DNA of 64,000 bases from Stigmatella aurantiaca DW4/3-1 (GTDB lineage: Bacteria; Myxococcota; Myxococcia; Myxococcales; Myxococcaceae), in the NCBI RefSeq assembly GCF_000165485.1, contig NC_014623.1:4731501-4795500 (forward strand), in the 5' to 3' direction. The notes beneath the pieces are model-generated. The model was not told the origin of the DNA. It worked only from the letters and a program-made list of their open reading frames with translations, and did not search any database. Both the position numbers and the translations under genes were made by a program. This document shows positions 1 to 64,000 of this stretch, one piece after another (the first letter of the stretch is position 1; each line of letters starts with the position of its first letter).

Positions 1-237
1 GTCCACGTGTCCCCGGCGGTGGCGGCCCGCAGGAGGGCCGCGCGGGGGGCGGCCAAGGAGCTGTTCGAGGAGGACACGCTCCAGCGGCGCATTGCCCGGC
101 AATACGAGGAGGCCATCCGTCGGCGCGAGTCCCAGGAGACGATCGTCCGCATCGACGGGGAGCAAGCCGTGGAAGCGGTGACGGAAGCGGCGCTGGTGGA
201 GATTCACTCCGTGCTTGGACGCAAGCGCGCGCGCTAG
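1..237 (+). CDS. C-terminal fragment, possible dTMP/deoxynucleoside kinase
   Basis: This reading frame is open to the left window edge, so only the last 78 or so residues are seen. A GTG at position 7 lies in the frame, but the gene probably starts upstream of the window. The visible part is a charged helical tail (RRIARQYEEAIRRRESQ) followed by a short strand and final helix (VRIDGEQAVEAVTEAALVEI). That layout resembles the end of thymidylate kinases, where an LID-type helix is followed by 'v-v-D-a-..-v' and a last helix. It ends 13 bases before the next gene, so the two are probably co-transcribed. The family assignment is weak because the P-loop half is not in the window. Confidence 0.45.
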   Translation, partial: VHVSPAVAARRRAARGAAKELFEEDTLQRRIARQYEEAIRRRESQETIVRIDGEQAVEAVTEAALVEIHSVLGRKRAR

Positions 238-250
238 ACTCGGCGCTCCC

Positions 251-982
251 ATGGAGCGTACCGGCGCAGCGGCGGTCATCATCGGCAATGAGGTCCTCAC
301 CGCGAAGGTGGTGGATGCCAACGGGCCTCTGCTCATCCGGCGGTTGAGGGAGCTGGGCATCCCCCTTCGTTCGGTGGAGATTGTCCCGGACGACGTGGAC
401 ATCATCATCGAGTCCGTCGCCCGGGCGCGGGCGCGGGCCGCCTACGTCTTCACCAGCGGGGGCATCGGTCCCACGCACGACGACGTCACCGTGCGGGCCG
501 TGGCGCTGGCGCTGGGGCGCCAGGTGGTGCGCTTGCCGGAGATGGTGGAGTTGGTGCGCAAGCGGTCCGAGAACCCCACGGCCGAGGCCATGCGGCTGGC
601 GGATGCGCCCGAGGGGGCGGAGCTGCTGGCGCAGGAGGGAAGCTGGCTGCCGGTGCTCACCGTGGACAACATCTTCCTGCTGCCCGGGGTGCCCCAGCTC
701 TTCAAGCTGCAACTGGAGACGGTGCTGGCCCGGCTGCGGGGCACGCCCGTCCACCTGTGCAACCTGTACCTGCGGCTGGGCGAGAGCGCCATCGCGGCCG
801 TGCTGGACCGGGTGGCGCTCGACATGCCCCATGTGGCCATCGGCTCCTACCCGGTGTTCGATGCCTCGCTGGACTACCGGGTGAAGGTGACGATCGAGGC
901 CCCCGAGGTATCGCCCGTGGAGCAGGCCGTGGCGCGCATCCGCGGCGGCCTGCCCGCGGATGCGATCATCCGCCAGGAGTAG
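251..982 (+). CDS. CinA/MoaB-like molybdopterin-binding (MoCF) domain protein
   Basis: A 243-residue protein consisting of one MoCF-type domain. Recognisable features are the N-terminal strand AAAVIIGNEVLTAKVVDANG and the signature FTSGGIGPTHDDVT at about residues 70-83. These match the N-terminal half of competence/damage-inducible protein CinA and the MoCF domain of eukaryotic FAD synthases. Full CinA is about 410-430 residues, and the C-terminal NMN-amidohydrolase domain is absent here. It is therefore the short class, often annotated as competence/damage-inducible protein A, acting in the cytoplasm on a nucleotide or pterin substrate that the sequence does not define. An in-frame codon at 215 would overlap the preceding gene; the ATG at 251 matches where the family domain begins and was chosen. 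Confidence 0.85.
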   Translation: MERTGAAAVIIGNEVLTAKVVDANGPLLIRRLRELGIPLRSVEIVPDDVDIIIESVARARARAAYVFTSGGIGPTHDDVTVRAVALALGRQVVRLPEMVELVRKRSENPTAEAMRLADAPEGAELLAQEGSWLPVLTVDNIFLLPGVPQLFKLQLETVLARLRGTPVHLCNLYLRLGESAIAAVLDRVALDMPHVAIGSYPVFDASLDYRVKVTIEAPEVSPVEQAVARIRGGLPADAIIRQE

Positions 983-986
983 GCGG

Positions 987-3900
987 CTACAGGGACAGCC
1001 CGAGCCGCTGCCGCATCCGGAAGAAGTCGTCCGACAGCGAGAAGTTCAGCAGCTCCTTCAGGTCCGCCCGCTGCTTGAGCGCCGCGAGCACGGGATCCAT
1101 GGACTCGATCTTCGAGTTCGACATCGCCGGATCCTCGCGCAGCACCACCCCCAGGCCCACGGAGACATCGCCGCACATCAGCATGCCGGCGCGGTCCGCC
1201 GAGACCGACAGGCCGTCGGCCATCGCCTTCGCATCCACCTTGGTGGCATCGCCCAGCGCCATGGCGGGCAGCTCCAGGGCCTTGAGCGCCTTGCGCGAGT
1301 AGGCCTTGCGCAGCTGCTTCACCATCTCGTCGTTCTTCCGGCCGAGCGCGGAGAACTGGGGGGCGAAGATGCGGATGGAGTTGCCCAGGAAGTCCGCCGT
1401 CTCGCCCTGGGAGAGCTTCGAGAGCATGGCCGTCTTGTTCAACAGGCCCAGCACCGCGCGGCCAATGAGGAACTTCTGCTCGCGGGCGTTGAACTTGCGC
1501 ACCACGTCCTGGCCCACGCACACGCACAGCGGCTCGGTGGTCTCCAGCGTCATCAGCCCGCGGCGGGCCTGGTAGACCTCGAACTCCTCCACGCCGAAGA
1601 CCTTGGCCACGGCGAGGATGGCCTTGAACACGGCCGAGTCCGGCTTGAGCCGGTCCGCCTTCCGGTCCACGCCGAGCATCTCGAACTGCGGCGGGTACAG
1701 CTTGCCGGCCTGATCGCCCACGGAGCGCAGCACCTCCAGCAGGGGGCCCCGGGAGGCCGGGGGCAGCAGGGTGTTGTCGAGATCCGCCAGCGCCAGACGC
1801 TCCTGGGCCTCCTGCGGGAGGCGGTTCTTCGCCTCGCTGTAGAAGACGGACTCGGCCTCGTTGGCCGAGCGCAGGAACTGCAACACCGCCGAGGCGCAGA
1901 AGGCCTTGTCATACTGCTTGAGGCCCTCCCACAGCTTGAAGAGCGCGTGGAGGCTCTCCACCCGGGACGGATCCAGCTTGAGCAGCTGCCGGTGCTCCTC
2001 GATGGCCATGGGCATGGCGCTGCTGTCGCGCGAGTACATCTCCGCCAGGGCGGCGCGGGCAGGGAGGCTCGACGGATCCTGCTCCAGCACCTGCCGGTAG
2101 ACGGTGACGGCGCGGGCGGGCTGCTCCAGCGAGCGGGCGTACAGTTCCGCCAGCCGCATCCGCACGGACTGGGCCCGCTTCGGGTCCGCCGAGAGCGCGG
2201 TGGCCTGCGCCTCCAGCATCTGCGCCAGCTCCGGCAGGTTGGCGGCGCGCTCGTAGAGGATGACGAGCCGGTCCACCAGGGCGGGGTCTCCGGGCACCAG
2301 CTCCAGCGCCTTGCGGTACAGCAGCGAGGCGCTCGCCATGTCGTTCAGCCCCTCGTCGTGGACGCGCGCCAGCTCCACCGTGTGGCGGGCGCGATCCTCG
2401 GTGGACAGCTCCTGCTCCAGCAGGCGCTTGAGGCAGTCCACGGCCCCCGTCCAGTTGCGGCTCTGCAAGTGCAGGGTGGCCAGCCGGTCCAGGGCCTCGA
2501 CGTTCTTGGGCAGCGTGGCGAGCGCGGTCTGCAAGTGGGCGGCGGCCCGGCTCGGCTCGTTCAGGTGCGTCTGGTAGAGGCCTCCCAGGGTGAGGTGGTG
2601 CTGGGCCAGCAGCCGGGGATCGCCTCCCTGCTGCACGCGCTGCGCGAGCGCCGAGGCGGCCTCGGCATACTGCTGGGCATCCAGCAGCAACCGGCCCTTC
2701 AGCTCCAGGGCATCCGGGTAGCTGGGGTGCGCGTAGAGCGCCCGGTCCACCAGGGCCAAGGCCTTGGCGCGGTCATCGAGCGCGGTGAGGTAGAGCTTCG
2801 CGCCGCTGACGAAGGAGGCCGCCGCGGCGGAGACGTCCCGTTTGACCAGCCGGGCTTCGCCGCGCCGCTCGTGCAGGGCGGCGAGGTCGGCGGTGCCGCC
2901 ACGCTGGGCGAGCAGATCCTCCAGGCCGGTGGTGGCCACGGCGTTGAGGGGGTCTCGCTCCAGCGCCTGCCGGTAGAGGGCGGCGGCGCCATCCAGATCC
3001 TGGAGCTTGGAGGTGGAGAGCTTCGCGGCGGCGATGAACGCCTCCACGGCGCTGCGCGAGTCCTTGCTGACGCGGGCCTCGGCCTCCAGGGTGGCGCGGG
3101 CGGCGGTGGGGTTGCCCTGCTTGAGCTGCACCCGGCGCGCGCCCATGAGGGCGGGCAGACAGTGCGGTTGGGCCTCCAGCGCGGACTGGTAGAGCTGGGC
3201 GGCGCGCTCCAGGTCTCCGAGCCGGTTCTCGGCCACGTCGGCGGCGCGCAGGGTGATCTCCACGCGCTCGTACGGGTCCGTCACCGCCTCCAGGCGGCGG
3301 GCATACAACCACGCGAGGCCCGCGGCGTCGCCGGCCTGACGCAAGGCGCGCTCCAGGGCGAAGCTGACCCGCACATCGGCGGGATCCTCCTGGAAGGCCA
3401 GCTTGTACTCATCCAGGGTGCTCTCGGAGAGCGTCTGGTCCTGGTCCACGGCGGCCGACAGGCGCAGCGCGGTGCGCAGGCGCTTGTCCGTCACCCGCTC
3501 GGAGAGGCGCACGCGCAGCTCGGCGCGGCGTGCACGGTCACCAGAGCGGATGCGCTCGAGCATCTTCAGGGCGGAGAGCTGGCCCAGCTCCAGCTGGAGC
3601 ACGGCCTCGCAGCATTGGGCCGCGCGCGTGGGCTCCTGGAAGCGGTCCAGGTAGAGGCGCGCGAGCTTGAGGTAGGCGGCCACCTTGGCGCCGGGCGAGT
3701 GGCCCACCTGGGTCTCCCGGTCGAGGATGGCCACCAGCTCCTTGGTGTTGTCCTGGGTGACATACAGCCGCTCCAGGGCGCGCAGGGAGGCGGCATGGCT
3801 GGGCGCCACGCGCAGCACTTCCTGGTAGCCCTCGATGGCCAGCTCTGGCCGCTGGAGCTGATCCTCCCAGATGGCGGCGGCCTGGAAGAGGGCGTTGGCG

Positions 3901-6044
3901 CGCTCGGTGGGATCGATGCGGTTGGCGGCCTCGGCGCGCAGCACCTCGATGAGGCTCTCCCAGGCGCTCTGGCTCCGGTAGATGCGGGCCAGGGCGCGCA
4001 GGGCGGGGAAGTAGCTGGGCGCCAGCGTCAGCGCCTCCTGGTACGAGGCGATGGCCTCGTTCTCGCTCTTGAGCCGGTGCTCGTACAGCTCGCCGATCTT
4101 GTAGATGAGGGTGGAGGCTTGCTCGGTGGTGGAGGCGATCTCCGCCTCGGCCCGGTACATCTTGATGAGCTCGTTCCAGCGCCCCTCCTGCGCGTACAGG
4201 CGCCCCAGCGCCTTGAGCGCGGGCAGGTACGAGGGGGACAGGGCCAGCACGCGCTCGTAGACGGTGATGGCGCCCGCGCGGTCCTTCAGGTGCTCGTCGA
4301 GGATCTCCGCGTTGCGGTGGTAGAGCGACAGCACCTGCTTGGTGTCGCCCGCGAAGGAGGCCTCCAGCTCCTGCGTCTCGATGAGCTCGCGGAACTGCCC
4401 GGCGCGCTCATAGAGGCGCGACAGGTTGCGGATGGTGGGCAGGTGATCCGACGCCAGATCGAGGATGCGCTTCATGCAGTCGATCGCGTGGACCAGATCG
4501 CTCAGGCGGTCCTCGTAGATGCCCGCCATCTTGTTGAGGGTGGTGATGAGCTGATCGCGGTCCGCCGTCTGGAGCAGATCCTGCTCGTACATGGCCACCA
4601 GCTCGGCGAAGCGGCCCTGGCGCTCGTAGAGCCGGGCCAGGGACTTCTGCGCGGGCAGATAGCCGGGCTGGAGCTGGAGGCAGGCGCTGTAGCGGGCGAT
4701 GGCGTCTTCCTGGCGCCCCAGCCGCTCCTCCATGACTTCGGCCGCCTTGTACATGCGCGCGGCCTTCTGCTTGGGCTCGTCGCCGGCGGCGATCTCCGCG
4801 TCGAAGACGGAGACCAGCCCCTCCCAGTTCTGGAGCCGGTGGTAGAGCTTGCCCATGCCCGCCAGCGCGGCGGCATGGCCGGGGATGCGCGAGAGGATGG
4901 CCTGGTAGCGCGCGATGGCGTCCACCTCGCGCTTGAGCTCCTCTTCGTAGAGGGCCGCCAGGCGCAGGTTGATGGCCACCAGCTCGCTCTCATCGTTGAT
5001 GGAGCCCACCCACGAGAGCAGCACGTCCGCGAGCTCCTCGTAGCGGCCCTGGGTCTCGTAGATGGCGGCGAGCTCCGACAGGACGAGCGGCTCCTGGGGC
5101 GTCACCCGGCGGGCGGCCAGCAGCGCGGCGAGGGCATCGTCCTTGCGGCCCAGGCGCTCGTAAATCTTGGCGATCTGGAGGTAGGCGGGGGTGGCCTGGG
5201 TGCCCAACAGGTGGGCCTCGGAGGCCAGGGCGGCCAGCATCTCGTCGGTGCGCCCCTCGCGCTCGGCCACGCGCTTGAGCGAGGCGAGCAGCAGCAGGTC
5301 CGAGCGGTCCAGGGTGAAGGCCTCGCGGAAGCAGGCTGCGGCGGCCTCGGGCTGCTTGAGGCGCTCTTCCAGCACCAGGCCGGCCGAGGTGAGGTAGTGG
5401 GCGCGCAGCGCGGGCGTCTCCAGGGCGCGGGCGAGCAGTTGGTACACCTCGACGAGGGCCTCGGAGTCGTTGCGGGCCGCGTAGTGCGCCTCGAGCTGGG
5501 TGAGCAGCGCCACCTCGGTGGGCTTCAGGTCCAGGCACTGGCGCCAGGTGGCCTTGGCATCGGCCTCGCGGGACAGCCGCTCCTCGAGGATGGTGGCCTT
5601 CTCGAAGAGGAGCGCGGCCTTCTGGCGGGGCTCGTCCGTGCCGTTGAGCTCCGCGTCCAGCAACTGGAGCACCATCTGCCAGTTGCCCACGTCCGCGAAG
5701 AGCCGGCGCGCGGCGCGGATGTTCACCAGGAACTTCGGGGCCAGCTTGTAGGCGGCTTGGAAGGCGACGGCCGCGTTGCGCGGATTCTTGAGCGTCTCCT
5801 CCCAGATGAGCCCCAGCTCATGGAAGAGCAGGGCGGCCATCTGCGGCTCGGTGACGCTCAGGGCCCGCGCCTCCCGGTCCAGGGCGGCGACACGCTCACG
5901 GGCCTCTTCCTCGGTTGTCACGGGCGGCATCGCCCCCAAGCCTTGGGCGAGCACCTCGGTCGCGGGCTTCACGGGCACTCCCGCCGCGGGCAAGGGGGGA
6001 GAGACGAAGGACGAGGTCTTCGTGAGATCAGTCGGCTCGCTCAT
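987..6044 (-). CDS. Giant tetratricopeptide-repeat protein
   Basis: A protein of about 1685 residues built almost wholly of TPR-like helix pairs of 34-40 residues. Typical repeats end with motifs such as AIARYQAILSRIPGHAAALA and ITVYERVLALSPSYLPALKA. TPR arrays are protein-protein scaffolds. The last 350 or so residues are not TPR: they hold a separate alpha-rich domain (about KLYPPQFEMLGVDRKADRLK onward) that I do not recognise. There is no signal peptide or membrane segment, so it is probably cytoplasmic. The frame extends back to 6122, but the first 26 codons look non-coding and the ATG at 6044 begins a plausible MSEPTDLTKT start, so that start was chosen. It is divergent from the downstream-oriented oxidoreductase gene at 6226, with about 180 bases between them for both promoters. 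The partner or pathway is unknown. Confidence 0.85.
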   Translation of the reverse strand: MSEPTDLTKTSSFVSPPLPAAGVPVKPATEVLAQGLGAMPPVTTEEEARERVAALDREARALSVTEPQMAALLFHELGLIWEETLKNPRNAAVAFQAAYKLAPKFLVNIRAARRLFADVGNWQMVLQLLDAELNGTDEPRQKAALLFEKATILEERLSREADAKATWRQCLDLKPTEVALLTQLEAHYAARNDSEALVEVYQLLARALETPALRAHYLTSAGLVLEERLKQPEAAAACFREAFTLDRSDLLLLASLKRVAEREGRTDEMLAALASEAHLLGTQATPAYLQIAKIYERLGRKDDALAALLAARRVTPQEPLVLSELAAIYETQGRYEELADVLLSWVGSINDESELVAINLRLAALYEEELKREVDAIARYQAILSRIPGHAAALAGMGKLYHRLQNWEGLVSVFDAEIAAGDEPKQKAARMYKAAEVMEERLGRQEDAIARYSACLQLQPGYLPAQKSLARLYERQGRFAELVAMYEQDLLQTADRDQLITTLNKMAGIYEDRLSDLVHAIDCMKRILDLASDHLPTIRNLSRLYERAGQFRELIETQELEASFAGDTKQVLSLYHRNAEILDEHLKDRAGAITVYERVLALSPSYLPALKALGRLYAQEGRWNELIKMYRAEAEIASTTEQASTLIYKIGELYEHRLKSENEAIASYQEALTLAPSYFPALRALARIYRSQSAWESLIEVLRAEAANRIDPTERANALFQAAAIWEDQLQRPELAIEGYQEVLRVAPSHAASLRALERLYVTQDNTKELVAILDRETQVGHSPGAKVAAYLKLARLYLDRFQEPTRAAQCCEAVLQLELGQLSALKMLERIRSGDRARRAELRVRLSERVTDKRLRTALRLSAAVDQDQTLSESTLDEYKLAFQEDPADVRVSFALERALRQAGDAAGLAWLYARRLEAVTDPYERVEITLRAADVAENRLGDLERAAQLYQSALEAQPHCLPALMGARRVQLKQGNPTAARATLEAEARVSKDSRSAVEAFIAAAKLSTSKLQDLDGAAALYRQALERDPLNAVATTGLEDLLAQRGGTADLAALHERRGEARLVKRDVSAAAASFVSGAKLYLTALDDRAKALALVDRALYAHPSYPDALELKGRLLLDAQQYAEAASALAQRVQQGGDPRLLAQHHLTLGGLYQTHLNEPSRAAAHLQTALATLPKNVEALDRLATLHLQSRNWTGAVDCLKRLLEQELSTEDRARHTVELARVHDEGLNDMASASLLYRKALELVPGDPALVDRLVILYERAANLPELAQMLEAQATALSADPKRAQSVRMRLAELYARSLEQPARAVTVYRQVLEQDPSSLPARAALAEMYSRDSSAMPMAIEEHRQLLKLDPSRVESLHALFKLWEGLKQYDKAFCASAVLQFLRSANEAESVFYSEAKNRLPQEAQERLALADLDNTLLPPASRGPLLEVLRSVGDQAGKLYPPQFEMLGVDRKADRLKPDSAVFKAILAVAKVFGVEEFEVYQARRGLMTLETTEPLCVCVGQDVVRKFNAREQKFLIGRAVLGLLNKTAMLSKLSQGETADFLGNSIRIFAPQFSALGRKNDEMVKQLRKAYSRKALKALELPAMALGDATKVDAKAMADGLSVSADRAGMLMCGDVSVGLGVVLREDPAMSNSKIESMDPVLAALKQRADLKELLNFSLSDDFFRMRQRLGLSL

Positions 6045-6225
6045 GGGGAAGCAGTGCTCCAGCAGTGAAATGCGCAGCGAATACAGCCCTGGCGTGAGCG
6101 GTCGTAACATGCGGCCGACCAACCCCTCAAGTTCCCGACTTCCTTGGCGAAATGAGTGTTAGGCCCCCCAGGAAACGAGCAGGCGGGGGCTTGGGGCCGC
6201 GCACGCCCCACGCTACGGTGGCCCC

Positions 6226-7266
6226 ATGGCGGATCTTCCTTCTCCTCGAAAACCCGTGCGTGTGGGCCTGATTGGCTACGGGCTGTCCGGGGCGAGCTTC
6301 CACGCCCGGCTGCTCGCGGCGGAGCCCGCGTTTGTCCTGAATGCCGTCTCGACCCGGAACGCGGAGGCGGTGGCCCGGGATTGGCCCTACGCCCGGGTGC
6401 TGTCCGTGGACGCCCTGCTGGAGGATCCCCTGCTGGAGCTGGTGGTCGTCACCTCCCCCAATGACAGCCACGCGGCGCTGGCGCGGCGGGCGCTCCTGGC
6501 TGGCAAGCACGTGGTGGTGGAGAAGCCCTTCACCCTGGACTCGGACGAGGCGCGCCAGTTGGGCGCCCTCGCCCGGGAGCAAAACCGCCACCTGGCCGTC
6601 TTCCACAACCGGCGCTGGGATGGGGATTTCCTGACCGTGAGCCGGCTCCTGGCGGAGGGGCGGCTCGGAAAGCTGTACAGCTTCGAGAGCCACTTTGATC
6701 GCCTCCGGCCCCAGGTCAAGAAGCGCTGGAAGGAGGAGGCAGGTCCGGGTGGGGGGCTTTTGTGGGATCTCGGGGCCCACCTGGTGGACCAATCCCTGCG
6801 GCTGTTTGGCCTTCCCGAGTCCGTGAGCGCCGATCTGGGCCAGCAGCGCCCCGGGGCCCAGGCCGTGGACTGGTTTCACCTCTTGCTGCGGTATGGCGAG
6901 CTCCGGGTCATCCTGCGCTCGGGCTCGGTGGTGCACGAGCCCTGGCCCCGCTTCGTCCTGCACGGCGAGGAGGACGCCTTCATCAAATACGGGCTGGATC
7001 CCCAGGAAGACCAGCTCAAGGCGGGCCTGTTGCCAGGAGCGGACGCATGGGGGGCCGAGCCTCTGGAGCGGCACGGCCGGTTGAGCCGGGGGGGGAGCGT
7101 GCCCACGGAGCGGGGACGCTACGAACAGTTCTACGGCCAGCTCGCCTCCGCCCTGGAGGGAAAAGGGGAGGTGCCCGTGACGGCGCAGAGCGCCGCGGAG
7201 GTGATCCGCGTCATCGAGGCGGCTCAGCGCAGCGCCAGCGAGGGCCGGCGCATCTCCCTGGCCTGA
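6226..7266 (+). CDS. Gfo/Idh/MocA family NAD(P)-dependent oxidoreductase
   Basis: A 346-residue protein. The N-terminal Rossmann fold carries VRVGLIGYGLSGASFHARLL (residues about 10-29), a variant of the GxGxxG dinucleotide loop. The family motif EKPF follows at about residue 103, where the lysine is a catalytic residue in this superfamily, and then HNRRWDGDF. The C-terminal half is the alpha/beta substrate domain, with GGGLLWDLGAHLVDQSLRLF carrying the usual D..xH signature. Members oxidise or reduce sugars, inositols and similar polyols in the cytoplasm; the substrate cannot be told from sequence. It resembles the YdgJ/YvaA subgroup in length and in the HNRRWD motif. It is divergent from the TPR gene and convergent with the gene at 7318. 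Confidence 0.92.
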   Translation: MADLPSPRKPVRVGLIGYGLSGASFHARLLAAEPAFVLNAVSTRNAEAVARDWPYARVLSVDALLEDPLLELVVVTSPNDSHAALARRALLAGKHVVVEKPFTLDSDEARQLGALAREQNRHLAVFHNRRWDGDFLTVSRLLAEGRLGKLYSFESHFDRLRPQVKKRWKEEAGPGGGLLWDLGAHLVDQSLRLFGLPESVSADLGQQRPGAQAVDWFHLLLRYGELRVILRSGSVVHEPWPRFVLHGEEDAFIKYGLDPQEDQLKAGLLPGADAWGAEPLERHGRLSRGGSVPTERGRYEQFYGQLASALEGKGEVPVTAQSAAEVIRVIEAAQRSASEGRRISLA

Positions 7267-7317
7267 AGCCCCCCGAGGCCGCCCCCGGCGAGGGAGGCGG
7301 CGCACGGGGCGCGTGGA

Positions 7318-7809
7318 CTAGGCGCGCACCTGCTTGATGGCCTGCTCGACGTAGCGGACACCCTTGGAGGTGATGGTCTTGCCCTTCCGGGTCTCCTGGG
7401 CATAGCCGGTGTTCATGCGCAGCGCCTTGGCGGCGTTGGGCGCGGCGTAGCTCACCCCGAAGGTGCCCCAGAAGCGGGAGGTGGTGCCGGAGGTGACCTC
7501 CAGGTTCAGGGCGCGCGCCAGGTAGAGCGGGATGAGCGAGCGCAGGAGCTGATCCTTCTGCTGCCCAGCGGTGACGAGATCCTTCTGCTGGGGGTGGGTC
7601 TTGAGCGCGTCCACCAGCTGGGTCACCGCCTGCGTGGATTGAGTCCTCGGAGCCTTCGTGCCAGCGCGGGCCTGGCTCGCTTTCGGGCTGCTCTTGGAGG
7701 CGGCCTTCTGGGCGGCGGGCTTCGCGGCCTTCGCGGTGCGGGTCGGCGTGCGCTTCACCGGGCGTGCGGAGGAGGTCTTTTGGCTCTTGGCTTCGGGCTT
7801 CTTGGGCAT
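7318..7809 (-). CDS. Basic, Lys/Ala-rich-tailed hypothetical protein
   Basis: A 163-residue protein in two parts. The first 80 or so residues are low-complexity and very basic (runs such as TAKAAKPAAQKAASKSSPKA), like bacterial histone H1-type tails. The second part is a compact folded domain of about 80 residues ending KGVRYVEQAIKQVRA, which I do not recognise. A nucleic-acid-binding role is an inference from the tail. The open frame extends to a GTG at 7857, but the ATG at 7809 gives the natural MPKKPEAK start. No strong ribosome binding site precedes either start. Confidence 0.65.
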   Translation of the reverse strand: MPKKPEAKSQKTSSARPVKRTPTRTAKAAKPAAQKAASKSSPKASQARAGTKAPRTQSTQAVTQLVDALKTHPQQKDLVTAGQQKDQLLRSLIPLYLARALNLEVTSGTTSRFWGTFGVSYAAPNAAKALRMNTGYAQETRKGKTITSKGVRYVEQAIKQVRA

Positions 7810-7884
7810 AGAGGGCTCGATGGCTGGTGACGTCAGGACTTCAGGCGTTGCTTCCACACAGCGTAGTGATCTCTGGCTCCCTTC

Positions 7885-8373
7885 TCAAATTCGGATAAAG
7901 GACCAGCTGACCGCGAGGCCGTGGGCGTAGGGCATGACGCCGTGGAAAACCCGTGGATCAGTGTCGAAAACCAGGGGCAGGAAGTGCCGATCTCCGTCCC
8001 ACAGGGGCAGGCCCATGATGTCCTTGACCGGCACCCAGGACAGCGAGCCCTCCGGATTCCGCTCGAGCGGGGTGCCGGTGAACCGGTCGATCCGGAAGAT
8101 GAACCCCAGCCAATCCTCGCCCTTGGGACCGAACCCCGGCCAGCTGATCGTCCCGCGCAGGCGCATCTCCACGCACTCGATGGCGGCTTCTTCTCGGATT
8201 TCCCGGCGCATGCAGGAAGCCACATCCTCATCCGGCTGCATTTTCCCCCCCAGGCCGTTGTATTTGCCGAGGTGCGCATCCTCCGGGCGGGCGTTGCGGT
8301 GGATGAGCAGCACCTTGTCCCCGTCCGGGGACAAGACATAGCCGAGCGTGCCAATGATGGGGGTGTAGGGCAT
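7885..8373 (-). CDS. NUDIX hydrolase, MutT/MTH1-like
   Basis: A 162-residue single-domain protein. The Nudix box is complete: starting GGKMQPDEDVASCMRREIRE it fits Gx5Ex7REUxEExGU, with the two metal-binding glutamates following REIRE. The preceding context (KVLLIHRNARPEDAHLGKYN) and the long insertion after the box resemble 8-oxo-dGTP diphosphatases of the MTH1/YmfB type. The expected role is removal of damaged nucleotides by cleaving nucleoside triphosphates to monophosphate plus pyrophosphate, but Nudix specificity is not safely read from sequence. The ATG at 8385 is four codons upstream and also possible. The gene lies just upstream, in its own orientation, of the basic-tail gene at 7318-7809. 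Confidence 0.9.
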   Translation of the reverse strand: MPYTPIIGTLGYVLSPDGDKVLLIHRNARPEDAHLGKYNGLGGKMQPDEDVASCMRREIREEAAIECVEMRLRGTISWPGFGPKGEDWLGFIFRIDRFTGTPLERNPEGSLSWVPVKDIMGLPLWDGDRHFLPLVFDTDPRVFHGVMPYAHGLAVSWSFIRI

Positions 8374-8450
8374 GGCGCGCTGCATACCGGATCCGCCCGG
8401 GATCGGGTTAGTTTGCGAAGGCAGCCAACGGGAAGTGGAAGGAGGGACGT

Positions 8451-8666
8451 GTGGTCCGGCTTGTGGGAGTGGTGCTCGCGGTCGTGGGGGCTGTGCTGCT
8501 GTGGACGGGCTTGAAGGCGAGGGACTCGCTCGCCGAGCGCGCCACGGAGCTCCTCACGGGGCGGTACACGGAAAAGACAACCCTGTATCTCGCGGGGGGA
8601 GGCGGGGCGTTGGCGGGTGGAATTCTGCTGGTGCTGTTCGGAGGCGGGGGCCGTAAGCGCAGGTAA
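8451..8666 (+). CDS. Small membrane protein, DUF3185-like
   Basis: A 71-residue protein with two transmembrane helices (about residues 3-18 and 47-63) joined by a short polar loop containing GRYTEKTT, followed by a Gly-rich, basic tail. This two-helix layout with a '(S/T)xKT' loop is that of DUF3185 proteins, whose function is unknown. The GTG start at 8451 is supported by a clear GGAGGG at 8441-8446. It is divergent from the NUDIX gene. Confidence 0.75.
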   Translation: MVRLVGVVLAVVGAVLLWTGLKARDSLAERATELLTGRYTEKTTLYLAGGGGALAGGILLVLFGGGGRKRR

Positions 8667-8720
8667 TGGCGTGGAAAGGACGTTGAGAGGCTTCAGGGGC
8701 AGTGACATGGTCCCCCCGCC

Positions 8721-11504
8721 ATGAAGCGTTCCCTGCCCTTTCTTGCCCTCCTCTCTTGTGCGACTCCCTCCACCCCTGGCCCCGCGGCGGGCGCCTCGGC
8801 CGCGCCCGTGGCGGCCTTGAGGCCGGAGGAAGTCCACCTCGCGGACCTGCGTCAGCTCACCTTCGGCGGAGAGAACGCCGAGGCCTACTGGTCCTTCGAC
8901 GGAAAGCAGCTCTCCTTCCAGGCGAACCGGGGGGACATGGGCTGTGACCGCATCTTCCGCATGACGGTCGAGCCCTTCTCCGAGACGCAGGTGTCGAGCG
9001 GGAAGGGGGCCACGACGTGCGCCCACTTCCTGCCGGGGGACCAGGAGCTGATCTACGCCTCCACGCACCTGGGGGGCGATGCGTGCCCGCCCAAGCCCGA
9101 CCGCTCGATGGGCTATGTCTGGGCGCTCTACGACAGCTACGACGTGTTCAAGGCGAACGCCGATGGCAGCGGGGTGACGCGGCTGACGGAGACGCCGGGG
9201 TACGACGCGGAGGGCACCGTCTGCGCCAAGGACGGCTCGATCATCTTCACCTCCACCCGGGACGGGGACATCGATCTGTACCGCATGGACAAGGATGGGG
9301 GGAACGTGCGCCGGCTGACGAACACGCCCGGCTACGATGGGGGCGCGTTCTTCAACGCCGATTGCTCGAAGATCGTCTGGCGCGCCTCGCGCCCGCGGCC
9401 CGGCAAGGAGCTGGAGGACTACCAGGGATTGCTCGCCCGGGGGCTGGTGAGGCCCTCGAAGCTCGAGCTGTACGTCGCCAACGCCGATGGCTCGGAGGCC
9501 AAGCAGATCACCTGGCTGAACGCCGCCTCGTTCGCGCCGTTCTTCCACCCCAACGGCCAGCGCATCCTCTTTTCGTCGAATTACGGAGACCCCAAGGGGC
9601 GCGAGTTCGACATCTGGGCGGTGAACGTGGATGGCTCGAACCTGGAGCGCATCACCACCGCGCCGGGCTTCGATGGGTTCCCCATGTTCTCGCCCGACGG
9701 GAAGTGGCTGGCGTTCTCCAGCAACCGGGCCACGGCGCCGGGGCAGGGGGACACCAACGTCTTCCTGGCGCGCTGGGTGGAGGACGCGGCGCCAGTGACG
9801 TCCGTCCAGACCGCCGCGGACCGGGTGGCGAAGGATGCCGCCTTCCTCGCGGCCACCGAGCAGGAGGGGCGGGGCATCGGCACGAAGGGGCTGGAAGCCT
9901 CGGGGGCCTACATCGAGAAGCGCTTCGGGGAGCTGGGCCTGAAGCCCCTGGGGGACACGGGCACCTTCCGCCAGGCGTTCCCGGTGACGGTCTCGGCGAA
10001 GCCGGGCCCCAAGACGCAGGTGACGCTGGGCGGAACGGCGCTCCCGGCGGACGCCTACACGGTGCTGGGCTTCTCCGGCCAAGGCGTGGCGCAGGGGCCT
10101 CTGGTCCTGGCCGGTTACGGCATCTCCGAGCCTTCGCTGAAGGTGGATGACTACGCGAAGCTCGATGTGAAGGGGAAGATCGCGGTGGTGCGCCGCTTCG
10201 TCCCGGACAGCCCGGAGTTCGCCGAGACGGACAAGCAGCGTCGCCATGGCGACCTGCGTCATAAGACCTGGGTGGCGCGGGAGAAGGGGGCCAAGGCGCT
10301 CGTGGTGGTGGACTGGCCGGTGGCGCCGTCGCCACAGCCCAAGGACTGGGCGATGCCGTCCGAGGCGGCCCTGCCGTCCTCCACCGCCGAGGGCCCGAGT
10401 GATGCGGGCCTGCCGGTGATCGTCGTGAAGCGCTCGGCGCTGGAGCCCCTCATGGCGCGGCTGACAGGGGGCAAGCGCGTGGACGCTCGCCTGGAGGTGC
10501 AGCTGGAGCTGGAGAAGCAGCAGGCCTTCAACGTGGCGGGGCTGATGGAGGCAGGGATGGGCAAACAGCCCGGTGTGGTGGTGATTGGCGCGCACTACGA
10601 TCACCTGGGGTACGGGGGGCGCAACTCGCTGGCCCCGGACAAGCGCGAGCCCCACGTGGGCGCCGACGACAACGCCTCGGGCGTGGCGGCGCTGCTGGAG
10701 ATCGCCCGTGAACTCCACGAGAAGCGCTCGCAGCTGCGCCGGGACGTGCTCTTCCTGGCCTTCTCCGCCGAGGAGTCCGGGGTGCTGGGCTCCACACACT
10801 TCACGCGCGTGCGCGGGGACGCGGGCATGAAGGACGTGGCGGCGATGCTGAACCTGGACATGGTGGGCAGGCTGCGCGGCAACAAGCTCTCGGTGCTGGG
10901 GGCGGAGTCGGCCGAGGAGTGGGGGCCGCTCGTCACCGCCGCGTGTGAGCAGGCGCGCGTGGAGTGCGCCTCCAGCGGGGACGGCTACGGCCCGAGTGAC
11001 CACTCCCCCTTCTACGCGGCGGGCGTGCCGGTGCTGCACTTCTTCACCGGGGCACACTCGGACTACCACAAGCCCTCGGACACGGCGCAGGGGCTGAACG
11101 CGGCCGGCATCGCGCAGGTGGCGAACATCACCACCACCCTCGCCTTGGCGCTGGGGGAGCGGGGGGCACTCACCTACCGGAAGGTGCCCTCACCGGCGCC
11201 GCAGGGGGACCTGCGCAGCTTCAACGCGTCGCTGGGCACGGTGCCGGACTACGCGGGGCCACCCAACGGGCAGAAGGGCATGTTGCTCGCGGGGGTGCGC
11301 GCGGGCGGCGCGGCGGACCAGGCGGGCCTGAAGCGGGGAGACATCCTCGTGAAGCTCGGCACGCACCCGGTGGGCAGCGTGGAGGACCTCATGTACGTGC
11401 TCAACAGCTCCAAACCGGGCGAGACGGTGACCGCGGTGGTCATCCGGGAGGGCAAGGAGCTGCCCCTGCCGGTGACTTTCCAGGAGAGCAAGGGGCGCCG
11501 GTAA
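8721..11504 (+). CDS. Lipoprotein: TolB-like propeller + M28 peptidase + PDZ
   Basis: A 927-residue exported protein. The N-terminus has a short signal with the lipobox-like LLSC (Cys13). Residues of about 35-350 are WD40-like (PD40/TolB) propeller repeats, seen as ENAEAYWSFDGKQLSF, DGSIIFTSTRDGDIDLYRMD and PMFSPDGKWLAFSSNRA. Residues of about 430-600 look like a PA insert. The M28 zinc aminopeptidase follows, with metal ligands in GAHYDHLGYG (His625), VGADDNASG, SAEESG, LNLDMVG and a late His before KPSDTAQG. The last 90 or so residues are a PDZ domain (AGLKRGDILVKLG). The expected role is zinc-dependent peptide trimming at the cell envelope, with the propeller and PDZ domain binding substrate. 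All ligands are present, so it should be active. The fused architecture is longer than plain M28 enzymes (about 300-550 residues). Confidence 0.92.
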   Translation: MKRSLPFLALLSCATPSTPGPAAGASAAPVAALRPEEVHLADLRQLTFGGENAEAYWSFDGKQLSFQANRGDMGCDRIFRMTVEPFSETQVSSGKGATTCAHFLPGDQELIYASTHLGGDACPPKPDRSMGYVWALYDSYDVFKANADGSGVTRLTETPGYDAEGTVCAKDGSIIFTSTRDGDIDLYRMDKDGGNVRRLTNTPGYDGGAFFNADCSKIVWRASRPRPGKELEDYQGLLARGLVRPSKLELYVANADGSEAKQITWLNAASFAPFFHPNGQRILFSSNYGDPKGREFDIWAVNVDGSNLERITTAPGFDGFPMFSPDGKWLAFSSNRATAPGQGDTNVFLARWVEDAAPVTSVQTAADRVAKDAAFLAATEQEGRGIGTKGLEASGAYIEKRFGELGLKPLGDTGTFRQAFPVTVSAKPGPKTQVTLGGTALPADAYTVLGFSGQGVAQGPLVLAGYGISEPSLKVDDYAKLDVKGKIAVVRRFVPDSPEFAETDKQRRHGDLRHKTWVAREKGAKALVVVDWPVAPSPQPKDWAMPSEAALPSSTAEGPSDAGLPVIVVKRSALEPLMARLTGGKRVDARLEVQLELEKQQAFNVAGLMEAGMGKQPGVVVIGAHYDHLGYGGRNSLAPDKREPHVGADDNASGVAALLEIARELHEKRSQLRRDVLFLAFSAEESGVLGSTHFTRVRGDAGMKDVAAMLNLDMVGRLRGNKLSVLGAESAEEWGPLVTAACEQARVECASSGDGYGPSDHSPFYAAGVPVLHFFTGAHSDYHKPSDTAQGLNAAGIAQVANITTTLALALGERGALTYRKVPSPAPQGDLRSFNASLGTVPDYAGPPNGQKGMLLAGVRAGGAADQAGLKRGDILVKLGTHPVGSVEDLMYVLNSSKPGETVTAVVIREGKELPLPVTFQESKGRR

Positions 11505-11561
11505 GGGAGGAGGGAGGTGGTTGTGGTAGGCTGCCTCCCCCGTCTACCCTCTTGAGGAACC

Positions 11562-11765
11562 ATGTCGAACCCCAAACCGCCCCCCAAGAGCCGTGCGGAC
11601 AAGGTCTACACCGCGCTCCAGGGAGATGATGAGTTCAGCACCTTCTCGATCGACCCAGACCGCAAGCCCAAGGTCGTGCTGGACACGAACGATTCGGTCC
11701 GGGCCGTGGCCACGCCGATCTCCCGTTCGATCATCCGCTTTTTCCGCAAGGTCTTCGGGGAGTAG
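11562..11765 (+). CDS. Small hypothetical protein
   Basis: A 67-residue protein preceded by TTGAGGAAC, a reasonable ribosome binding site. The N-terminus is Pro/Lys-rich (SNPKPPPKSRADK), the middle is acidic, and the C-terminus is an amphipathic, basic-aromatic stretch (SIIRFFRKVFGE). No family is recognised. It follows the M28 gene by 57 bases and is convergent with the BIG2 lipoprotein gene, with a candidate terminator between. Confidence 0.6.
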   Translation: MSNPKPPPKSRADKVYTALQGDDEFSTFSIDPDRKPKVVLDTNDSVRAVATPISRSIIRFFRKVFGE

Positions 11766-11779
11766 CCACCCTCCCCGGG

Positions 11780-11809
11780 GCTCCAGCCGGGAGCAGTCCT
11801 GGCTGGAGC
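11780..11809. terminator. Candidate bidirectional terminator hairpin
   Basis: A 9-bp perfect inverted repeat (GCTCCAGCC at 11780-11788 and its complement at 11801-11809) with a 12-base loop lies between the convergent genes ending at 11765 and 11837. There is no clear U-tract, which is common in high-GC genomes, so termination is inferred from position. Confidence 0.5.
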
Positions 11810-11836
11810 GGCGGGCCGCGTCGCGGGCGGCGCGCG

Positions 11837-12664
11837 TTACTTCTTCTTGATGGTGAGCTTCGCCTCGGTGGTCTTGCCAGCACCCTCGGCGGTGATGGTG
11901 GCGGAGCCGGCCTTCACGGCCTTCACGGTGCCGCTGGCGTCCACGGTGGCGATCTTCTCGTCGCTGGAGGTGTAGGAGAAGCGGACGCCCTGGATGGCGG
12001 CGCCGTCGCTTCCCTTGGCCACGGCGGCCAGGGTGGCGGTCTCACCGACCTTCAAGGTGGCCGGAGCCGCCTCGAGCGTGACGGTGGAGATCTCCGGCAG
12101 GGCCACGGTGACATCGAACGCCTGCTTGAGCTCGCCGGAGGTGGCCGTCACGGAGGTGGTGCCCAGGCCCTTGGCGACGAGCTGGTTGCCCTTCACCTCG
12201 ACGATGGCGCTGTCGGCGCTGGTGAACGCCACTTCGGCGTTCTGAACGGCCTTGCCAGCATCGTCCTGGACCTGGCTCTCCACGGTGGCCACGCTCTCCA
12301 GGCCGGTGAGGGTGAAGGGGGCGCCCTTCACGGTGATGGCCGCCGGGATGCTCACGGTCACGGGCACCGTGGCGCTCTTCTCGCCACTCTTGACGGTGAC
12401 GGTGGCCGAGCCGCTCTTGCCCGCGGTGACGGCGCCGGAGGGATCGACCTGGGCCACCTTGCCATCACTGGAGGCGTACTCGAACTTGGAGTCTTCCACC
12501 GGCTTGCCATCGGCGGTGAGCGCCCGGGCCTGCAGGGACGTCTTCTGCCCGGCGGTGGAGAAGGTGACTTGCGCGGGCTTGACTTCGATCTTCTCGACCT
12601 TCTGGCAGCCGGCCGCGAACGACAGCGTGGCGGCGAGCACCAGGGGATTGAACAACCACTTCAT
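11837..12664 (-). CDS. Lipoprotein with BIG2 immunoglobulin-like domains
   Basis: A 275-residue protein with a lipoprotein signal (MKWLFNPLVLAATLSFAAGC, Cys20). Three bacterial Ig-like BIG2 repeats follow, recognised by the recurring pattern 'YxSSDxKVAxVDxSGxVTAxKxGSAxxTV' (for example KVAQVDPSGAVTAGKSGSAT and KIATVDASGTVKAVKAGSAT). BIG2 domains are surface adhesion or structural modules. The AGGAG at 10-14 bases before the ATG at 12664 fixes the start; the open frame upstream of it is not coding. Export to the outer membrane is expected. Ligand unknown. Confidence 0.9.
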   Translation of the reverse strand: MKWLFNPLVLAATLSFAAGCQKVEKIEVKPAQVTFSTAGQKTSLQARALTADGKPVEDSKFEYASSDGKVAQVDPSGAVTAGKSGSATVTVKSGEKSATVPVTVSIPAAITVKGAPFTLTGLESVATVESQVQDDAGKAVQNAEVAFTSADSAIVEVKGNQLVAKGLGTTSVTATSGELKQAFDVTVALPEISTVTLEAAPATLKVGETATLAAVAKGSDGAAIQGVRFSYTSSDEKIATVDASGTVKAVKAGSATITAEGAGKTTEAKLTIKKK

Positions 12665-12787
12665 GGTGGGTTTCTCCTGCTGATAAACTTGCAGTTCAAA
12701 GAGTGAGGCGGAGGGCCCCGCGAACCCATACCAAATTGCGCGTGGCTTCACCTACTCTCCGATGTGTTTTCGCTTCTTTCCGGGCGC

Positions 12788-14071
12788 ATGACCGTGAGTG
12801 AGCCAGCCATTTTGATCACCGAAGTTTGGGACACCGTCCGCTTTCAGGAATTGCCTCCCTTGCCGCTCGTGCGCCACGGGCAGGTGGAAGCCTGGGTGCG
12901 CCGCCTCTTGGAGAAGGCGCCCGGGCTTTTCCAGGGAGAGGTGGTGGGGCATTCGGTGGAAGGGCGGGCGCTCCACCATGTCTGGTTTGGGAGCGGCCCG
13001 CGGCACGTGTTGCTCTGGTCCCAGATGCATGGGGATGAGCCGACCGCGACGACGGCGCTGTTCGAATTGTTTGAATACATCCGATGTTATCGCGAGCACC
13101 CCCGGGTGGAGGCGCTGCGCTCGGAACTCACGGTGCACGCCCTGCCCATGCTCAACCCGGATGGGGCCGAGCGCTTCCAGCGGGTAAACGCCCAGGGAAT
13201 CGACATCAACCGGGATGCACTGAGGCTCCAGACGCCCGAGGGCCGGACGCTCAAGGCCCTCCGGGATCGGCTCCAGCCTTGTTTGGGCTTCAACCTTCAC
13301 AACCAGGATTGGCGCACCGCCGTGGAGAAGACCCGGAAGCCCGCTTCCATTTCTTTGCTGGCGCCCGCGTTTGATGAGGCGCGCAGCGACAACGCGGGGC
13401 GGGTGCTGGCGAAAAAGGTGTGTGCGGTCATCCGGGACGCGCTCGAGCCGCTCATCCCAGGACAGATCGGCCGGTACAGCGATGCGTTCGAGGTCCGGGC
13501 GTTCGGGGACAACATCGGCCGGTGGGGCACGCCCACGGTGCTCATCGAGACCGGCCCGTGGCCCACGGCGGACCATGACGAGGCGCAGCGCCGGCTGAAC
13601 TTCGTGGCCCTGGTTTCGGCGCTGGAGGCGGTGGCGAGCGGGAAGGCGGAGGAAGCGGATGTGGGCCGCTACGAATCCATCCCGCTGAACGAGAGCAAGG
13701 GCTTGCTGCGCCTCGTGGTGAAGGGCGCGCAGGTCTTCGGTGAGGCAGGGGATGCCTTCACGGCGGACCTCGGGGTGGCGGCGAGCCCGGCGGTGCGGGA
13801 GCGGGCGGGCCAGGCGGTGGCGGTGATGGCGGGAGAAATCGCCGAGCTGGGCGACCTGCGGGTCTTCGGGGCCTTCGAAACGGTGGAGGCGGAGGGGCTC
13901 ACGGCGGTGCCGCTGCCGCCCGGAGCGCTGAAGGAGGGGGACACGGTGCCCCTTCCTCCGAGGAAGGATTGCACGGTGCGTGTGGGGCACCCCGCGGAGC
14001 TGATGCTGCTGCGCCCGGACGGGCGGCCTGAGATGTGGCGCGTCGAACGGATCATCCGTTTCGACCGATAA
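12788..14071 (+). CDS. M14 family zinc carboxypeptidase
   Basis: A 427-residue protein with an M14 domain. The HxxE zinc pair is in [15 protein letters not shown]. The third zinc His is in [10 protein letters not shown]. The probable catalytic Glu is in [12 protein letters not shown]. The substrate Asn/Arg region is partly seen in [20 protein letters not shown], with NRDAL after it. The C-terminal 120 residues form a beta-rich accessory domain. There is no obvious signal peptide, so it is likely cytoplasmic. The family removes C-terminal amino acids or cleaves murein-peptide amides; the substrate here is unknown. The frame allows an ATG at 12764, eight codons earlier. Neither start has a strong ribosome binding site. 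It is divergent from the BIG2 lipoprotein. Confidence 0.88.
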
Positions 14072-14116
14072 AGGGGGCTACGTCCCACGCCCCGGCTGCC
14101 TAGGGTCGGGCCGCAC

Positions 14117-16708
14117 ATGTCCAGACGCGGCAAAGCTCCTTCCCAGAAGACGCAGGACGGTGGTGGCGTGGCGAAGGCCGTCAAGGTCCGGGGCGCCCGC
14201 GAGCACAACCTCAAGAACATCGACGTGGACATCCCCCGCGATGCCCTGGTCGTCTTCACGGGCGTGTCGGGCTCGGGCAAGTCGTCGCTCGCGTTCGGGA
14301 CGCTCTATGCCGAGGCGCAGCGGCGCTATTTCGAGTCCGTGGCCCCCTATGCGCGGCGCCTGATGGACCAGGTGGGGGTGCCCGAAGTAGACGCCATCGA
14401 GGGCCTGCCCCCGGCGGTGGCCCTCCAGCAACAGCGCGGCAGCCCGACGACCCGCTCCTCGGTGGGCAGCGTCACCACGCTGTCGAACTCCCTGCGGCTG
14501 CTCTACTCGCGGGCGGGCCACTATCCGCCGGGTCAACCACACCTGGCCGCGGAGGCATTCTCTCCGAACACGCCCGCGGGGGCCTGTCCTCGGTGCCACG
14601 GGCTGGGCCGGGTCTACGAGGTGACCGAACGCTCGATGGTGCCCGATGACACGCTCACCATCCGCGATCGGGCGGTCGCCGCCTGGCCGCCCGCGTGGCA
14701 TGGCCAGAACCTCCGGGACATCCTGGTGACGCTGGGCTACGACGTGGATCGCCCCTGGCGGGAGCTGCCCCAGAAGGACCGGGACTGGATCCTCTTCACG
14801 GAGGAACAGCCCACCGTGCCGGTGTACGCGGGCTTCACCCCGGCGGAGACGCGCCAGGCACTCAAGCGCAAGGAGACGCCCAGCTACATGGGGACGTTCA
14901 CGAGTGCCCGCCGGTACGTCTTGCAGACCTTCGCCACCACGGAGAGCGCGTCGATCAAGAAGCGGGTGTCGCGCTACCTCCTGAGCACCGAGTGCCCGGT
15001 GTGCGAGGGCAAGCGGCTGCGGCGCGAGGCCCTGTCGGTGACGTTCGCGGGGCTCGACATCGGCGAGCTGTCGAGGTTGCCGCTGGGCCGCGTGGCGGAG
15101 GTGCTGCGCCCCACGGCGGAGGGAACCGCGCCGGGGCTGGAGAAATGGAGGCGGGAGCACCCGGAGAAAGCGCTCGTCGCCGAGCGGTTCACCCAGGACC
15201 TGCTGGGGCGAATCAAGGTGCTGACCGGGCTGGGGCTGGGCTACCTCTCGCTGGAGCGCAGCACGCCCACGCTCTCGCCCGGAGAGCTCCAGCGGTTGCG
15301 GCTCGCCACGCAGATTCGCTCCCAGTTGTTCGGCGTGGTGTACGTGCTCGACGAGCCCTCGGCGGGGCTCCATCCGGCGGACACGCAGGCGCTCCTGGCG
15401 GCGCTCGCGCAACTGAAGGGCGCGGGCAATTCGCTCTTCGTGGTCGAGCACGAGGTGGATGTGATCCGCGAGGCGGACTGGATCGTGGACGTGGGACCGG
15501 CGGCGGGGGAGCAGGGGGGACACGTGCTCTACAGCGGCCCGCCCGAGGGGCTCGAAGCCGTCGAAGCCTCCCAGACGCGCCGCTACCTGCTCGGACACGG
15601 GAAAGTGGCGAGACGAACCCCCCGTGCCCCCAAGGGGTGGCTGTGCCTGGAAGGGGTCAGCCGCAACAACCTGCATAACCTCGACGTCCGCTTCCCGCTG
15701 GGGGTGTTCACCTCCGTGACGGGGATTTCGGGCTCGGGCAAGTCGAGCCTGGTGAGCCAGGTGCTGGTGGAACTGGTGTCGAAACACCTGGGCCACGAAT
15801 TGGCTCCGGAGGAGGACGAGGGTGAGGAGCTGGAGCGGACGCCCACCCTGACCTCGGGGGGCCGCATCACGGAGGGGATGGAAGGCGTGACGCGGCTGGT
15901 GCGAGTCGATCAGAAACCGATCGGGCGCACCCCGCGCTCCAATCTGGCGACGTACACGGGCCTCTTCGACAGCGTGCGAAAGCTCTTCGCCGCGACGAAG
16001 GCGGCGAGGGCCCGGCGCTACGACGCCGGACGTTTCTCGTTCAACGTGCCCAAGGGCCGCTGCGAGACCTGCGAGGGAGAGGGCTTTGTCAGCGTCGAGC
16101 TGATCTTCCTTCCGGATGTCTTCGCGCCCTGTCCCACGTGCCACGGCGCCCGCTACAACGCGAAGACGCTGGAAATCCAATACAAGGACAAGAACATCGC
16201 CGAGGTGCTGGGGATGACGGTGGACGGGGCGTATGCGTTCTTCAAGGACGAGCCGCACCTGACCCGGTCCTTGGGGGTCTTGAGGGAAGTCGGCCTCGGC
16301 TACCTGCGGCTGGGCCAACCCGCGACCGAGCTGTCTGGGGGCGAGGCCCAGCGGATCAAACTGGCGACTGAGCTGCAACGGGTGCAGCGAGGCAACACGC
16401 TCTACGTGCTGGATGAGCCCACGACGGGCCTGCACCCGGCGGACGTCGAGAAGCTCCTGGTGCAGCTCAATGGACTGGTGGACCAGGGCAACACCATCAT
16501 CCTCGTTGAGCACGACATGCGCGTCGTCTCGCAGAGTGACTGGGTCATCGACGTCGGCCCAGGGGCAGGAGACGAGGGGGGAAGGGTGGTGGCCGCCGGA
16601 ACACCGGAGGAGGTCTCCCAGCTGGCCAAGAGCCGCACCGCGCCTTTCCTGAAGCATTTCCTCTCGGAAATGCGGGATGAGTCGGCCCAAAAAGGAGGGC
16701 TGACGTGA
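14117..16708 (+). CDS. UvrA-family ABC ATPase (UvrA2-like)
   Basis: An 863-residue protein with two ABC ATPase halves. Half 1 has Walker [10 protein letters not shown], signature LSPGELQR and Walker [16 protein letters not shown]. Half 2 has [21 protein letters not shown] and [15 protein letters not shown]. CxxC zinc motifs are seen as [24 protein letters not shown] and CPTCHGAR. At 863 residues it is shorter than housekeeping UvrA (about 940), and the region after the first Walker A is reduced, as in UvrA2/DrrC-type paralogues that lack part of the UvrB-binding domain. The expected role is binding damaged or drug-modified DNA. It may be an accessory repair or self-resistance protein instead of the main excinuclease. 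Its last codons are part of the block duplicated near the second kinase gene (see repeats). Confidence 0.9.
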
Positions 16709-18125
16709 GGCAACCCAGGAGGTAGGATGCATGAAGGCTGAAGGCCACCGCCTTGCCTGGAGGTGTGCCGTGAACAACCTCACTCCCGAGATGCTTCCGA
16801 CCGGTACCGTCTTGGGCTCATGGCAGCTGGACGGCCGCGCGGGCTATGGGGCGTACGGGGTGGTCTACCGGGCGCACAAGGTGGGGCAGACAGAAGCCCA
16901 ACCGGTGGCCCTCAAACTGGCACGCTACCCGAATGATCCCCGCTTCGAGCGCGAGGCGGGACTGCTGGCCCAGATTCAGCACGCTCGTGTCCCTTGCCTG
17001 CTGGGAAGGGGCACCTGGAAAGGGGGTCCTCGAGGGGACACCTATCCGTATGTGGTGATGCAGTGGGTGGAGGGCCTGCGGTTGTACGACTGGGCCAAAG
17101 AGCATGCGCCCTCGTCCCGCCAGACGTTGCGGCTGCTGGCCGAGGTGGCGTGGGCGCTGGAGGCCACCCACGCGGTGAAAGGGCTTCACCGGGACGTGAA
17201 AGGGGACAACATTTTGGTCAGTCCCGAGGGCCATGCCTTCCTCATGGATTTCGGATGTGGGACCTGGAAAGAGGCTCCCCCGCTCACCCAGGGGCTGTTG
17301 GCGCCTGGCACCAAGCTCTACCGCAGTGCCCAGGCGCTGAGGTTCCATTGGAACCACCGCCATGCGACCAGCCCCCAGTACCAAGCCACACCCGCGGATG
17401 ATGTGTACGCGCTGGGGGTGACGGCCTACCGGCTGTGCACGGGAATTTACCCACCCCTGGCGACGGACCCCTCCATCGTAGGAGATGATGGACGAGACAC
17501 CCATGAGGCGCTGGTGCCTCCGAGTCAGGTGAAGCCGATGGCGCCCTCGTTGGAGTCCTTCATCCTCCGCATGCTTTCCGACAAGCCCCAGGAGCGAGGC
17601 AGCGCCGGTGAGCTGGCCGCTGCCATGGATGCCTTGGCGGCGGGCGCCGAGACTGAAGCAGGTGAGTCGCTGAGCCCAAGCCGTTCCGGCGAGCCCTCTG
17701 AAGGCACAAGCCCACCCTCCGCAGAGGCGCGCCATGGGGAGTCTTGGCCCATGGGGTTTCTTCCCTTGGCCGCCGGGCTTCTCCTCGCGGTCTCTGGGAA
17801 TCTGAACCTGGAGGGGGTCTTGGCACCCCCTTCTGGCATGAGGGATGGCGGAACCGGGGGCGTAGCGGACGCGGCCGTGGAGGAGTTGCTGGTGCCCAAC
17901 TCGCAAAAAGAGCCCAAGGTGAATGGACTGACCCTTGATATGCCCAAGGAGCCTTTACCGGGACAACGCCGTCCACCATGCCCGCGCCTACAGACAAGCA
18001 TACGGGGGGGATGTTGGGTCGAAATCGTTCAAGCCTCCCCTCCTTGCGGAGAGAGCTTTTATGACTGGAAAGGAGCCTGTTACGTTCCAGTCGGTGTACC
18101 ACCAAGGCCCAACACATCGGATAAA
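16688..18125. repeat. Duplicated kinase block, copy 1
   Basis: This block, from the last codons of the uvrA-like gene to the end of the first kinase gene, is matched by 21500-22934. The sequence GGGCTGACGTGAG, which spans the uvrA stop codon here, recurs upstream of the second kinase. The kinase domains read as identical over long stretches (about 16850-17450), and the membrane and extracellular parts differ more. Homology appears to end at the kinase stop codons. Confidence 0.85.
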
Positions 18126-18131
18126 TATTAA
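16770..18131 (+). CDS. Hanks-type Ser/Thr protein kinase, membrane-anchored (copy 1)
   Basis: A 453-residue protein. The kinase domain occupies about residues 15-290: glycine loop [12 protein letters not shown] (22-33), ATP-binding Lys49 in VALKLAR, catalytic HRDVKGDN (Asp142), and DFG at Asp160 (read as DFGCG). A Ser/Pro-rich linker, one transmembrane helix (about 328-347, FLPLAAGLLLAV) and a C-terminal outside tail follow. The tail has Cys pairs in RPPCPR, GGCW, PPCG and GACYVP, a layout seen in myxobacterial sensor kinases. The GTG at 16770 is supported by GGAGG at 16759-16763 and makes the protein the same length as its paralogue; the ATG at 16731 is in frame but lies upstream of that site. 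All catalytic residues are present. Next to it lie a transposase remnant and a toxin gene, so a role in island regulation is possible but unproven. Confidence 0.9.
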   Translation: MNNLTPEMLPTGTVLGSWQLDGRAGYGAYGVVYRAHKVGQTEAQPVALKLARYPNDPRFEREAGLLAQIQHARVPCLLGRGTWKGGPRGDTYPYVVMQWVEGLRLYDWAKEHAPSSRQTLRLLAEVAWALEATHAVKGLHRDVKGDNILVSPEGHAFLMDFGCGTWKEAPPLTQGLLAPGTKLYRSAQALRFHWNHRHATSPQYQATPADDVYALGVTAYRLCTGIYPPLATDPSIVGDDGRDTHEALVPPSQVKPMAPSLESFILRMLSDKPQERGSAGELAAAMDALAAGAETEAGESLSPSRSGEPSEGTSPPSAEARHGESWPMGFLPLAAGLLLAVSGNLNLEGVLAPPSGMRDGGTGGVADAAVEELLVPNSQKEPKVNGLTLDMPKEPLPGQRRPPCPRLQTSIRGGCWVEIVQASPPCGESFYDWKGACYVPVGVPPRPNTSDKY

Positions 18132-18237
18132 AAATGGAAGCTCCCGATGTCCGACGAGAATGTGGAGTTAAGGAGTGCTTCGAAAGCAAGACACAGACAT
18201 GCTGAATCTGGATAGCGTCTTCATGGCTCTTGAGGCG
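18132..18237. other. Intergenic stretch after kinase 1
   Basis: No gene, RNA or repeat is recognised between the kinase stop and the transposase remnant. It is lower in GC than the kinase gene. Confidence 0.4.
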
Positions 18238-18470
18238 TGAGTTCGTAAGGTACGCATGAGCGGCGTGCGCGCGGTGGAGACCTTGGCAGAGTGGCTTGAA
18301 TAGGAGGAGTCGATAAGCACTGCGCTGACCATGCCGTGGAGCAACGTCCAGGCGGAAGGACAGATTGCGAAGCTCAAAATTCCTCAAGCGTCAGATGTAC
18401 GGACGCGCCAGCTTCGATTTGCTACGGCGTCGTGGGCTTCTCGCTACGTCATCCACACGAAGTGCGCGAG
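18238..18470 (+). pseudogene. Remnant of an ISL3-family transposase, C-terminal part
   Basis: Two frames together read as the conserved end of ISL3 (IS204/IS1001/IS1096/IS1165) transposases. From 18256 the frame gives MSGVRAVETLAEWLE, a stop (TAG at 18301), then TMPWSNVQAEGQIAKLK. After a shift at about 18378 another frame continues KFLKRQMYGRASFDLLRRR. In intact members this is one segment, 'PWSNgqvEGqInrLKxiKRqMYGRAxfdLLrxR'. One stop, one frameshift and loss of the N-terminal two thirds make it non-functional. From about 18470 to the next gene at 18717 nothing is recognised. It marks past insertion activity between the kinase and toxin genes. Confidence 0.85.
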
Positions 18471-18716
18471 AGCCACAAAGCCAGGGTAGGCTCAAAGTGT
18501 TTGAACCTTCCCTGGGGGCTACGCGGTCAAGAGCTTACGGAAGGTCAGCTGTCCGGGCCTGTGGATTTTTCATCCGGGACAAGGCGCGCGCATCGCTGAG
18601 TGCCTTGCCGGGTAAAGTTGGCGGTGTCTCCACTGGGAACGATGTTGGAGAACGAGAGCACGATACGTGCCTTTCCTGAACTAGGCTGAGGCCTTCTTCA
18701 ATCAAGAGAGTGTCCC

Positions 18717-20033
18717 ATGGCAATTCGTTTGATCGCAGCGATCCTGCTGTTGACACTGCTCAGTGCGTGCGCCACCCCGCCTGGAGTACGCCTCGACACG
18801 GGGCAGCGGGGGGCGCCCCTCGAACATCGGCAGGCCCCGTTGAACAAGTCCGTGAAAGTGGACGCGAACGCGTTCTCGGAAGCGTTGACCCAGTTGGTGC
18901 TGACTGCGCCGCTGACGCTCCGTGTTCCCCAGCAAGGTTGGCTGGTGCGCACCTCCTACCCCAGCAAGGGCGCGGATACCCACTGGCAGCGCCTGATGAT
19001 CAAGAGCTTTGGGGGCATCTGCAAGCCGACCCAGTATGGGGACAACTGCCTATCGATGCTCGACGACGTGAAAGGCTTGAGCGAGTGGGACAAGTTGGGG
19101 GTGGCCTTGGGCTTGTCGATCGAGCCCCTCAAAGAGAGCATCGCCAAGGCGGTGGAGAAAACCTTGGCCCCCCACCTCTTCTATACCGTTGTTGCAACAG
19201 GGCTCATAACCTGGGCCATTTTGGCCGCCAACCCCGAGCCTGTGTTTACCAAGGCGGCGGCCGTCGTCTCCGCACTGATGTTGATTTACTTGGGAGTGGA
19301 GACCTTCCTGGACGTGGTGGACGCGAGCCGGGAGTTGAAGAGTGCCACCGGCCGGGCCATGACCTGGGAAGAACTGCAACTGGCGAGTCAGCGCTTCGCG
19401 AATCGGGTGGGGCCGGAGGTAGCACGCGTCTTCGTCCTCGCGGTGACGGTGATGGTGAGCCATGGCATGACCAATGGCGCTGCGCTGCTGTCCTCGCGGC
19501 TATCGATGCTGCCTCACTTCCTCGATGCAGCGACGGCAGGGGCGTCACGGGCAGGGATCCACTTGGCGAACGTAGGGCAGGTGAGTGCAGTAGCCGTTGT
19601 CGGAAGCACCGTTGTCATCTCCTTGCCTGCGACGGCGGTAGCCATGGGCTCGGATGGAGGTAGCGGGGAAAGGGCCTCGGCTGCCTTCGGTGGTCCTGAA
19701 GAGTTGAAGTGGGGCAATCCGCTGAGCAGGCCAGCCTATGGTCATACATTCCTCGACCACACCAGCAAGCCCAGCTCCACACGGCTGGCCGATAAAGCCA
19801 GAAGCCTGGGACACCAAATAGGACAGTGGACCGACGATCAGGCTGCTGCGGCCTTTATTGCCAATGTTGCCAAGCGGGGGCCTGGTGTTCATGATGTTCC
19901 GCTTCCCACAGGCCTGGGGCGGAGTTTTCTCGCCGATGGATCAGAGCTAGCAACGGATATGGCAAGGGTTGTTGTAAAATCCAACGGTGCAGTTCGAACG
20001 GCATTCCCGTACAACTCTGCCCACCCAAATTAA
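18717..20033 (+). CDS. SitA-like polymorphic toxin lipoprotein
   Basis: A 438-residue lipoprotein: MAIRLIAAILLLTLLSAC puts the lipidated Cys at residue 18. The middle (about 40-330) has the layout of SitA5/SitA6-type proteins, with an N-terminal region followed by long hydrophobic helices (TVVATGLITWAILAA; AAAVVSALMLIYLGVETFLDV) and a Gly/Ala-rich helical stretch. The last 100 residues form a separate domain starting near YGHTFLDHTSK and ending ARVVVKSNGAVRTAFP. The His near its start and the terminal 'vvvK..G.vrTafP' resemble RNase-type toxin domains of contact-dependent systems (RNase A-like or EndoU/BECR folds); the exact family is uncertain. SitA proteins are known to pass between kin by TraA/TraB outer membrane exchange and poison cells lacking the immunity protein. 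The toxin end and the next gene are AT-richer than the 5' part, as in swapped toxin modules. Confidence 0.8.
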   Translation: MAIRLIAAILLLTLLSACATPPGVRLDTGQRGAPLEHRQAPLNKSVKVDANAFSEALTQLVLTAPLTLRVPQQGWLVRTSYPSKGADTHWQRLMIKSFGGICKPTQYGDNCLSMLDDVKGLSEWDKLGVALGLSIEPLKESIAKAVEKTLAPHLFYTVVATGLITWAILAANPEPVFTKAAAVVSALMLIYLGVETFLDVVDASRELKSATGRAMTWEELQLASQRFANRVGPEVARVFVLAVTVMVSHGMTNGAALLSSRLSMLPHFLDAATAGASRAGIHLANVGQVSAVAVVGSTVVISLPATAVAMGSDGGSGERASAAFGGPEELKWGNPLSRPAYGHTFLDHTSKPSSTRLADKARSLGHQIGQWTDDQAAAAFIANVAKRGPGVHDVPLPTGLGRSFLADGSELATDMARVVVKSNGAVRTAFPYNSAHPN

Positions 20034-20056
20034 ATAAACCAAAGGAAATAGACGAG

Positions 20057-20458
20057 ATGAAAGGAAATAGGCAGGAGGCTATTGTAAAAGTTAGCCAAGG
20101 CTTGGGGCTTCCGATAGGGGACTCCTTCAGTCAGGATTGGGCATATGAATTGCCAGAGGAGTTCAGAACCAAAGGATTTTTCGAACGCTATGTGGGGGCA
20201 TACTCAACACCTGAATACGGGCATACCGAGAAACATGTCCTCATGCAGTTGATTCTGGATGTCGCCAACGATCTGCTCGAACAGAAGGATGGTTTGGAGG
20301 GTCGCGCTTGGGAAAGAGTGGAGGCATTTCTCCAAGTAGACCGCGAGATTCACTGGGACCTTATTGAGCATTGGGCTCTGATGGGAGAGCCCCTGGAGAA
20401 TGTATTTCCTCTCACCTCAAGGATGCGCGTTGTCCGAGAGAAAATAATTGAACAGTGA
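20057..20458 (+). CDS. Candidate immunity protein for the SitA-like toxin
   Basis: A 133-residue acidic protein with no signal peptide, starting 23 bases after the toxin stop, preceded by AAAGGAAA. No known family is recognised. It is largely alpha-helical in appearance (EYGHTEKHVLMQLILDVAND; WERVEAFLQVDREIHWDLIE). Position, size and low GC relative to the kinase genes match SitI immunity genes, which lie directly downstream of sitA and protect in the cytoplasm. The assignment is therefore by context only. Confidence 0.65.
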   Translation: MKGNRQEAIVKVSQGLGLPIGDSFSQDWAYELPEEFRTKGFFERYVGAYSTPEYGHTEKHVLMQLILDVANDLLEQKDGLEGRAWERVEAFLQVDREIHWDLIEHWALMGEPLENVFPLTSRMRVVREKIIEQ

Positions 20459-20737
20459 GACTTACCGAATGCCCAAGCCTCCTCCTGGAACGTCTTGTCT
20501 CGCATGGCCTGATCGATAGAGCGAGTCTCCTGATACTCCCGGCATTTGGTGGAAGGTCGGCCCTCACATGCCACAGGTCCGCCGCGGGATGCTGAAGCCT
20601 ACGGGTGCTCGGAGACACGATGCTCTTTTATCGCGAAGGCTCAAGGGCTGAGACCGACCCTGGGAGAAGTCAAGGATGAGCGGCTGCGCACCCAGCCACG
20701 ATAACAATGATGCCTCAGCTCGGGAGGATGAGTGGGT
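20459..20737. other. Intergenic stretch between convergent immunity genes
   Basis: About 280 bases without a supported gene. A short minus-strand frame here (20350-20574) has no start context and overlaps the immunity gene. No repeat or RNA is recognised. Confidence 0.4.
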
Positions 20738-22940
<2,203 letters not shown>

Positions 22941-23055
22941 CGCAAGATTCTGGAGATGTCACGACCTTGGATAAATCGAATACGGCGGAAACAGCAGATC
23001 CTGGAATGATGCTGTGCTGTCATGGTTCAACATACTCTAAGAAAGTTTTTACTCT

Positions 23056-23411
23056 ATGATCCGGCCCTTTGCAATGCAGGGTATTGCTGGCGTGGCTCTT
23101 TCTGGATGCCTGTCGGTAGGAGGAGCGGCATCCCAAGGATCCGGAGGCATGTGCTGCCAGCCCCACGCTCACACCGCCGAAATCGGTGCCCAGGAGACCC
23201 CCCCGTATCACCTCTTCCGTCAAAGCCTGGAGGCGCCGCCGCAAAGCGGCCTGTGAATCTGGAGCGATGCCTTGATTCTTGTGTTGCCGGTGGCCATGTG
23301 CTCATCCAATTCTGCAACGACATCTCTGATGCTGAGATACGTGCCGTCTGCTTCTCGAAACTCAACGAAAGCGAGGCAAATTGCAGAAATTTTTGCTTCA
23401 ACTACTTCTAA
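23056..23411 (+). pseudogene. Cys-rich lipoprotein-like gene with a frameshift
   Basis: The first frame (23056-23256) starts MIRPFAMQGIAGVALSGCLS, a plausible lipoprotein signal (Cys18), and runs to SLEAPPQSGL before a stop. A second frame, overlapping near 23250, continues with a Cys-rich segment (ERCLDSCVAGGHVLIQFCND, then FSKLNESEANCRNFCFNYF) to a stop at 23411. Together they make about 115 residues with a lipoprotein head and evenly spaced cysteines, so one gene broken by a single frameshift (or a sequencing error) is the simplest reading. No family recognised. It lies between kinase 2 and the DUF6968-like gene in lower-GC DNA. The sequence from 22941 to 23055 holds nothing I recognise. 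Confidence 0.45.
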
Positions 23412-23429
23412 TAATAAAAGGTGTACGGA

Positions 23430-23870
23430 ATGCCGACAGAAACGCGCCTCCCTCGCGGCACCCATCCTACTGGCCCGATCATGGCGGAACGTAGATTTGA
23501 ACTCACAAATAGGCCCGGTGAGTACGCTCTTGTCCAGATCAGGAAGCCCATCAAAGATTCAGGTACAGGTAACTATAAGTGCAGCGTGGAATGGGTCCGC
23601 CCTGAAGAACGGGAACTGTTTGAGCTTTGGGGAATCGACTCGATGCAGGCTCTTCAGCTTGCGCTCCGGGCAGCTGGGGAACTGACCAAAACCTACGAAG
23701 GGAGCCTGCGTTGGGCAGGAGACAAGGATGGGTATTTGGGCTTTCCCAAAACCTACCCAGAACACCTTCCGAAAGCACTCCTGCGAAAGCTAGAAAAAAT
23801 GATTGAGCGCGAGATTTCTGCACATACGCGCAAGCTTGAAGCAGCGTATAAGCGGCGACAGCGTCGGTAG
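23430..23870 (+). CDS. DUF6968-like small protein
   Basis: A 146-residue soluble protein. The core reads IMAERRFELTNRPGEYALVQ, then IRKPIKDSGTGNYKCSVEW, GIDSMQALQLALRAAGEL and a late GYLGFPKTYPE. The order 'I-x-x-P, a single Cys strand, G(v/i)DsmQALxLAL, then GxLGFP' is that of DUF6968 proteins, of unknown function. The C-terminus is a basic helix (AHTRKLEAAYKRRQRR). The ATG at 23430 follows AAAAGG; an internal ATG at 23481 is an alternative start nearer the conserved core. It may be an immunity-like cargo gene given its place in the island, but nothing in it shows this. Confidence 0.6.
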   Translation: MPTETRLPRGTHPTGPIMAERRFELTNRPGEYALVQIRKPIKDSGTGNYKCSVEWVRPEERELFELWGIDSMQALQLALRAAGELTKTYEGSLRWAGDKDGYLGFPKTYPEHLPKALLRKLEKMIEREISAHTRKLEAAYKRRQRR

Positions 23871-23959
23871 TGCAATGAGGTTTCCCGAAGGTCTGAGCCT
23901 TTCGACGGGCCTGCTGCCTAATTCTTCTAACCGCATGCGTCTTTTTTGGAGCATATCCC

Positions 23960-24424
23960 TTGAGCAAGTGGAATAACCCCCAAATGTGGCAAGCCCTTCT
24001 TGATGGCTCTGGCTGCCCGATTTGCAAGCGCGGTCTCCCGCTTCACGTCATTGCCAACCTGGAGTGCTCTTGGCTCACCATGTCCGAAGATGCACCGATG
24101 CCTGGGTATGTCTGCTTGGTCTCAAAAGTGCACGTGATCGAGCTACATGAACTCGAAGAAGCTCGTGCCGAAGCGTTCATGCGAGATATTCGAAGTGTCT
24201 CGAAAGCCTTGTCCATCATAACGGAAGCCGTGAAGCTCAACTATGAAATCCATGGCAATACGCTGCCGCATCTTCACATGCACTTCTTCCCGAGGTACGT
24301 TGGAGATCCCTTTGAAGGAAAAGCGATTGAGCCTCGAGCTGTTACTCAGCCGGTCTATGCGCCAGGGCAGTTCGCGGAAGTGAAAAGCCGTTTGCTCGCC
24401 GCACTTGACGTGGATGCAGACTGA
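23960..24424 (+). CDS. HIT (histidine triad) family protein
   Basis: A 154-residue protein with the triad HLHMHFFPR at about residues 109-117, which fits HxHxH with hydrophobic spacers. An N-terminal CPICKRG pair matches the zinc-binding Cys motif of some bacterial HIT proteins. HIT proteins hydrolyse or transfer nucleoside monophosphates (Hint, Fhit or GalT-like) in the cytoplasm. The TTG start at 23960 is supported by GGAG at 23948-23951. A strand GYVCLVSKVHVIELHELEEA precedes the triad as expected. The substrate is unknown. Confidence 0.88.
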   Translation: MSKWNNPQMWQALLDGSGCPICKRGLPLHVIANLECSWLTMSEDAPMPGYVCLVSKVHVIELHELEEARAEAFMRDIRSVSKALSIITEAVKLNYEIHGNTLPHLHMHFFPRYVGDPFEGKAIEPRAVTQPVYAPGQFAEVKSRLLAALDVDAD

Positions 24425-24509
24425 CTCTCGGTCGCGAGCCTCCGCAGAGCGAGATGAGGAGGGTGTTGGCCTTAGAGACTATTCTCTATGGTTACATGCG
24501 CCATCGGTC

Positions 24510-25103
24510 ATGGCTTCCCGAAAGAAAACTGCCCAGCCCTCTATTCACGTGCTGCACGTCGAGCTGGTGGGCATCCAGCCAGCCATCTGGCGGGAGCTTC
24601 ACGTGCGCAGCGGCATGCCTCTGTCGAGGCTGCACGAAGTCCTGCAGGCGGCCTTCGGCTGGACCCACAGCCACATGCACATGTTCGAGGACACCTCGGG
24701 ACTGCAGTACGGTCATAAGGCTGCGGGGAACGCCGATGACATCGGCTTCGGTGGCCCTCCGCTGCGGGACGAGCGCAAGTACACTGTCGCGGACATAGCC
24801 CCGCGTCCTCGCAATACCTTCAGCTATATCTACGATTTCGGTGACGACTGGGTGCACCGCATTCGCGTGAAGAAGGTGCAGCCCCCTGAGCGCAGTGGCA
24901 GATACCCCTCGTGCACTGCAGGCGATCGGGCAGCACCACCCGATGACTGCGGCGGCGTCCCTGGCTACGTGCGCCTGCTTGAGATTCTTCGAAATCCCAG
25001 GCACGAAGAGCATGAGGAAATGCTTGAGTGGATTGGGGGCTCGTTTGACCCTGAAGCGTTTGATCTCAAAGCCACCGATAAAGCTGTTCGTTCCGTCAGG
25101 TAA
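24510..25103 (+). CDS. Plasmid pRiA4b ORF-3-like family protein
   Basis: A 197-residue protein matching the pRiA4b ORF-3 family (PF07929). Diagnostic segments are VELVGIQPAIWRELHVRSGM at the N-terminus, LSRLHEVLQAAFGWTHSHMH, FSYIYDFGDDWVHRIRVKKV and the Cys-containing YPSCTAGDRAAPPDDCGG followed by GYVRLLEIL. The fold is known from structures, but the biochemical role is not settled. The family is common on plasmids and in mobile islands, which fits its place here. The open frame extends to 24405, overlapping the HIT gene, but the ATG at 24510 begins the conserved region and is preferred. Confidence 0.9.
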   Translation: MASRKKTAQPSIHVLHVELVGIQPAIWRELHVRSGMPLSRLHEVLQAAFGWTHSHMHMFEDTSGLQYGHKAAGNADDIGFGGPPLRDERKYTVADIAPRPRNTFSYIYDFGDDWVHRIRVKKVQPPERSGRYPSCTAGDRAAPPDDCGGVPGYVRLLEILRNPRHEEHEEMLEWIGGSFDPEAFDLKATDKAVRSVR

Positions 25104-25138
25104 TCGAGGTTAATGAACTCTGGGGCAGACTCTTCCGG

Positions 25139-26062
25139 TCATCCCCGAAGGAAGCGCGACTCCCATTGGAGGACGTCCTCATCCGAGAATCCGCTCCAGG
25201 GAGAGCGAGGAGCATGATAGAGCCAGGGGGCCAGCACCTGTGCCAGTTCGCGGTACGAGGGCAGGGTATCGTCGTGTTCCAGGTCCCCTGATTCAGGCCA
25301 TTCTCCGAGCCTCACCACGGCACGGCTCTTACTCAAATCCTCAACGCGGGTATCTTCTGAATGCAGGCGGGACCTCAGGCCAGCAGTGCCTCCAAGTCTC
25401 TCCAGGATCGGGGCACCCAAAAAAGTTAGCCAGTAGGCACCCTTGATTTTCGCGCCGAGTTCCATGGGAATGCTCTCCATGGCGGGCATGTCCACTCCTG
25501 GGTAGCGGAGAGACAATAGCCGAAGCGGCTCGGTGATGCCGAGTAGGCTCTCGTGACAGTAGAAAGAGAGGCCAGCGTGCCCTGAGTTGAAGGGCAATGC
25601 GGAGCCTAGCTTGAGCGCCAAGTTTCGTACCTGTTCAGGACCCTGAGCCTCCAGATATCCAGTGGGAAGCCAGAATGCCACGGCACAAATCATGCCTGTC
25701 TTGTCATCCAAGAGGGGTGGGGTCAATTCGCGGCCGTAATACCTGAACTCATAGTCCGTCGTGAGATGAGGCGTGTCACGCAACCAGATGTTGGCACCCC
25801 GAGGGTGAAGCATCTTCTTGTGGATGCGTTCCCAGCCCGCTCCGTCGATTTCCTGCCAGGCGCCTTCTCCATCTGGGGACCAAGCCAGAGTGTGAGGCTC
25901 AATGGCCCTGCGGTAGATATCAAGCGATTCCATGATCGCTGGGAGCACTTCTGGGTGAGAGCGCCTCATATAGAAGCAGATGCTCACACTTGTCTGGATA
26001 CAGGGGACCTCCTCGCCATCAATCACTCGATGAAGCTGAATTCTTGGATAGTGCTCGCTCAT
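25139..26062 (-). CDS. DUF3396 / type VI immunity family protein
   Basis: A 307-residue soluble protein. The central region (AVAFWLPTGYLEAQGPEQVR through ALPFNSGHAGLSFYCHESL) and the later GAYWLTFLGAPILERLGG match DUF3396 proteins, several of which are immunity proteins for type VI secretion nuclease effectors (the TsiT type). Its start codon overlaps the stop of the upstream lipoprotein gene by four bases (ATGA), so the two are translationally coupled. The pairing makes it the probable cytoplasmic antidote for the nuclease end of that lipoprotein. No secretion signal. Confidence 0.85.
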   Translation of the reverse strand: MSEHYPRIQLHRVIDGEEVPCIQTSVSICFYMRRSHPEVLPAIMESLDIYRRAIEPHTLAWSPDGEGAWQEIDGAGWERIHKKMLHPRGANIWLRDTPHLTTDYEFRYYGRELTPPLLDDKTGMICAVAFWLPTGYLEAQGPEQVRNLALKLGSALPFNSGHAGLSFYCHESLLGITEPLRLLSLRYPGVDMPAMESIPMELGAKIKGAYWLTFLGAPILERLGGTAGLRSRLHSEDTRVEDLSKSRAVVRLGEWPESGDLEHDDTLPSYRELAQVLAPWLYHAPRSPWSGFSDEDVLQWESRFLRG

Positions 26063-26889
26063 CGGGCGCCTCCGTATCCTGGAGAGAGGGCCTTGGGGGT
26101 TACCTTGAAGGCCTCCTTGTAGATTTCACCCTGGTTTGATGGGTAATAAGGATGGTCTTCGTGATATTGGCGCCATGTAGGGCTATTGTCGGCTGGACAG
26201 GGGAACTTGAAATCGAAGACAGCCTGGACGCGGGACAAGTCACCTGCCGCATGGACCACAATATCGGGAATGAGCGTCCCGAGGAGTTTTCCGAACAATC
26301 CATTTCGAAGCCACTCATCTACTTTTTTGGGGTCGAGGAGTTCTGTCTTCTTCGCTTGCCTGTCGTATCGGTAAGTGGGCTGGAGACTGAGGTTGTCGGT
26401 GAATTTCTCTCCCAGCTCTTTTTGGACGCACTTCAGTGCAGCCCGATGTTTTTCGCGTCCCAAGTGCATGGCCCATGTCACCTTGTAGCCTCCGGATTCC
26501 GTTTTGAATGTCTCCTGGCAGAGCTGGCGGGTAGGCCGCTTTCCTTTGCCCAGCAGTTGCTCGTTGACATCATGGCTTGCTTGGTTTGCACAGTCGTTCA
26601 AGGTTTGCTCAATCATCGCGAGGTCAGCGGCTTCCAGCAACCGCAGCACGGTGGACGCACTCTTGATGGCAGTCATGGAGCGCGACAGCCAGGGCAAGAT
26701 CGCGGTTTCACCCGTTGATGGCGAATAGCAAGCAGGGGTGCGCAGACAGGCGCTGGTTGCCGAGTCTGTCGTCTGCGCATAGTGCCTAGGCGCGAGTTGA
26801 CCTGTCATTCTGGAAGGGCCGCAAGCGGCCAAGAGCGCGCTCGCGGCGAGCATGACGAGGGAGGATGGGGCCGGTGCGCAGAGGATCAT
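26059..26889 (-). CDS. Toxin lipoprotein with PD-(D/E)XK (Tox-REase-5-like) end
   Basis: A 276-residue protein. An N-terminal lipoprotein signal has lipobox LAAC with Cys23. Residues of about 45-130 contain three to four further cysteines and helices. The last 120 residues form a nuclease-like domain: KKTELLDPKKVDEWLRNGLF, then TLIPDIVVHAAGDLSRVQAV and FDFKFPCP. The set P-D-(I)V...F-D-F-K is the PD-(D/E)XK active-site pattern (Asp after Pro, then D-x-K), and together with the DUF3396 partner it resembles Tox-REase-5/TseT effectors. The expected role is DNA cleavage in a target cell lacking the partner. There is no secretion adaptor (VgrG, PAAR or Rhs); a lipid anchor suggests delivery by outer membrane exchange, as for SitA proteins. 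That delivery route is inference. Confidence 0.75.
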   Translation of the reverse strand: MILCAPAPSSLVMLAASALLAACGPSRMTGQLAPRHYAQTTDSATSACLRTPACYSPSTGETAILPWLSRSMTAIKSASTVLRLLEAADLAMIEQTLNDCANQASHDVNEQLLGKGKRPTRQLCQETFKTESGGYKVTWAMHLGREKHRAALKCVQKELGEKFTDNLSLQPTYRYDRQAKKTELLDPKKVDEWLRNGLFGKLLGTLIPDIVVHAAGDLSRVQAVFDFKFPCPADNSPTWRQYHEDHPYYPSNQGEIYKEAFKVTPKALSPGYGGAR

Positions 26890-27054
26890 GGGGATGGGAG
26901 GGTAACGATGCTTGGAGCATAGGCCATGTCGGGGGTCTTGTTGTGGGCGGAATCAGCTCGGGCGGGTGATGGTGCCCATCTGACAATTCGTGCTCAACTG
27001 CACAGGGCGAGATTCAAGTGGCGGAGCGTTCACCCATGTGGGATTGAATCATTT

Positions 27055-27375
27055 ATGGTCAGCCTCTCGGATGTGTTCTCACGAATACCTGACGCGCCTG
27101 GTCCCGCGAGAAGTGAGGGAGAGTACCGGCTCGTCGAGGCCCTCACCTTTAGCTCCTCCAAGAACATTGTGGAGTTTCTGGAGGAGGTGAACGGTCGCGA
27201 CTTCACGGCTCTCCCTGTTTGGATCAGAAACTTGGCGTTTAGGCTGGCGTGCCTTCAGGAGCCTGACAACCCGGTTCTTCTTCGCAAGTCTGCTGCGGAT
27301 CTGGAGTGCTTCGGACCGGATTGGGATGACAAGGTTGCTGAACTGAGGCAACGCGCGCAGACGCTCAGCCAGTAG
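27055..27375 (+). CDS. Hypothetical soluble protein
   Basis: A 106-residue acidic protein, probably all-helical (SSKNIVEFLEEVNGRDFTAL; LECFGPDWDDKVAELRQRAQ). No family is recognised. The ATG at 27055 begins MVSLSDVFSRIPDAPG; the frame is open further upstream but that part reads as non-coding. It is divergent from the toxin lipoprotein gene at the edge of the island. Its size fits an immunity or accessory protein, but there is no direct evidence. Confidence 0.55.
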   Translation: MVSLSDVFSRIPDAPGPARSEGEYRLVEALTFSSSKNIVEFLEEVNGRDFTALPVWIRNLAFRLACLQEPDNPVLLRKSAADLECFGPDWDDKVAELRQRAQTLSQ

Positions 27376-27395
27376 CGTGAGGTCCTGTCAGGGCA

Positions 27396-28151
27396 TCAGA
27401 AGGTCGACCACCCGCCGTCGGAAGGGAGCACGGCGCCGTTGATGTTCTCTGCCTCGTCGCTCATCAGCCAGAGAATGTGGCCCGCGAGCGTGGCCGACTC
27501 GGCGACCGGCACGGCGAGGACATTCATCACCGGCGCGATCCGCGACCAGCCATGGTCTGAACGGCTGGCGCCGCTGATGGAGGTGCGCACCGGTCCCGGC
27601 GCCACGATGTTCACGCGAACGCCCTTGGCGCCGTACATGAAGGCGGTGTTCTTGGTGAAGCCGATCAGCGCGTGCTTGGATGCGGTGTAAGCGACACCGG
27701 CCGCCGAGCCGCGCAGCGCCGCTTCCGAGGCGACGTTGACGATGGAGCCCCTGCCAGCCGCTATCATCAGCGGCAAGAAGGCCCGGGTGAGCCGCATGAC
27801 GGCGGTCACATTGACGGCGAAGACCTTCTCCCAGGTGGCGTCGTCGATCTCCGCCGCTGGCAGGAATCCGTCCATGATGCCAGCGTTGTTGGCGAGCGCA
27901 TCGATCCGCCCCGCGCAGGCGGAAACAATCCGTTGAACCGTCTCCTCGGCCGAAATGTCGCCAGCGACGGTCACCAAGGCGCCTCGGGGGCTCTCCGCTT
28001 CAAGGGCCGCAAGACGGTCCTGGGCGATATCGCTGGCAACGACGCGAGCGCCCTCGCGCATGAGCCGCGAGGCGGTTGCATGGCCGATCCCTGCGCCAGC
28101 GCCGGTGACGACAACGGTGCGGCCGGCGAACCGGCCTTCGAGGGGCTGCAT
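27396..28151 (-). CDS. Short-chain dehydrogenase/reductase (SDR)
   Basis: A 251-residue classical SDR. The cofactor loop is VVVTGAGAGIGHATA (about residues 13-27). NNAG is present (LANNAGIMDG), followed by the catalytic Ser in SIVNVASEAALRG and the YxxxK pair in YTASKHALIGFTK. The C-terminal substrate end is GAVLPSDGGWSTF. It should oxidise or reduce an alcohol/ketone with NAD(P) in the cytoplasm; the substrate is not shown. It lies 52 bases downstream of the amine oxidase gene on the same strand and may be co-transcribed with it. Confidence 0.93.
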   Translation of the reverse strand: MQPLEGRFAGRTVVVTGAGAGIGHATASRLMREGARVVASDIAQDRLAALEAESPRGALVTVAGDISAEETVQRIVSACAGRIDALANNAGIMDGFLPAAEIDDATWEKVFAVNVTAVMRLTRAFLPLMIAAGRGSIVNVASEAALRGSAAGVAYTASKHALIGFTKNTAFMYGAKGVRVNIVAPGPVRTSISGASRSDHGWSRIAPVMNVLAVPVAESATLAGHILWLMSDEAENINGAVLPSDGGWSTF

Positions 28152-28203
28152 CAGGTGTGTTCCTCCGGTCGTGGCGCGACTCTCCCAGAGGGACCCGCAC
28201 GCT

Positions 28204-30234
28204 TCAAGGAGACATCCGTGGCGCCATGGGCAGATCGAGTGCGGGGTTGCGCGTGAAGAAGCCCACGGGCAGCAGCTTGAAGCCCGCGTGAGCGGTTGGC
28301 ATGACAGGCCACTCCTCGGGACGAGGGGTGTGCGTCACCCCGAGCGTGTACCAGACCACCACGTCTTCGTTGACCAGTGGCTGGTCGTCCTTCACCCAGG
28401 AGGGAAGCCCATCGCCCCCCTGACTTTGGTTGGGGTAGGGGCCTGCGGCGTTCAACTCCTCGGGGGCGTAGCGCGTGGCCCAGAAGGCGTGGTCGATGAA
28501 GCCCGCGCGTCGGCGCGACAAGTTCTCCGGTAACGCGAAAGGAGGGGAGTTCTCTCCGGGGATGAGGGCGTAGCCCGTGGGATGTCCCAGCGCATTGCGC
28601 TCGTTGGGGTTGATGATCAACCACCGCCGGGCATGCGCGAGGCTCATGTCGCGCTGGGCTTGGGTCTCGGTGCGCAGGGGCTCCATGCGCATGGAAAAGG
28701 CGTTGCCCGCGGGGTTGGCCGGGCCGGCCGGGAGGGAGGAGGTGTTCATCTCCAGCAGGGAATTGCGGAGCCCATCCACGTCGAAGTCGAGCCGGAAGCT
28801 GAAGAAGTGCTGGTGGTGGACCGCGACCACGCCCTCCGCGACCTTGTGGCCATACGCCTCGTGCTCCGCATGAGGCGCTTGGCCCGTCTGGGGCGGTACG
28901 GCCTTGGCGAGCATGATGCCCGTCAGGACCACCTGGACGTCCAGGGAGCCATCCTGCTTGAAGAGGTAGTTCAGCATGTAGTCGTAGTTCTCGATGACGA
29001 CGCCGAACGACACCACCAGCTCGATTCCTCTCCTGGATTCGTTGTGCTTCAGGTGGGCGTCGTAGTGCTTCCACAGGACGCCGCCGTCCCGTTCATAGAG
29101 GGCGAGGGCGCGAGGGGTTTCCTGGGCCTTGCCGGAGGGGTCCACGTGCGCCGAAGAGAGGAAGGTGGCGTTGGAGGGGACGTCGATGCCTGGGTCGAGC
29201 GGGCTGGTCTTGTCGCCAAAGGTGTACTCCCCCACATCGAAGGCGCTCCGCCAGGACCACGTGTCCTGGGGATCGCCATAGGGGACGAGCATTTCGGAGA
29301 GCGAGAGGCGGTGGAGGATCTTCCGCTCCCGGCCCTGGTCTGTGTAGGTCACCTGGTGGAGGACCGGTCCTTCGCGCGGATGGACTTCCACGCGGAAGCG
29401 CCAGTTCTGCCAGCGCACCTCATTGCCCGTCAGGGTGAAGTTCGCGCCCTCCGGTTGGGTCAGGACGACCGGGTGGGGGCGAGCGCGAAGCGGTCCCACC
29501 GCCTGCTCGTCATAGGCCCCCACCCCCTGGGGAATCGGGACCTCCCCTCGGTCGATGACCTCCACCACCTTCTGGGCCGTGAGGTCGACGAGCGCGAGCA
29601 AACCCTCCACGGGCCGCGCATAGGAATAGATCGTGTCGCCCTTGAAGAAGGGGAGGCTTTTGACCAGCCGGTGGCCCTTGAGCTGGGGATCCGGGGAAGG
29701 CCCCATGGCCCAGGTGTCGAGGTAGACGGTGTGGGGATCGGTCACGCCGCGCCGGAGCAAGGCCGCCCGCCACTGCGCGTCTTGCCACACGAGCCCCTTC
29801 GCCTTGTCGAAGTCCTGCATGCTCAGGGGGGGCTGGACACCGGGGACCCGCGTCCAGCGCTCGACGGCGCCCGGAGGGGTGACACGGACGACGGCCTCGA
29901 AGGTCTCGTTCCGTGCGGAGTCATAGGCCACCACGAACACACGCCGCTGGACGGGGTCTCCAGGCTGGAAGCGCTCCAGTTCCTGTTTGGAGGGCTCCCA
30001 GGGAGTAACGAGAGGAAACGAGGTGCTCTCGTTCACGTGCCCTTGCCCACGCAAGAGCTGGATGGCTTGTTCGTACTCCGCCGTGGAGAAGGCCTCCAGC
30101 GGGTGAGAGGGAGGGGGCGCCTGGGGCTCCCGCGCGGGAGGTGTTGGAACCGCGGAGTGCCTCTCTCCAGCACACGAGAGGCCTCCGAGCATCAGGGTTC
30201 CCAAGAGCCAGATGAAACGCGGTGTGTCGCCCAT
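28204..30234 (-). CDS. Copper amine oxidase, exported
   Basis: A 676-residue protein matching copper-containing primary-amine oxidases. The TPQ cofactor precursor is Tyr417 in VIENYDYMLNYLF (consensus N-Y-D/E). The catalytic Asp is in AFDVGEYTFG. Copper ligands are the HxH in VHHQHFFSFRLD and the distal His in MPTAHAGFKLLPVGFF. N-terminal D2/D3-like domains precede the catalytic barrel. The enzyme oxidises primary amines to aldehydes with release of ammonia and hydrogen peroxide, in the periplasm or on the surface. The ATG at 30234 gives a signal ending GGLSC, an imperfect lipobox; the frame extends to 30282 without better support. The remnants of peroxide-defence genes next door (oxyR, katA) are of interest because this enzyme makes peroxide. 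Confidence 0.92.
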   Translation of the reverse strand: MGDTPRFIWLLGTLMLGGLSCAGERHSAVPTPPAREPQAPPPSHPLEAFSTAEYEQAIQLLRGQGHVNESTSFPLVTPWEPSKQELERFQPGDPVQRRVFVVAYDSARNETFEAVVRVTPPGAVERWTRVPGVQPPLSMQDFDKAKGLVWQDAQWRAALLRRGVTDPHTVYLDTWAMGPSPDPQLKGHRLVKSLPFFKGDTIYSYARPVEGLLALVDLTAQKVVEVIDRGEVPIPQGVGAYDEQAVGPLRARPHPVVLTQPEGANFTLTGNEVRWQNWRFRVEVHPREGPVLHQVTYTDQGRERKILHRLSLSEMLVPYGDPQDTWSWRSAFDVGEYTFGDKTSPLDPGIDVPSNATFLSSAHVDPSGKAQETPRALALYERDGGVLWKHYDAHLKHNESRRGIELVVSFGVVIENYDYMLNYLFKQDGSLDVQVVLTGIMLAKAVPPQTGQAPHAEHEAYGHKVAEGVVAVHHQHFFSFRLDFDVDGLRNSLLEMNTSSLPAGPANPAGNAFSMRMEPLRTETQAQRDMSLAHARRWLIINPNERNALGHPTGYALIPGENSPPFALPENLSRRRAGFIDHAFWATRYAPEELNAAGPYPNQSQGGDGLPSWVKDDQPLVNEDVVVWYTLGVTHTPRPEEWPVMPTAHAGFKLLPVGFFTRNPALDLPMAPRMSP

Positions 30235-30350
30235 GTGCGGGAGGTCTCCTCCGTGTCCGGAAAGCGTCTGGCCAACCGCCATGGCAGATGGGGAGATGCG
30301 GCGTCCATGGACGGAAGGACAGGCTCCGTGTTGACTCGCTCACGACCGGG

Positions 30351-31147
30351 TTACCGCGCGGAAGGCGTTGCGCTGCTCCGAGGCGGTTTGGGCGCGCCGG
30401 GCCACACGGAGCGCAGCGTCCCGGCGATGGTGCGCAGCGCTTCGGCCCTCGGGTGGCCGGGGCGCCAGGCGAGCACGAGCGTCCGGCCGGGCCCGGGCGG
30501 GGCGAAGGGCCGCACCACGAGTTGTCCCTGCCGGTTCTCCATGGACACCGCGAGCTGGGGCAGCAGGGTGATGCTGCCAGCCGCCATGACCATCTGCGCC
30601 AGTGTCGTCAGGCTCGTGGCCCGGAAGTCCACCTCATGCGCTCCCACGCGCGTGCACAGCGCCAGCGTTTGGCTGCGGAAGCAATGCCCGTCCTCGAGGA
30701 GGAGGACGTTCTCGTCGTCCAGGTCGCGCAGCTGGACCTGCTTCTTGCGCTCCAGGGGGTGCCCGGGAGGCGTTGCAGCTTCGGGTAGCGCTTCACCAGC
30801 ACGGGCACCACCTCCGGCAGCACGTAGGGCGCCACCGTTGGGATGGCCCCCAGGTGCAGCGGGCCCGCGAACGGGTCGCCCATCCGCTCCGCCGCCTTCA
30901 GGATGTCCTCCGCCTCGGTGAGCACCCGCCGTGCCCGGGCCACCAGCTCCCGGCCCGCGGGCGTGAGCATCACCTGGCGCGAGTCCCGCTCGAACAGCTT
31001 CACCCCCAGCACGGCTTCGAGCTGTTGAATCTGGGCGCTCAGGGCAGGCTGGGAGACGTGGCAGTGCTCGGCCGCCCGTCGGAAGCCGAGCAGGTCCGCC
31101 ACCGCCACCAGGTATTCGAGTTGCCGCAGGGAGATGTCGATGTCTTG
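30351..31147 (-). pseudogene. oxyR: OxyR-like LysR regulator, internally deleted and frameshifted
   Basis: The helix-turn-helix half is intact in one frame: ISLRQLEYLVAVADLLGFRR, HVSQPALSAQIQQLEAVLGV, then LHLGAIPTVAPYVLPEVV and KRYPKLQR. At about 30770 the frame breaks and resumes in another with GHPLERKKQVQLRDLDDENV, LLLEDGHCFRSQTLALCTRV and the C-terminal MVMAAGSITLLPQLAV. LLEDGHC with the later Cys is the redox-cysteine region of OxyR. Compared with OxyR proteins, about 55-60 residues of the first effector subdomain are missing at the junction. The expected ATG before DISLRQ reads ATC, because the 5' side is also lost. The gene should therefore give no functional regulator of peroxide genes. 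Confidence 0.88.
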
Positions 31148-31164
31148 GCCTGACCGTGGCGGGC

Positions 31165-31905
31165 TCCAAGGGCGCTGCGCGACGGCATCAAGTTCCCGGA
31201 TTTCATCCACTCGCGGAAGTACGACCCGTACACGAACAGCCAGGAGCCCGACAACGTCTGGGACTTCTTCTCCTACTCGCCGGAGGCCACGCATCAGTTC
31301 ACCTGGCTCTTTGGGGGCCGGGGCATCCCGGCGACGCTGCGGCACATGGACGGCTTCGGCTCGCACACCTTCCAGTGGGTGAACGCGCAGGGCGAGCGCT
31401 TCTGGGTGAAGTTCCATTTCAAGACGGACCAGGGCATCCGCACCCTCACCACGCAGGAGGCGGAGGCGATCGGAGGCAAGGACCCGCAGCACCACCAGCG
31501 TGACTTGTACCGGGCCATCGAGCGCGGCGAGTTTCCCTCATGGACGCTCAAGGTCCAGGTGATGCCGGAGGCCGACGCGGCCCATTACCGCTTCAACCCG
31601 TTCGATCTCACCAAGGTGTGGCCCCACAAGGACTACCTGCTCGTGGAGGTGGGCAAGCTGGTCCTCAACCGCACGCCGGACAACTTCTTCGCGGACGTGG
31701 AGAAGGGGGGCGCGCGCAACTACGGCCGTGATGGCGCCATGCACTTCGACGGCAACGGTGGGCGCGGCCCCAACCACGAGCCGAACAGCCTCAACGGACC
31801 CGCGCAGACGGACGAGGCCTCTGGTGTGGGGTACGCGGTCAGCGGGGTGACGGGCACCTCCGTCCACGGCAAGCACGTGGAGGACAACGAGGGGATTCGC
31901 TGTTG
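31165..31905 (+). pseudogene. katA: KatA-type monofunctional catalase, truncated and internally deleted
   Basis: The frame starts abruptly inside a clade-3-like catalase: ALRDGIKFPDFIHSRKYDPY, WDFFSYSPEATHQFTWLFGG, RGIPATLRHMDGFGSHTFQW, FVKFH-type WVKFHFKTDQGIRTLT, NRTPDNFFADVEKGG. About 125 N-terminal residues, including the distal haem His and Asn, are absent. After FFADVE the sequence jumps to NYGRDGAMHFDGNGGRGPNH, losing about 50 residues with the proximal Tyr motif (RxFxYxDTxxxR). The end GVTGTSVHGKHVEDNE is cut before the C-terminal helices and joined to an ankyrin gene. No catalase activity is possible. Confidence 0.92.
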
Positions 31906-32200
31906 ATGCTCGCCAGCTACAACGGCCGCGCGGAGACAGCCCGCTTGCTGCTGGAGCGCGGTGCGGATCCGGAGCAGACCAACGACGCCGGGCAGACGCC
32001 GCTGGCCGGCGCGGCCTTCAAGGGCCATGTGGACATCGCCACGCTCCTCCTGGATGGCGGCGCACGGGTGGACGGCACGGGAAACGATGGGCGCACGGCG
32101 CTGATGTTCGCGGCCATGTTCGACAAGCTGGACGTGCTGGAGTTGTTGCTCCAGCGCGGTGCGAACCGTGAGCAGCGGGACGCGGACCGGCCCAGGGCCC
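31890..32200 (+). pseudogene. Ankyrin-repeat gene (ank) fragment
   Basis: Three ankyrin repeats are clear: LMLASYNGRAETARLLLERG, QTPLAGAAFKGHVDIATLLL and RTALMFAAMFDKLDVLELLL. Their first conserved lead-in (GDSLLMLASYNG) is read only after a one-base shift out of the catalase frame, so the ank 5' end was lost in a deletion joining katA to ank. The 3' end changes after ANREQRDADRP to unrelated residues that run out of frame into the next gene. katB-ankB pairs are known from other bacteria, where the ankyrin protein supports catalase activity; here both are broken. Confidence 0.85.
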
Positions 32201-32330
32201 CCCTTATGTCTCAAGCTGAACACTCGGTGGACTGGCTCGGCGCTGTCAATCCGGGCCGGGAGCGCCGCATCTGGCTTGCCGAAGAGCCGGGATATCCAGT
32301 AACTCCTCAAAAAAAGGACCTTGGCCCTCC

Positions 32331-33095
32331 ATGTCATTCGTTGATCCGAACCTTCGTCGCGAACTCTTCGGTTGGTACAGCCACCGGTTGGGCATGGACA
32401 TGCCCATTGTGCGCTACGGCCACTGGGGCCCGGCGATGCTGCTGTTTCCCACCGCGGGAGGCGACTTCCTCGAGGCCGAGCGCATGGGGCTCATTCAGTC
32501 CATCGCGCACCATCTGTTCGCCGGACGGCTCCAGATCTTCAGCATCAACAGCATCAATCCCTGGGCGTGGATGAACCCGGGCATGCCCCTGCATGAGAAG
32601 GCCCGCAACCAGGTGCTCTTCTCGGAGTACGTCGAGCAGGAGGTCGTCCCGCACATCCGCGGCTGCTTGGGGAACGGCCACGCGCGCATCGGCGCGGCGG
32701 GGGCCAGCTTCGGGGCCTTCCACGCCGCCAACGCCTTCTTCCGGCGCCCGGACCAGTTCGAGCTTCTTCTCGGGTTGGGCGGCTTCTACGATCTTCAGCC
32801 GGAGTTCCTCCACGGCTTCTGGAGCGACGACGTCTACTTCAACAACCCCGTCTCTTATGTGCCGAACCTGTCCGAGGGGCCGGCCATGGAGCTCCTCCGG
32901 CACCACAGCCGGATCCACCTGGTGACGAGCCGTGGGGCCTGGGAGGAGCCAGGGTATTCCGAGCATCTCAGCCACCTGCTGCACCAGCGGGGCATCCCCC
33001 ACAACCTGGACATCTGGGGGCACGACATGCCCCACGACTGGCCGACCTGGTACCGCCAGCTCGACCACTACGTGGGAGAGCGGCTGGGGTACTGA
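32331..33095 (+). CDS. Putative esterase, alpha/beta hydrolase (esterase D/antigen 85-like)
   Basis: A 254-residue protein with the nucleophile elbow GASFGAFHA (GxSxG) near residue 125 and a late His in WGHDMPHDWPTWYRQLDHYV, typical of the PF00756 esterase family. The acid is probably the Asp in HNLDIWGHD or one nearby. No signal peptide is seen. The start is supported by AAAAAAAGGA upstream. Substrate unknown; family members cleave acyl or S-formyl esters, and several act on sugars. It lies directly after the decayed ank gene and 31 bases before a secreted glycosidase gene on the same strand, so the latter two are probably co-transcribed. Confidence 0.85.
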   Translation: MSFVDPNLRRELFGWYSHRLGMDMPIVRYGHWGPAMLLFPTAGGDFLEAERMGLIQSIAHHLFAGRLQIFSINSINPWAWMNPGMPLHEKARNQVLFSEYVEQEVVPHIRGCLGNGHARIGAAGASFGAFHAANAFFRRPDQFELLLGLGGFYDLQPEFLHGFWSDDVYFNNPVSYVPNLSEGPAMELLRHHSRIHLVTSRGAWEEPGYSEHLSHLLHQRGIPHNLDIWGHDMPHDWPTWYRQLDHYVGERLGY

Positions 33096-33126
33096 CCATC
33101 CGTGGATTTCAGAAAGAGGTGTCTGG

Positions 33127-34377
33127 ATGCATCGATTCATTGTTGGGATAGGGGTTATCGCGCTGCTGGGAGGGGCACCCGAGGCACATGCCAGGCGGGC
33201 GCCAGAAACCCTCACGCTCTCGGGCAAGCAGCTCTTGATCAATGGCAAGCCCTTCACCGTCAAGGGCGTCAACTACCACCCCGTGCCCAGGACGGGGCCG
33301 GGCAACTGGCCCGACGACTGGACCATGAACCGGGCCGTGGCGTTCAGCGATCTGGCCAAGATGAAGGAGATGGGGGTCAACACCCTCCGCGTTTATGTGC
33401 TGTACGACCGGCTGTTCCAGAACTGGGAGGAACAGAACGATCCCTCGACGGATCCGGGCCGGGTGGATCAGGCGGTGCTCGCGAACTACCGCGCCGTCCT
33501 GGACGAAGCCGACCGCCAGGGCATCTACGTCATCATGAATTACTTCCTGCCCACCAACGTGGACTACCGCGCGGGGCAGCAGGTGAAGTTCAACAAGGAT
33601 GCGCGCACGCGGCACAAGCTGCGCTTTCGCAACATCATCAACGTTTTCAAGAACCGCACTGAGTTCCCGATGGTGCTGATGTGGGCCTTCGGCAACGAGA
33701 ACAATTTCGACTGGAACCGCGGGCAAATGACGCCCGAGGCCATGTTCGACTTTTACGGCGAGGCGATCCGCGAAGCCGATCAGCAGGCCGATGCGGGGCA
33801 CCCCTACACCGTGGTTCTCGGAGACAACCCCGCGCTGGACATTCACAACACCAGCCTGCTCAACCGGGCGCCCCTCGTGGATGTCTGGTCCGTCAACATG
33901 TACAACACGGAGCAGGGCTTCAAGAACATCATCCAGGGCTATTCGCTCAACAAGCCGCTCCTGTTCACGGAGTTTGGCTATGACGCATGCCAGCACAACA
34001 AAGGGTGTGATTTCACCAACCCGGAGGGCCGCGGCAGCGCGGACGCGCAACAACAGCAGGCCGCCTTCTTCCAGAGCCGCTGGGTGAACGCGATGCTGCC
34101 CAACCTCAGCGCCCGGAGCGCCACCAACAAGCTGCTCGGAGGCGTGGTGTTCGAGTGGAACGACGAGTGGTGGAAGGATGGAAGCGGCCCCCGGGATGTC
34201 CATGACACCGGAGGGTTCGCCAACGCGAACCTCGTTCCAGACTGTTTCATGAACGAGGAATGGTTTGGACTCTCCACCGCCCTCCAGGAGAACGAGACGA
34301 GTGGGCGCTACTACCGGTCCGCGTTCAATCAGCTCAAGACGTTGTGGACCGCTCCAGCCCTGACGGCTGAGGAGTAG
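33127..34377 (+). CDS. Secreted clan GH-A glycoside hydrolase (TIM barrel)
   Basis: A 416-residue protein with a Sec signal (MHRFIVGIGVIALLGGAPEA, cut near AHA). The barrel opens with LLINGKPFTVKGVNYHPVPR and has the acid/base Glu191 in WAFGNENN and the nucleophile Glu282 in LLFTEFGYDA, the spacing of clan GH-A enzymes (GH2 C-terminal, GH5 or GH72 type). The 'KGVNYHPv...TLRVYVLYDR' opening also resembles GH72 beta-1,3-glucanosyltransferases, so the exact family is open. AGAGG at 33115-33119 supports the start. It likely acts outside the cell on polysaccharide, together with the next gene. Confidence 0.82.
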   Translation: MHRFIVGIGVIALLGGAPEAHARRAPETLTLSGKQLLINGKPFTVKGVNYHPVPRTGPGNWPDDWTMNRAVAFSDLAKMKEMGVNTLRVYVLYDRLFQNWEEQNDPSTDPGRVDQAVLANYRAVLDEADRQGIYVIMNYFLPTNVDYRAGQQVKFNKDARTRHKLRFRNIINVFKNRTEFPMVLMWAFGNENNFDWNRGQMTPEAMFDFYGEAIREADQQADAGHPYTVVLGDNPALDIHNTSLLNRAPLVDVWSVNMYNTEQGFKNIIQGYSLNKPLLFTEFGYDACQHNKGCDFTNPEGRGSADAQQQQAAFFQSRWVNAMLPNLSARSATNKLLGGVVFEWNDEWWKDGSGPRDVHDTGGFANANLVPDCFMNEEWFGLSTALQENETSGRYYRSAFNQLKTLWTAPALTAEE

Positions 34378-34560
34378 CGCCTCGCGGGTGCGTGGCGCGC
34401 ACGGGTGCCATGGGAAAACGTGACGCTGAGCGTCATCAAGTGTTGCTGGGATGACAGCGCAAGCTCAGCGCTCGTTTTCTTGAAAAAAGAGTTTTAACTG
34501 GATTCCTGGTGGAAATTTGAAACATAGTCTCTCTTGTCATTTCAGAAGGAGAGAATTCCC

Positions 34561-37500
34561 GTGGCAAGACGGATGAAGAATGTGTGGAGGACGTGGGGCC
34601 CTCGGCTCCTGGTGGTGTCGTGCCTGAGCGCCGGGGCGGGATGCTTGTCCCCAGAGGAGGGAGCCTCCGGAGAAGAATGGGCCTCGGTGCAGCAGGCCGC
34701 CGGGACGACCTACGAGGCGGAATCCGCGGCGCTGTCGGGCGGTGCCGTGGTTGCAACCGACCACACAGGCTATTCCGGCAGTGGTTTCGTGGGAGGTTTC
34801 ACGGACGGGAACAAGGGCAATGCCGCCGCCCAGTTCACCGTCAGCGCATCTGCCGCGGGCAGTTATGATGCGACGCTGCGCTATGCCAATGGTACGGGCA
34901 GCGCGCAAACCCTGAGCCTTTACGTCGATGGCGCGAAGGTGAAGCAGATCTCCCTCGGCGCGACCGCCAACTGGGACAGTTGGGGCACGAGGACCGATAC
35001 GCTCACCTTGAGCGCCGGAACGCACACCGTGCGCTACAAGTTCGACACGACGGACTCGGGCAACGTCAATCTGGACAACCTCAACCTGAGCGCACAAACC
35101 ACTCCGCCGCCCCAGGGGTCGGGCCCGCTCTATGAAGCGGAGTCCGCGGCGCTGTCGGGCGGTGCCGTCATCGCGAGTGACCACACCGGCTATACGGGCA
35201 CTGGCTTCGTGGGAGGTTTCACGGACGGGAACAAGGGCAATGCCGCCGCCCAATTCACCGTCAAGGCGTCCGCCACGGCCAACTACGAGGTGACGCTGCG
35301 CTATGCCAACGGATCGGGCGTCTCGCAATCCCTGAGCCTCTATGTCGATGGCACGAAGCTGACGCAGCTTCCCCTGTCCACCACCCCCAATTGGGACAGC
35401 TGGGGCACGAAGACCGACACGGTCAGCCTGAGCGCCGGGACGCATACCCTGCGCTACAAGTTCGACACGACCGACACGGGCAACGTCAACCTGGACAGCA
35501 TCACCCTGAGCGATCCCATCACGCCGCCGCCGCCCCCGCCGCCGCCGCCCCCTGGCCAGGTCTATGAGGCGGAGGAGCAGTTCTTCTCCGGGGGCGTCGT
35601 CAAGGACGGCACCACGCTGCGGAACTTCGCCACCACCGGCGCGAGGGTCATCTTCACGGCCAACGCGGCCTCCGCGGGGGCCCACAACGTGAGCCTGGTC
35701 TATCTCAACAGCTCGGGGACCAGCAAAACCCTGAACGTCTATGTCAATGGCCTGTATGCCTTGACCTCGACCCTGGCCAACAGTGGCTCCACGGCCTGGG
35801 GGGCGAAGACGGAGTCTCTGAATCTGCGCCGAGGGTTCAACACCATCACCTATCAGTACGACGCGGGGAACACGGGCGGAATCACCGTCGATGCCATCGT
35901 CATCCCGAACGCCAAGCCATTGACCACGCGAGGCGCCACGCTGCCCTACCAGGAACTGGAAGCCGAAGCGGGCACGACCAACGCCGCGGTGCTGAACCCC
36001 AACCGGACCCCCGGGACGGTGGAGGCGGAGTCCTCGGGCCGCCGGGCCGTCAAGCTCACGCAGACGGGCCACTACGTGCAATGGACCGCCCCCCAGGCGG
36101 CCAACTCGCTGGTTGTCCGCTACAGCATGCCGGACGCGGCGTCCGGAAGCGGGATCAACGCGACGTTGAGCCTGTACGTCAACGGGACCAAGGTTCAGGC
36201 CCTGCCCCTGTCCTCCCGGCATGCCTGGGTCTACGGCGGGTATCCCTACGGCGACAGCCCGAGCACGCCGTCCAAGCCGAACGAGTGGGATCCGGGTCCG
36301 CACCGCTTCTATGACGAGAGCCGGTTCCTGCTGCCGTCCATTCCGGCGGGGGCCACCGTCAAGTTGCAGAAGGACAGTGGGGACACCGCGTCCTCGTACA
36401 CGATCGACCTGATCGATCTCGAGCAGGTGGACGCGGCGCTGACCATGCCGGCGAACTTCGTGAGCATCACGGACTTCGGCGCCAGGGCGGACGACACCAC
36501 GGACGACACCCAGGCGCTCCGCAACGCCATCAGCAACGCGAAGTCCACGGGCAAGGCGGGGGTCTGGATTCCCTCGGGCGTTTTCCGCATCAACGGCCGG
36601 GTGGACCTGGACAACATCCACCTGCGCGGCGCGGGCCCCTGGTACACGAAGATCCTGGCCACCAACTACGGTGATCACTTCTACGGCACGGGGAACAACA
36701 TCAAGGTGTTCGACCTGTCGTATTTTGGCGAAATCGTCGAGCGCAAGGATGACCCGGACCGGGCGGCGTTCCAGGAGAGCTATGGCACGGGCTCGCACTT
36801 CCAGAACCTCTGGATCGAGCACGCGAAGGTCGCCTTCTGGATCCGGCCGCCCACGGACGGTTTGTTCATCGTCAATACCCGGATGCGGAACCTCTATGCG
36901 GACGGGCTCAACCTCCACGCGGGCATCAAGAACTCGACGGTCAGCCACGTCCACGCCCGCAACACGGGCGATGACGCCTTCGCCATGTGGTCCGAGGGAA
37001 GCATCAACGAGAACTGCACGTTCCGCTACAACACCGCGCAGATGCCCAACCTGGCCAACACCTTCGCCATCTACAATGGCAGGGACAACAAGGTCCTGGA
37101 CAGCGTGGGCTCGGACACGCTCTACGCGGACTCGGGCGTGCTGATCACCGACTGGTTCGCGGATCTACCGTTCCTGGGCACCACGGAGGTCAAGCGCATG
37201 ACCCTGAACCGGACCGGTGGGGAGCAGCGGGTGAACTTTGGTCTGAACGCCGGGGCGCTGTGGATCCACGCGGCGAGAAAGGCCATCACGGGGCACATCC
37301 TCGTGGACGGGGTGGAGATCAACGACAGCACCTTCTCGGCCGTCAAGTTCAGCTTCCGCAAGCCCCTCTGGCAGGAGCCCAATCCTGGAGTGAACAACGA
37401 GCCCATCTCCAACGTGACCCTGAACAACATCACCATCAAGGGCGCGGGCGCCTATGGGCTGGAGGCCCAGAACGTGCCGGGGACGGCCACCTGCACCAAC

Positions 37501-37590
37501 GTCACCGTGACGGGCGCGGCGTTGGGGGGCCTGAGTAACCCCAATAACAAGTTCACCTTCGTCAAGGTCTCTGGCAACAGCGGCTGGTAA
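34561..37590 (+). CDS. Exported multi-CBM GH87-like enzyme (mycodextranase/alpha-1,3-glucanase type)
   Basis: A protein of about 1009 residues. The signal ends in a lipobox-like LSAGAGC. Two near-identical CBM35/CBM6-type domains follow (each YEAESAALSGGAV...GFVGGFTDGNKGNAAAQFTV), then a Pro run (PPPPPPPPPPG), a third and a fourth CBM-like domain (YEAEEQFFSGGV; YQELEAEAGTTNAA). From about residue 633 a right-handed beta-helix catalytic domain begins with FVSITDFGARADDTTDDTQA. Segments LRGAGPWYTKIL, RNLYADGLNLHAG and ARNTGDDAFAMWSE match GH87 enzymes that cut fungal alpha-1,3-glucan; the acidic residues in DGLN and GDDAF are likely catalytic. AGAAGGAGAG at 34544-34553 fixes the GTG at 34561. 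Likely role: digestion of fungal cell walls or similar glucans. A pectate-lyase-type assignment is the alternative. Confidence 0.8.
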   Translation: MARRMKNVWRTWGPRLLVVSCLSAGAGCLSPEEGASGEEWASVQQAAGTTYEAESAALSGGAVVATDHTGYSGSGFVGGFTDGNKGNAAAQFTVSASAAGSYDATLRYANGTGSAQTLSLYVDGAKVKQISLGATANWDSWGTRTDTLTLSAGTHTVRYKFDTTDSGNVNLDNLNLSAQTTPPPQGSGPLYEAESAALSGGAVIASDHTGYTGTGFVGGFTDGNKGNAAAQFTVKASATANYEVTLRYANGSGVSQSLSLYVDGTKLTQLPLSTTPNWDSWGTKTDTVSLSAGTHTLRYKFDTTDTGNVNLDSITLSDPITPPPPPPPPPPGQVYEAEEQFFSGGVVKDGTTLRNFATTGARVIFTANAASAGAHNVSLVYLNSSGTSKTLNVYVNGLYALTSTLANSGSTAWGAKTESLNLRRGFNTITYQYDAGNTGGITVDAIVIPNAKPLTTRGATLPYQELEAEAGTTNAAVLNPNRTPGTVEAESSGRRAVKLTQTGHYVQWTAPQAANSLVVRYSMPDAASGSGINATLSLYVNGTKVQALPLSSRHAWVYGGYPYGDSPSTPSKPNEWDPGPHRFYDESRFLLPSIPAGATVKLQKDSGDTASSYTIDLIDLEQVDAALTMPANFVSITDFGARADDTTDDTQALRNAISNAKSTGKAGVWIPSGVFRINGRVDLDNIHLRGAGPWYTKILATNYGDHFYGTGNNIKVFDLSYFGEIVERKDDPDRAAFQESYGTGSHFQNLWIEHAKVAFWIRPPTDGLFIVNTRMRNLYADGLNLHAGIKNSTVSHVHARNTGDDAFAMWSEGSINENCTFRYNTAQMPNLANTFAIYNGRDNKVLDSVGSDTLYADSGVLITDWFADLPFLGTTEVKRMTLNRTGGEQRVNFGLNAGALWIHAARKAITGHILVDGVEINDSTFSAVKFSFRKPLWQEPNPGVNNEPISNVTLNNITIKGAGAYGLEAQNVPGTATCTNVTVTGAALGGLSNPNNKFTFVKVSGNSGW
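34711..35511 (+). repeat. Tandem duplication of a CBM-coding segment
   Basis: Two copies of about 380 bases (34711-35091 and 35131-35511), offset by 420 bases and highly similar at the DNA level, including shared stretches such as GGGAGGTTTCACGGACGGGA. Each codes for one carbohydrate-binding module of the GH87-like protein. Confidence 0.85.
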
Positions 37591-37723
37591 GCATGTCCTC
37601 CCGGGGAGGGCCGGTGGGCGCGGTGCTCACGGCCTTCCCACGGGGACCGGTGGTTCCTCGCATGTGCGCGGCGTGTTACTTTGAAACGCCGTTTGAATCC
37701 GTGATGCTTTCTAGGAGCGAGAC

Positions 37724-37978
37724 ATGCGAGTGAAGGGATTCATTGGAAGCGTGTTGTTGGTTGCCGGGCTGTTGACTGGCTGCGGTGGCTCCGAGGTGGT
37801 GGCGCAGGATGTATCGGGCCAGCCCCCGGAGGAGGCGGTGTCTGCTCAGGCGCTGCCGCCGTGCCAGCAGGCGTGCGTCAACGGATACCAGACTTGCAGA
37901 AAGTACAATCTGGCCCCGATCGAGGAATGTCTCGCCGAGCGGGACGCGTGCTTTGAGCTGTGTCTGTCGGAGCAGTAG
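37724..37978 (+). CDS. Small Cys-rich lipoprotein
   Basis: An 84-residue protein: signal MRVKGFIGSVLLVAGLLTGC (Cys20 lipidated), an acidic linker, then a mini-domain with six Cys in the pattern PCQQACVNGYQTC...ECLAERDACFELC. This paired CxxxC layout suggests a disulfide-bonded helical hairpin. AGGAG at 37713-37717 supports the start. No named family is recognised; similar small surface lipoproteins are common in myxobacteria. Confidence 0.75.
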   Translation: MRVKGFIGSVLLVAGLLTGCGGSEVVAQDVSGQPPEEAVSAQALPPCQQACVNGYQTCRKYNLAPIEECLAERDACFELCLSEQ

Positions 37979-37990
37979 CGCTTCTGGGTA

Positions 37991-38021
37991 GAGCCCGGTG
38001 CTCTTCAAGAGCACCGGGCTC
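37991..38021. terminator. Perfect 15-bp hairpin, probable bidirectional terminator
   Basis: GAGCCCGGTGCTCTT is followed after one base by its exact complement. It lies 12 bases after the lipoprotein stop. Before the insertion element arrived, it would have stood between the convergent lipoprotein gene and the PKS operon. Confidence 0.75.
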
Positions 38022-38024
38022 TAG

Positions 38025-39740
38025 AGCACCGATCAGGCTGAAACCTACGTCAATTCGAGCGCTTGGAGAGGGGGATCGACACCCGAGCGCGTCCATGCTC
38101 ATGAGTGCTGCCGGTGCGAGGAGGAGCGGCATGGAGCGATGGAAGCCGGAGGTGAAGTGCAGCGAGCGGGAGGAGAGGCTGCTGAAGCTGGCGGGCAGGA
38201 GCCGAAAGCTGTTCGTGTTCCTGAGAGAGCATCGCCACGAGCTGTTCGCGGAGGCCTTCCAAGCGGAGTTGGAGGCAATGTATCGCGACTCGGGACAAGG
38301 AGACGAGCCGCAGCCGCCCGCGCTGATGTGCATGGGAGTGCTGCTCCAGGCCTACCTCCAAGTCTCGGATGCGGAGGCGGTACGGCTGTCGGCGACGGAC
38401 CGTTGCTGGAGATTGGTGCTGGGGACGCTTGCGCAAGACGATGACAAACCCGCCTTCTCGCAGGGAGGGCTGCAGCAGTTTCGCCAACGGCTCATCCGCC
38501 ACGACATGGACCGTCGGCTGCTGGAGCGGACGGTAGAGCTGGCCAAAGAGACGAGAGCCTTCGACTGGAAGAAGCTGCCCAAGCAGCTGAGAGTGGCGGT
38601 GGACAGCCGCCCTTTAGAAGGAGCCGGGCGGGTTGAGGACACCTTCAACCTGCTCGGCCACGCGGGGCGGAAAATAGCCGAGTGCATGGCCGTGGCGCTG
38701 GAAACAACCGTCAAGGAGGTCTGTGCTCAGGCGGGCGCGCCGCTGCTGGCGGCCTCGAGCATCAAGGCCGCCTTGGACGTCGACTGGAACGATTCGGAAC
38801 AGAAGGCCGAGGCACTCAATCGCCTCTGCAAACAGTTGGATCGGCTGTCAGCATGGGTGGAGAAGAGGCGTCCCAAGGAGAGCGAGGAGGCACCGCTGGG
38901 GCGCTACATCGAAGCGCTCGTTCAGGTGAAAGCACAGGACTTGGAGCCTGTGCCAGGCGGGGTACGGATTCGGCAAGGTGTCGCCGAGGACCGGCGCGTC
39001 TCCATTGAAGATGCTCAGATGCGCCACGGCCGCAAGAGCAAGAGCAAGCGGTTCAATGGTTTCAAGCAGCACCTGAGCACGCATCTGGATTCGGAGCGGG
39101 TGCTGGCCTGTGCGGTGACGCCCGCCAATCGGCCTGAGGAGGAGGCGGCTCCCCAGCTTCAAGCGGACATGGCGCGGATAGGATTCGAGCCGGATGAACT
39201 GCTGATAGACCGGGCCTATCTGAACAGCACCCTGGTGGAGCACGTGGTGGGGAGGGCAGGTGCCATCGTCTGCAAACCGTGGAAAGGTGCTCACGGCAAG
39301 CCTGGGCTCTTTGGGAAAAGAGACTTCAAGATCAACGTCCGTGACGGAACCATCACCTGTCCCGGCGGACAGGTGGAGACCTTTGAGCCGGGGCAGGTCG
39401 TCCAGTTCGAGCCTGAAGTCTGCGGCCCGTGCCCCCTGCGCGCGCAGTGTACGCATGCAGCGACCGGCCGGGGACGGACCGTCACGATGGGGGAGGATGA
39501 AGCCCTCCAGAAGAAGCTGCGAAGTCTTCAAGAAACCCGCACCGGACGCGCCAAACTGCGCGAGCGCGTCGGTGTCGAACATCGGCTGGCCCACCTGAGC
39601 AATCGGCAGGGGCCTCGTGCTCGCTATCTGGGCACGCGCAAGAATACATTCGACCTGCGTCGCCTCTGTGCCGTGCAGAACCTGGAGACCCTCGCACGCC
39701 GCTCAGCGGCGAACGGAGGGGCTCTAACCTGTTCGGTGCT
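38025..39740 (+). mobile_element. IS1182-family-like insertion sequence, complete
   Basis: An element of about 1.72 kb bounded by imperfect inverted repeats: AGCACCGATCAGGCTGA at the left (38025) and, reverse-complemented, AGCACCGAACAGGTTAG at the right (ending 39740), 14 of 17 matching. Both sides are flanked by CTAG (38021-38024 and 39741-39744), which looks like a 4-bp target duplication. The element carries one transposase gene, intact. It sits 1 base from the base of the hairpin and about 20 bases from the PKS stop codon, so it interrupted only intergenic DNA. Confidence 0.8.
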
Positions 39741-39744
39741 CTAG
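38131..39744 (+). CDS. DDE transposase, IS1182-like
   Basis: A 537-residue transposase. The candidate catalytic triad is Asp158 (AVDSRPLEG), Asp360 (LLIDRAYLNS) and Glu483 (VGVEHRLAHL). The spacing and the Cys cluster CGPCPLRAQC between D2 and E match IS1182/IS1380-like 'transposase DDE domain' proteins, with an N-terminal DUF772-type region (ALMCMGVLLQAYLQVSDAEA). GAGGAGGAG at 38118-38126 supports the ATG at 38131; an earlier in-frame ATG at 38098 is possible. The stop TAG lies in the flanking CTAG, outside the inverted repeat, so the target duplication completes the gene. No frameshifts: probably functional. Confidence 0.85.
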   Translation: MERWKPEVKCSEREERLLKLAGRSRKLFVFLREHRHELFAEAFQAELEAMYRDSGQGDEPQPPALMCMGVLLQAYLQVSDAEAVRLSATDRCWRLVLGTLAQDDDKPAFSQGGLQQFRQRLIRHDMDRRLLERTVELAKETRAFDWKKLPKQLRVAVDSRPLEGAGRVEDTFNLLGHAGRKIAECMAVALETTVKEVCAQAGAPLLAASSIKAALDVDWNDSEQKAEALNRLCKQLDRLSAWVEKRRPKESEEAPLGRYIEALVQVKAQDLEPVPGGVRIRQGVAEDRRVSIEDAQMRHGRKSKSKRFNGFKQHLSTHLDSERVLACAVTPANRPEEEAAPQLQADMARIGFEPDELLIDRAYLNSTLVEHVVGRAGAIVCKPWKGAHGKPGLFGKRDFKINVRDGTITCPGGQVETFEPGQVVQFEPEVCGPCPLRAQCTHAATGRGRTVTMGEDEALQKKLRSLQETRTGRAKLRERVGVEHRLAHLSNRQGPRARYLGTRKNTFDLRRLCAVQNLETLARRSAANGGALTCSVL

Positions 39745-39760
39745 ACGTTCGGCACCCGTT

Positions 39761-42700
39761 TCAGCCGAGGCCCAACTTCTCGCGGATGAGTGCCAGGAGC
39801 GGCCCGCCCGCGTCGCGCGCGAAGAAGTGGTCCCCCTCGAAGAGGTGAATGGACGGCTTCTCTCGCGTGAGCTCGCCCCAGGACTCCAGCTGCGTGGAAG
39901 GAATGATGCGGTCCCGCGTGCTGGCGAAGACGGTGAGGGGCATGTCCAGGGGCGCCTCCTCCGCATAGCTGTAGCTCTCCAGCAGGACGAGGTCCTTTCG
40001 GAGGGTGGGCAGGTACGTCTTCATCAGCTCGGAGTCGTGCTCCCGGCCGAACTCTTCCGAGATGAAGCCTCGCTGGCGGGTGAACTCCAGGAACTCCCTG
40101 TCGGAGAGCCGCAGCGCGATGGAGGCGGGCATGGGCAGATGGGGGGCTCGGAAGGAGGAGACGAACAGGTGCCTGGGGACGCGGTTCTGTTTGCGCAGGT
40201 AGCGCGTTAGCTCGAACGCATAGAGGGAGCCGAGGCTGTGGCCGAGGATGGCGAACGGGCCGTCCAGGTGTGGCTCGAGTGCCTGGGCCAACACGGGGAT
40301 GAGCGCATCGAAGCGCTCCGGGTGTGGCTCTCCAATCCGGGCCCCGTGGGCTGGCAGCTCGACGGGGTAGAGCCCCAGCTCTTCCGGTACGTGCGGTGCC
40401 CAGGTGCGGAAGAACGACGCGCTGGCCCCGACGCCCGGGATGCAGAACAGCTTGATGCGCTCCTTTGCCGAGGTGCGGGTGAAGGCGAACCAAGGCCTCG
40501 CGGGTGTGCTGCCGGGGGTGGCTTGCTCCGGCTTGCGCGTCTCGGGGAGCACGGGGCTCGTGGAGTCCGCGGGCTGGCCGGTGAGGGTGGGTTGGCTCAA
40601 CAGGTACTCGGTCATCGACGCGATGGCGGGATAGGTGAAGAGCAGCGTCGCGGACATCTTCAATCCCAGGGTGGCTTCCAGCCGGTTGCGCAGCTCCAGG
40701 CTCATCAGCGAGTCCAGGCCCATGTTGGTGAACGCTTCATGCCGGTCGAGCTTGGACGGATCCAACCGCAACACGCGGGCCACCTGCTTCGTCAGGAACT
40801 CCTCCAGCAGTCCCCGGCGTTGCGTGGGCTCCGCATCGATCAATGCCTGGCGGATGTGGAGGGTGCCCGGCTCCTCCGCCCCGGCGGGGGTGGGCTCCGC
40901 GAGCAGCTCCGCCCAGAAGGGCGAGCTGGCGCCCGGGTAGGACTCCAGCCACCGCCGCGCTTCGAAGTGCATCACCGCGGCTTGTGCGGCGCGGCCTGTG
41001 AGCAGCCGCTCCAGCACCGCCGTGCCCTGTGCTGGCTTGATGCTGCCCACACCCCGGTGCAGCAGCCGCTCGCCGCGATTGGACTGGGCGGCGGCCTGAC
41101 CCACGTCAGAGAAGGCACCCCAGTTGATGCTCAAGCCCGGCAGCCCCTGACGGCGCCGGTGCCACGCCAGCGCATCCATGAAGGCATTGGCCGCCGCGTA
41201 GTTGGTCTGCCCGGGTGAGCCCAGCAAGGACGCGCCCGACGAGTACATGACGAAGAAGTCGAGAGGGAGCTGGGAGGTGAGGGAGTGGAGGTTCCAGGAG
41301 CCCTGGACCTTGGGGCCCATGGGCTTGAGGAAGCGCTCGGAGTCGAGTTCCAGGACGGTGCGGTCCTCGAGGACGACGGCGGCGTGAAGGACGCCCTTGA
41401 GGGGGAAGGGAGAGGAGTGGATGCGCTGGAGGACGGAGGAGAGCTGGTCGAGGTCGGAGACGTCGGCGCGTTCGACGAGGACGGAGGCGCCGGACTGCTC
41501 GAGGGAGTCCAGGACGAGGCGAGCGGCAGCGGAGGGCTCGCTGCGGCCCAAGAGGACCAGGTGCTTGGCGCCCTTGGAGACCATCCACTTGGCGACGGAG
41601 AGGCCCAGGCCGCCCAAGCCACCGGTCAACAGGTAGGAGGCCTCAGGGTGGAAGGAGACAGGCTCGCCGCCGAGGGAGTCGTAGGAGCCGCGAACCAATC
41701 TGGCCAGGTGACGAGAGTCGGAGCGCCAGGCGACCTGGGTTTCGCCATCGGAGGCCCCGAGCTCGGCCCAGAGGGATTGAGCCTGAGAGGGAGCGTCGGA
41801 GGAGAGGACATCGACGAGGGTGGTTTGCAGCTCGGGATGTTCCAGGGAGAGAGCCCTGCCGAAGCCCCAGAGGGGAGCCTGAGAGACAGAGAGGGAATCG
41901 TCCTGGGAGACGGCGTGAGCGCCGCGGGTCACCAGCCACAGCTTCGGGGTGTGGGTCCACCCCTGCCGCACCACGGCTTGAGCGAGGTAAAGAGCGCTCT
42001 GGGAGCCGAGTTGAAGGGCGTGTTCAGGGTGCTCGTTGCTGGTGGAGTCGAGGCTCCAGAGGTGAATGATGCCCCGGCAGCCGCCAGCTTCACCGAAGGC
42101 GTCCTGAAGCACGCGCCGGTAGTCCTCCGGGGCGGAAGCGTTGATGCGGAAGAGCCCTGGCTCCAGCTTCTCGTAGTGGTCCGAGGCGGCGACCTTCACG
42201 CACCGCTGTCCGCTGGCCTCCATCAGCCCAGCCAGTGCGGTGCCCGTCTTGCCGCCATCCAGGAGCACCAGCCATGCGCCTTCGCCGCCTTGCGGTCCAT
42301 GGTCCAGGGGCGCGCCTTCGTAGCGCTTCCAGTCCAGGGTGTAGAGCCATTCCTCGCCCGTCGGGCGCATGCTGACGCCCCCCTCCAGCTTTTGGACCCG
42401 CAGGCCCTTCACCTCGGCGAGCACCTCGCCGGCTTCGTTCAGCAGGGAGATGTCCCAGATGAAGCCATTGAATTCCTTGTCCGCGGGCCTGAGCCGACCG
42501 TGCGCCCAGAGCTCTCGGTCCGGTCGGCGGTAGACGCGGAGGGAGTCCACGCCCACCGGGACGTAGGGTTCGCCGTCTTCGATGGCCTTGCCTCCAGGTG
42601 TGAAGACGAGCGCGCCCAGCACCTGGAAGCAGGCATCCAGGAGGGCCGGGTGGAGCCGGTAAGCCGAGAGCTGCGACGTCGCCCCGTCGGGCAGCCGCAC

Positions 42701-45700
42701 CTGGCCCAGCACTTCGTTCGTGCCCTGCCACAGCTCCTGCACACCCTGGAAGCTGAGGCCGTACTGGATGTGTTGCTTCTCCACGATGGGGTAGTACGCA
42801 GAGCCCTGCATGCTCACCGGGCACCGCTGGCGGATGAGCCGAGGCTCCTCACCGCGTACGGGCTCCTGCGCGTCGCTCAGCAGCCGCAGGTTGCCAGTCG
42901 CATGGCGTACCCAGGCGGAGCTCCCTTCCGTCTGGCTGGAGACCTGGAAGAAGGCTTCACCGCCGGTCTTCTCGGTGAGCACGACCTGGACGGTGCGAGC
43001 CTGCTTCGCGGGCAGCGCCAGCATTCGATCAAAGGTTGCTCCCTCCAACACGTAGGGCTTGCTTCCGAAGGCCGCAGCGCCCGCGGCGAGGCCCATCTCC
43101 ACGTAGGCCGCACCGGGAACGACCACTTCTCCTTGCACGCGGTGATCCGCCAGGTAGGGCACGGCCTCGACACTCAGAGGTTGTTCCCAGCAGCGCGTCC
43201 CAGGAAGGGTGGACAAGGAGAGGGAGCGTCCCATCAGCGGGTGCAGCACCTCTCCCGGACGGAGCGCGGGTCCTCGCGTCAGCGGCGCCACCTGCATGGT
43301 CGAGTCGACCCAGAAGCGCTCGCGCTGCCATTGATAGGTGGGGAGAGGAACGGGATTGCCAGAGGAGCCGAGGATGAGAGGCCAGGAGAGAGAGAGGCCG
43401 TAGGTGTGGAGAGAGGCAGCGGACTCAAGGAGAGAGCGCCTGTCGTCGTGGTCTCTGCGAAGAGAGGAGAGAGCGAGGCCCTTGGGAGAGTCCTTGAGGG
43501 CCTCCTGGATGGAGGGGAGGAGGATGGGGTGAGGGCTCATCTCGAGGAAGACGTCGTGACCCGAGGAGAGCAGGTGTTGGAGGCCCTGGAAGAAGAGGAC
43601 GGGCTGGCGGAGGTTGCGGACCCAGTAGTCGGGGGAGAGGTGGCCCTGGAGGAGTGGGGAGGCGGTGACGGTGGAGAGCATGTGGACGGAGGGAGAGGAG
43701 GCCTGAATGCCGGAGAGTGCAGAGAGGAGCTCATCACGCAACGCGTCCATGTGAGGACTGTGAGAGGCGACGTCGACCTTGATGCGGCGGCAGAAGACGC
43801 CGCGGCGCTCGAGGAGAGAGAGGACGGATTCGAGGGACTGAGTGTCGCCGGAGAGGACGGTGGAGCGAGGCCCGTTGGAGACGGCGATGGAGAGGGAGGA
43901 CTCGAAGCCAGAGAGTGCGGAGCGAGCCTCGTCGAGGGGAAGCTCGACGAGGGCCATGGCGCCCTTGCCGCTCATGCGGCGCATGATGCGGCTGCGGCGG
44001 CAGATGATGCGAGAGGCGTCCTGGAGGGAGAGGGCGCCCGCGATGTGGGCGGCAGCGACTTCGCCCATGCTGTGGCCGAGGACGGCGTCGGGGAGGACGC
44101 CCCAGTGCTTCCAGAGGGAGGCCAGGCCGACGCTCAAGGCGAAGAGAGCGGGCTGGATGAAGTCGATGCGGGAGAAGAGGGGACCAGGAGACTCCAGTTG
44201 TTGGAGGAGGGAGAAGTCGGTTTCGGAGCGGAAGGCGGCGTCGCAGGCTTCGAGAGACTGGCGGAAGACGGGCTCCTGCAGGAGGAGGCGGCGGGCCATG
44301 CCCTCCCACTGAGAGCCCTGGCCAGGGAAGATGAAGACGACGCGAGGCTTGTCAGAGGAGACTTCCGAGCGGGAGAGGGAGGAGGGAGCGTCGCCGGAGA
44401 GGAAGGCTTGGAGGGACTGACGCCACTCAAGCTTGGATTGTCCGACGAGTGCGAGGCGGTGCTTGGAGTGGGAGCGTCGGAGGGAGGCGGAGAAGGCGAT
44501 GTCGCGCTCGGAGAAGGAGGAGCCCTCACCGTCTGGGCCGAGGAAGTGGACGTATTGGCGGGCGAGAGCGTCGAGGGCGGGGCCACTGCGGGCCGAGAGG
44601 AGCAGGACGCGCTCAGGGAGGGAGGACTCGGGGGCAGGGGCCTCGGAGTCCGGGGCCTCTTCGAGGATGACGTGGGCGTTGGTGCCGCTGATCCCGAACG
44701 AGTTGACGCCTGCGAAGCGGCGCTTGGCGCCCTTTTTCCACTCCATCTTCTTCGTGGCGAGGACGAGTGAGGTGCCCTCCAACTGGATGCGAGGGTTGAG
44801 GCGCTTGAAGTGGAGGTTCTTGGGGATGGCCTCGTGCTGCATCGACAGGACAACCTTGATGAGGCCCGCGATGCCCGCGGCGGCCTCGAGGTGGCCGATG
44901 TTGGACTTGACGGCCCCCAGGACACAGTGAGAGCCGTCTTCGTGGGGTGGGCCGAAGACATCGCTCAGGGCCTGCACTTCGATGGGGTCTCCGAGCGCGG
45001 TGCCCGTGCCGTGCGTCTCCACATAGGAGATGTCCGAGGCGGAGAGCCGTGCGCTCTCCAGGGCCTGCTGCAACATGGCCTGCTGCGCGAGAGCGTTAGG
45101 GGCCGTGAGGCCGGTGGAGCGGCCGTCCTGGTTGACGGCGGAGCCGCGGATGACGGCGAGGACGCGGTCGCCAGCGGCCTGGGCATCCGAGAGGCGCTTG
45201 AGGACGATGATGCCGCAGCCTTCGCCACGCACGTAGCCGTTGGCCTGGGCATCGAAGGTCTTGCACCTGCCATCCGGTGAGAGTGCCTGCGAGCGGCCGA
45301 AGATGTACGTCAGCCACGGCAGCACCATGGCGTTGACACCGCCCGCGATGGCCATGGAACTCTCGCCATTGCGCAGGCTCTGGCAGGCCAGGTGCACGGC
45401 TACCAGGGACGAGGAGCACGCGGTGTCCACCGCCATGCTCGGCCCTTGCAACCCCAGGGAGTAGGACACCCGGCCTGGTGGGAAGCAGTGCCCGTTGCCC
45501 GTGGCCGTGTAGATGTCGAGCTTCTTGGGGTCCGTGAAGAGCCCGTATTGCTCATAGTCGTTCGTGTTGATGCCCAGGAACACGCCCGTTCGCGTCCCCG
45601 AGAGCAGCTCGGGCGCGATGCCCGCGCGCTCGAGGGCCTCCCACGTCACCTCCAGGACGAGGCGCTGCTGGGGATCCAGGTTCACCGCCTCGCGGGGGGA

Positions 45701-46039
45701 GATGCCGAAGAAATGCGGATCAAAGACATCGAGCCGCTCTTTGAGGAAGGCGCCCCAGCGCGTCGCGCGCTGCTCGGGATGAGCGGGATCCTGATAATTG
45801 AAAGGATCCTCGCCCCAGCGGTCCTGGGGGACCTCGGTGATCGTGTCCACGCCCTTTTCGAGCAGCTTCCAGAAGGCCTCGGGCGTCGAGGCGCCCCCTG
45901 GGAAGCGGCACCCCATGCCGACAATGGCGATGGGCTCCGTCCGGGCATGGTTCAGGGCGTCGATTTCCTGCTGCATCTCCCGGAGCGCGACGACGGCGTT
46001 GCGCAGGCGGGACAGGTATTCATTTTCAGGCTGGCTCAT
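39761..46039 (-). CDS. Type I PKS, final module: KS-AT-DH-KR-ACP-TE
   Basis: A 2092-residue protein. N-terminal docking coiled coil ([20 protein letters not shown]). KS at about 45930-44660 with TACSSSL, ETHGTGT and [12 protein letters not shown] at about 44320-43340 with [11 protein letters not shown] and [14 protein letters not shown] is usual for methylmalonyl-type AT. DH at 43230-42380 with [10 protein letters not shown] and LLDACFQ. KR at 41640-41100 with [16 protein letters not shown] and QTNYAAAN, so active and B-type in appearance. ACP at 40800-40590 ([11 protein letters not shown]). TE at 40450-39770 with IPGVGAS, GHSLGS and GDHFF; it resembles TEII/GrsT thioesterases more than macrocyclising TEs, so hydrolytic release is likely. 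The start overlaps the previous gene's stop (ATGA). It performs the last extension and chain release. Confidence 0.93.
40980..42240. repeat. PKS KR-region tract shared with 46620-47880
   Basis: The KR core and the inactive-half region before it in the last module read nearly identically to the same region of the preceding module. The coding strand is pyrimidine-rich in the shared core. Confidence 0.8.
43315..44670. repeat. PKS AT tract shared with two other modules
   Basis: The KS-AT linker, AT and post-AT segment, near-identical to 48965-50310 and 54560-55900. The plus strand shows strings of GAG/AGA; the coding strand is thus CT-rich, unlike the flanking KS and DH. Confidence 0.85.
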
Positions 46040-49000
46040 CGCGAGGTCCTCGTCATCCGGGTGCGCTTCAGCGATTCAGTAAGCGATTCATCGAAGAGGC
46101 TCAGCAGCTCGTCCTTGCCGAGCTGATCGAGCTCGGCGGGCAGTGCGGCCTGTGGCTTGAGGGTTGGCGGTGGGGGAGGCGCGGCGGCGGTGGGGGCGGT
46201 CTTCGCCGGAGCCTCGTCCACGCTGGAGAGCTTGCCGAGCAGGTGATCGGCGAGCGCGGCGAGGTTGGGGTAGGTGAACAGCAGCGTCGCCGACAACTTG
46301 AGGCCCAGGGTGGCTTCCAGCCGGTTGCGCAGCTCCAGGCTCATCAGCGAGTCCAGACCCATGTTGGTGAAGGACTCCATCCGGTCAAGCTTGGACGGAT
46401 CCAACCGGAGAACACGCGCCATCTGTTTGGCGAGCTGCTCCTCCAGCAGGGCGAGTCGGCGGCCCGGCTCTGCTTTGCGCAGGGCTTCACGCAGCTGTGC
46501 GGCGCCGGGATCCTCGGCCTTCGCCTTGGCCCGCTCCGCGAGCAACTGACCCCACAAGGGCGAGCTGGCACTCGGGTAGAATTCCAGCCACTGGCGTGCA
46601 TCCAGCTGCATCACCGCGGCCTGTGTGGCGCGGCCTGTGAGCAGCCGCTCCAGCACCGCCGTGCCCTGTGCTGGCTTGAGGCTGCTGATGCCTCGGAGGG
46701 ACAGTCGCTCGCCGCGATTGGACTGTGCGGCGGCCTGACCCACGTCGGCGAAGGCGCCCCAGTTGATGCTCAAGCCCGGCAACCCCTGACGGCGCCGGTG
46801 CCATGCCAGCGCATCCATGAAGGCATTGGCTGCCGCGTAGTTGCTCTGTCCGGGGGAGCCCAGCAGCGAGGCGGCGGAGGAGTACATGACGAAGAAGTCG
46901 AGAGGGAGCTGAGAGGTGAGGGAGTGGAGGTTCCAGGAGCCCTGGACCTTGGGGCCCATGGGCTTGAGGAAGCGCTCGGAGTCGAGTTCCAGGACGGTGC
47001 GGTCCTCGAGGACGACGGCGGCGTGAAGGACGCCCTTGAGGGGGAAGGGAGAGGAGTGGATGCGCTGGAGGACGGAGGAGAGCTGGTCGAGGTCGGAGAC
47101 GTCGGCGCGTTCGACGAGGACGGAGGCGCCGGACTGCTCGAGGGAGTCCAGGACGAGGCGAGCGGCAGCGGAGGGCTCGCTGCGGCCCAAGAGGACCAGG
47201 TGCTTGGCGCCCTTGGAGACCATCCACTTGGCGACGGAGAGGCCCAGGCCGCCCAAGCCACCGGTCAACAGGTAGGAGGCCTCAGGGTGGAAGGAGATGG
47301 GCTCGCCGCCCAGGGAGTCGTAGGAGCCGCGGACCAATCTGGCTAGGTGACGGGTGTCGGAGCGCCAGGCGACCTGGGTTTCGCCATCGGAGGCCCCGAG
47401 CTCGGCCCAGAGGGATTGAGCCTGAGAGGGAGCGTCGGAGGAGAGGACATCGACGAGGGTGGTTTGCAGCTCGGGATGTTCCAGGGAGAGAGCCCTGCCG
47501 AAGCCCCAGAGGGGAGCCTGAGAGACAGAGAGGGAATCGTCCTGGGAGACGGCGTGAGCGCCGCGGGTCACCAGCCACAGCTTCGGGGTGTCGCGCCAGC
47601 CCTGACGAGGGACGGCCTGAGCGAGGTAAAGAGCGCTCTGGGAGCCGAGCTGAAGGGCGTGTTCAGGGTGCTCGTTGCTAGTGGAGTCGAGGCTCCAGAG
47701 GTGAATGATGCCCCGGCAGTCACCGGCTTCACCGAAGGCGTCCTGAAGCACGCGCCGGTAGTCCTCCGGGGCGGAAGCGTTGATGCGGAAGAGTCCCGGC
47801 TTCAGCTTCTCGTAGTGGTCCGAGGCGGCGACCTTCACGCACCGCTGTCCGCTGGCCTCCATCAGCCCGGCGAGTGCGTCGCCCGTGCCGCTTGCATCGG
47901 CGAACACCAGCCATGCGCCTTCACCGTCCTCCGGTCCATGGTCCAGGGGCGCGCCTTCGTAGCGCTTCCAGTCTTGGGTGTAGAGCCACTCTTCGCCGAT
48001 GGCGCGCGATGAGGCACCGCCTTCCAACCGTTGGACGCGCAGGCCCTTCACCTCGGCGAGGACCTCGCCCTCCGCGTTCATCATCACCACATCGCCGATG
48101 CGGCTCTCCTTGCCGAGCCCCTCGCGCTTGCGCAGCCACCCGTGCGCCCAGACTTCGCGTTCCAGGGGCCGGTGGTAGTGGACCTTCTCCATGCCGACCG
48201 CGACATAGGTCTGCGGCTCACCGGTTTCATCGCCCTCGGGGGCGAACAGCAACACGCCGAGCACTTGGAAGCAGGAGTCCAGCAGGGCGGGGTGGAGCCG
48301 GTAACCCGCGATGGGCGCCGCCGGTCCATCGTGCAACACCACGCGTCCCAGCACTTCGTTCGTGCCCTGCCACAACTCCTGGACGCCCTGGAAGTAAGGG
48401 CCGTACTCGAGTCCTTGCTGGCGCAGGAGCTGGTAGTTCTCCTGCGTCGCGATGACCTGGGGGCACCGCTGCCGGATCTGGGGAGGCGCCTCGTGCGTCA
48501 CCTTTTGGCCAGCCGTCAGCTCGCCATTGGCGAACACCGTGCCCACGGCATGACGGATCCACCCCACGTTCTGGAGGCTGGAGACCTGGAAGCCCATGCG
48601 GCCTTCGCCCTGCTCGGTGAGGGCCACTTGCACGTTGTATGCGTTGGATGCGGACAGCGAGAGCATGCGCTGGAAGCTCACGTTCTCCAGCACGTAGGGT
48701 TTCTCACCGTGGGTCACCGCGGCAGCGGCCAGTCCCAGTTCCACGTAGGCTGCGGCCGGCACCACCACCTCGCTCTGCACCTGGTGGTCCACCAAGTAAG
48801 GGGCGGTCTCCGCGCTCAGAGTCTGCTCCCAGAAGCGCGGGCCGCCTTCGACGGAGAGCGGCACGGCGGTACCGAGAAGCGGGTGCACCACCGTGCCCGT
48901 ACGGGGTGCCGTGCTTCGCACCGCCTGCACAGCGGCCTGGGTCTGGACTGCTTCCTCAACCCAGAAGCGCTCGCGCTGCCATTGATAGGTGGGGAGAGGA

Positions 49001-51690
49001 ACGGGGTTGCCAGAGGAGCCAAGGATGAGAGGCCAGGAGAGAGAGAGGCCGTAGGTGTGGAGAGAGGCAGCGGACTCAAGGAGAGAGCGCCTGTCGTCGT
49101 GGTCTCTGCGAAGAGAGGAGAGAGCGAGGCCCTTGGGAGAGTCCTTGAGGGCCTCCTGGATGGAGGGGAGGAGGATGGGGTGAGGGCTCATCTCGAGGAA
49201 GACGTCGTGACCCGAGGAGAGCAGGTGTTGGAGGCCCTGGAAGAAGAGGACAGGCTGGCGGAGGTTGCGGACCCAGTAGTCCGGGGAGAGGTGGCCCTGG
49301 AGGAGTGGGGAGGCGGTGACGGTGGAGAGCATGTGGACGGAGGGAGAGGAGGCCTGAATGCCGGAGAGTGCAGAGAGGAGCTCATCACGCAGCGCGTCCA
49401 TGTGAGGACTGTGAGAGGCGACGTCGACCTTGATGCGGCGGCAGAAGACGCCGCGGCGCTCGAGGAGAGAGAGGACGGATTCGAGAGACTGAGTGTCGCC
49501 GGAGAGGACGGTGGAGCGAGGCCCGTTGGAGACGGCGATGGAGAGGGAGGACTCGAAGCCAGAGAGTGCGGAGCGAGCCTCGTCGAGGGGAAGCTCGACG
49601 AGGGCCATGGCGCCCTTGCCGCTCATGCGGCGCATGATGCGGCTGCGGCGGCAGATGATGCGAGAGGCGTCCTGAAGGGAGAGGGCGCCCGCGATGTGGG
49701 CGGCAGCGACTTCGCCCATGCTGTGGCCGAGGACGGCGTCGGGGAGGACGCCCCAGTGCTTCCAGAGGGAGGCCAGGCCGACGCTCAAGGCGAAGAGAGC
49801 GGGCTGGATGAAGTCGATGCGGGAGAAGAGGGGACCAGGAGACTCCAGTTGTTGGAGGAGGGAGAAGTCGGTTTCGGAGCGGAAGGCGGCGTCGCAGGCT
49901 TCGAGAGACTGGCGGAAGACGGGCTCCTGCAGGAGGAGGCGGCGGGCCATGCCCTCCCACTGAGAGCCCTGGCCGGGGAAGACGAAGACGACGCGGGGCT
50001 TGTCAGAGGAGACTTCCGAGCGGGAGAGGGAGGAGGGAGCGTCGCCGGAGAGGAAGGCTTGGAGGGACTGACGCCACTCAAGCTTGGATTGTCCGACGAG
50101 TGCGAGGCGGTGCTTGGAGTGGGAGCGTCGGAGGGAGGCGGAGAAGGCGATGTCGCGCTCGGAGAAGGAGGAGCCCTCACCGTCTGGGCCGAGGAAGTGG
50201 ACGTATTGGCGGGCGAGAGCGTCGAGGGCGGGGCCACTGCGGGCCGAGAGGAGCAGGACGCGCTCAGGGAGGGAGGACTCGGGGGCAGGGGCCTCGGAGT
50301 CCGGGGCCTCTTCGAGGATGAGGTGTGCGTTGGTGCCGCTCATGCCGAAGCCGCTGACGCCTGCGAAGCGGCGCTTGGGGCCCTTGGCCCAAGGAAGAGT
50401 GCGAGTGGGGATGAGGAAGGGGGTGCCTTCCAGCTGGATGCGAGGGTTGAGGCGCTTGAAGTGGAGGTTGCCTGGGATGGCCTGGTGCTGGAGGCAGAGG
50501 ACGGCCTTGATGAGGCCAGTGACACCGGCGGCGGCTTCGAGGTGTCCGATGTTGGATTTGACGGCGCCGAGGACGCAGGAGGAGCCATCGGGGCGAGGAG
50601 CGCCGATGACTTCGGTGAGTGCCTGGACTTCGATGGGGTCGCCCAGGGAAGTGCCGGTGCCGTGGGTTTCGACGTAGGAGATGTCGGAGGCAGAGACCCT
50701 GGCGTTGTCCAGAGCGGCCAGGAGCATGGCCTTCTGCGCCAGGACGTTGGGAGCGGTGAGGCCGGTGGAGCGGCCATCCTGGTTGACGGCGGAGCCGCGG
50801 ATGAGGGCGAGGATGCGGTCGCCAGCGGCCTGAGCATCGGAGAGGCGCTTGAGGATGACGATGCCGCAGCCTTCGCCTCGGGCGTAGCCGTTGGCCTGGG
50901 CATCGAAGGTCTTGCACCGCCCATCCGGCGAGAGCGCCTGGGAGGTGGCGAGCAGGTGCGTTACCCACGGCATCAACATCAGGCTGACGCCGCCCGCGAT
51001 GGCCATGGTGCTCTCGCCATTGCGCAGGCTCTGGCAAGCCAGATGCACTGAGACGAGCGAGGACGAGCACGCGGTGTCCACCGCGAGGCTCGGTCCCTGC
51101 AATCCCAGCACATACGACAGCCGCCCTGGCGGGAAGCAGTGCCCATTGCCGGTGAAGTGATACACGTCCAGCGTGGTGGGATCCTGGGGGAGGATGTATT
51201 GCTCGTAGTCATTGGTGTTGACGCCGAGGAACACACCGGTCCGAGAACCTGTGAGCTGTTCGGGAATGAGCCCAGCCCGTTCCAATGCCTCCCACGTCAC
51301 TTCGAGCAGCATGCGCTGCTGAGGGTCCAGGCTTATCGCCTCCCGGGGGGACATGCCGAAGAAGTGCGGATCGAACTGATCCATTCGCTCCTTGATGAAT
51401 CCTCCCCAGCGTGCCGACTGCTGTTCCGGGGTCGCCGCGTCTCCCCGGTCGTAGGGGTCCTTGCCCCAGCGGTCCGAGGGCGCTCGGGAGACGGCATCCG
51501 CCCCGCTGTCGAGCAGCTTCCAGAAAGCTTCGGGCGTGGAGGCGCCACCGGGCAGGCGGCAGCCCATGCCGATGATCGCGATCGGCTCGGTCCGGGCTCG
51601 TTCGAGGGCTCCAAGCTTGCCCTCCATTTCCTTGAGGGTGATCGCTGCCTTGCGCAGCCGGGCGATGTAGTCCGCTTCAGACACACTCAT
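46036..51690 (-). CDS. Type I PKS module: KS-AT-DH-KR-ACP
   Basis: An 1884-residue protein. Docking helix YIARLRKAAITLKEMEGKLG. KS at about 51570-50300 ([29 protein letters not shown]). AT at 49990-49000 ([21 protein letters not shown]). DH at 48880-48010 with HQVQSEVVVP, where the usual HxxxG is HxxxS, and LLDSCFQ. KR at 47280-46740 with [16 protein letters not shown] and QSNYAAAN, so active. ACP at 46450-46210 ([11 protein letters not shown]). C-terminal docking end LDQLGKDELLSLFDESLTES. It extends the chain by one unit and reduces the beta-keto group, possibly to the alkene. GGAGAAA about 10 bases upstream supports the start; it is 25 bases after the previous gene and overlaps the next by four. 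Confidence 0.93.
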   Translation of the reverse strand: MSVSEADYIARLRKAAITLKEMEGKLGALERARTEPIAIIGMGCRLPGGASTPEAFWKLLDSGADAVSRAPSDRWGKDPYDRGDAATPEQQSARWGGFIKERMDQFDPHFFGMSPREAISLDPQQRMLLEVTWEALERAGLIPEQLTGSRTGVFLGVNTNDYEQYILPQDPTTLDVYHFTGNGHCFPPGRLSYVLGLQGPSLAVDTACSSSLVSVHLACQSLRNGESTMAIAGGVSLMLMPWVTHLLATSQALSPDGRCKTFDAQANGYARGEGCGIVILKRLSDAQAAGDRILALIRGSAVNQDGRSTGLTAPNVLAQKAMLLAALDNARVSASDISYVETHGTGTSLGDPIEVQALTEVIGAPRPDGSSCVLGAVKSNIGHLEAAAGVTGLIKAVLCLQHQAIPGNLHFKRLNPRIQLEGTPFLIPTRTLPWAKGPKRRFAGVSGFGMSGTNAHLILEEAPDSEAPAPESSLPERVLLLSARSGPALDALARQYVHFLGPDGEGSSFSERDIAFSASLRRSHSKHRLALVGQSKLEWRQSLQAFLSGDAPSSLSRSEVSSDKPRVVFVFPGQGSQWEGMARRLLLQEPVFRQSLEACDAAFRSETDFSLLQQLESPGPLFSRIDFIQPALFALSVGLASLWKHWGVLPDAVLGHSMGEVAAAHIAGALSLQDASRIICRRSRIMRRMSGKGAMALVELPLDEARSALSGFESSLSIAVSNGPRSTVLSGDTQSLESVLSLLERRGVFCRRIKVDVASHSPHMDALRDELLSALSGIQASSPSVHMLSTVTASPLLQGHLSPDYWVRNLRQPVLFFQGLQHLLSSGHDVFLEMSPHPILLPSIQEALKDSPKGLALSSLRRDHDDRRSLLESAASLHTYGLSLSWPLILGSSGNPVPLPTYQWQRERFWVEEAVQTQAAVQAVRSTAPRTGTVVHPLLGTAVPLSVEGGPRFWEQTLSAETAPYLVDHQVQSEVVVPAAAYVELGLAAAAVTHGEKPYVLENVSFQRMLSLSASNAYNVQVALTEQGEGRMGFQVSSLQNVGWIRHAVGTVFANGELTAGQKVTHEAPPQIRQRCPQVIATQENYQLLRQQGLEYGPYFQGVQELWQGTNEVLGRVVLHDGPAAPIAGYRLHPALLDSCFQVLGVLLFAPEGDETGEPQTYVAVGMEKVHYHRPLEREVWAHGWLRKREGLGKESRIGDVVMMNAEGEVLAEVKGLRVQRLEGGASSRAIGEEWLYTQDWKRYEGAPLDHGPEDGEGAWLVFADASGTGDALAGLMEASGQRCVKVAASDHYEKLKPGLFRINASAPEDYRRVLQDAFGEAGDCRGIIHLWSLDSTSNEHPEHALQLGSQSALYLAQAVPRQGWRDTPKLWLVTRGAHAVSQDDSLSVSQAPLWGFGRALSLEHPELQTTLVDVLSSDAPSQAQSLWAELGASDGETQVAWRSDTRHLARLVRGSYDSLGGEPISFHPEASYLLTGGLGGLGLSVAKWMVSKGAKHLVLLGRSEPSAAARLVLDSLEQSGASVLVERADVSDLDQLSSVLQRIHSSPFPLKGVLHAAVVLEDRTVLELDSERFLKPMGPKVQGSWNLHSLTSQLPLDFFVMYSSAASLLGSPGQSNYAAANAFMDALAWHRRRQGLPGLSINWGAFADVGQAAAQSNRGERLSLRGISSLKPAQGTAVLERLLTGRATQAAVMQLDARQWLEFYPSASSPLWGQLLAERAKAKAEDPGAAQLREALRKAEPGRRLALLEEQLAKQMARVLRLDPSKLDRMESFTNMGLDSLMSLELRNRLEATLGLKLSATLLFTYPNLAALADHLLGKLSSVDEAPAKTAPTAAAPPPPPTLKPQAALPAELDQLGKDELLSLFDESLTESLKRTRMTRTSR
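46620..47880. repeat. PKS KR-region tract shared with 40980-42240
   Basis: The counterpart of the last-module tract. Differences seen are scattered single bases; identity fades at the ACP side and toward the DH. Confidence 0.8.
48960..50930. repeat. PKS KS(3' part)+AT tract shared with 54555-56520
   Basis: About 1.95 kb read as almost identical between this module and the preceding one; its AT part is also shared with 43315-44670. Confidence 0.88.
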
Positions 51691-51715
51691 CGGTGTTTCT
51701 CCATTTCAGGCGAAC

Positions 51716-54700
51716 TCAGGCAATGCCAAACGACTTGTCGAAAAACGCGAGCAATTCATCCTTGGAGAGTTGCTCCACTTGCTCGGCAATCTGCGAAGGG
51801 GCTGCATGGGTCTGGGATTGCGCCGCCGGTTGTTCTCGGGCAGCCGCCGGGAGCAACTCGCCGTGCAGGTATTCGGCGAGGCCGGCGAGGTTGGGATAGG
51901 TGAACAGCAGCGTCACCGAGAGCTTCAGACCCAACGAGGCCTCGAGCCGGTTGCGCAGCTCCAGGCTCATCAGTGAGTCCAGGCCCAGTTCTCCCAAGGC
52001 CCGCAGCCGGTCAATCCTCGACGCCTCCATCCTCAGGACACGCGCCAACTGCTTGGACAGGTGCTCTTCCAGCAGTGCCTGTCGGCGGGCGGGCGGTGCC
52101 TGGAGCAGGGTCTCCCGGAAACCGGCGGCGCCCGGGACATCCGCCGGTTTTGGCTCGGGCGCCTTGAGCAGCTCCGCCCACGGGGCCGTGCTGGCGGCCG
52201 GGTAGAACTCCGCCCACCGCCGCGCCTCCAGCCGCATCACCGCGGTTTGCGTGGCGCGCCCTGACAGCAGCCGTTCCAGGACCGCCGTGCCCTGCGCGGG
52301 CTCGATGATCTCCAGGGGGCCGAACGCGGCGGGCCGGGAGTCTTGGCCTTCGCGCGGGGCTTCGGCGAAGGCGCCCCAGTTGATGCTCAGCCCTGGCAGT
52401 CCCTGGCCGCGCCGGTGCCAGGCCAGCGCATCGAGGAAGGCATGGGCCGCGCCGACGTGGCTCTGTCCGGGGAAGCCCAGCAGCGACGCGACCGACGAGG
52501 AGAAGGCGAAGAAGTCGAGCGTCTGGTCTGACGTGAGGGTGTGCAGGTTCCAGGCGATCTGAAGCTGGGGGACCAGGAACTGCCGGAGACGATCCCCTTC
52601 CAGCGCCAGCACCGTGCGGCTTTCGGCCTCCGCCGGGGCCGTGTGCACCACGCCCTTGAGCACGGGGAGGTGGGCTGCCACCCGTTTCAGGGCCGCTGCC
52701 ACCTGCTCCTGGTTCGCGGGGTCGGCCTGCTCGACGACGACAGTGGCTCCTGCCTGCTTCAAATCCTCGCGCAGTGGGCGCATCGTCTCCGGGGAGCCGT
52801 CTTGTCCCAGCAAGACCAGGTGCCGGGCCCCTCGCTCCACCATCCACCTCGCCAGCGTGGAGGCGGGTCCGTTCAAGCTTCCGGCCACGAGGTAGGTGGC
52901 ATCGGGTCTCAGGTCCACGGGTTCGCCGCCCACGGCCTCGTAGGTGCCGCGCACCAGTCGGCCCAGGAACCGGCCGTCCTTGCGCCATGCCACCTGGGGC
53001 TCTCCATCGGAGGTGCCCAGCTCCGTGAAGAGCGCACGGGCCTGGGCCTGGGCATTCTCACCTGTGACATCCACCAACGTGGTCTGCAAGGCCGGGTGTT
53101 CCAGCGCGAGCGCCTTGCCGAAGCCCCAGAGCGGGGCCTGGGCCACGGACACTTGCTCTCCCGGGTTCACGGGCTGAGCCCCTTGCGTCACCAGCCACAG
53201 CTTGGGCGTGTCACGCCACCCCTGCCGCACCACGGCCTGGGCGAGGAGCAAGGCGCTCTGGCTTCCGACTTGTTGTGCTCGCTCTAGCGCCTCGGTGCCA
53301 GCGGCATCGAGGCTCCACAGGTGGATGATGCCCCGGCATCCTCCGGCTTCCCCGAAGGCCTCCCTGAGCACTCGCCGGTAATCCTCGGGTGAGGCGGCGT
53401 TGATGCGGAAGAGCCCTGGCTCCCGCTTCTCGTAGCGGTCCGCCGCGACGGCTTTCACACACCGCTGGCCGCGTGTCTCCAGCAACCCGGCCAATGCCTG
53501 ACCCGTACCGGCCGTGTCCGAGAACACCAGCCATGTTCCGGTTCCCTCCGGCCCACGCTCGGGGGTGGGGTGCCGCTTCCACTCCAGGGTGTAGAGCCAC
53601 TCCTCACCGGCTGGGCGGGCGCGGACGCCGCCTTCGAGCCGATGCATCTTCAGCCCCTTCACCTCGATGAGAACCTGACCCGGCTCGCTCAACAGCGAGA
53701 CATCCCAAACGGCGGTCCGGGCGTTCTTCTGCGCGGGTCGCAGGCGGCCGTGTGCCCAGACTTCACGCTCTGGCCGTGTGTGGACACGGAGGGACTCGAT
53801 GCCCGCGGCGATGAAGGTCTGCCGTGGACCGCCCGAACCGTCCAGGGAGGGCAGCAACACGCCGAAGGACTGGAGGCAGGCGTCCAGCAGGGCAGGGTGG
53901 AGCTGGTAGCCCGTGGCCTTCTGCGCCGCGCTCTCTGGCAGCCGTACCCGGCCCAACACCTCGTGGTGGTTCCGCCACAGCTCCTGGACGCCTTGAAAGT
54001 TCGGGCCGTACTCGAGCCCTTGTTCCTGGAGAGACCGGTAGCCTTCCCCGACGTCGATGGCGTCCGTGCACCGCTGGCGGATGAGCCGAGGCTCCTCGCC
54101 CAGGGCGGGTTCAGGGGGGGCGCTCAGCGGCCTCAGTTGGGCCGTGGCGTGACGAGCCCAGGCGGCGCCAGGCTCGGTCTGGCTGGAGACCTGGAAGGAG
54201 GCTTCACCGCCATTTTTCTCGGTGAGCACGACCTGGACGGTGCGAGCCTGCTTCGCGGGCAGCGCCAGCATCCGTTCGAAGGCGGCTCCTTCCAGCACAT
54301 AGGGTTTGTTCCCGAAGGCCACGGTGCCTGCGGCGAGGCCCATCTCTACGTAGGCCGCAATGGGCATGACCGCCTCGCCCTGCACCCGATGGTCATCCAG
54401 ATAGGGCAGGGTTGTGGTGCTCACCGTGTTCTCCCACCCCCGCACTCCTGGCAGGACCGAGAGCGAGAAAGGACGCCCAAGCAGGGCGTGGTCCTTTCCC
54501 TGCGGACGGCTCACGGGCCCTCGCATCTGGGGTTCCGTGTGTGTCTCTTCAACCCAGAAGCGCTCGCGCTGCCATTGATAGGTGGGGAGGGGAACGGGGT
54601 TGCCAGAGGAGCCGAGGATGAGAGGCCAGGAGAGAGAGAGGCCGTAGGTATGGAGGGAGGCAGCGGACTCAAGGAGAGAGCGCCTGTCGTCGTGGTCTCT

Positions 54701-57271
54701 GCGAAGAGAGGAGAGAGCGAGGCCCTTGGGAGAGTCCTTGAGGGCCTCCTGGATGGAGGGGAGGAGGATGGGGTGAGGGCTCATCTCGAGGAAGACGTCG
54801 TGACCCGAGGAGAGCAGGTGTTGGAGGCCCTGGAAGAAGAGGACAGGCTGGCGGAGGTTGCGGACCCAGTAGTCCGGGGAGAGGTGGCCCTGGAGGAGTG
54901 GGGAGGCGGTGACGGTGGAGAGCATGTGGACGGAGGGAGAGGAGGCCTGAATGCCGGAGAGTGCAGAGAGGAGCTCATCACGCAGCGCGTCCATGTGAGG
55001 ACTGTGAGAGGCGACGTCGACCTTGATGCGGCGGCAGAAGACGCCGCGGCGCTCGAGGAGAGAGAGGACGGATTCGAGAGACTGAGTGTCGCCGGAGAGG
55101 ACGGTGGAGCGAGGCCCGTTGGAGACGGCGATGGAGAGGGAGGACTCGAAGCCAGAGAGTGCGGAGCGAGCCTCGTCGAGGGGAAGCTCGACGAGGGCCA
55201 TGGCGCCCTTGCCGCTCATGCGGCGCATGATGCGGCTGCGGCGGCAGATGATGCGAGAGGCGTCCTGAAGGGAGAGGGCGCCCGCGATGTGGGCGGCAGC
55301 GACTTCGCCCATGCTGTGGCCGAGGACGGCGTCGGGGAGGACGCCCCAGTGCTTCCAGAGGGAGGCCAGGCCGACGCTCAAGGCGAAGAGAGCGGGCTGG
55401 ATGAAGTCGATGCGGGAGAAGAGGGGACCAGGAGACTCCAGTTGTTGGAGGAGGGAGAAGTCGGTTTCGGAGCGGAAGGCGGCGTCGCAGGCTTCGAGAG
55501 ACTGGCGGAAGACGGGCTCCTGCAGGAGGAGGCGGCGGGCCATGCCCTCCCACTGAGAGCCCTGGCCGGGGAAGACGAAGACGACGCGGGGCTTGTCAGA
55601 GGAGACTTCCGAGCGGGAGAGGGAGGAGGGAGCGTCGCCGGAGAGGAAGGCTTGGAGGGACTGACGCCACTCAAGCTTGGATTGTCCGACGAGTGCGAGG
55701 CGGTGCTTGGAGTGGGAGCGTCGGAGGGAGGCGGAGAAGGCGATGTCGCGCTCGGAGAAGGAGGAGCCCTCACCGTCTGGGCCGAGGAAGTGGACGTATT
55801 GGCGGGCGAGAGCGTCGAGGGCGGGGCCACTGCGGGCCGAGAGGAGCAGGACGCGCTCAGGGAGGGAGGACTCGGGGGCAGGGGCCTCGGAGTCCGGGGC
55901 CTCTTCGAGGATGAGGTGTGCGTTGGTGCCGCTCATGCCGAAGCCGCTGACGCCTGCGAAGCGGCGCTTGGGGCCCTTGGCCCAAGGAAGAGTGCGAGTG
56001 GGGATGAGGAAGGGGGTGCCTTCCAGCTGGATGCGAGGGTTGAGGCGCTTGAAGTGGAGGTTGCCTGGGATGGCCTGGTGCTGGAGGCAGAGGACGGCCT
56101 TGATGAGGCCAGTGACACCGGCGGCGGCTTCGAGGTGTCCGATGTTGGATTTGACGGCGCCGAGGACGCAGGAGGAGCCATCGGGGCGAGGAGCGCCGAT
56201 GACTTCGGTGAGTGCCTGGACTTCGATGGGGTCGCCCAGGGAAGTGCCGGTGCCGTGGGTTTCGACGTAGGAGATGTCGGAGGCAGAGACCCTGGCGTTG
56301 TCCAGAGCGGCCAGGAGCATGGCCTTCTGCGCCAGGACGTTGGGAGCGGTGAGGCCGGTGGAGCGGCCATCCTGGTTGACGGCGGAGCCGCGGATGAGGG
56401 CGAGGATGCGGTCGCCAGCGGCCTGAGCATCGGAGAGGCGCTTGAGGATGACGATGCCGCAGCCTTCGCCTCGGGCGTAGCCGTTGGCCTGGGCATCGAA
56501 GGTCTTGCACCGCCCATCTGGCGAGAGCGCCTGGGTTCTTGCGACCACGCGCATCGTCGTCTGTGAAAGGTGCAAGCTCACGCCGCCCGCAATGGCCATG
56601 GTGCTCTCGCCACTGCGCAGGCTCTGACAGGCCAGATGCACCGAGACGAGCGAGGAGGAGCACGCGGTGTCCACCGCGAGGCTCGGCCCCTGCAATCCCA
56701 GCACATACGACAGCCGCCCCGGAGGGAAGCAGTGCCCATTGCCGGTGAAGGTATAGACATCGTGTTGTTCAGGGTCGGCGTAACAGGCCTGCTTGTAGTC
56801 ATCCGTCATCAGGCCCAGGAACACGCCGGTGCGGGAGCCCATGAGTTGCTCGGGGATGAGTCCAGCCCGTTCCAATGCCTCCCACGTCACCTCGAGCACC
56901 AGCCGCTGCTGCGGATCCAGCAGCACGGCCTCCCGGGGGGAGATGCCGAAGAACTCGGGATCAAACAGCTCCATTCGCTCCTTGAGGAAGGCGCCCCAGC
57001 GCATCGAACGCTGCTCGGGATGAGCGCCGTCCTCCTCGGAGGTCTCCGTTTCCCAGCGCTCCGAGGGAACCCGGGTGACGGCGTCCGTGCCGCTTTCGAT
57101 CAACTTCCAGAAGGCCTCCGGCGTGGAGGCGCCACCGGGCAGGCGGCAGCCCAGGCCGATGATGGCGATGGGCTCCGTCTGCGCACGCGTGACCGCATCC
57201 AGGCGGGCTTTCATTTCCTGTACGGCGAGCAGTGCCCGCTTCACGGTCGACATCGACGACGCGTCGTTCAT
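51716..57271 (-). CDS. Type I PKS module: KS-AT-DH-KR(inactive)-ACP
   Basis: An 1851-residue protein. Docking helix VKRALLAVQEMKARLDAVTR. KS at about 57160-55900 (TACSSSL and both His motifs). AT at 55580-54600 ([15 protein letters not shown]). DH at 54480-53620 looks intact (HRVQGEAVMP; LLDACLQ). The KR at 52890-52330 is degenerate: the NADPH loop reads AGSLNGPAS instead of GGLGGLG, the LDD/LED motif is gone (APAEAESRTV), and the catalytic Tyr and Asn positions in QSHVGAAHAF are Val and His. The KR should be dead, so a beta-ketone would be kept and the DH would have no hydroxyl to act on. ACP at 52080-51850 ([11 protein letters not shown]). C-terminal docking EQLSKDELLAFFDKSF. The start overlaps the upstream stop (ATGA), with GGAG about 10 bases upstream. 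Confidence 0.93.
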   Translation of the reverse strand: MNDASSMSTVKRALLAVQEMKARLDAVTRAQTEPIAIIGLGCRLPGGASTPEAFWKLIESGTDAVTRVPSERWETETSEEDGAHPEQRSMRWGAFLKERMELFDPEFFGISPREAVLLDPQQRLVLEVTWEALERAGLIPEQLMGSRTGVFLGLMTDDYKQACYADPEQHDVYTFTGNGHCFPPGRLSYVLGLQGPSLAVDTACSSSLVSVHLACQSLRSGESTMAIAGGVSLHLSQTTMRVVARTQALSPDGRCKTFDAQANGYARGEGCGIVILKRLSDAQAAGDRILALIRGSAVNQDGRSTGLTAPNVLAQKAMLLAALDNARVSASDISYVETHGTGTSLGDPIEVQALTEVIGAPRPDGSSCVLGAVKSNIGHLEAAAGVTGLIKAVLCLQHQAIPGNLHFKRLNPRIQLEGTPFLIPTRTLPWAKGPKRRFAGVSGFGMSGTNAHLILEEAPDSEAPAPESSLPERVLLLSARSGPALDALARQYVHFLGPDGEGSSFSERDIAFSASLRRSHSKHRLALVGQSKLEWRQSLQAFLSGDAPSSLSRSEVSSDKPRVVFVFPGQGSQWEGMARRLLLQEPVFRQSLEACDAAFRSETDFSLLQQLESPGPLFSRIDFIQPALFALSVGLASLWKHWGVLPDAVLGHSMGEVAAAHIAGALSLQDASRIICRRSRIMRRMSGKGAMALVELPLDEARSALSGFESSLSIAVSNGPRSTVLSGDTQSLESVLSLLERRGVFCRRIKVDVASHSPHMDALRDELLSALSGIQASSPSVHMLSTVTASPLLQGHLSPDYWVRNLRQPVLFFQGLQHLLSSGHDVFLEMSPHPILLPSIQEALKDSPKGLALSSLRRDHDDRRSLLESAASLHTYGLSLSWPLILGSSGNPVPLPTYQWQRERFWVEETHTEPQMRGPVSRPQGKDHALLGRPFSLSVLPGVRGWENTVSTTTLPYLDDHRVQGEAVMPIAAYVEMGLAAGTVAFGNKPYVLEGAAFERMLALPAKQARTVQVVLTEKNGGEASFQVSSQTEPGAAWARHATAQLRPLSAPPEPALGEEPRLIRQRCTDAIDVGEGYRSLQEQGLEYGPNFQGVQELWRNHHEVLGRVRLPESAAQKATGYQLHPALLDACLQSFGVLLPSLDGSGGPRQTFIAAGIESLRVHTRPEREVWAHGRLRPAQKNARTAVWDVSLLSEPGQVLIEVKGLKMHRLEGGVRARPAGEEWLYTLEWKRHPTPERGPEGTGTWLVFSDTAGTGQALAGLLETRGQRCVKAVAADRYEKREPGLFRINAASPEDYRRVLREAFGEAGGCRGIIHLWSLDAAGTEALERAQQVGSQSALLLAQAVVRQGWRDTPKLWLVTQGAQPVNPGEQVSVAQAPLWGFGKALALEHPALQTTLVDVTGENAQAQARALFTELGTSDGEPQVAWRKDGRFLGRLVRGTYEAVGGEPVDLRPDATYLVAGSLNGPASTLARWMVERGARHLVLLGQDGSPETMRPLREDLKQAGATVVVEQADPANQEQVAAALKRVAAHLPVLKGVVHTAPAEAESRTVLALEGDRLRQFLVPQLQIAWNLHTLTSDQTLDFFAFSSSVASLLGFPGQSHVGAAHAFLDALAWHRRGQGLPGLSINWGAFAEAPREGQDSRPAAFGPLEIIEPAQGTAVLERLLSGRATQTAVMRLEARRWAEFYPAASTAPWAELLKAPEPKPADVPGAAGFRETLLQAPPARRQALLEEHLSKQLARVLRMEASRIDRLRALGELGLDSLMSLELRNRLEASLGLKLSVTLLFTYPNLAGLAEYLHGELLPAAAREQPAAQSQTHAAPSQIAEQVEQLSKDELLAFFDKSFGIA
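54555..56520. repeat. PKS KS(3' part)+AT tract shared with 48960-50930
   Basis: The counterpart of the tract in the following module. The shared block begins within the KS after the TACSSSL region, near [20 protein letters not shown], and ends at the post-AT sequence [12 protein letters not shown]. Confidence 0.88.
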
Positions 57272-60200
57272 TTCAGCAACTCCGTCGAAAGGGATTCCAG
57301 GCTCGCGAGCAGCAGTTGCTCGGCCTCGTCGTCGGACATCTGTTCCACCTCTGCGAGCCGCTCCGCCTGTCCTTCCACGGCACCGGGAGAGGCAGTGATG
57401 GGGGCCACCGTCGCTTCGGAGGGGAACTCCATGCGGCCCACTACGTGCTGGGCCAGCGAAGCGAGGTTGGGGTAGGTGAACAGCAGCGTCGCCGACAGCT
57501 TCATGCCCAGGGCTGCCTCGAGCCGATTGCGCAACTCCAGGCTCATCAGCGAGTCCAGGCCCAGCTCTCCGAGCGCGCGCAGCCGGTCGATCTTCGAGGG
57601 CTCCAGGCGCAGCACGAGCGCGATCTGCTCGGCCAGGTGCTCTTCCACCAACGCCCCGCGTTGACTCGGCTCCGCCTTGCTCAGCGCCTCGCGGAAGCGG
57701 ACGCTCGTGGATTCACGGGACTTCGTCTTCGCCTGCTCCGCGAGCAGCACCGTCCAGAGGGGCGCGCTGGCGTTCGGATAGAACTCCAACCACTGCCGGG
57801 CTTCGAGCTGCATCACCGCGACCTGGGCGCTGGAGCCTGCCAGCAGCCGTTCCAGGACCGCCGTGCCTTGCTCGGGCTTGAGACTGCCCACGCCCCGGTG
57901 CCGCAGGCGCTCGCCCCGGTTGGACTGGGCTGCGGCCATGCCGACCTCGGCGAAGGCGCCCCAGTTGATGCTCAGCCCTGGCAGTCCTTGGCCTCGCCGG
58001 TGCCACGCGAGGGCGTCCATGAAGGCATTCGCCGCCGCGTAGTTGCTCTGCCCGGGGAAGCCCAGCAGCGAGGCCGCCGACGAGTACATGACGAAGAAGT
58101 CGAGTTCCCACCCCGCCGTGAGCGTGTGCAGGTTCCACGCGCCGTGACCCTTCGCGTTCATCGGCCGGTGGAAGCGCTCCGCGTCCAGCTCCAGCATCGT
58201 GCCGTCGTCGAGTACCGCCGCCGCGTGCACCAATCCCTTGAGCGGATGCTGCTCATGGTGAATGCGGCCAAGCACCCCGGCCATCTGAGCCCGGTTCGCG
58301 ACATCGGCGCGCTCGACCACGACGGTGGCGCCAGCCTCCTCCAGCTCCCGCAGCACCGTTCGGGCCGTGGGAGAAGGCTCGCCGCGCCCCACGAGGACCA
58401 GGTGCCTTGCGCCCCGGGTCACCATCCACTTCGCCAAGGTGAGCCCGAGGCCTCCCAAGCCACCGGTGATGAGGTACGTGGCGTTCGCATGGAGCGAGGG
58501 GAGGACTGCCCCTGTGTCGCCATAGGTCCCACGCACCAGCCGGGCCACGGAGCGGGTGCCCTGGCGCCACGCGATCTGTGTTTCTCCATCCGCCGCGCCC
58601 ATCTCGGCCCAGAGCGCTTGAGCTTGAGCACGTGGGGCGTCGGCCACCACATCCACCAGGGTGGTTTGCAGCTCGGGGTGCTCCAGGGAGAGCGCCCTGC
58701 CAAAGCCCCAGAGCGGCGCCTGGGCCACGGACACCCGCTCGCCCTGGCTTACGGCTTGGGCGCCCTGTGTCACCAGCCACAACCGGGGGGTGTCGCGGCC
58801 GCCCTCCCGGACCACGGCTTGCGCGAGGTACAGCGCGCTCTGACTGCCCAGCCGCTGGGCTGGCTCCAGATCCTCCAGGCCCCCCGTGTCGAGGCTCCAC
58901 AGGTGGATGAGCCCTCGGCAGCCTCCGGCCTCACCGAACGCGTCCTTGAGCACCCGCCGGTAGTCCTCCGGTGCGGCGGCGTTCACCTGGAATCGTCCGG
59001 GCCCGAGTTGGGCATAGCGGTCCGCGGCGGTCACCAGCACACAGCGCTGGCCGCGAGCCTGCATCAGCTCCGCCAGGGACTGGCCGGTGCCCGTGGTGTC
59101 CGACAGCACCAGCCATGCGCCCGTGCCCTCTGGGCCGTGCTCCAGGGATGCACCTTCGTGCCGCTTCCACTCCAGCGTGTAGAGCCACTCCTCGCCCGGG
59201 GGGCGCGCGCTGACGCCTCCCTCCAGCCGCTGGACCTTCAGCCCCTTCACCTCAACGAGGACCTCGCCCGCGTCGTTCAAGAGCAGCAGGTCCGAGGTCT
59301 GGACCGGCTCACCCGGTTCCCCTTGCGGATTTCTGCGTGCGAAAGCCCAAAGTTCCTGTCCGGGGGGCTGAGAGAGCCTCAACGATTCGATTCCCACCGG
59401 TACCCAGGTCTCACCCGAGGTTCCATCTCGCGCGCCCGTCCACAGCGTCATCACGACTTGGATGCACGCGTCGAGGAGCGCGGGATGCAGGTGATAGCCG
59501 CCCACGCGAGCGGCGACCGCCTCCGGCAAGCGCACGCGGCCCAATGCCTCGTCGGCGCTTCGCCAGAGTTCCTGGACACCCTGGAAGCAGTCTCCGTACT
59601 CGAGCCCCATCGCCGTCATGCGCTGGTAATGCTCGGATGCACTCCAGTGCTCCGGCAGCCGCTGGCGCAGCGCGTGGGGGGTGACTCTCTCGCTCTCCGC
59701 GCGAGGGATCGCATCGGCCCGCCGAAGCAGGCCCGTGGCGTGGTGCAGCCAGGGGGAGCCGGTGTCCCCCGGCCGCTGGCTGTACACGTCGAAGGAGGCC
59801 TGCCCCGCTTCCTTCTCGGTCAGCACCACCTGGAGGGTGCGCTCCTGCTCGGGAGGCAGGGCCAGCATGCGCTGGAAGGACACCGTCTCCAGCATGCAAG
59901 GCGCAGTGCCATACGCCGCTGCTGCCGCCGCCAATCCCAGCTCCAGGTAGGCCGCGCCCGGCACCACGATTTCTCCCTGGACCCGGTGGTCCGCCAGGTA
60001 GGGGAGGGTGTCGGTGCCGAGCGTCTGCTCCCAGCATCGTGCACCGCGCAGCGCCGCGAGGGAGAGCGGGCTTCCGAGCAAGGGGTGTCCCCCCGGGAGT
60101 GAAGGCCGCGCGGCGCTCGGGCGGGTCCGGACCCAATAGCGCTGACGTTGCCAGGGATAGGAGGGCAGCGGGACGAACCGGGCCTCCAGGGGCGCCGCCT

Positions 60201-63200
60201 GCTTCCAGTCGATCGTGCAACCCCGGACGTACAGGGCGGCCACCGCTTCTCTCAGGACGCGAGGCTCCTCCTGGGAGCGCCGCATCGAAGCGATGGCGTG
60301 TCCCTCCACCCCACGGGCTTCCAGGCACTGAAGGACGTTGTGCCCGAGCACCGGATGCGGGCCCAACTCCAGAAAGAGCCGGTGCCCATCGTCGATCGCG
60401 CTGCGCACGGCATCGGCGAAGCGGACCGGTTCGCGGATGTTCCGGGCCCAGTAGGAGGCTCCCAGCTCCGGCCCTTCCAGGCGCTCACCACTCACCGTGC
60501 TGTAGAAGGGCACCTCGCAGCGTTCCGCGCGAAGCCCATGGAGGGACTGAAGCAGCTCTTCCTGCAACGGTGCCATCTGAGGACTGTGAAAGGCGTAGTC
60601 GACCCGGAGCCGCCGATAGACCACCTGCCGCTGCTCCAGCCGCGCCACCACCGTGTCCACCGCCTCCGGGTCTCCGGAGAGCACGGCCGACAACGGATCA
60701 TTGATGGCGCCCAGCGACACCCGCCCGTCGACCCCTTCGAGGAAGGAGGTCAACTCGTGGGCGGGCAGCTCGACGGCCACCATCTTTCCAAAGCCGGTTG
60801 CCCGCTGCATCAGACGGCTCCGGTGATGAACGACGCGGAGCGCGTCCTCCAGGCTCAGGGCTCCGGCGACCTGCGCGGCCGCGACCTCTCCGATGCTGTG
60901 ACCGATGACGGCATCGGGCTGAATGCCCCAGGAGCGCCACAGTTTCGCGAGTGCCACCTGGAGCGCGAACAGGGCGGGCTGTGTGACGGCCGTCTGGTTC
61001 AGGCGCGAGTGCTCCTCGCTGGCTGCCAGCTCGTCCAGCAGCGAAAAGCCAGCGAGGGGCCGCAGCAGCGCGTCGCACGCCTCGACGGTGTGCCGGAACA
61101 CAGGCTCCGTTTCGAGAAGCTGGCGCCCCATGCCCACCCATTGAGACCCCTGACCCGAAAAGACGAAAGCGAGCCTGCGGTGTCCGCCTGCGCTCGCGGT
61201 TCCCTGGAACATGCCCGCGGGACGCTCGCCGCGAAGGAAGGCCGCCAGCGCCGAATGCACCTCGGGGGGGGAATCGCCGACCACCGCCAGGCGGTGCTCA
61301 TGGTGCGTCCGGTGTGCGCCCGCGGAGAACGCCACATCCCGGAGCTCCCCTTCCGGCCCCATGCGCTCCTGATACGCCCGTGCGAGTGCCTCGAGGGCCT
61401 CCGGAGTCCGGGCGGACAAGGGCAGCACCCTGGGCCTCCGTTCATTGCGCCCGGTGGCGGGTTCCTCGGGTTGGCCGGAGGGCGATACGGCGCTCCAGCG
61501 CACGGTCCGCCCCTGGGCATAGAGGGCCCCGAGTGCGTCGCGCATCACGGCGCGGCCGTCCTCCCTCCGGCGCAAGGAGGCGAGCACGCGGGTGGGCCGT
61601 CCCGCATGCGCGAGCACGGACTCGATGGAGCGCTTGAGCGTGGCGTGAGGGCCTAGCTCGACGAAGCACGCATCCGGCATCCGCTCGGCCAGGGCCTCCA
61701 GCGCTTGGGAGAACTGGACGGGCTGAATGAAGTGGCGGGTCCAATAGGCGGCATCCAGGGATTCTCCCTGGAGCAGGGCTCCGGTGACGGCGCTGGCCAG
61801 CGGCTGCTTTGCGCGGCCTGGGTGGAGCCCCTGGAGGGCTTCGGACAGCTCGTCTCGCAGCGAGGCGAGTCCAGGGCTGTGCGCGGGGACATCCGTGCTG
61901 ACACGCCAGTGAGAGATGCCTCGCCGCTGGAGGGACTCCAGCACCTCCGTGATGGCTTGGGGCTCGCCCGTCAGCACCGTCGCGTCGGGCGCGGCGGAGA
62001 TGGCGCGGTGGACGCGTCCCTCGAACCCAGCCAGCTCTTGACCCGCCTGCTCCCAGGAGAGGCTCACCAGGGCCATTGCGCCCTGGCCGCGCAGCCGGTC
62101 GATGAGGCGCGCCTGGGAACAGATGACGCGCAGGGCGTCCTCCAGGTCCAGGCTCCCGGCCACATGCGCGGCCGCGACCTCTCCAATGCTGTAGCCGATA
62201 ACGGCATCGGGCTCGATTCCCCAGGAGCGCCACAGCTCCGCGAGGGCAATCTCCAGCGCCACGGTGGCGGGCCAGCCAACGGCCGCTTCGTCCAGCCGCG
62301 AGCGCGTCCCCTGCGCCGCCAGCTCTTGAAGCAGGGACCAGCCCAGCTGCTGGCGGATGAGCACGTCACATCGCTGGAGCGCCGTCCGGAAGGCGGGCTC
62401 GCTCCACACCAGGCTCCACCCCATGCCTGGCCACTGAGCACCTTGGCCGGAGAAGACGAAAACCACGGGGCGCCGGGGCGAGGCCTCGCCGCAGGACTGT
62501 CCGGCCCTGGGCTCACCGTCCCAGAAGGAGAGGAGGTGCTGTTTCAGCTCTTGGCGGGAGCGCACCGTGACGGCAAGCCGGTGCGTTCCCTCTCCGTACC
62601 GGGCTGCTTCCTGGCACAGGGCCCGCAGCGGCAAGGGCGCGCCGGGTTCCTCCAGGGAGTCGAGGATGCCCTGGACCCGCAGCTGCAACTCCGTCTCTCC
62701 GTCCGCGGCGAGCGCGAACAGCTCCGCCTCGTGCGGCCGCCACTGCTGAAGCACCACGTGACAGTTCGTCCCACCGAACCCAAACGAGCTGACGCCCGCG
62801 GTGAAGGGCTCCTCCTCCCCACCAGGCCAAGGCTCCAGGTGGCGCTGGACGCGCAGGCCCAGGGCCTCGAAGGGGATGTGGGGGTTGGGGGGATCCGAGT
62901 GGAGGCTGGCCGGCAACGCCCGCTGCCTCATCGACAGCACCACCTTGATGACGCCCGCGATGCCCGCGGCGGCTTCCAGGTGCCCGATGTTGCTCTTCAC
63001 CGAGCCCACGCGCAGCGGACGTTGCGTGGACCTGCCCACGCCCAACACCACGCCGAGCGCCCGGGCTTCGATGGGATCTCCCAGCAAGGTGCCCGTGCCG
63101 TGGGCTTCCACATAGTGCGCGCGCTGGGGATCGAGCTCCGCCTGGGCCCAGGCCCGGCGCAGCACGTCTTCTTGCGCCTTGGGGTTGGGGGCGGTGAGGC

Positions 63201-64000
63201 CGTTGCTGGCCCCGTCATTGTTCACCGCGCTGCCCCGGATGACGCAGTGGATGACGTCTCCGTCCGCGAGGGCGCGCGACAGCGGCTTGAGCACGACCAC
63301 CCCCGTGCCCTCGCCGCGGGTGTATCCATTGGCCCGCGCGCCGAAGGAGAAGCACCGTCCGTCGGGTGACAGGCCTCCAAACTTCGACATTGCCACCGTG
63401 CTCTCGGGAGCCAGCAGCAGGTTCACCCCGCCCGCGAGGGCCAGGGTGGACTCGCCGCTGCGCAGGCTCTGGCAGGCCAGGTGCAGCGCGACCAACGACG
63501 ACGAGCACGCGGTGCTCACCACGAGGCTGGGTCCCTGCAAGCCCAGGGCATAGGAGACGCGTGCGGAGATGATGCTCGCGTCTTGCCCCGTTGCGGTATG
63601 CGAGGTGGTGAGCGGACCGCCCGCGCCGGACAGCCTCCCGTAGTCGCAGAACATGGCGCCGAAGAAGACGCCGGTGCGGCTGCCCTTGAGCGCGCTGGGC
63701 GGCAATCCCGCGTCCTCCAGCGCCCCCCACGCGGTCTCCAGGGCGAGCCGCTGCTGGGGATCCATCTCCACCGCCTCGCGGGGCGAGATGCCGAAGAACG
63801 AGGGATCGAACTGGTCCACCCCCTCGATGAATCCTCCCCAGCGTGTGTTCATCTTCCCGGGCACGGCCGGATCAGCATCGTAGAAGGCGCCCGTGTCCCA
63901 GCGCTCGGAGGGCACTTCGGTGATGGCATCCTCACCCTCCCGCAGCAGGCGCCAGAAGGCCTCCGCGTCCGGTGCTCCTGGGAAGCGGCAGGCCAGGCCG
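57268..64000 (-). CDS. Type I PKS, tandem-AT module: KS-AT-AT-DH-KR-ACP (5' end outside window)
   Basis: The frame is open to the right edge; about 2243 residues are visible. KS from the edge to about 62740, active Cys in STACSSSL, HGTGTLLGDP and [10 protein letters not shown], so an extending KS and not KSQ. Two AT domains follow. AT1, 62480-61450, has GYSIGEVAAAH where GHSxG is usual, and VPAHSPGL at the specificity loop. AT2, 61170-60200, has GHSIGEVAAAQ and YAFHSPQM, nearer malonyl-type. DH at 60090-59200 (HRVQGEIVVP; LLDACIQ). KR at 58500-57950 (GGLGGLG; VLDDGTML; YSSAAS; QSNYAAAN), active and B-type. ACP at 57690-57440. Tandem AT after a KS is known from myxobacterial first modules (for example stigmatellin and myxothiazol), where one AT loads the starter and one the extender; a loading ACP upstream of the window is therefore expected. 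None of the CT-rich shared cassettes is in this gene. Confidence 0.92.
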   Translation of the reverse strand, partial: GLACRFPGAPDAEAFWRLLREGEDAITEVPSERWDTGAFYDADPAVPGKMNTRWGGFIEGVDQFDPSFFGISPREAVEMDPQQRLALETAWGALEDAGLPPSALKGSRTGVFFGAMFCDYGRLSGAGGPLTTSHTATGQDASIISARVSYALGLQGPSLVVSTACSSSLVALHLACQSLRSGESTLALAGGVNLLLAPESTVAMSKFGGLSPDGRCFSFGARANGYTRGEGTGVVVLKPLSRALADGDVIHCVIRGSAVNNDGASNGLTAPNPKAQEDVLRRAWAQAELDPQRAHYVEAHGTGTLLGDPIEARALGVVLGVGRSTQRPLRVGSVKSNIGHLEAAAGIAGVIKVVLSMRQRALPASLHSDPPNPHIPFEALGLRVQRHLEPWPGGEEEPFTAGVSSFGFGGTNCHVVLQQWRPHEAELFALAADGETELQLRVQGILDSLEEPGAPLPLRALCQEAARYGEGTHRLAVTVRSRQELKQHLLSFWDGEPRAGQSCGEASPRRPVVFVFSGQGAQWPGMGWSLVWSEPAFRTALQRCDVLIRQQLGWSLLQELAAQGTRSRLDEAAVGWPATVALEIALAELWRSWGIEPDAVIGYSIGEVAAAHVAGSLDLEDALRVICSQARLIDRLRGQGAMALVSLSWEQAGQELAGFEGRVHRAISAAPDATVLTGEPQAITEVLESLQRRGISHWRVSTDVPAHSPGLASLRDELSEALQGLHPGRAKQPLASAVTGALLQGESLDAAYWTRHFIQPVQFSQALEALAERMPDACFVELGPHATLKRSIESVLAHAGRPTRVLASLRRREDGRAVMRDALGALYAQGRTVRWSAVSPSGQPEEPATGRNERRPRVLPLSARTPEALEALARAYQERMGPEGELRDVAFSAGAHRTHHEHRLAVVGDSPPEVHSALAAFLRGERPAGMFQGTASAGGHRRLAFVFSGQGSQWVGMGRQLLETEPVFRHTVEACDALLRPLAGFSLLDELAASEEHSRLNQTAVTQPALFALQVALAKLWRSWGIQPDAVIGHSIGEVAAAQVAGALSLEDALRVVHHRSRLMQRATGFGKMVAVELPAHELTSFLEGVDGRVSLGAINDPLSAVLSGDPEAVDTVVARLEQRQVVYRRLRVDYAFHSPQMAPLQEELLQSLHGLRAERCEVPFYSTVSGERLEGPELGASYWARNIREPVRFADAVRSAIDDGHRLFLELGPHPVLGHNVLQCLEARGVEGHAIASMRRSQEEPRVLREAVAALYVRGCTIDWKQAAPLEARFVPLPSYPWQRQRYWVRTRPSAARPSLPGGHPLLGSPLSLAALRGARCWEQTLGTDTLPYLADHRVQGEIVVPGAAYLELGLAAAAAAYGTAPCMLETVSFQRMLALPPEQERTLQVVLTEKEAGQASFDVYSQRPGDTGSPWLHHATGLLRRADAIPRAESERVTPHALRQRLPEHWSASEHYQRMTAMGLEYGDCFQGVQELWRSADEALGRVRLPEAVAARVGGYHLHPALLDACIQVVMTLWTGARDGTSGETWVPVGIESLRLSQPPGQELWAFARRNPQGEPGEPVQTSDLLLLNDAGEVLVEVKGLKVQRLEGGVSARPPGEEWLYTLEWKRHEGASLEHGPEGTGAWLVLSDTTGTGQSLAELMQARGQRCVLVTAADRYAQLGPGRFQVNAAAPEDYRRVLKDAFGEAGGCRGLIHLWSLDTGGLEDLEPAQRLGSQSALYLAQAVVREGGRDTPRLWLVTQGAQAVSQGERVSVAQAPLWGFGRALSLEHPELQTTLVDVVADAPRAQAQALWAEMGAADGETQIAWRQGTRSVARLVRGTYGDTGAVLPSLHANATYLITGGLGGLGLTLAKWMVTRGARHLVLVGRGEPSPTARTVLRELEEAGATVVVERADVANRAQMAGVLGRIHHEQHPLKGLVHAAAVLDDGTMLELDAERFHRPMNAKGHGAWNLHTLTAGWELDFFVMYSSAASLLGFPGQSNYAAANAFMDALAWHRRGQGLPGLSINWGAFAEVGMAAAQSNRGERLRHRGVGSLKPEQGTAVLERLLAGSSAQVAVMQLEARQWLEFYPNASAPLWTVLLAEQAKTKSRESTSVRFREALSKAEPSQRGALVEEHLAEQIALVLRLEPSKIDRLRALGELGLDSLMSLELRNRLEAALGMKLSATLLFTYPNLASLAQHVVGRMEFPSEATVAPITASPGAVEGQAERLAEVEQMSDDEAEQLLLASLESLSTELLK

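Follow-up and report, generated by a model that had tools for sequence, protein, structure and literature searches.

Gene-converted repeats with strong base skew in a four-gene polyketide synthase cluster of Stigmatella aurantiaca, and a possible relation of the skew to replication

A four-gene PKS cluster with near-identical repeats

The window, a 64,000-nucleotide stretch of the Stigmatella aurantiaca DW4/3-1 chromosome, contains four PKS genes on its minus strand. Gene A (39761..46039) has the domain order KS-AT-DH-KR-ACP-TE, gene B (46036..51690) KS-AT-DH-KR-ACP, and gene C (51716..57271) KS-AT-DH-KR-ACP with a KR predicted to be inactive from its lost motifs. Gene D (57268..64000, continuing in the genome to window position 64365) encodes KS-AT-AT-DH-KR-ACP, is unskewed, and contains no converted tract. 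Directly next to the 3' end of gene A, a plus-strand gene (37960-39744) encodes a DDE transposase.

Three sets of minus-strand repeats connect genes A, B, and C. Their places and sizes (1,352 bp, 1,973 bp, and about 1 to 1.25 kb) are close to those in a preliminary description of this DNA, which reported AT sequence shared by three modules, KS and AT sequence by two, and KR sequence by two. The skewed AT repeat is present as 1,352-bp copies in A (43314..44665, residues 459-909), B (48965..50316), and C (54558..55909), which are about 99% identical, with 10 mismatches between A and B and 12 between A and C. In B (48962..50934) and C (54555..56527), a longer repeat of 1,973 bp covers the 3' part of the KS as well as the AT; its two copies differ at 5 positions (99.75% identity) and have long runs that are 100% identical. 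The KR-region repeat of A (41247..42223, residues about 1273-1598), skewed within its KR part, pairs with that of B (46886..47862). About 1 kb is 97-100% identical in three runs, and identity is 91-100% along A residues 1261-1680 (about 1.25 kb). Outside the tracts, codon-aligned comparison gave about 50-85% identity between modules, DH and ACP included, and tract edges are sharp; the identity of the tracts is thus not mere general likeness of the modules. The breakpoints had been assigned to domain linkers. This holds for the right end of the AT tract (residues 909-910) and its left end in A (residue 459), but the tract in B and C starts within the KS (residue 253), and the KR tract both starts and stops within the KR region.

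Base composition of the repeats

The coding strand of the AT tract of A has a GC skew of -0.352 (about -0.35) and a TA skew of +0.248 (about +0.25), and 60-codon bins of the AT tract range from -0.27 to -0.53 for GC and from +0.16 to +0.32 for TA. C+T makes up 61-73% of the AT tract on the coding strand and up to 86% of third codon positions in the KR tract, as against about 50% in the first half of the KS, the DH, the ACP, and gene D. A binned comparison of identity and skew confines the skew chiefly to the repeated tracts, so the uneven composition across modules described earlier was found again. The stricter claim, that the skew is limited to the tracts, agrees with coding-strand values near zero in the KS 5' parts, DH, ACP, and the tandem-AT gene D; however, the 3' half of the gene A KS is mildly skewed too (GC -0.12 to -0.21). 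An absolute GC skew of at least 0.3 together with an absolute TA skew of at least 0.2 occurred in none of 1,848 1.3-kb windows from other loci sampled in the genome and in none of 296 such windows in the remainder of the 64-kb window.

Other duplications are present in the window. A pair of protein kinase genes (16696-18091 and 21505-22900), 91% identical along 1.4 kb, is free of base skew, showing that ordinary duplicates here carry none. Tandem repeats that are 83% identical (34710-35111 and 35130-35531) occur in a gene resembling alpha-1,3-glucanase, which also has two matches to CBM6.

Concerted evolution in two lineages

A survey that covered 96 family and 195 phylum genomes found a single syntenic orthologue, in G062, a genome of another genus, which has all four genes in the same order and spacing at 76% nucleotide identity. 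A wider scan over all genome contigs, with peptide patterns that made poor queries, returned only distant Bacteroidota matches, and the matches in plasmid DNA were all to PKSs of Streptomyces/Kitasatospora, about 73% being the highest value listed. The G062 cluster is flanked by two 2.3-kb stretches that are 80% identical (L057:1208-3478 and L058:10178-12454), possibly duplicated neighbour genes.

Phylogenetic trees were constructed separately for each domain. In the KS-N and DH trees, the modules pair by orthology (A-A2, B-B2, and C-C2) with support of at least 0.92. In the AT tree, A, B, and C group together and A2, B2, and C2 apart, and grouping in the KR tree is mostly by genome. The conflict between the AT tree and the KS-N and DH trees indicates gene conversion after the split of the two lineages, in agreement with the inter-module conversion proposed in the preliminary description. 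Whole-module duplication is ruled out, since KS-N and DH pair by orthology. The three G062 modules are 93-99% identical to one another in the AT (A residues 601-900), yet GC skew there ranges from -0.13 to +0.05 and TA skew departs from zero by no more than about 0.1; homogenisation can thus take place without skew. By the same comparison, the KR of A and B in the window is both homogenised and skewed, and that of G062 is less homogenised and unskewed. There is strong support for concerted evolution of the AT-coding parts of genes A, B, and C via repeated gene conversion, both here and, independently, in G062. The cluster provides a matched pair, a skewed and an unskewed orthologue sharing the same converted tract.

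Recoding of the tracts in place

The repeats had been described as imported or diverged cassettes, and the second term fits them. In a tree with 229 other ATs, the ATs of A, B, C, A2, B2, and C2 form their own clade with support of 1.0, and import of a cassette was rejected on this basis. Among the 195 phylum genomes, the nearest ATs are those of the window and G062 to one another (67-68%), followed by the next at 58%. Since the skewed ATs are nested with those of G062, they are native cassettes that were recoded in place.

With the direction of change polarised on one orthologue, G062, the comparison of B2 with B gave 224 purine-to-pyrimidine versus 35 pyrimidine-to-purine changes in the AT (about 6:1), 154 versus 24 in the KR, and 71 versus 12 in the KS-C. 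Control regions gave 112 versus 102 (AT of D), 91 versus 71 (KS-N), and 78 versus 54 (KR of D). The DH gave 284 versus 102, a ratio of 2.8; the coding strand of G062 is G-rich in its DH and KR (GC about +0.1 to +0.3), which inflates the ratios for these two domains. The commonest change is G to C; next come G to T, A to C, and A to T. In the protein, Ser, Leu, Pro, and Phe are enriched, and Glu, Lys, Gln, Val, and Ala are depleted. Relative to G062, the AT contains 15.5% Ser versus 7-8%, 15.3% Leu versus 12%, and 4.5% Glu versus 8.9%; Ser was gained in 39 of the AT differences and Leu in 20. In this lineage, purine-to-pyrimidine changes on the coding strand thus far outnumber the reverse in the converted AT, KR, and KS 3' tracts, which were recoded in place, with their amino acids altered as well.

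Assignment to GRINS

GRINS were reportedly first described in PNAS in 2021. The tracts described here have several properties in common with these elements. Published accounts describe GRINS as repeats of about 1-2 kb that are more than 90% identical within one cis-AT PKS, have intense GC and TA skews of opposite sign, recode the protein, and undergo gene conversion between modules (PMC10394414, PMC9899208, PMC11907408). They are said to be conversion-prone owing to their composition (PMC9899208), and a 2023 catalogue found them to be rare in proteobacteria (PMC10394414). We applied the published procedure (150-nt windows, step 30, identity above 80%, and both mean skews above 0.15; PMC9899208) to regions of at least 500 bp that are more than 80% identical to another part of the same PKS. 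The five such regions in the four genes all qualified, with mean identities of 0.94-0.98 and mean absolute skews of 0.18-0.34 for GC and 0.18-0.24 for TA. Relative to a stricter wording, by which GC and TA skews exceed 25% (PMC10394414), the AT tract of A is above for GC (0.352) and just below for TA (0.248), and the KR tracts have GC values of about 0.2-0.3 and TA values of about 0.15-0.24. Two further traits, a protein recoded by the skew and conversion among the copies (from domain trees versus orthology and from tract edges), are also present. The repeats in genes A, B, and C are GRINS, and constitute a well-documented new case of a known element type.

The repeats resemble published GRINS in size, high identity, skews of opposite sign, recoded protein, and inter-module gene conversion. 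Unlike published GRINS, this cluster has an unskewed yet homogenised orthologue in G062, both coding polarities occur in one genome, and a replication-strand rule is suggested. Modules 3 and 6 of the azalomycin F PKS (PMC9899208), identified by the same detection method, likewise share near-identical GRINS across KS-AT-DH-KR, but they belong to Streptomyces, in another phylum, whereas the genes here are four of one module each. Ordinary gene conversion and concerted evolution of PKS modules also make AT (and KR) cluster within a genome while KS-N and DH pair by orthology, but they create no base skew, and G062 shows that unskewed state.

Skew polarity and replication

Two further skewed sets are present in the same genome, both encoded on the plus strand and both purine-rich on the coding strand. 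One is a PKS AT pair at 4.855/4.866 Mb (L070-L072, 4826000-4874000), and the other consists of NRPS adenylation-type repeats at 5.047/5.059 Mb (L076/L138, 5045000-5080000). The proteins of both sets are rich in Glu, Lys, and Gly, a mirror image of the window tracts. Orthologues of the 4.85-Mb PKS (L136/L137, L094/L095, L176, and L177; genomes G094, G104, G105, and G102) have AT repeats with coding GC skews up to +0.67, among the most extreme in the data set. All three skewed sets in S. aurantiaca are purine-rich on the plus strand of the chromosome, with genes on both strands. Such a reversal of sign between coding strands speaks against transcription or codon choice as the cause and favours a process polarised by replication. 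The dnaA gene is at base 127 of the chromosome, and G-rich octamers, which we take to resemble the FtsK-orienting sequences (KOPS), lie preferentially on the plus strand as far as 5.14 Mb and on the minus strand from 5.89 Mb onwards. The position of dnaA and the octamer polarity, by which the terminus region was placed, indicate that replication at the window has the plus strand as its leading strand.

Across 20 complete or nearly closed related genomes, PKS/NRPS windows of at least 90% identity have a coding GC skew of +0.343 in genes on the leading strand and -0.113 in genes on the lagging strand, and unrepeated windows of the same genomes have +0.032 and -0.022, respectively. Purine enrichment of the leading strand was found in 11 of 12 independent clusters (MWU p=0.004), in a count that merged one orthologous cluster from several genomes, merged orthologous clusters only where these were recognised, and excluded uncertain loci near ori and ter. 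When all loci are kept and strands are assigned from dnaA, 18 of 21 follow the rule. Of 56 bins, 10 receive conflicting leading-strand calls from dnaA and from the octamers, and most of these are near the terminus; with the disagreeing loci flipped, the rank test stays (MWU p=0.009) and the sign test is null (13/22). Strongly skewed tracts account for the effect, and NRPS repeats with weak skew close to the terminus give ambiguous results. The G062 cluster lies 60-85 kb from its dnaA, with an unskewed AT and KR and DH regions mildly G-rich in coding; if dnaA marks the origin and the cluster is on the lagging side, this KR and DH skew is contrary to the rule. The test was devised after sight of the data from this genome and covers one family, and the statistical link that it provides is a lead. 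Among the papers searched, which did not include the original 2021 PNAS paper, none links GRINS with "leading strand".

Whether replication sets the direction of the skew, with a purine-rich leading strand making lagging-side genes, such as those of this cluster, pyrimidine-rich and leading-side genes purine-rich in coding, is in our judgement evenly balanced. We propose more tentatively the fuller reading that replication sets the direction and, in addition, that skew accrues on tracts already homogenised by conversion, in which case GRINS may be scars of replication-associated recombination or repair and not elements selected for diversification.

Origin of the skew

We consider it likely that the cluster as a whole is best explained as GRINS in a four-gene PKS, formed by conversion together with in-place recoding under a bias that we infer to be strand-specific. 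Strand-asymmetric mutation, or a bias of mismatch repair where the copies recombine, would act during replication-linked recombination, and gene conversion would then spread the skewed result to all copies. The order of events could be the reverse, with a skewed recombinogenic element arising or arriving in one module and itself driving conversion, as GRINS are usually read. In the window, skew and identity are highest in the same tracts, the KR is homogenised where it is skewed and less so in G062, where it is unskewed, and the literature ties the conversion-proneness of GRINS to composition (PMC9899208). However, the AT copies of G062 are 93-99% identical without intense skew, and many NRPS repeats above 90% identity in related genomes show little, and we regard this order as rather doubtful.

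A pyrimidine-rich coding strand could also result from transcription-linked mutation, codon usage, or selection on the mRNA, consistent with a bias that is strongest at third codon positions. We find this improbable, since the sign of the skew, read on the coding strand, is reversed among clusters both within one genome and in different genomes, and neighbouring domains on the same transcripts are unbiased; the purine-rich coding GRINS on the same chromosome contradict a coding-strand or transcription bias. The sharp contrast in composition with the flanks might suggest that a foreign pyrimidine-rich cassette entered one module and was copied to the others, but this is very improbable, given ATs nested with their syntenic orthologues, tract edges inside domains whose other half stays orthologous, and mirror-image composition in two other clusters of the genome. 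That the long stretches of complete identity between B and C reflect repeats collapsed or copied in assembly or polishing is hardly credible, since each copy has unique flanks and assembly cannot produce the skew itself; the single 10.26-Mb contig of the chromosome and the same four-gene layout in G062, in order and spacing, make an artefact in repeat copy number unlikely. What makes this case valuable is the unskewed orthologue together with the replication hypothesis, whose sign rule is testable on any set of complete genomes. If this reading is right, the cause (conversion and replication polarity) would be separated from the consequence (recoded ATs), and the tracts would offer guidance on where PKS domains can be swapped.

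Predicted effects on domain function

The AT motifs GHSMGE and VASH, the latter from the specificity region, do not differ among A, B, C, and G062, so their sequences indicate no change of AT specificity. Because these motifs are kept and all three ATs are alike, the effect of recoding on the chemistry is expected to be none or small. The KR of module C (52364..52900, minus strand), which is unconverted and unskewed, has lost its NADPH motif (AGSLNGPA) and the catalytic Tyr/Asn. Its G062 counterpart shows degeneration at these same positions, and the loss is thus probably older than the split of the two genomes. The KR of C is also the only KR of modules A, B, and C left un-overwritten by conversion, and selection may keep it unconverted and degenerate. 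The suggestion of natural module engineering, in the sense of a change of function, finds no counterpart in these motifs, with VASH common to the three modules and G062, and with the KR of C, which both genomes carry in degenerate form, not overwritten here. As far as sequence can indicate, conversion here appears to have homogenised the modules and not to have diversified them. In the DH of gene B (residues about 968-978), the HxxxGxxxxP motif reads HQVQSEVVVP, and its predicted activity is uncertain; Ser replaces the Gly that is retained in B2 of G062.
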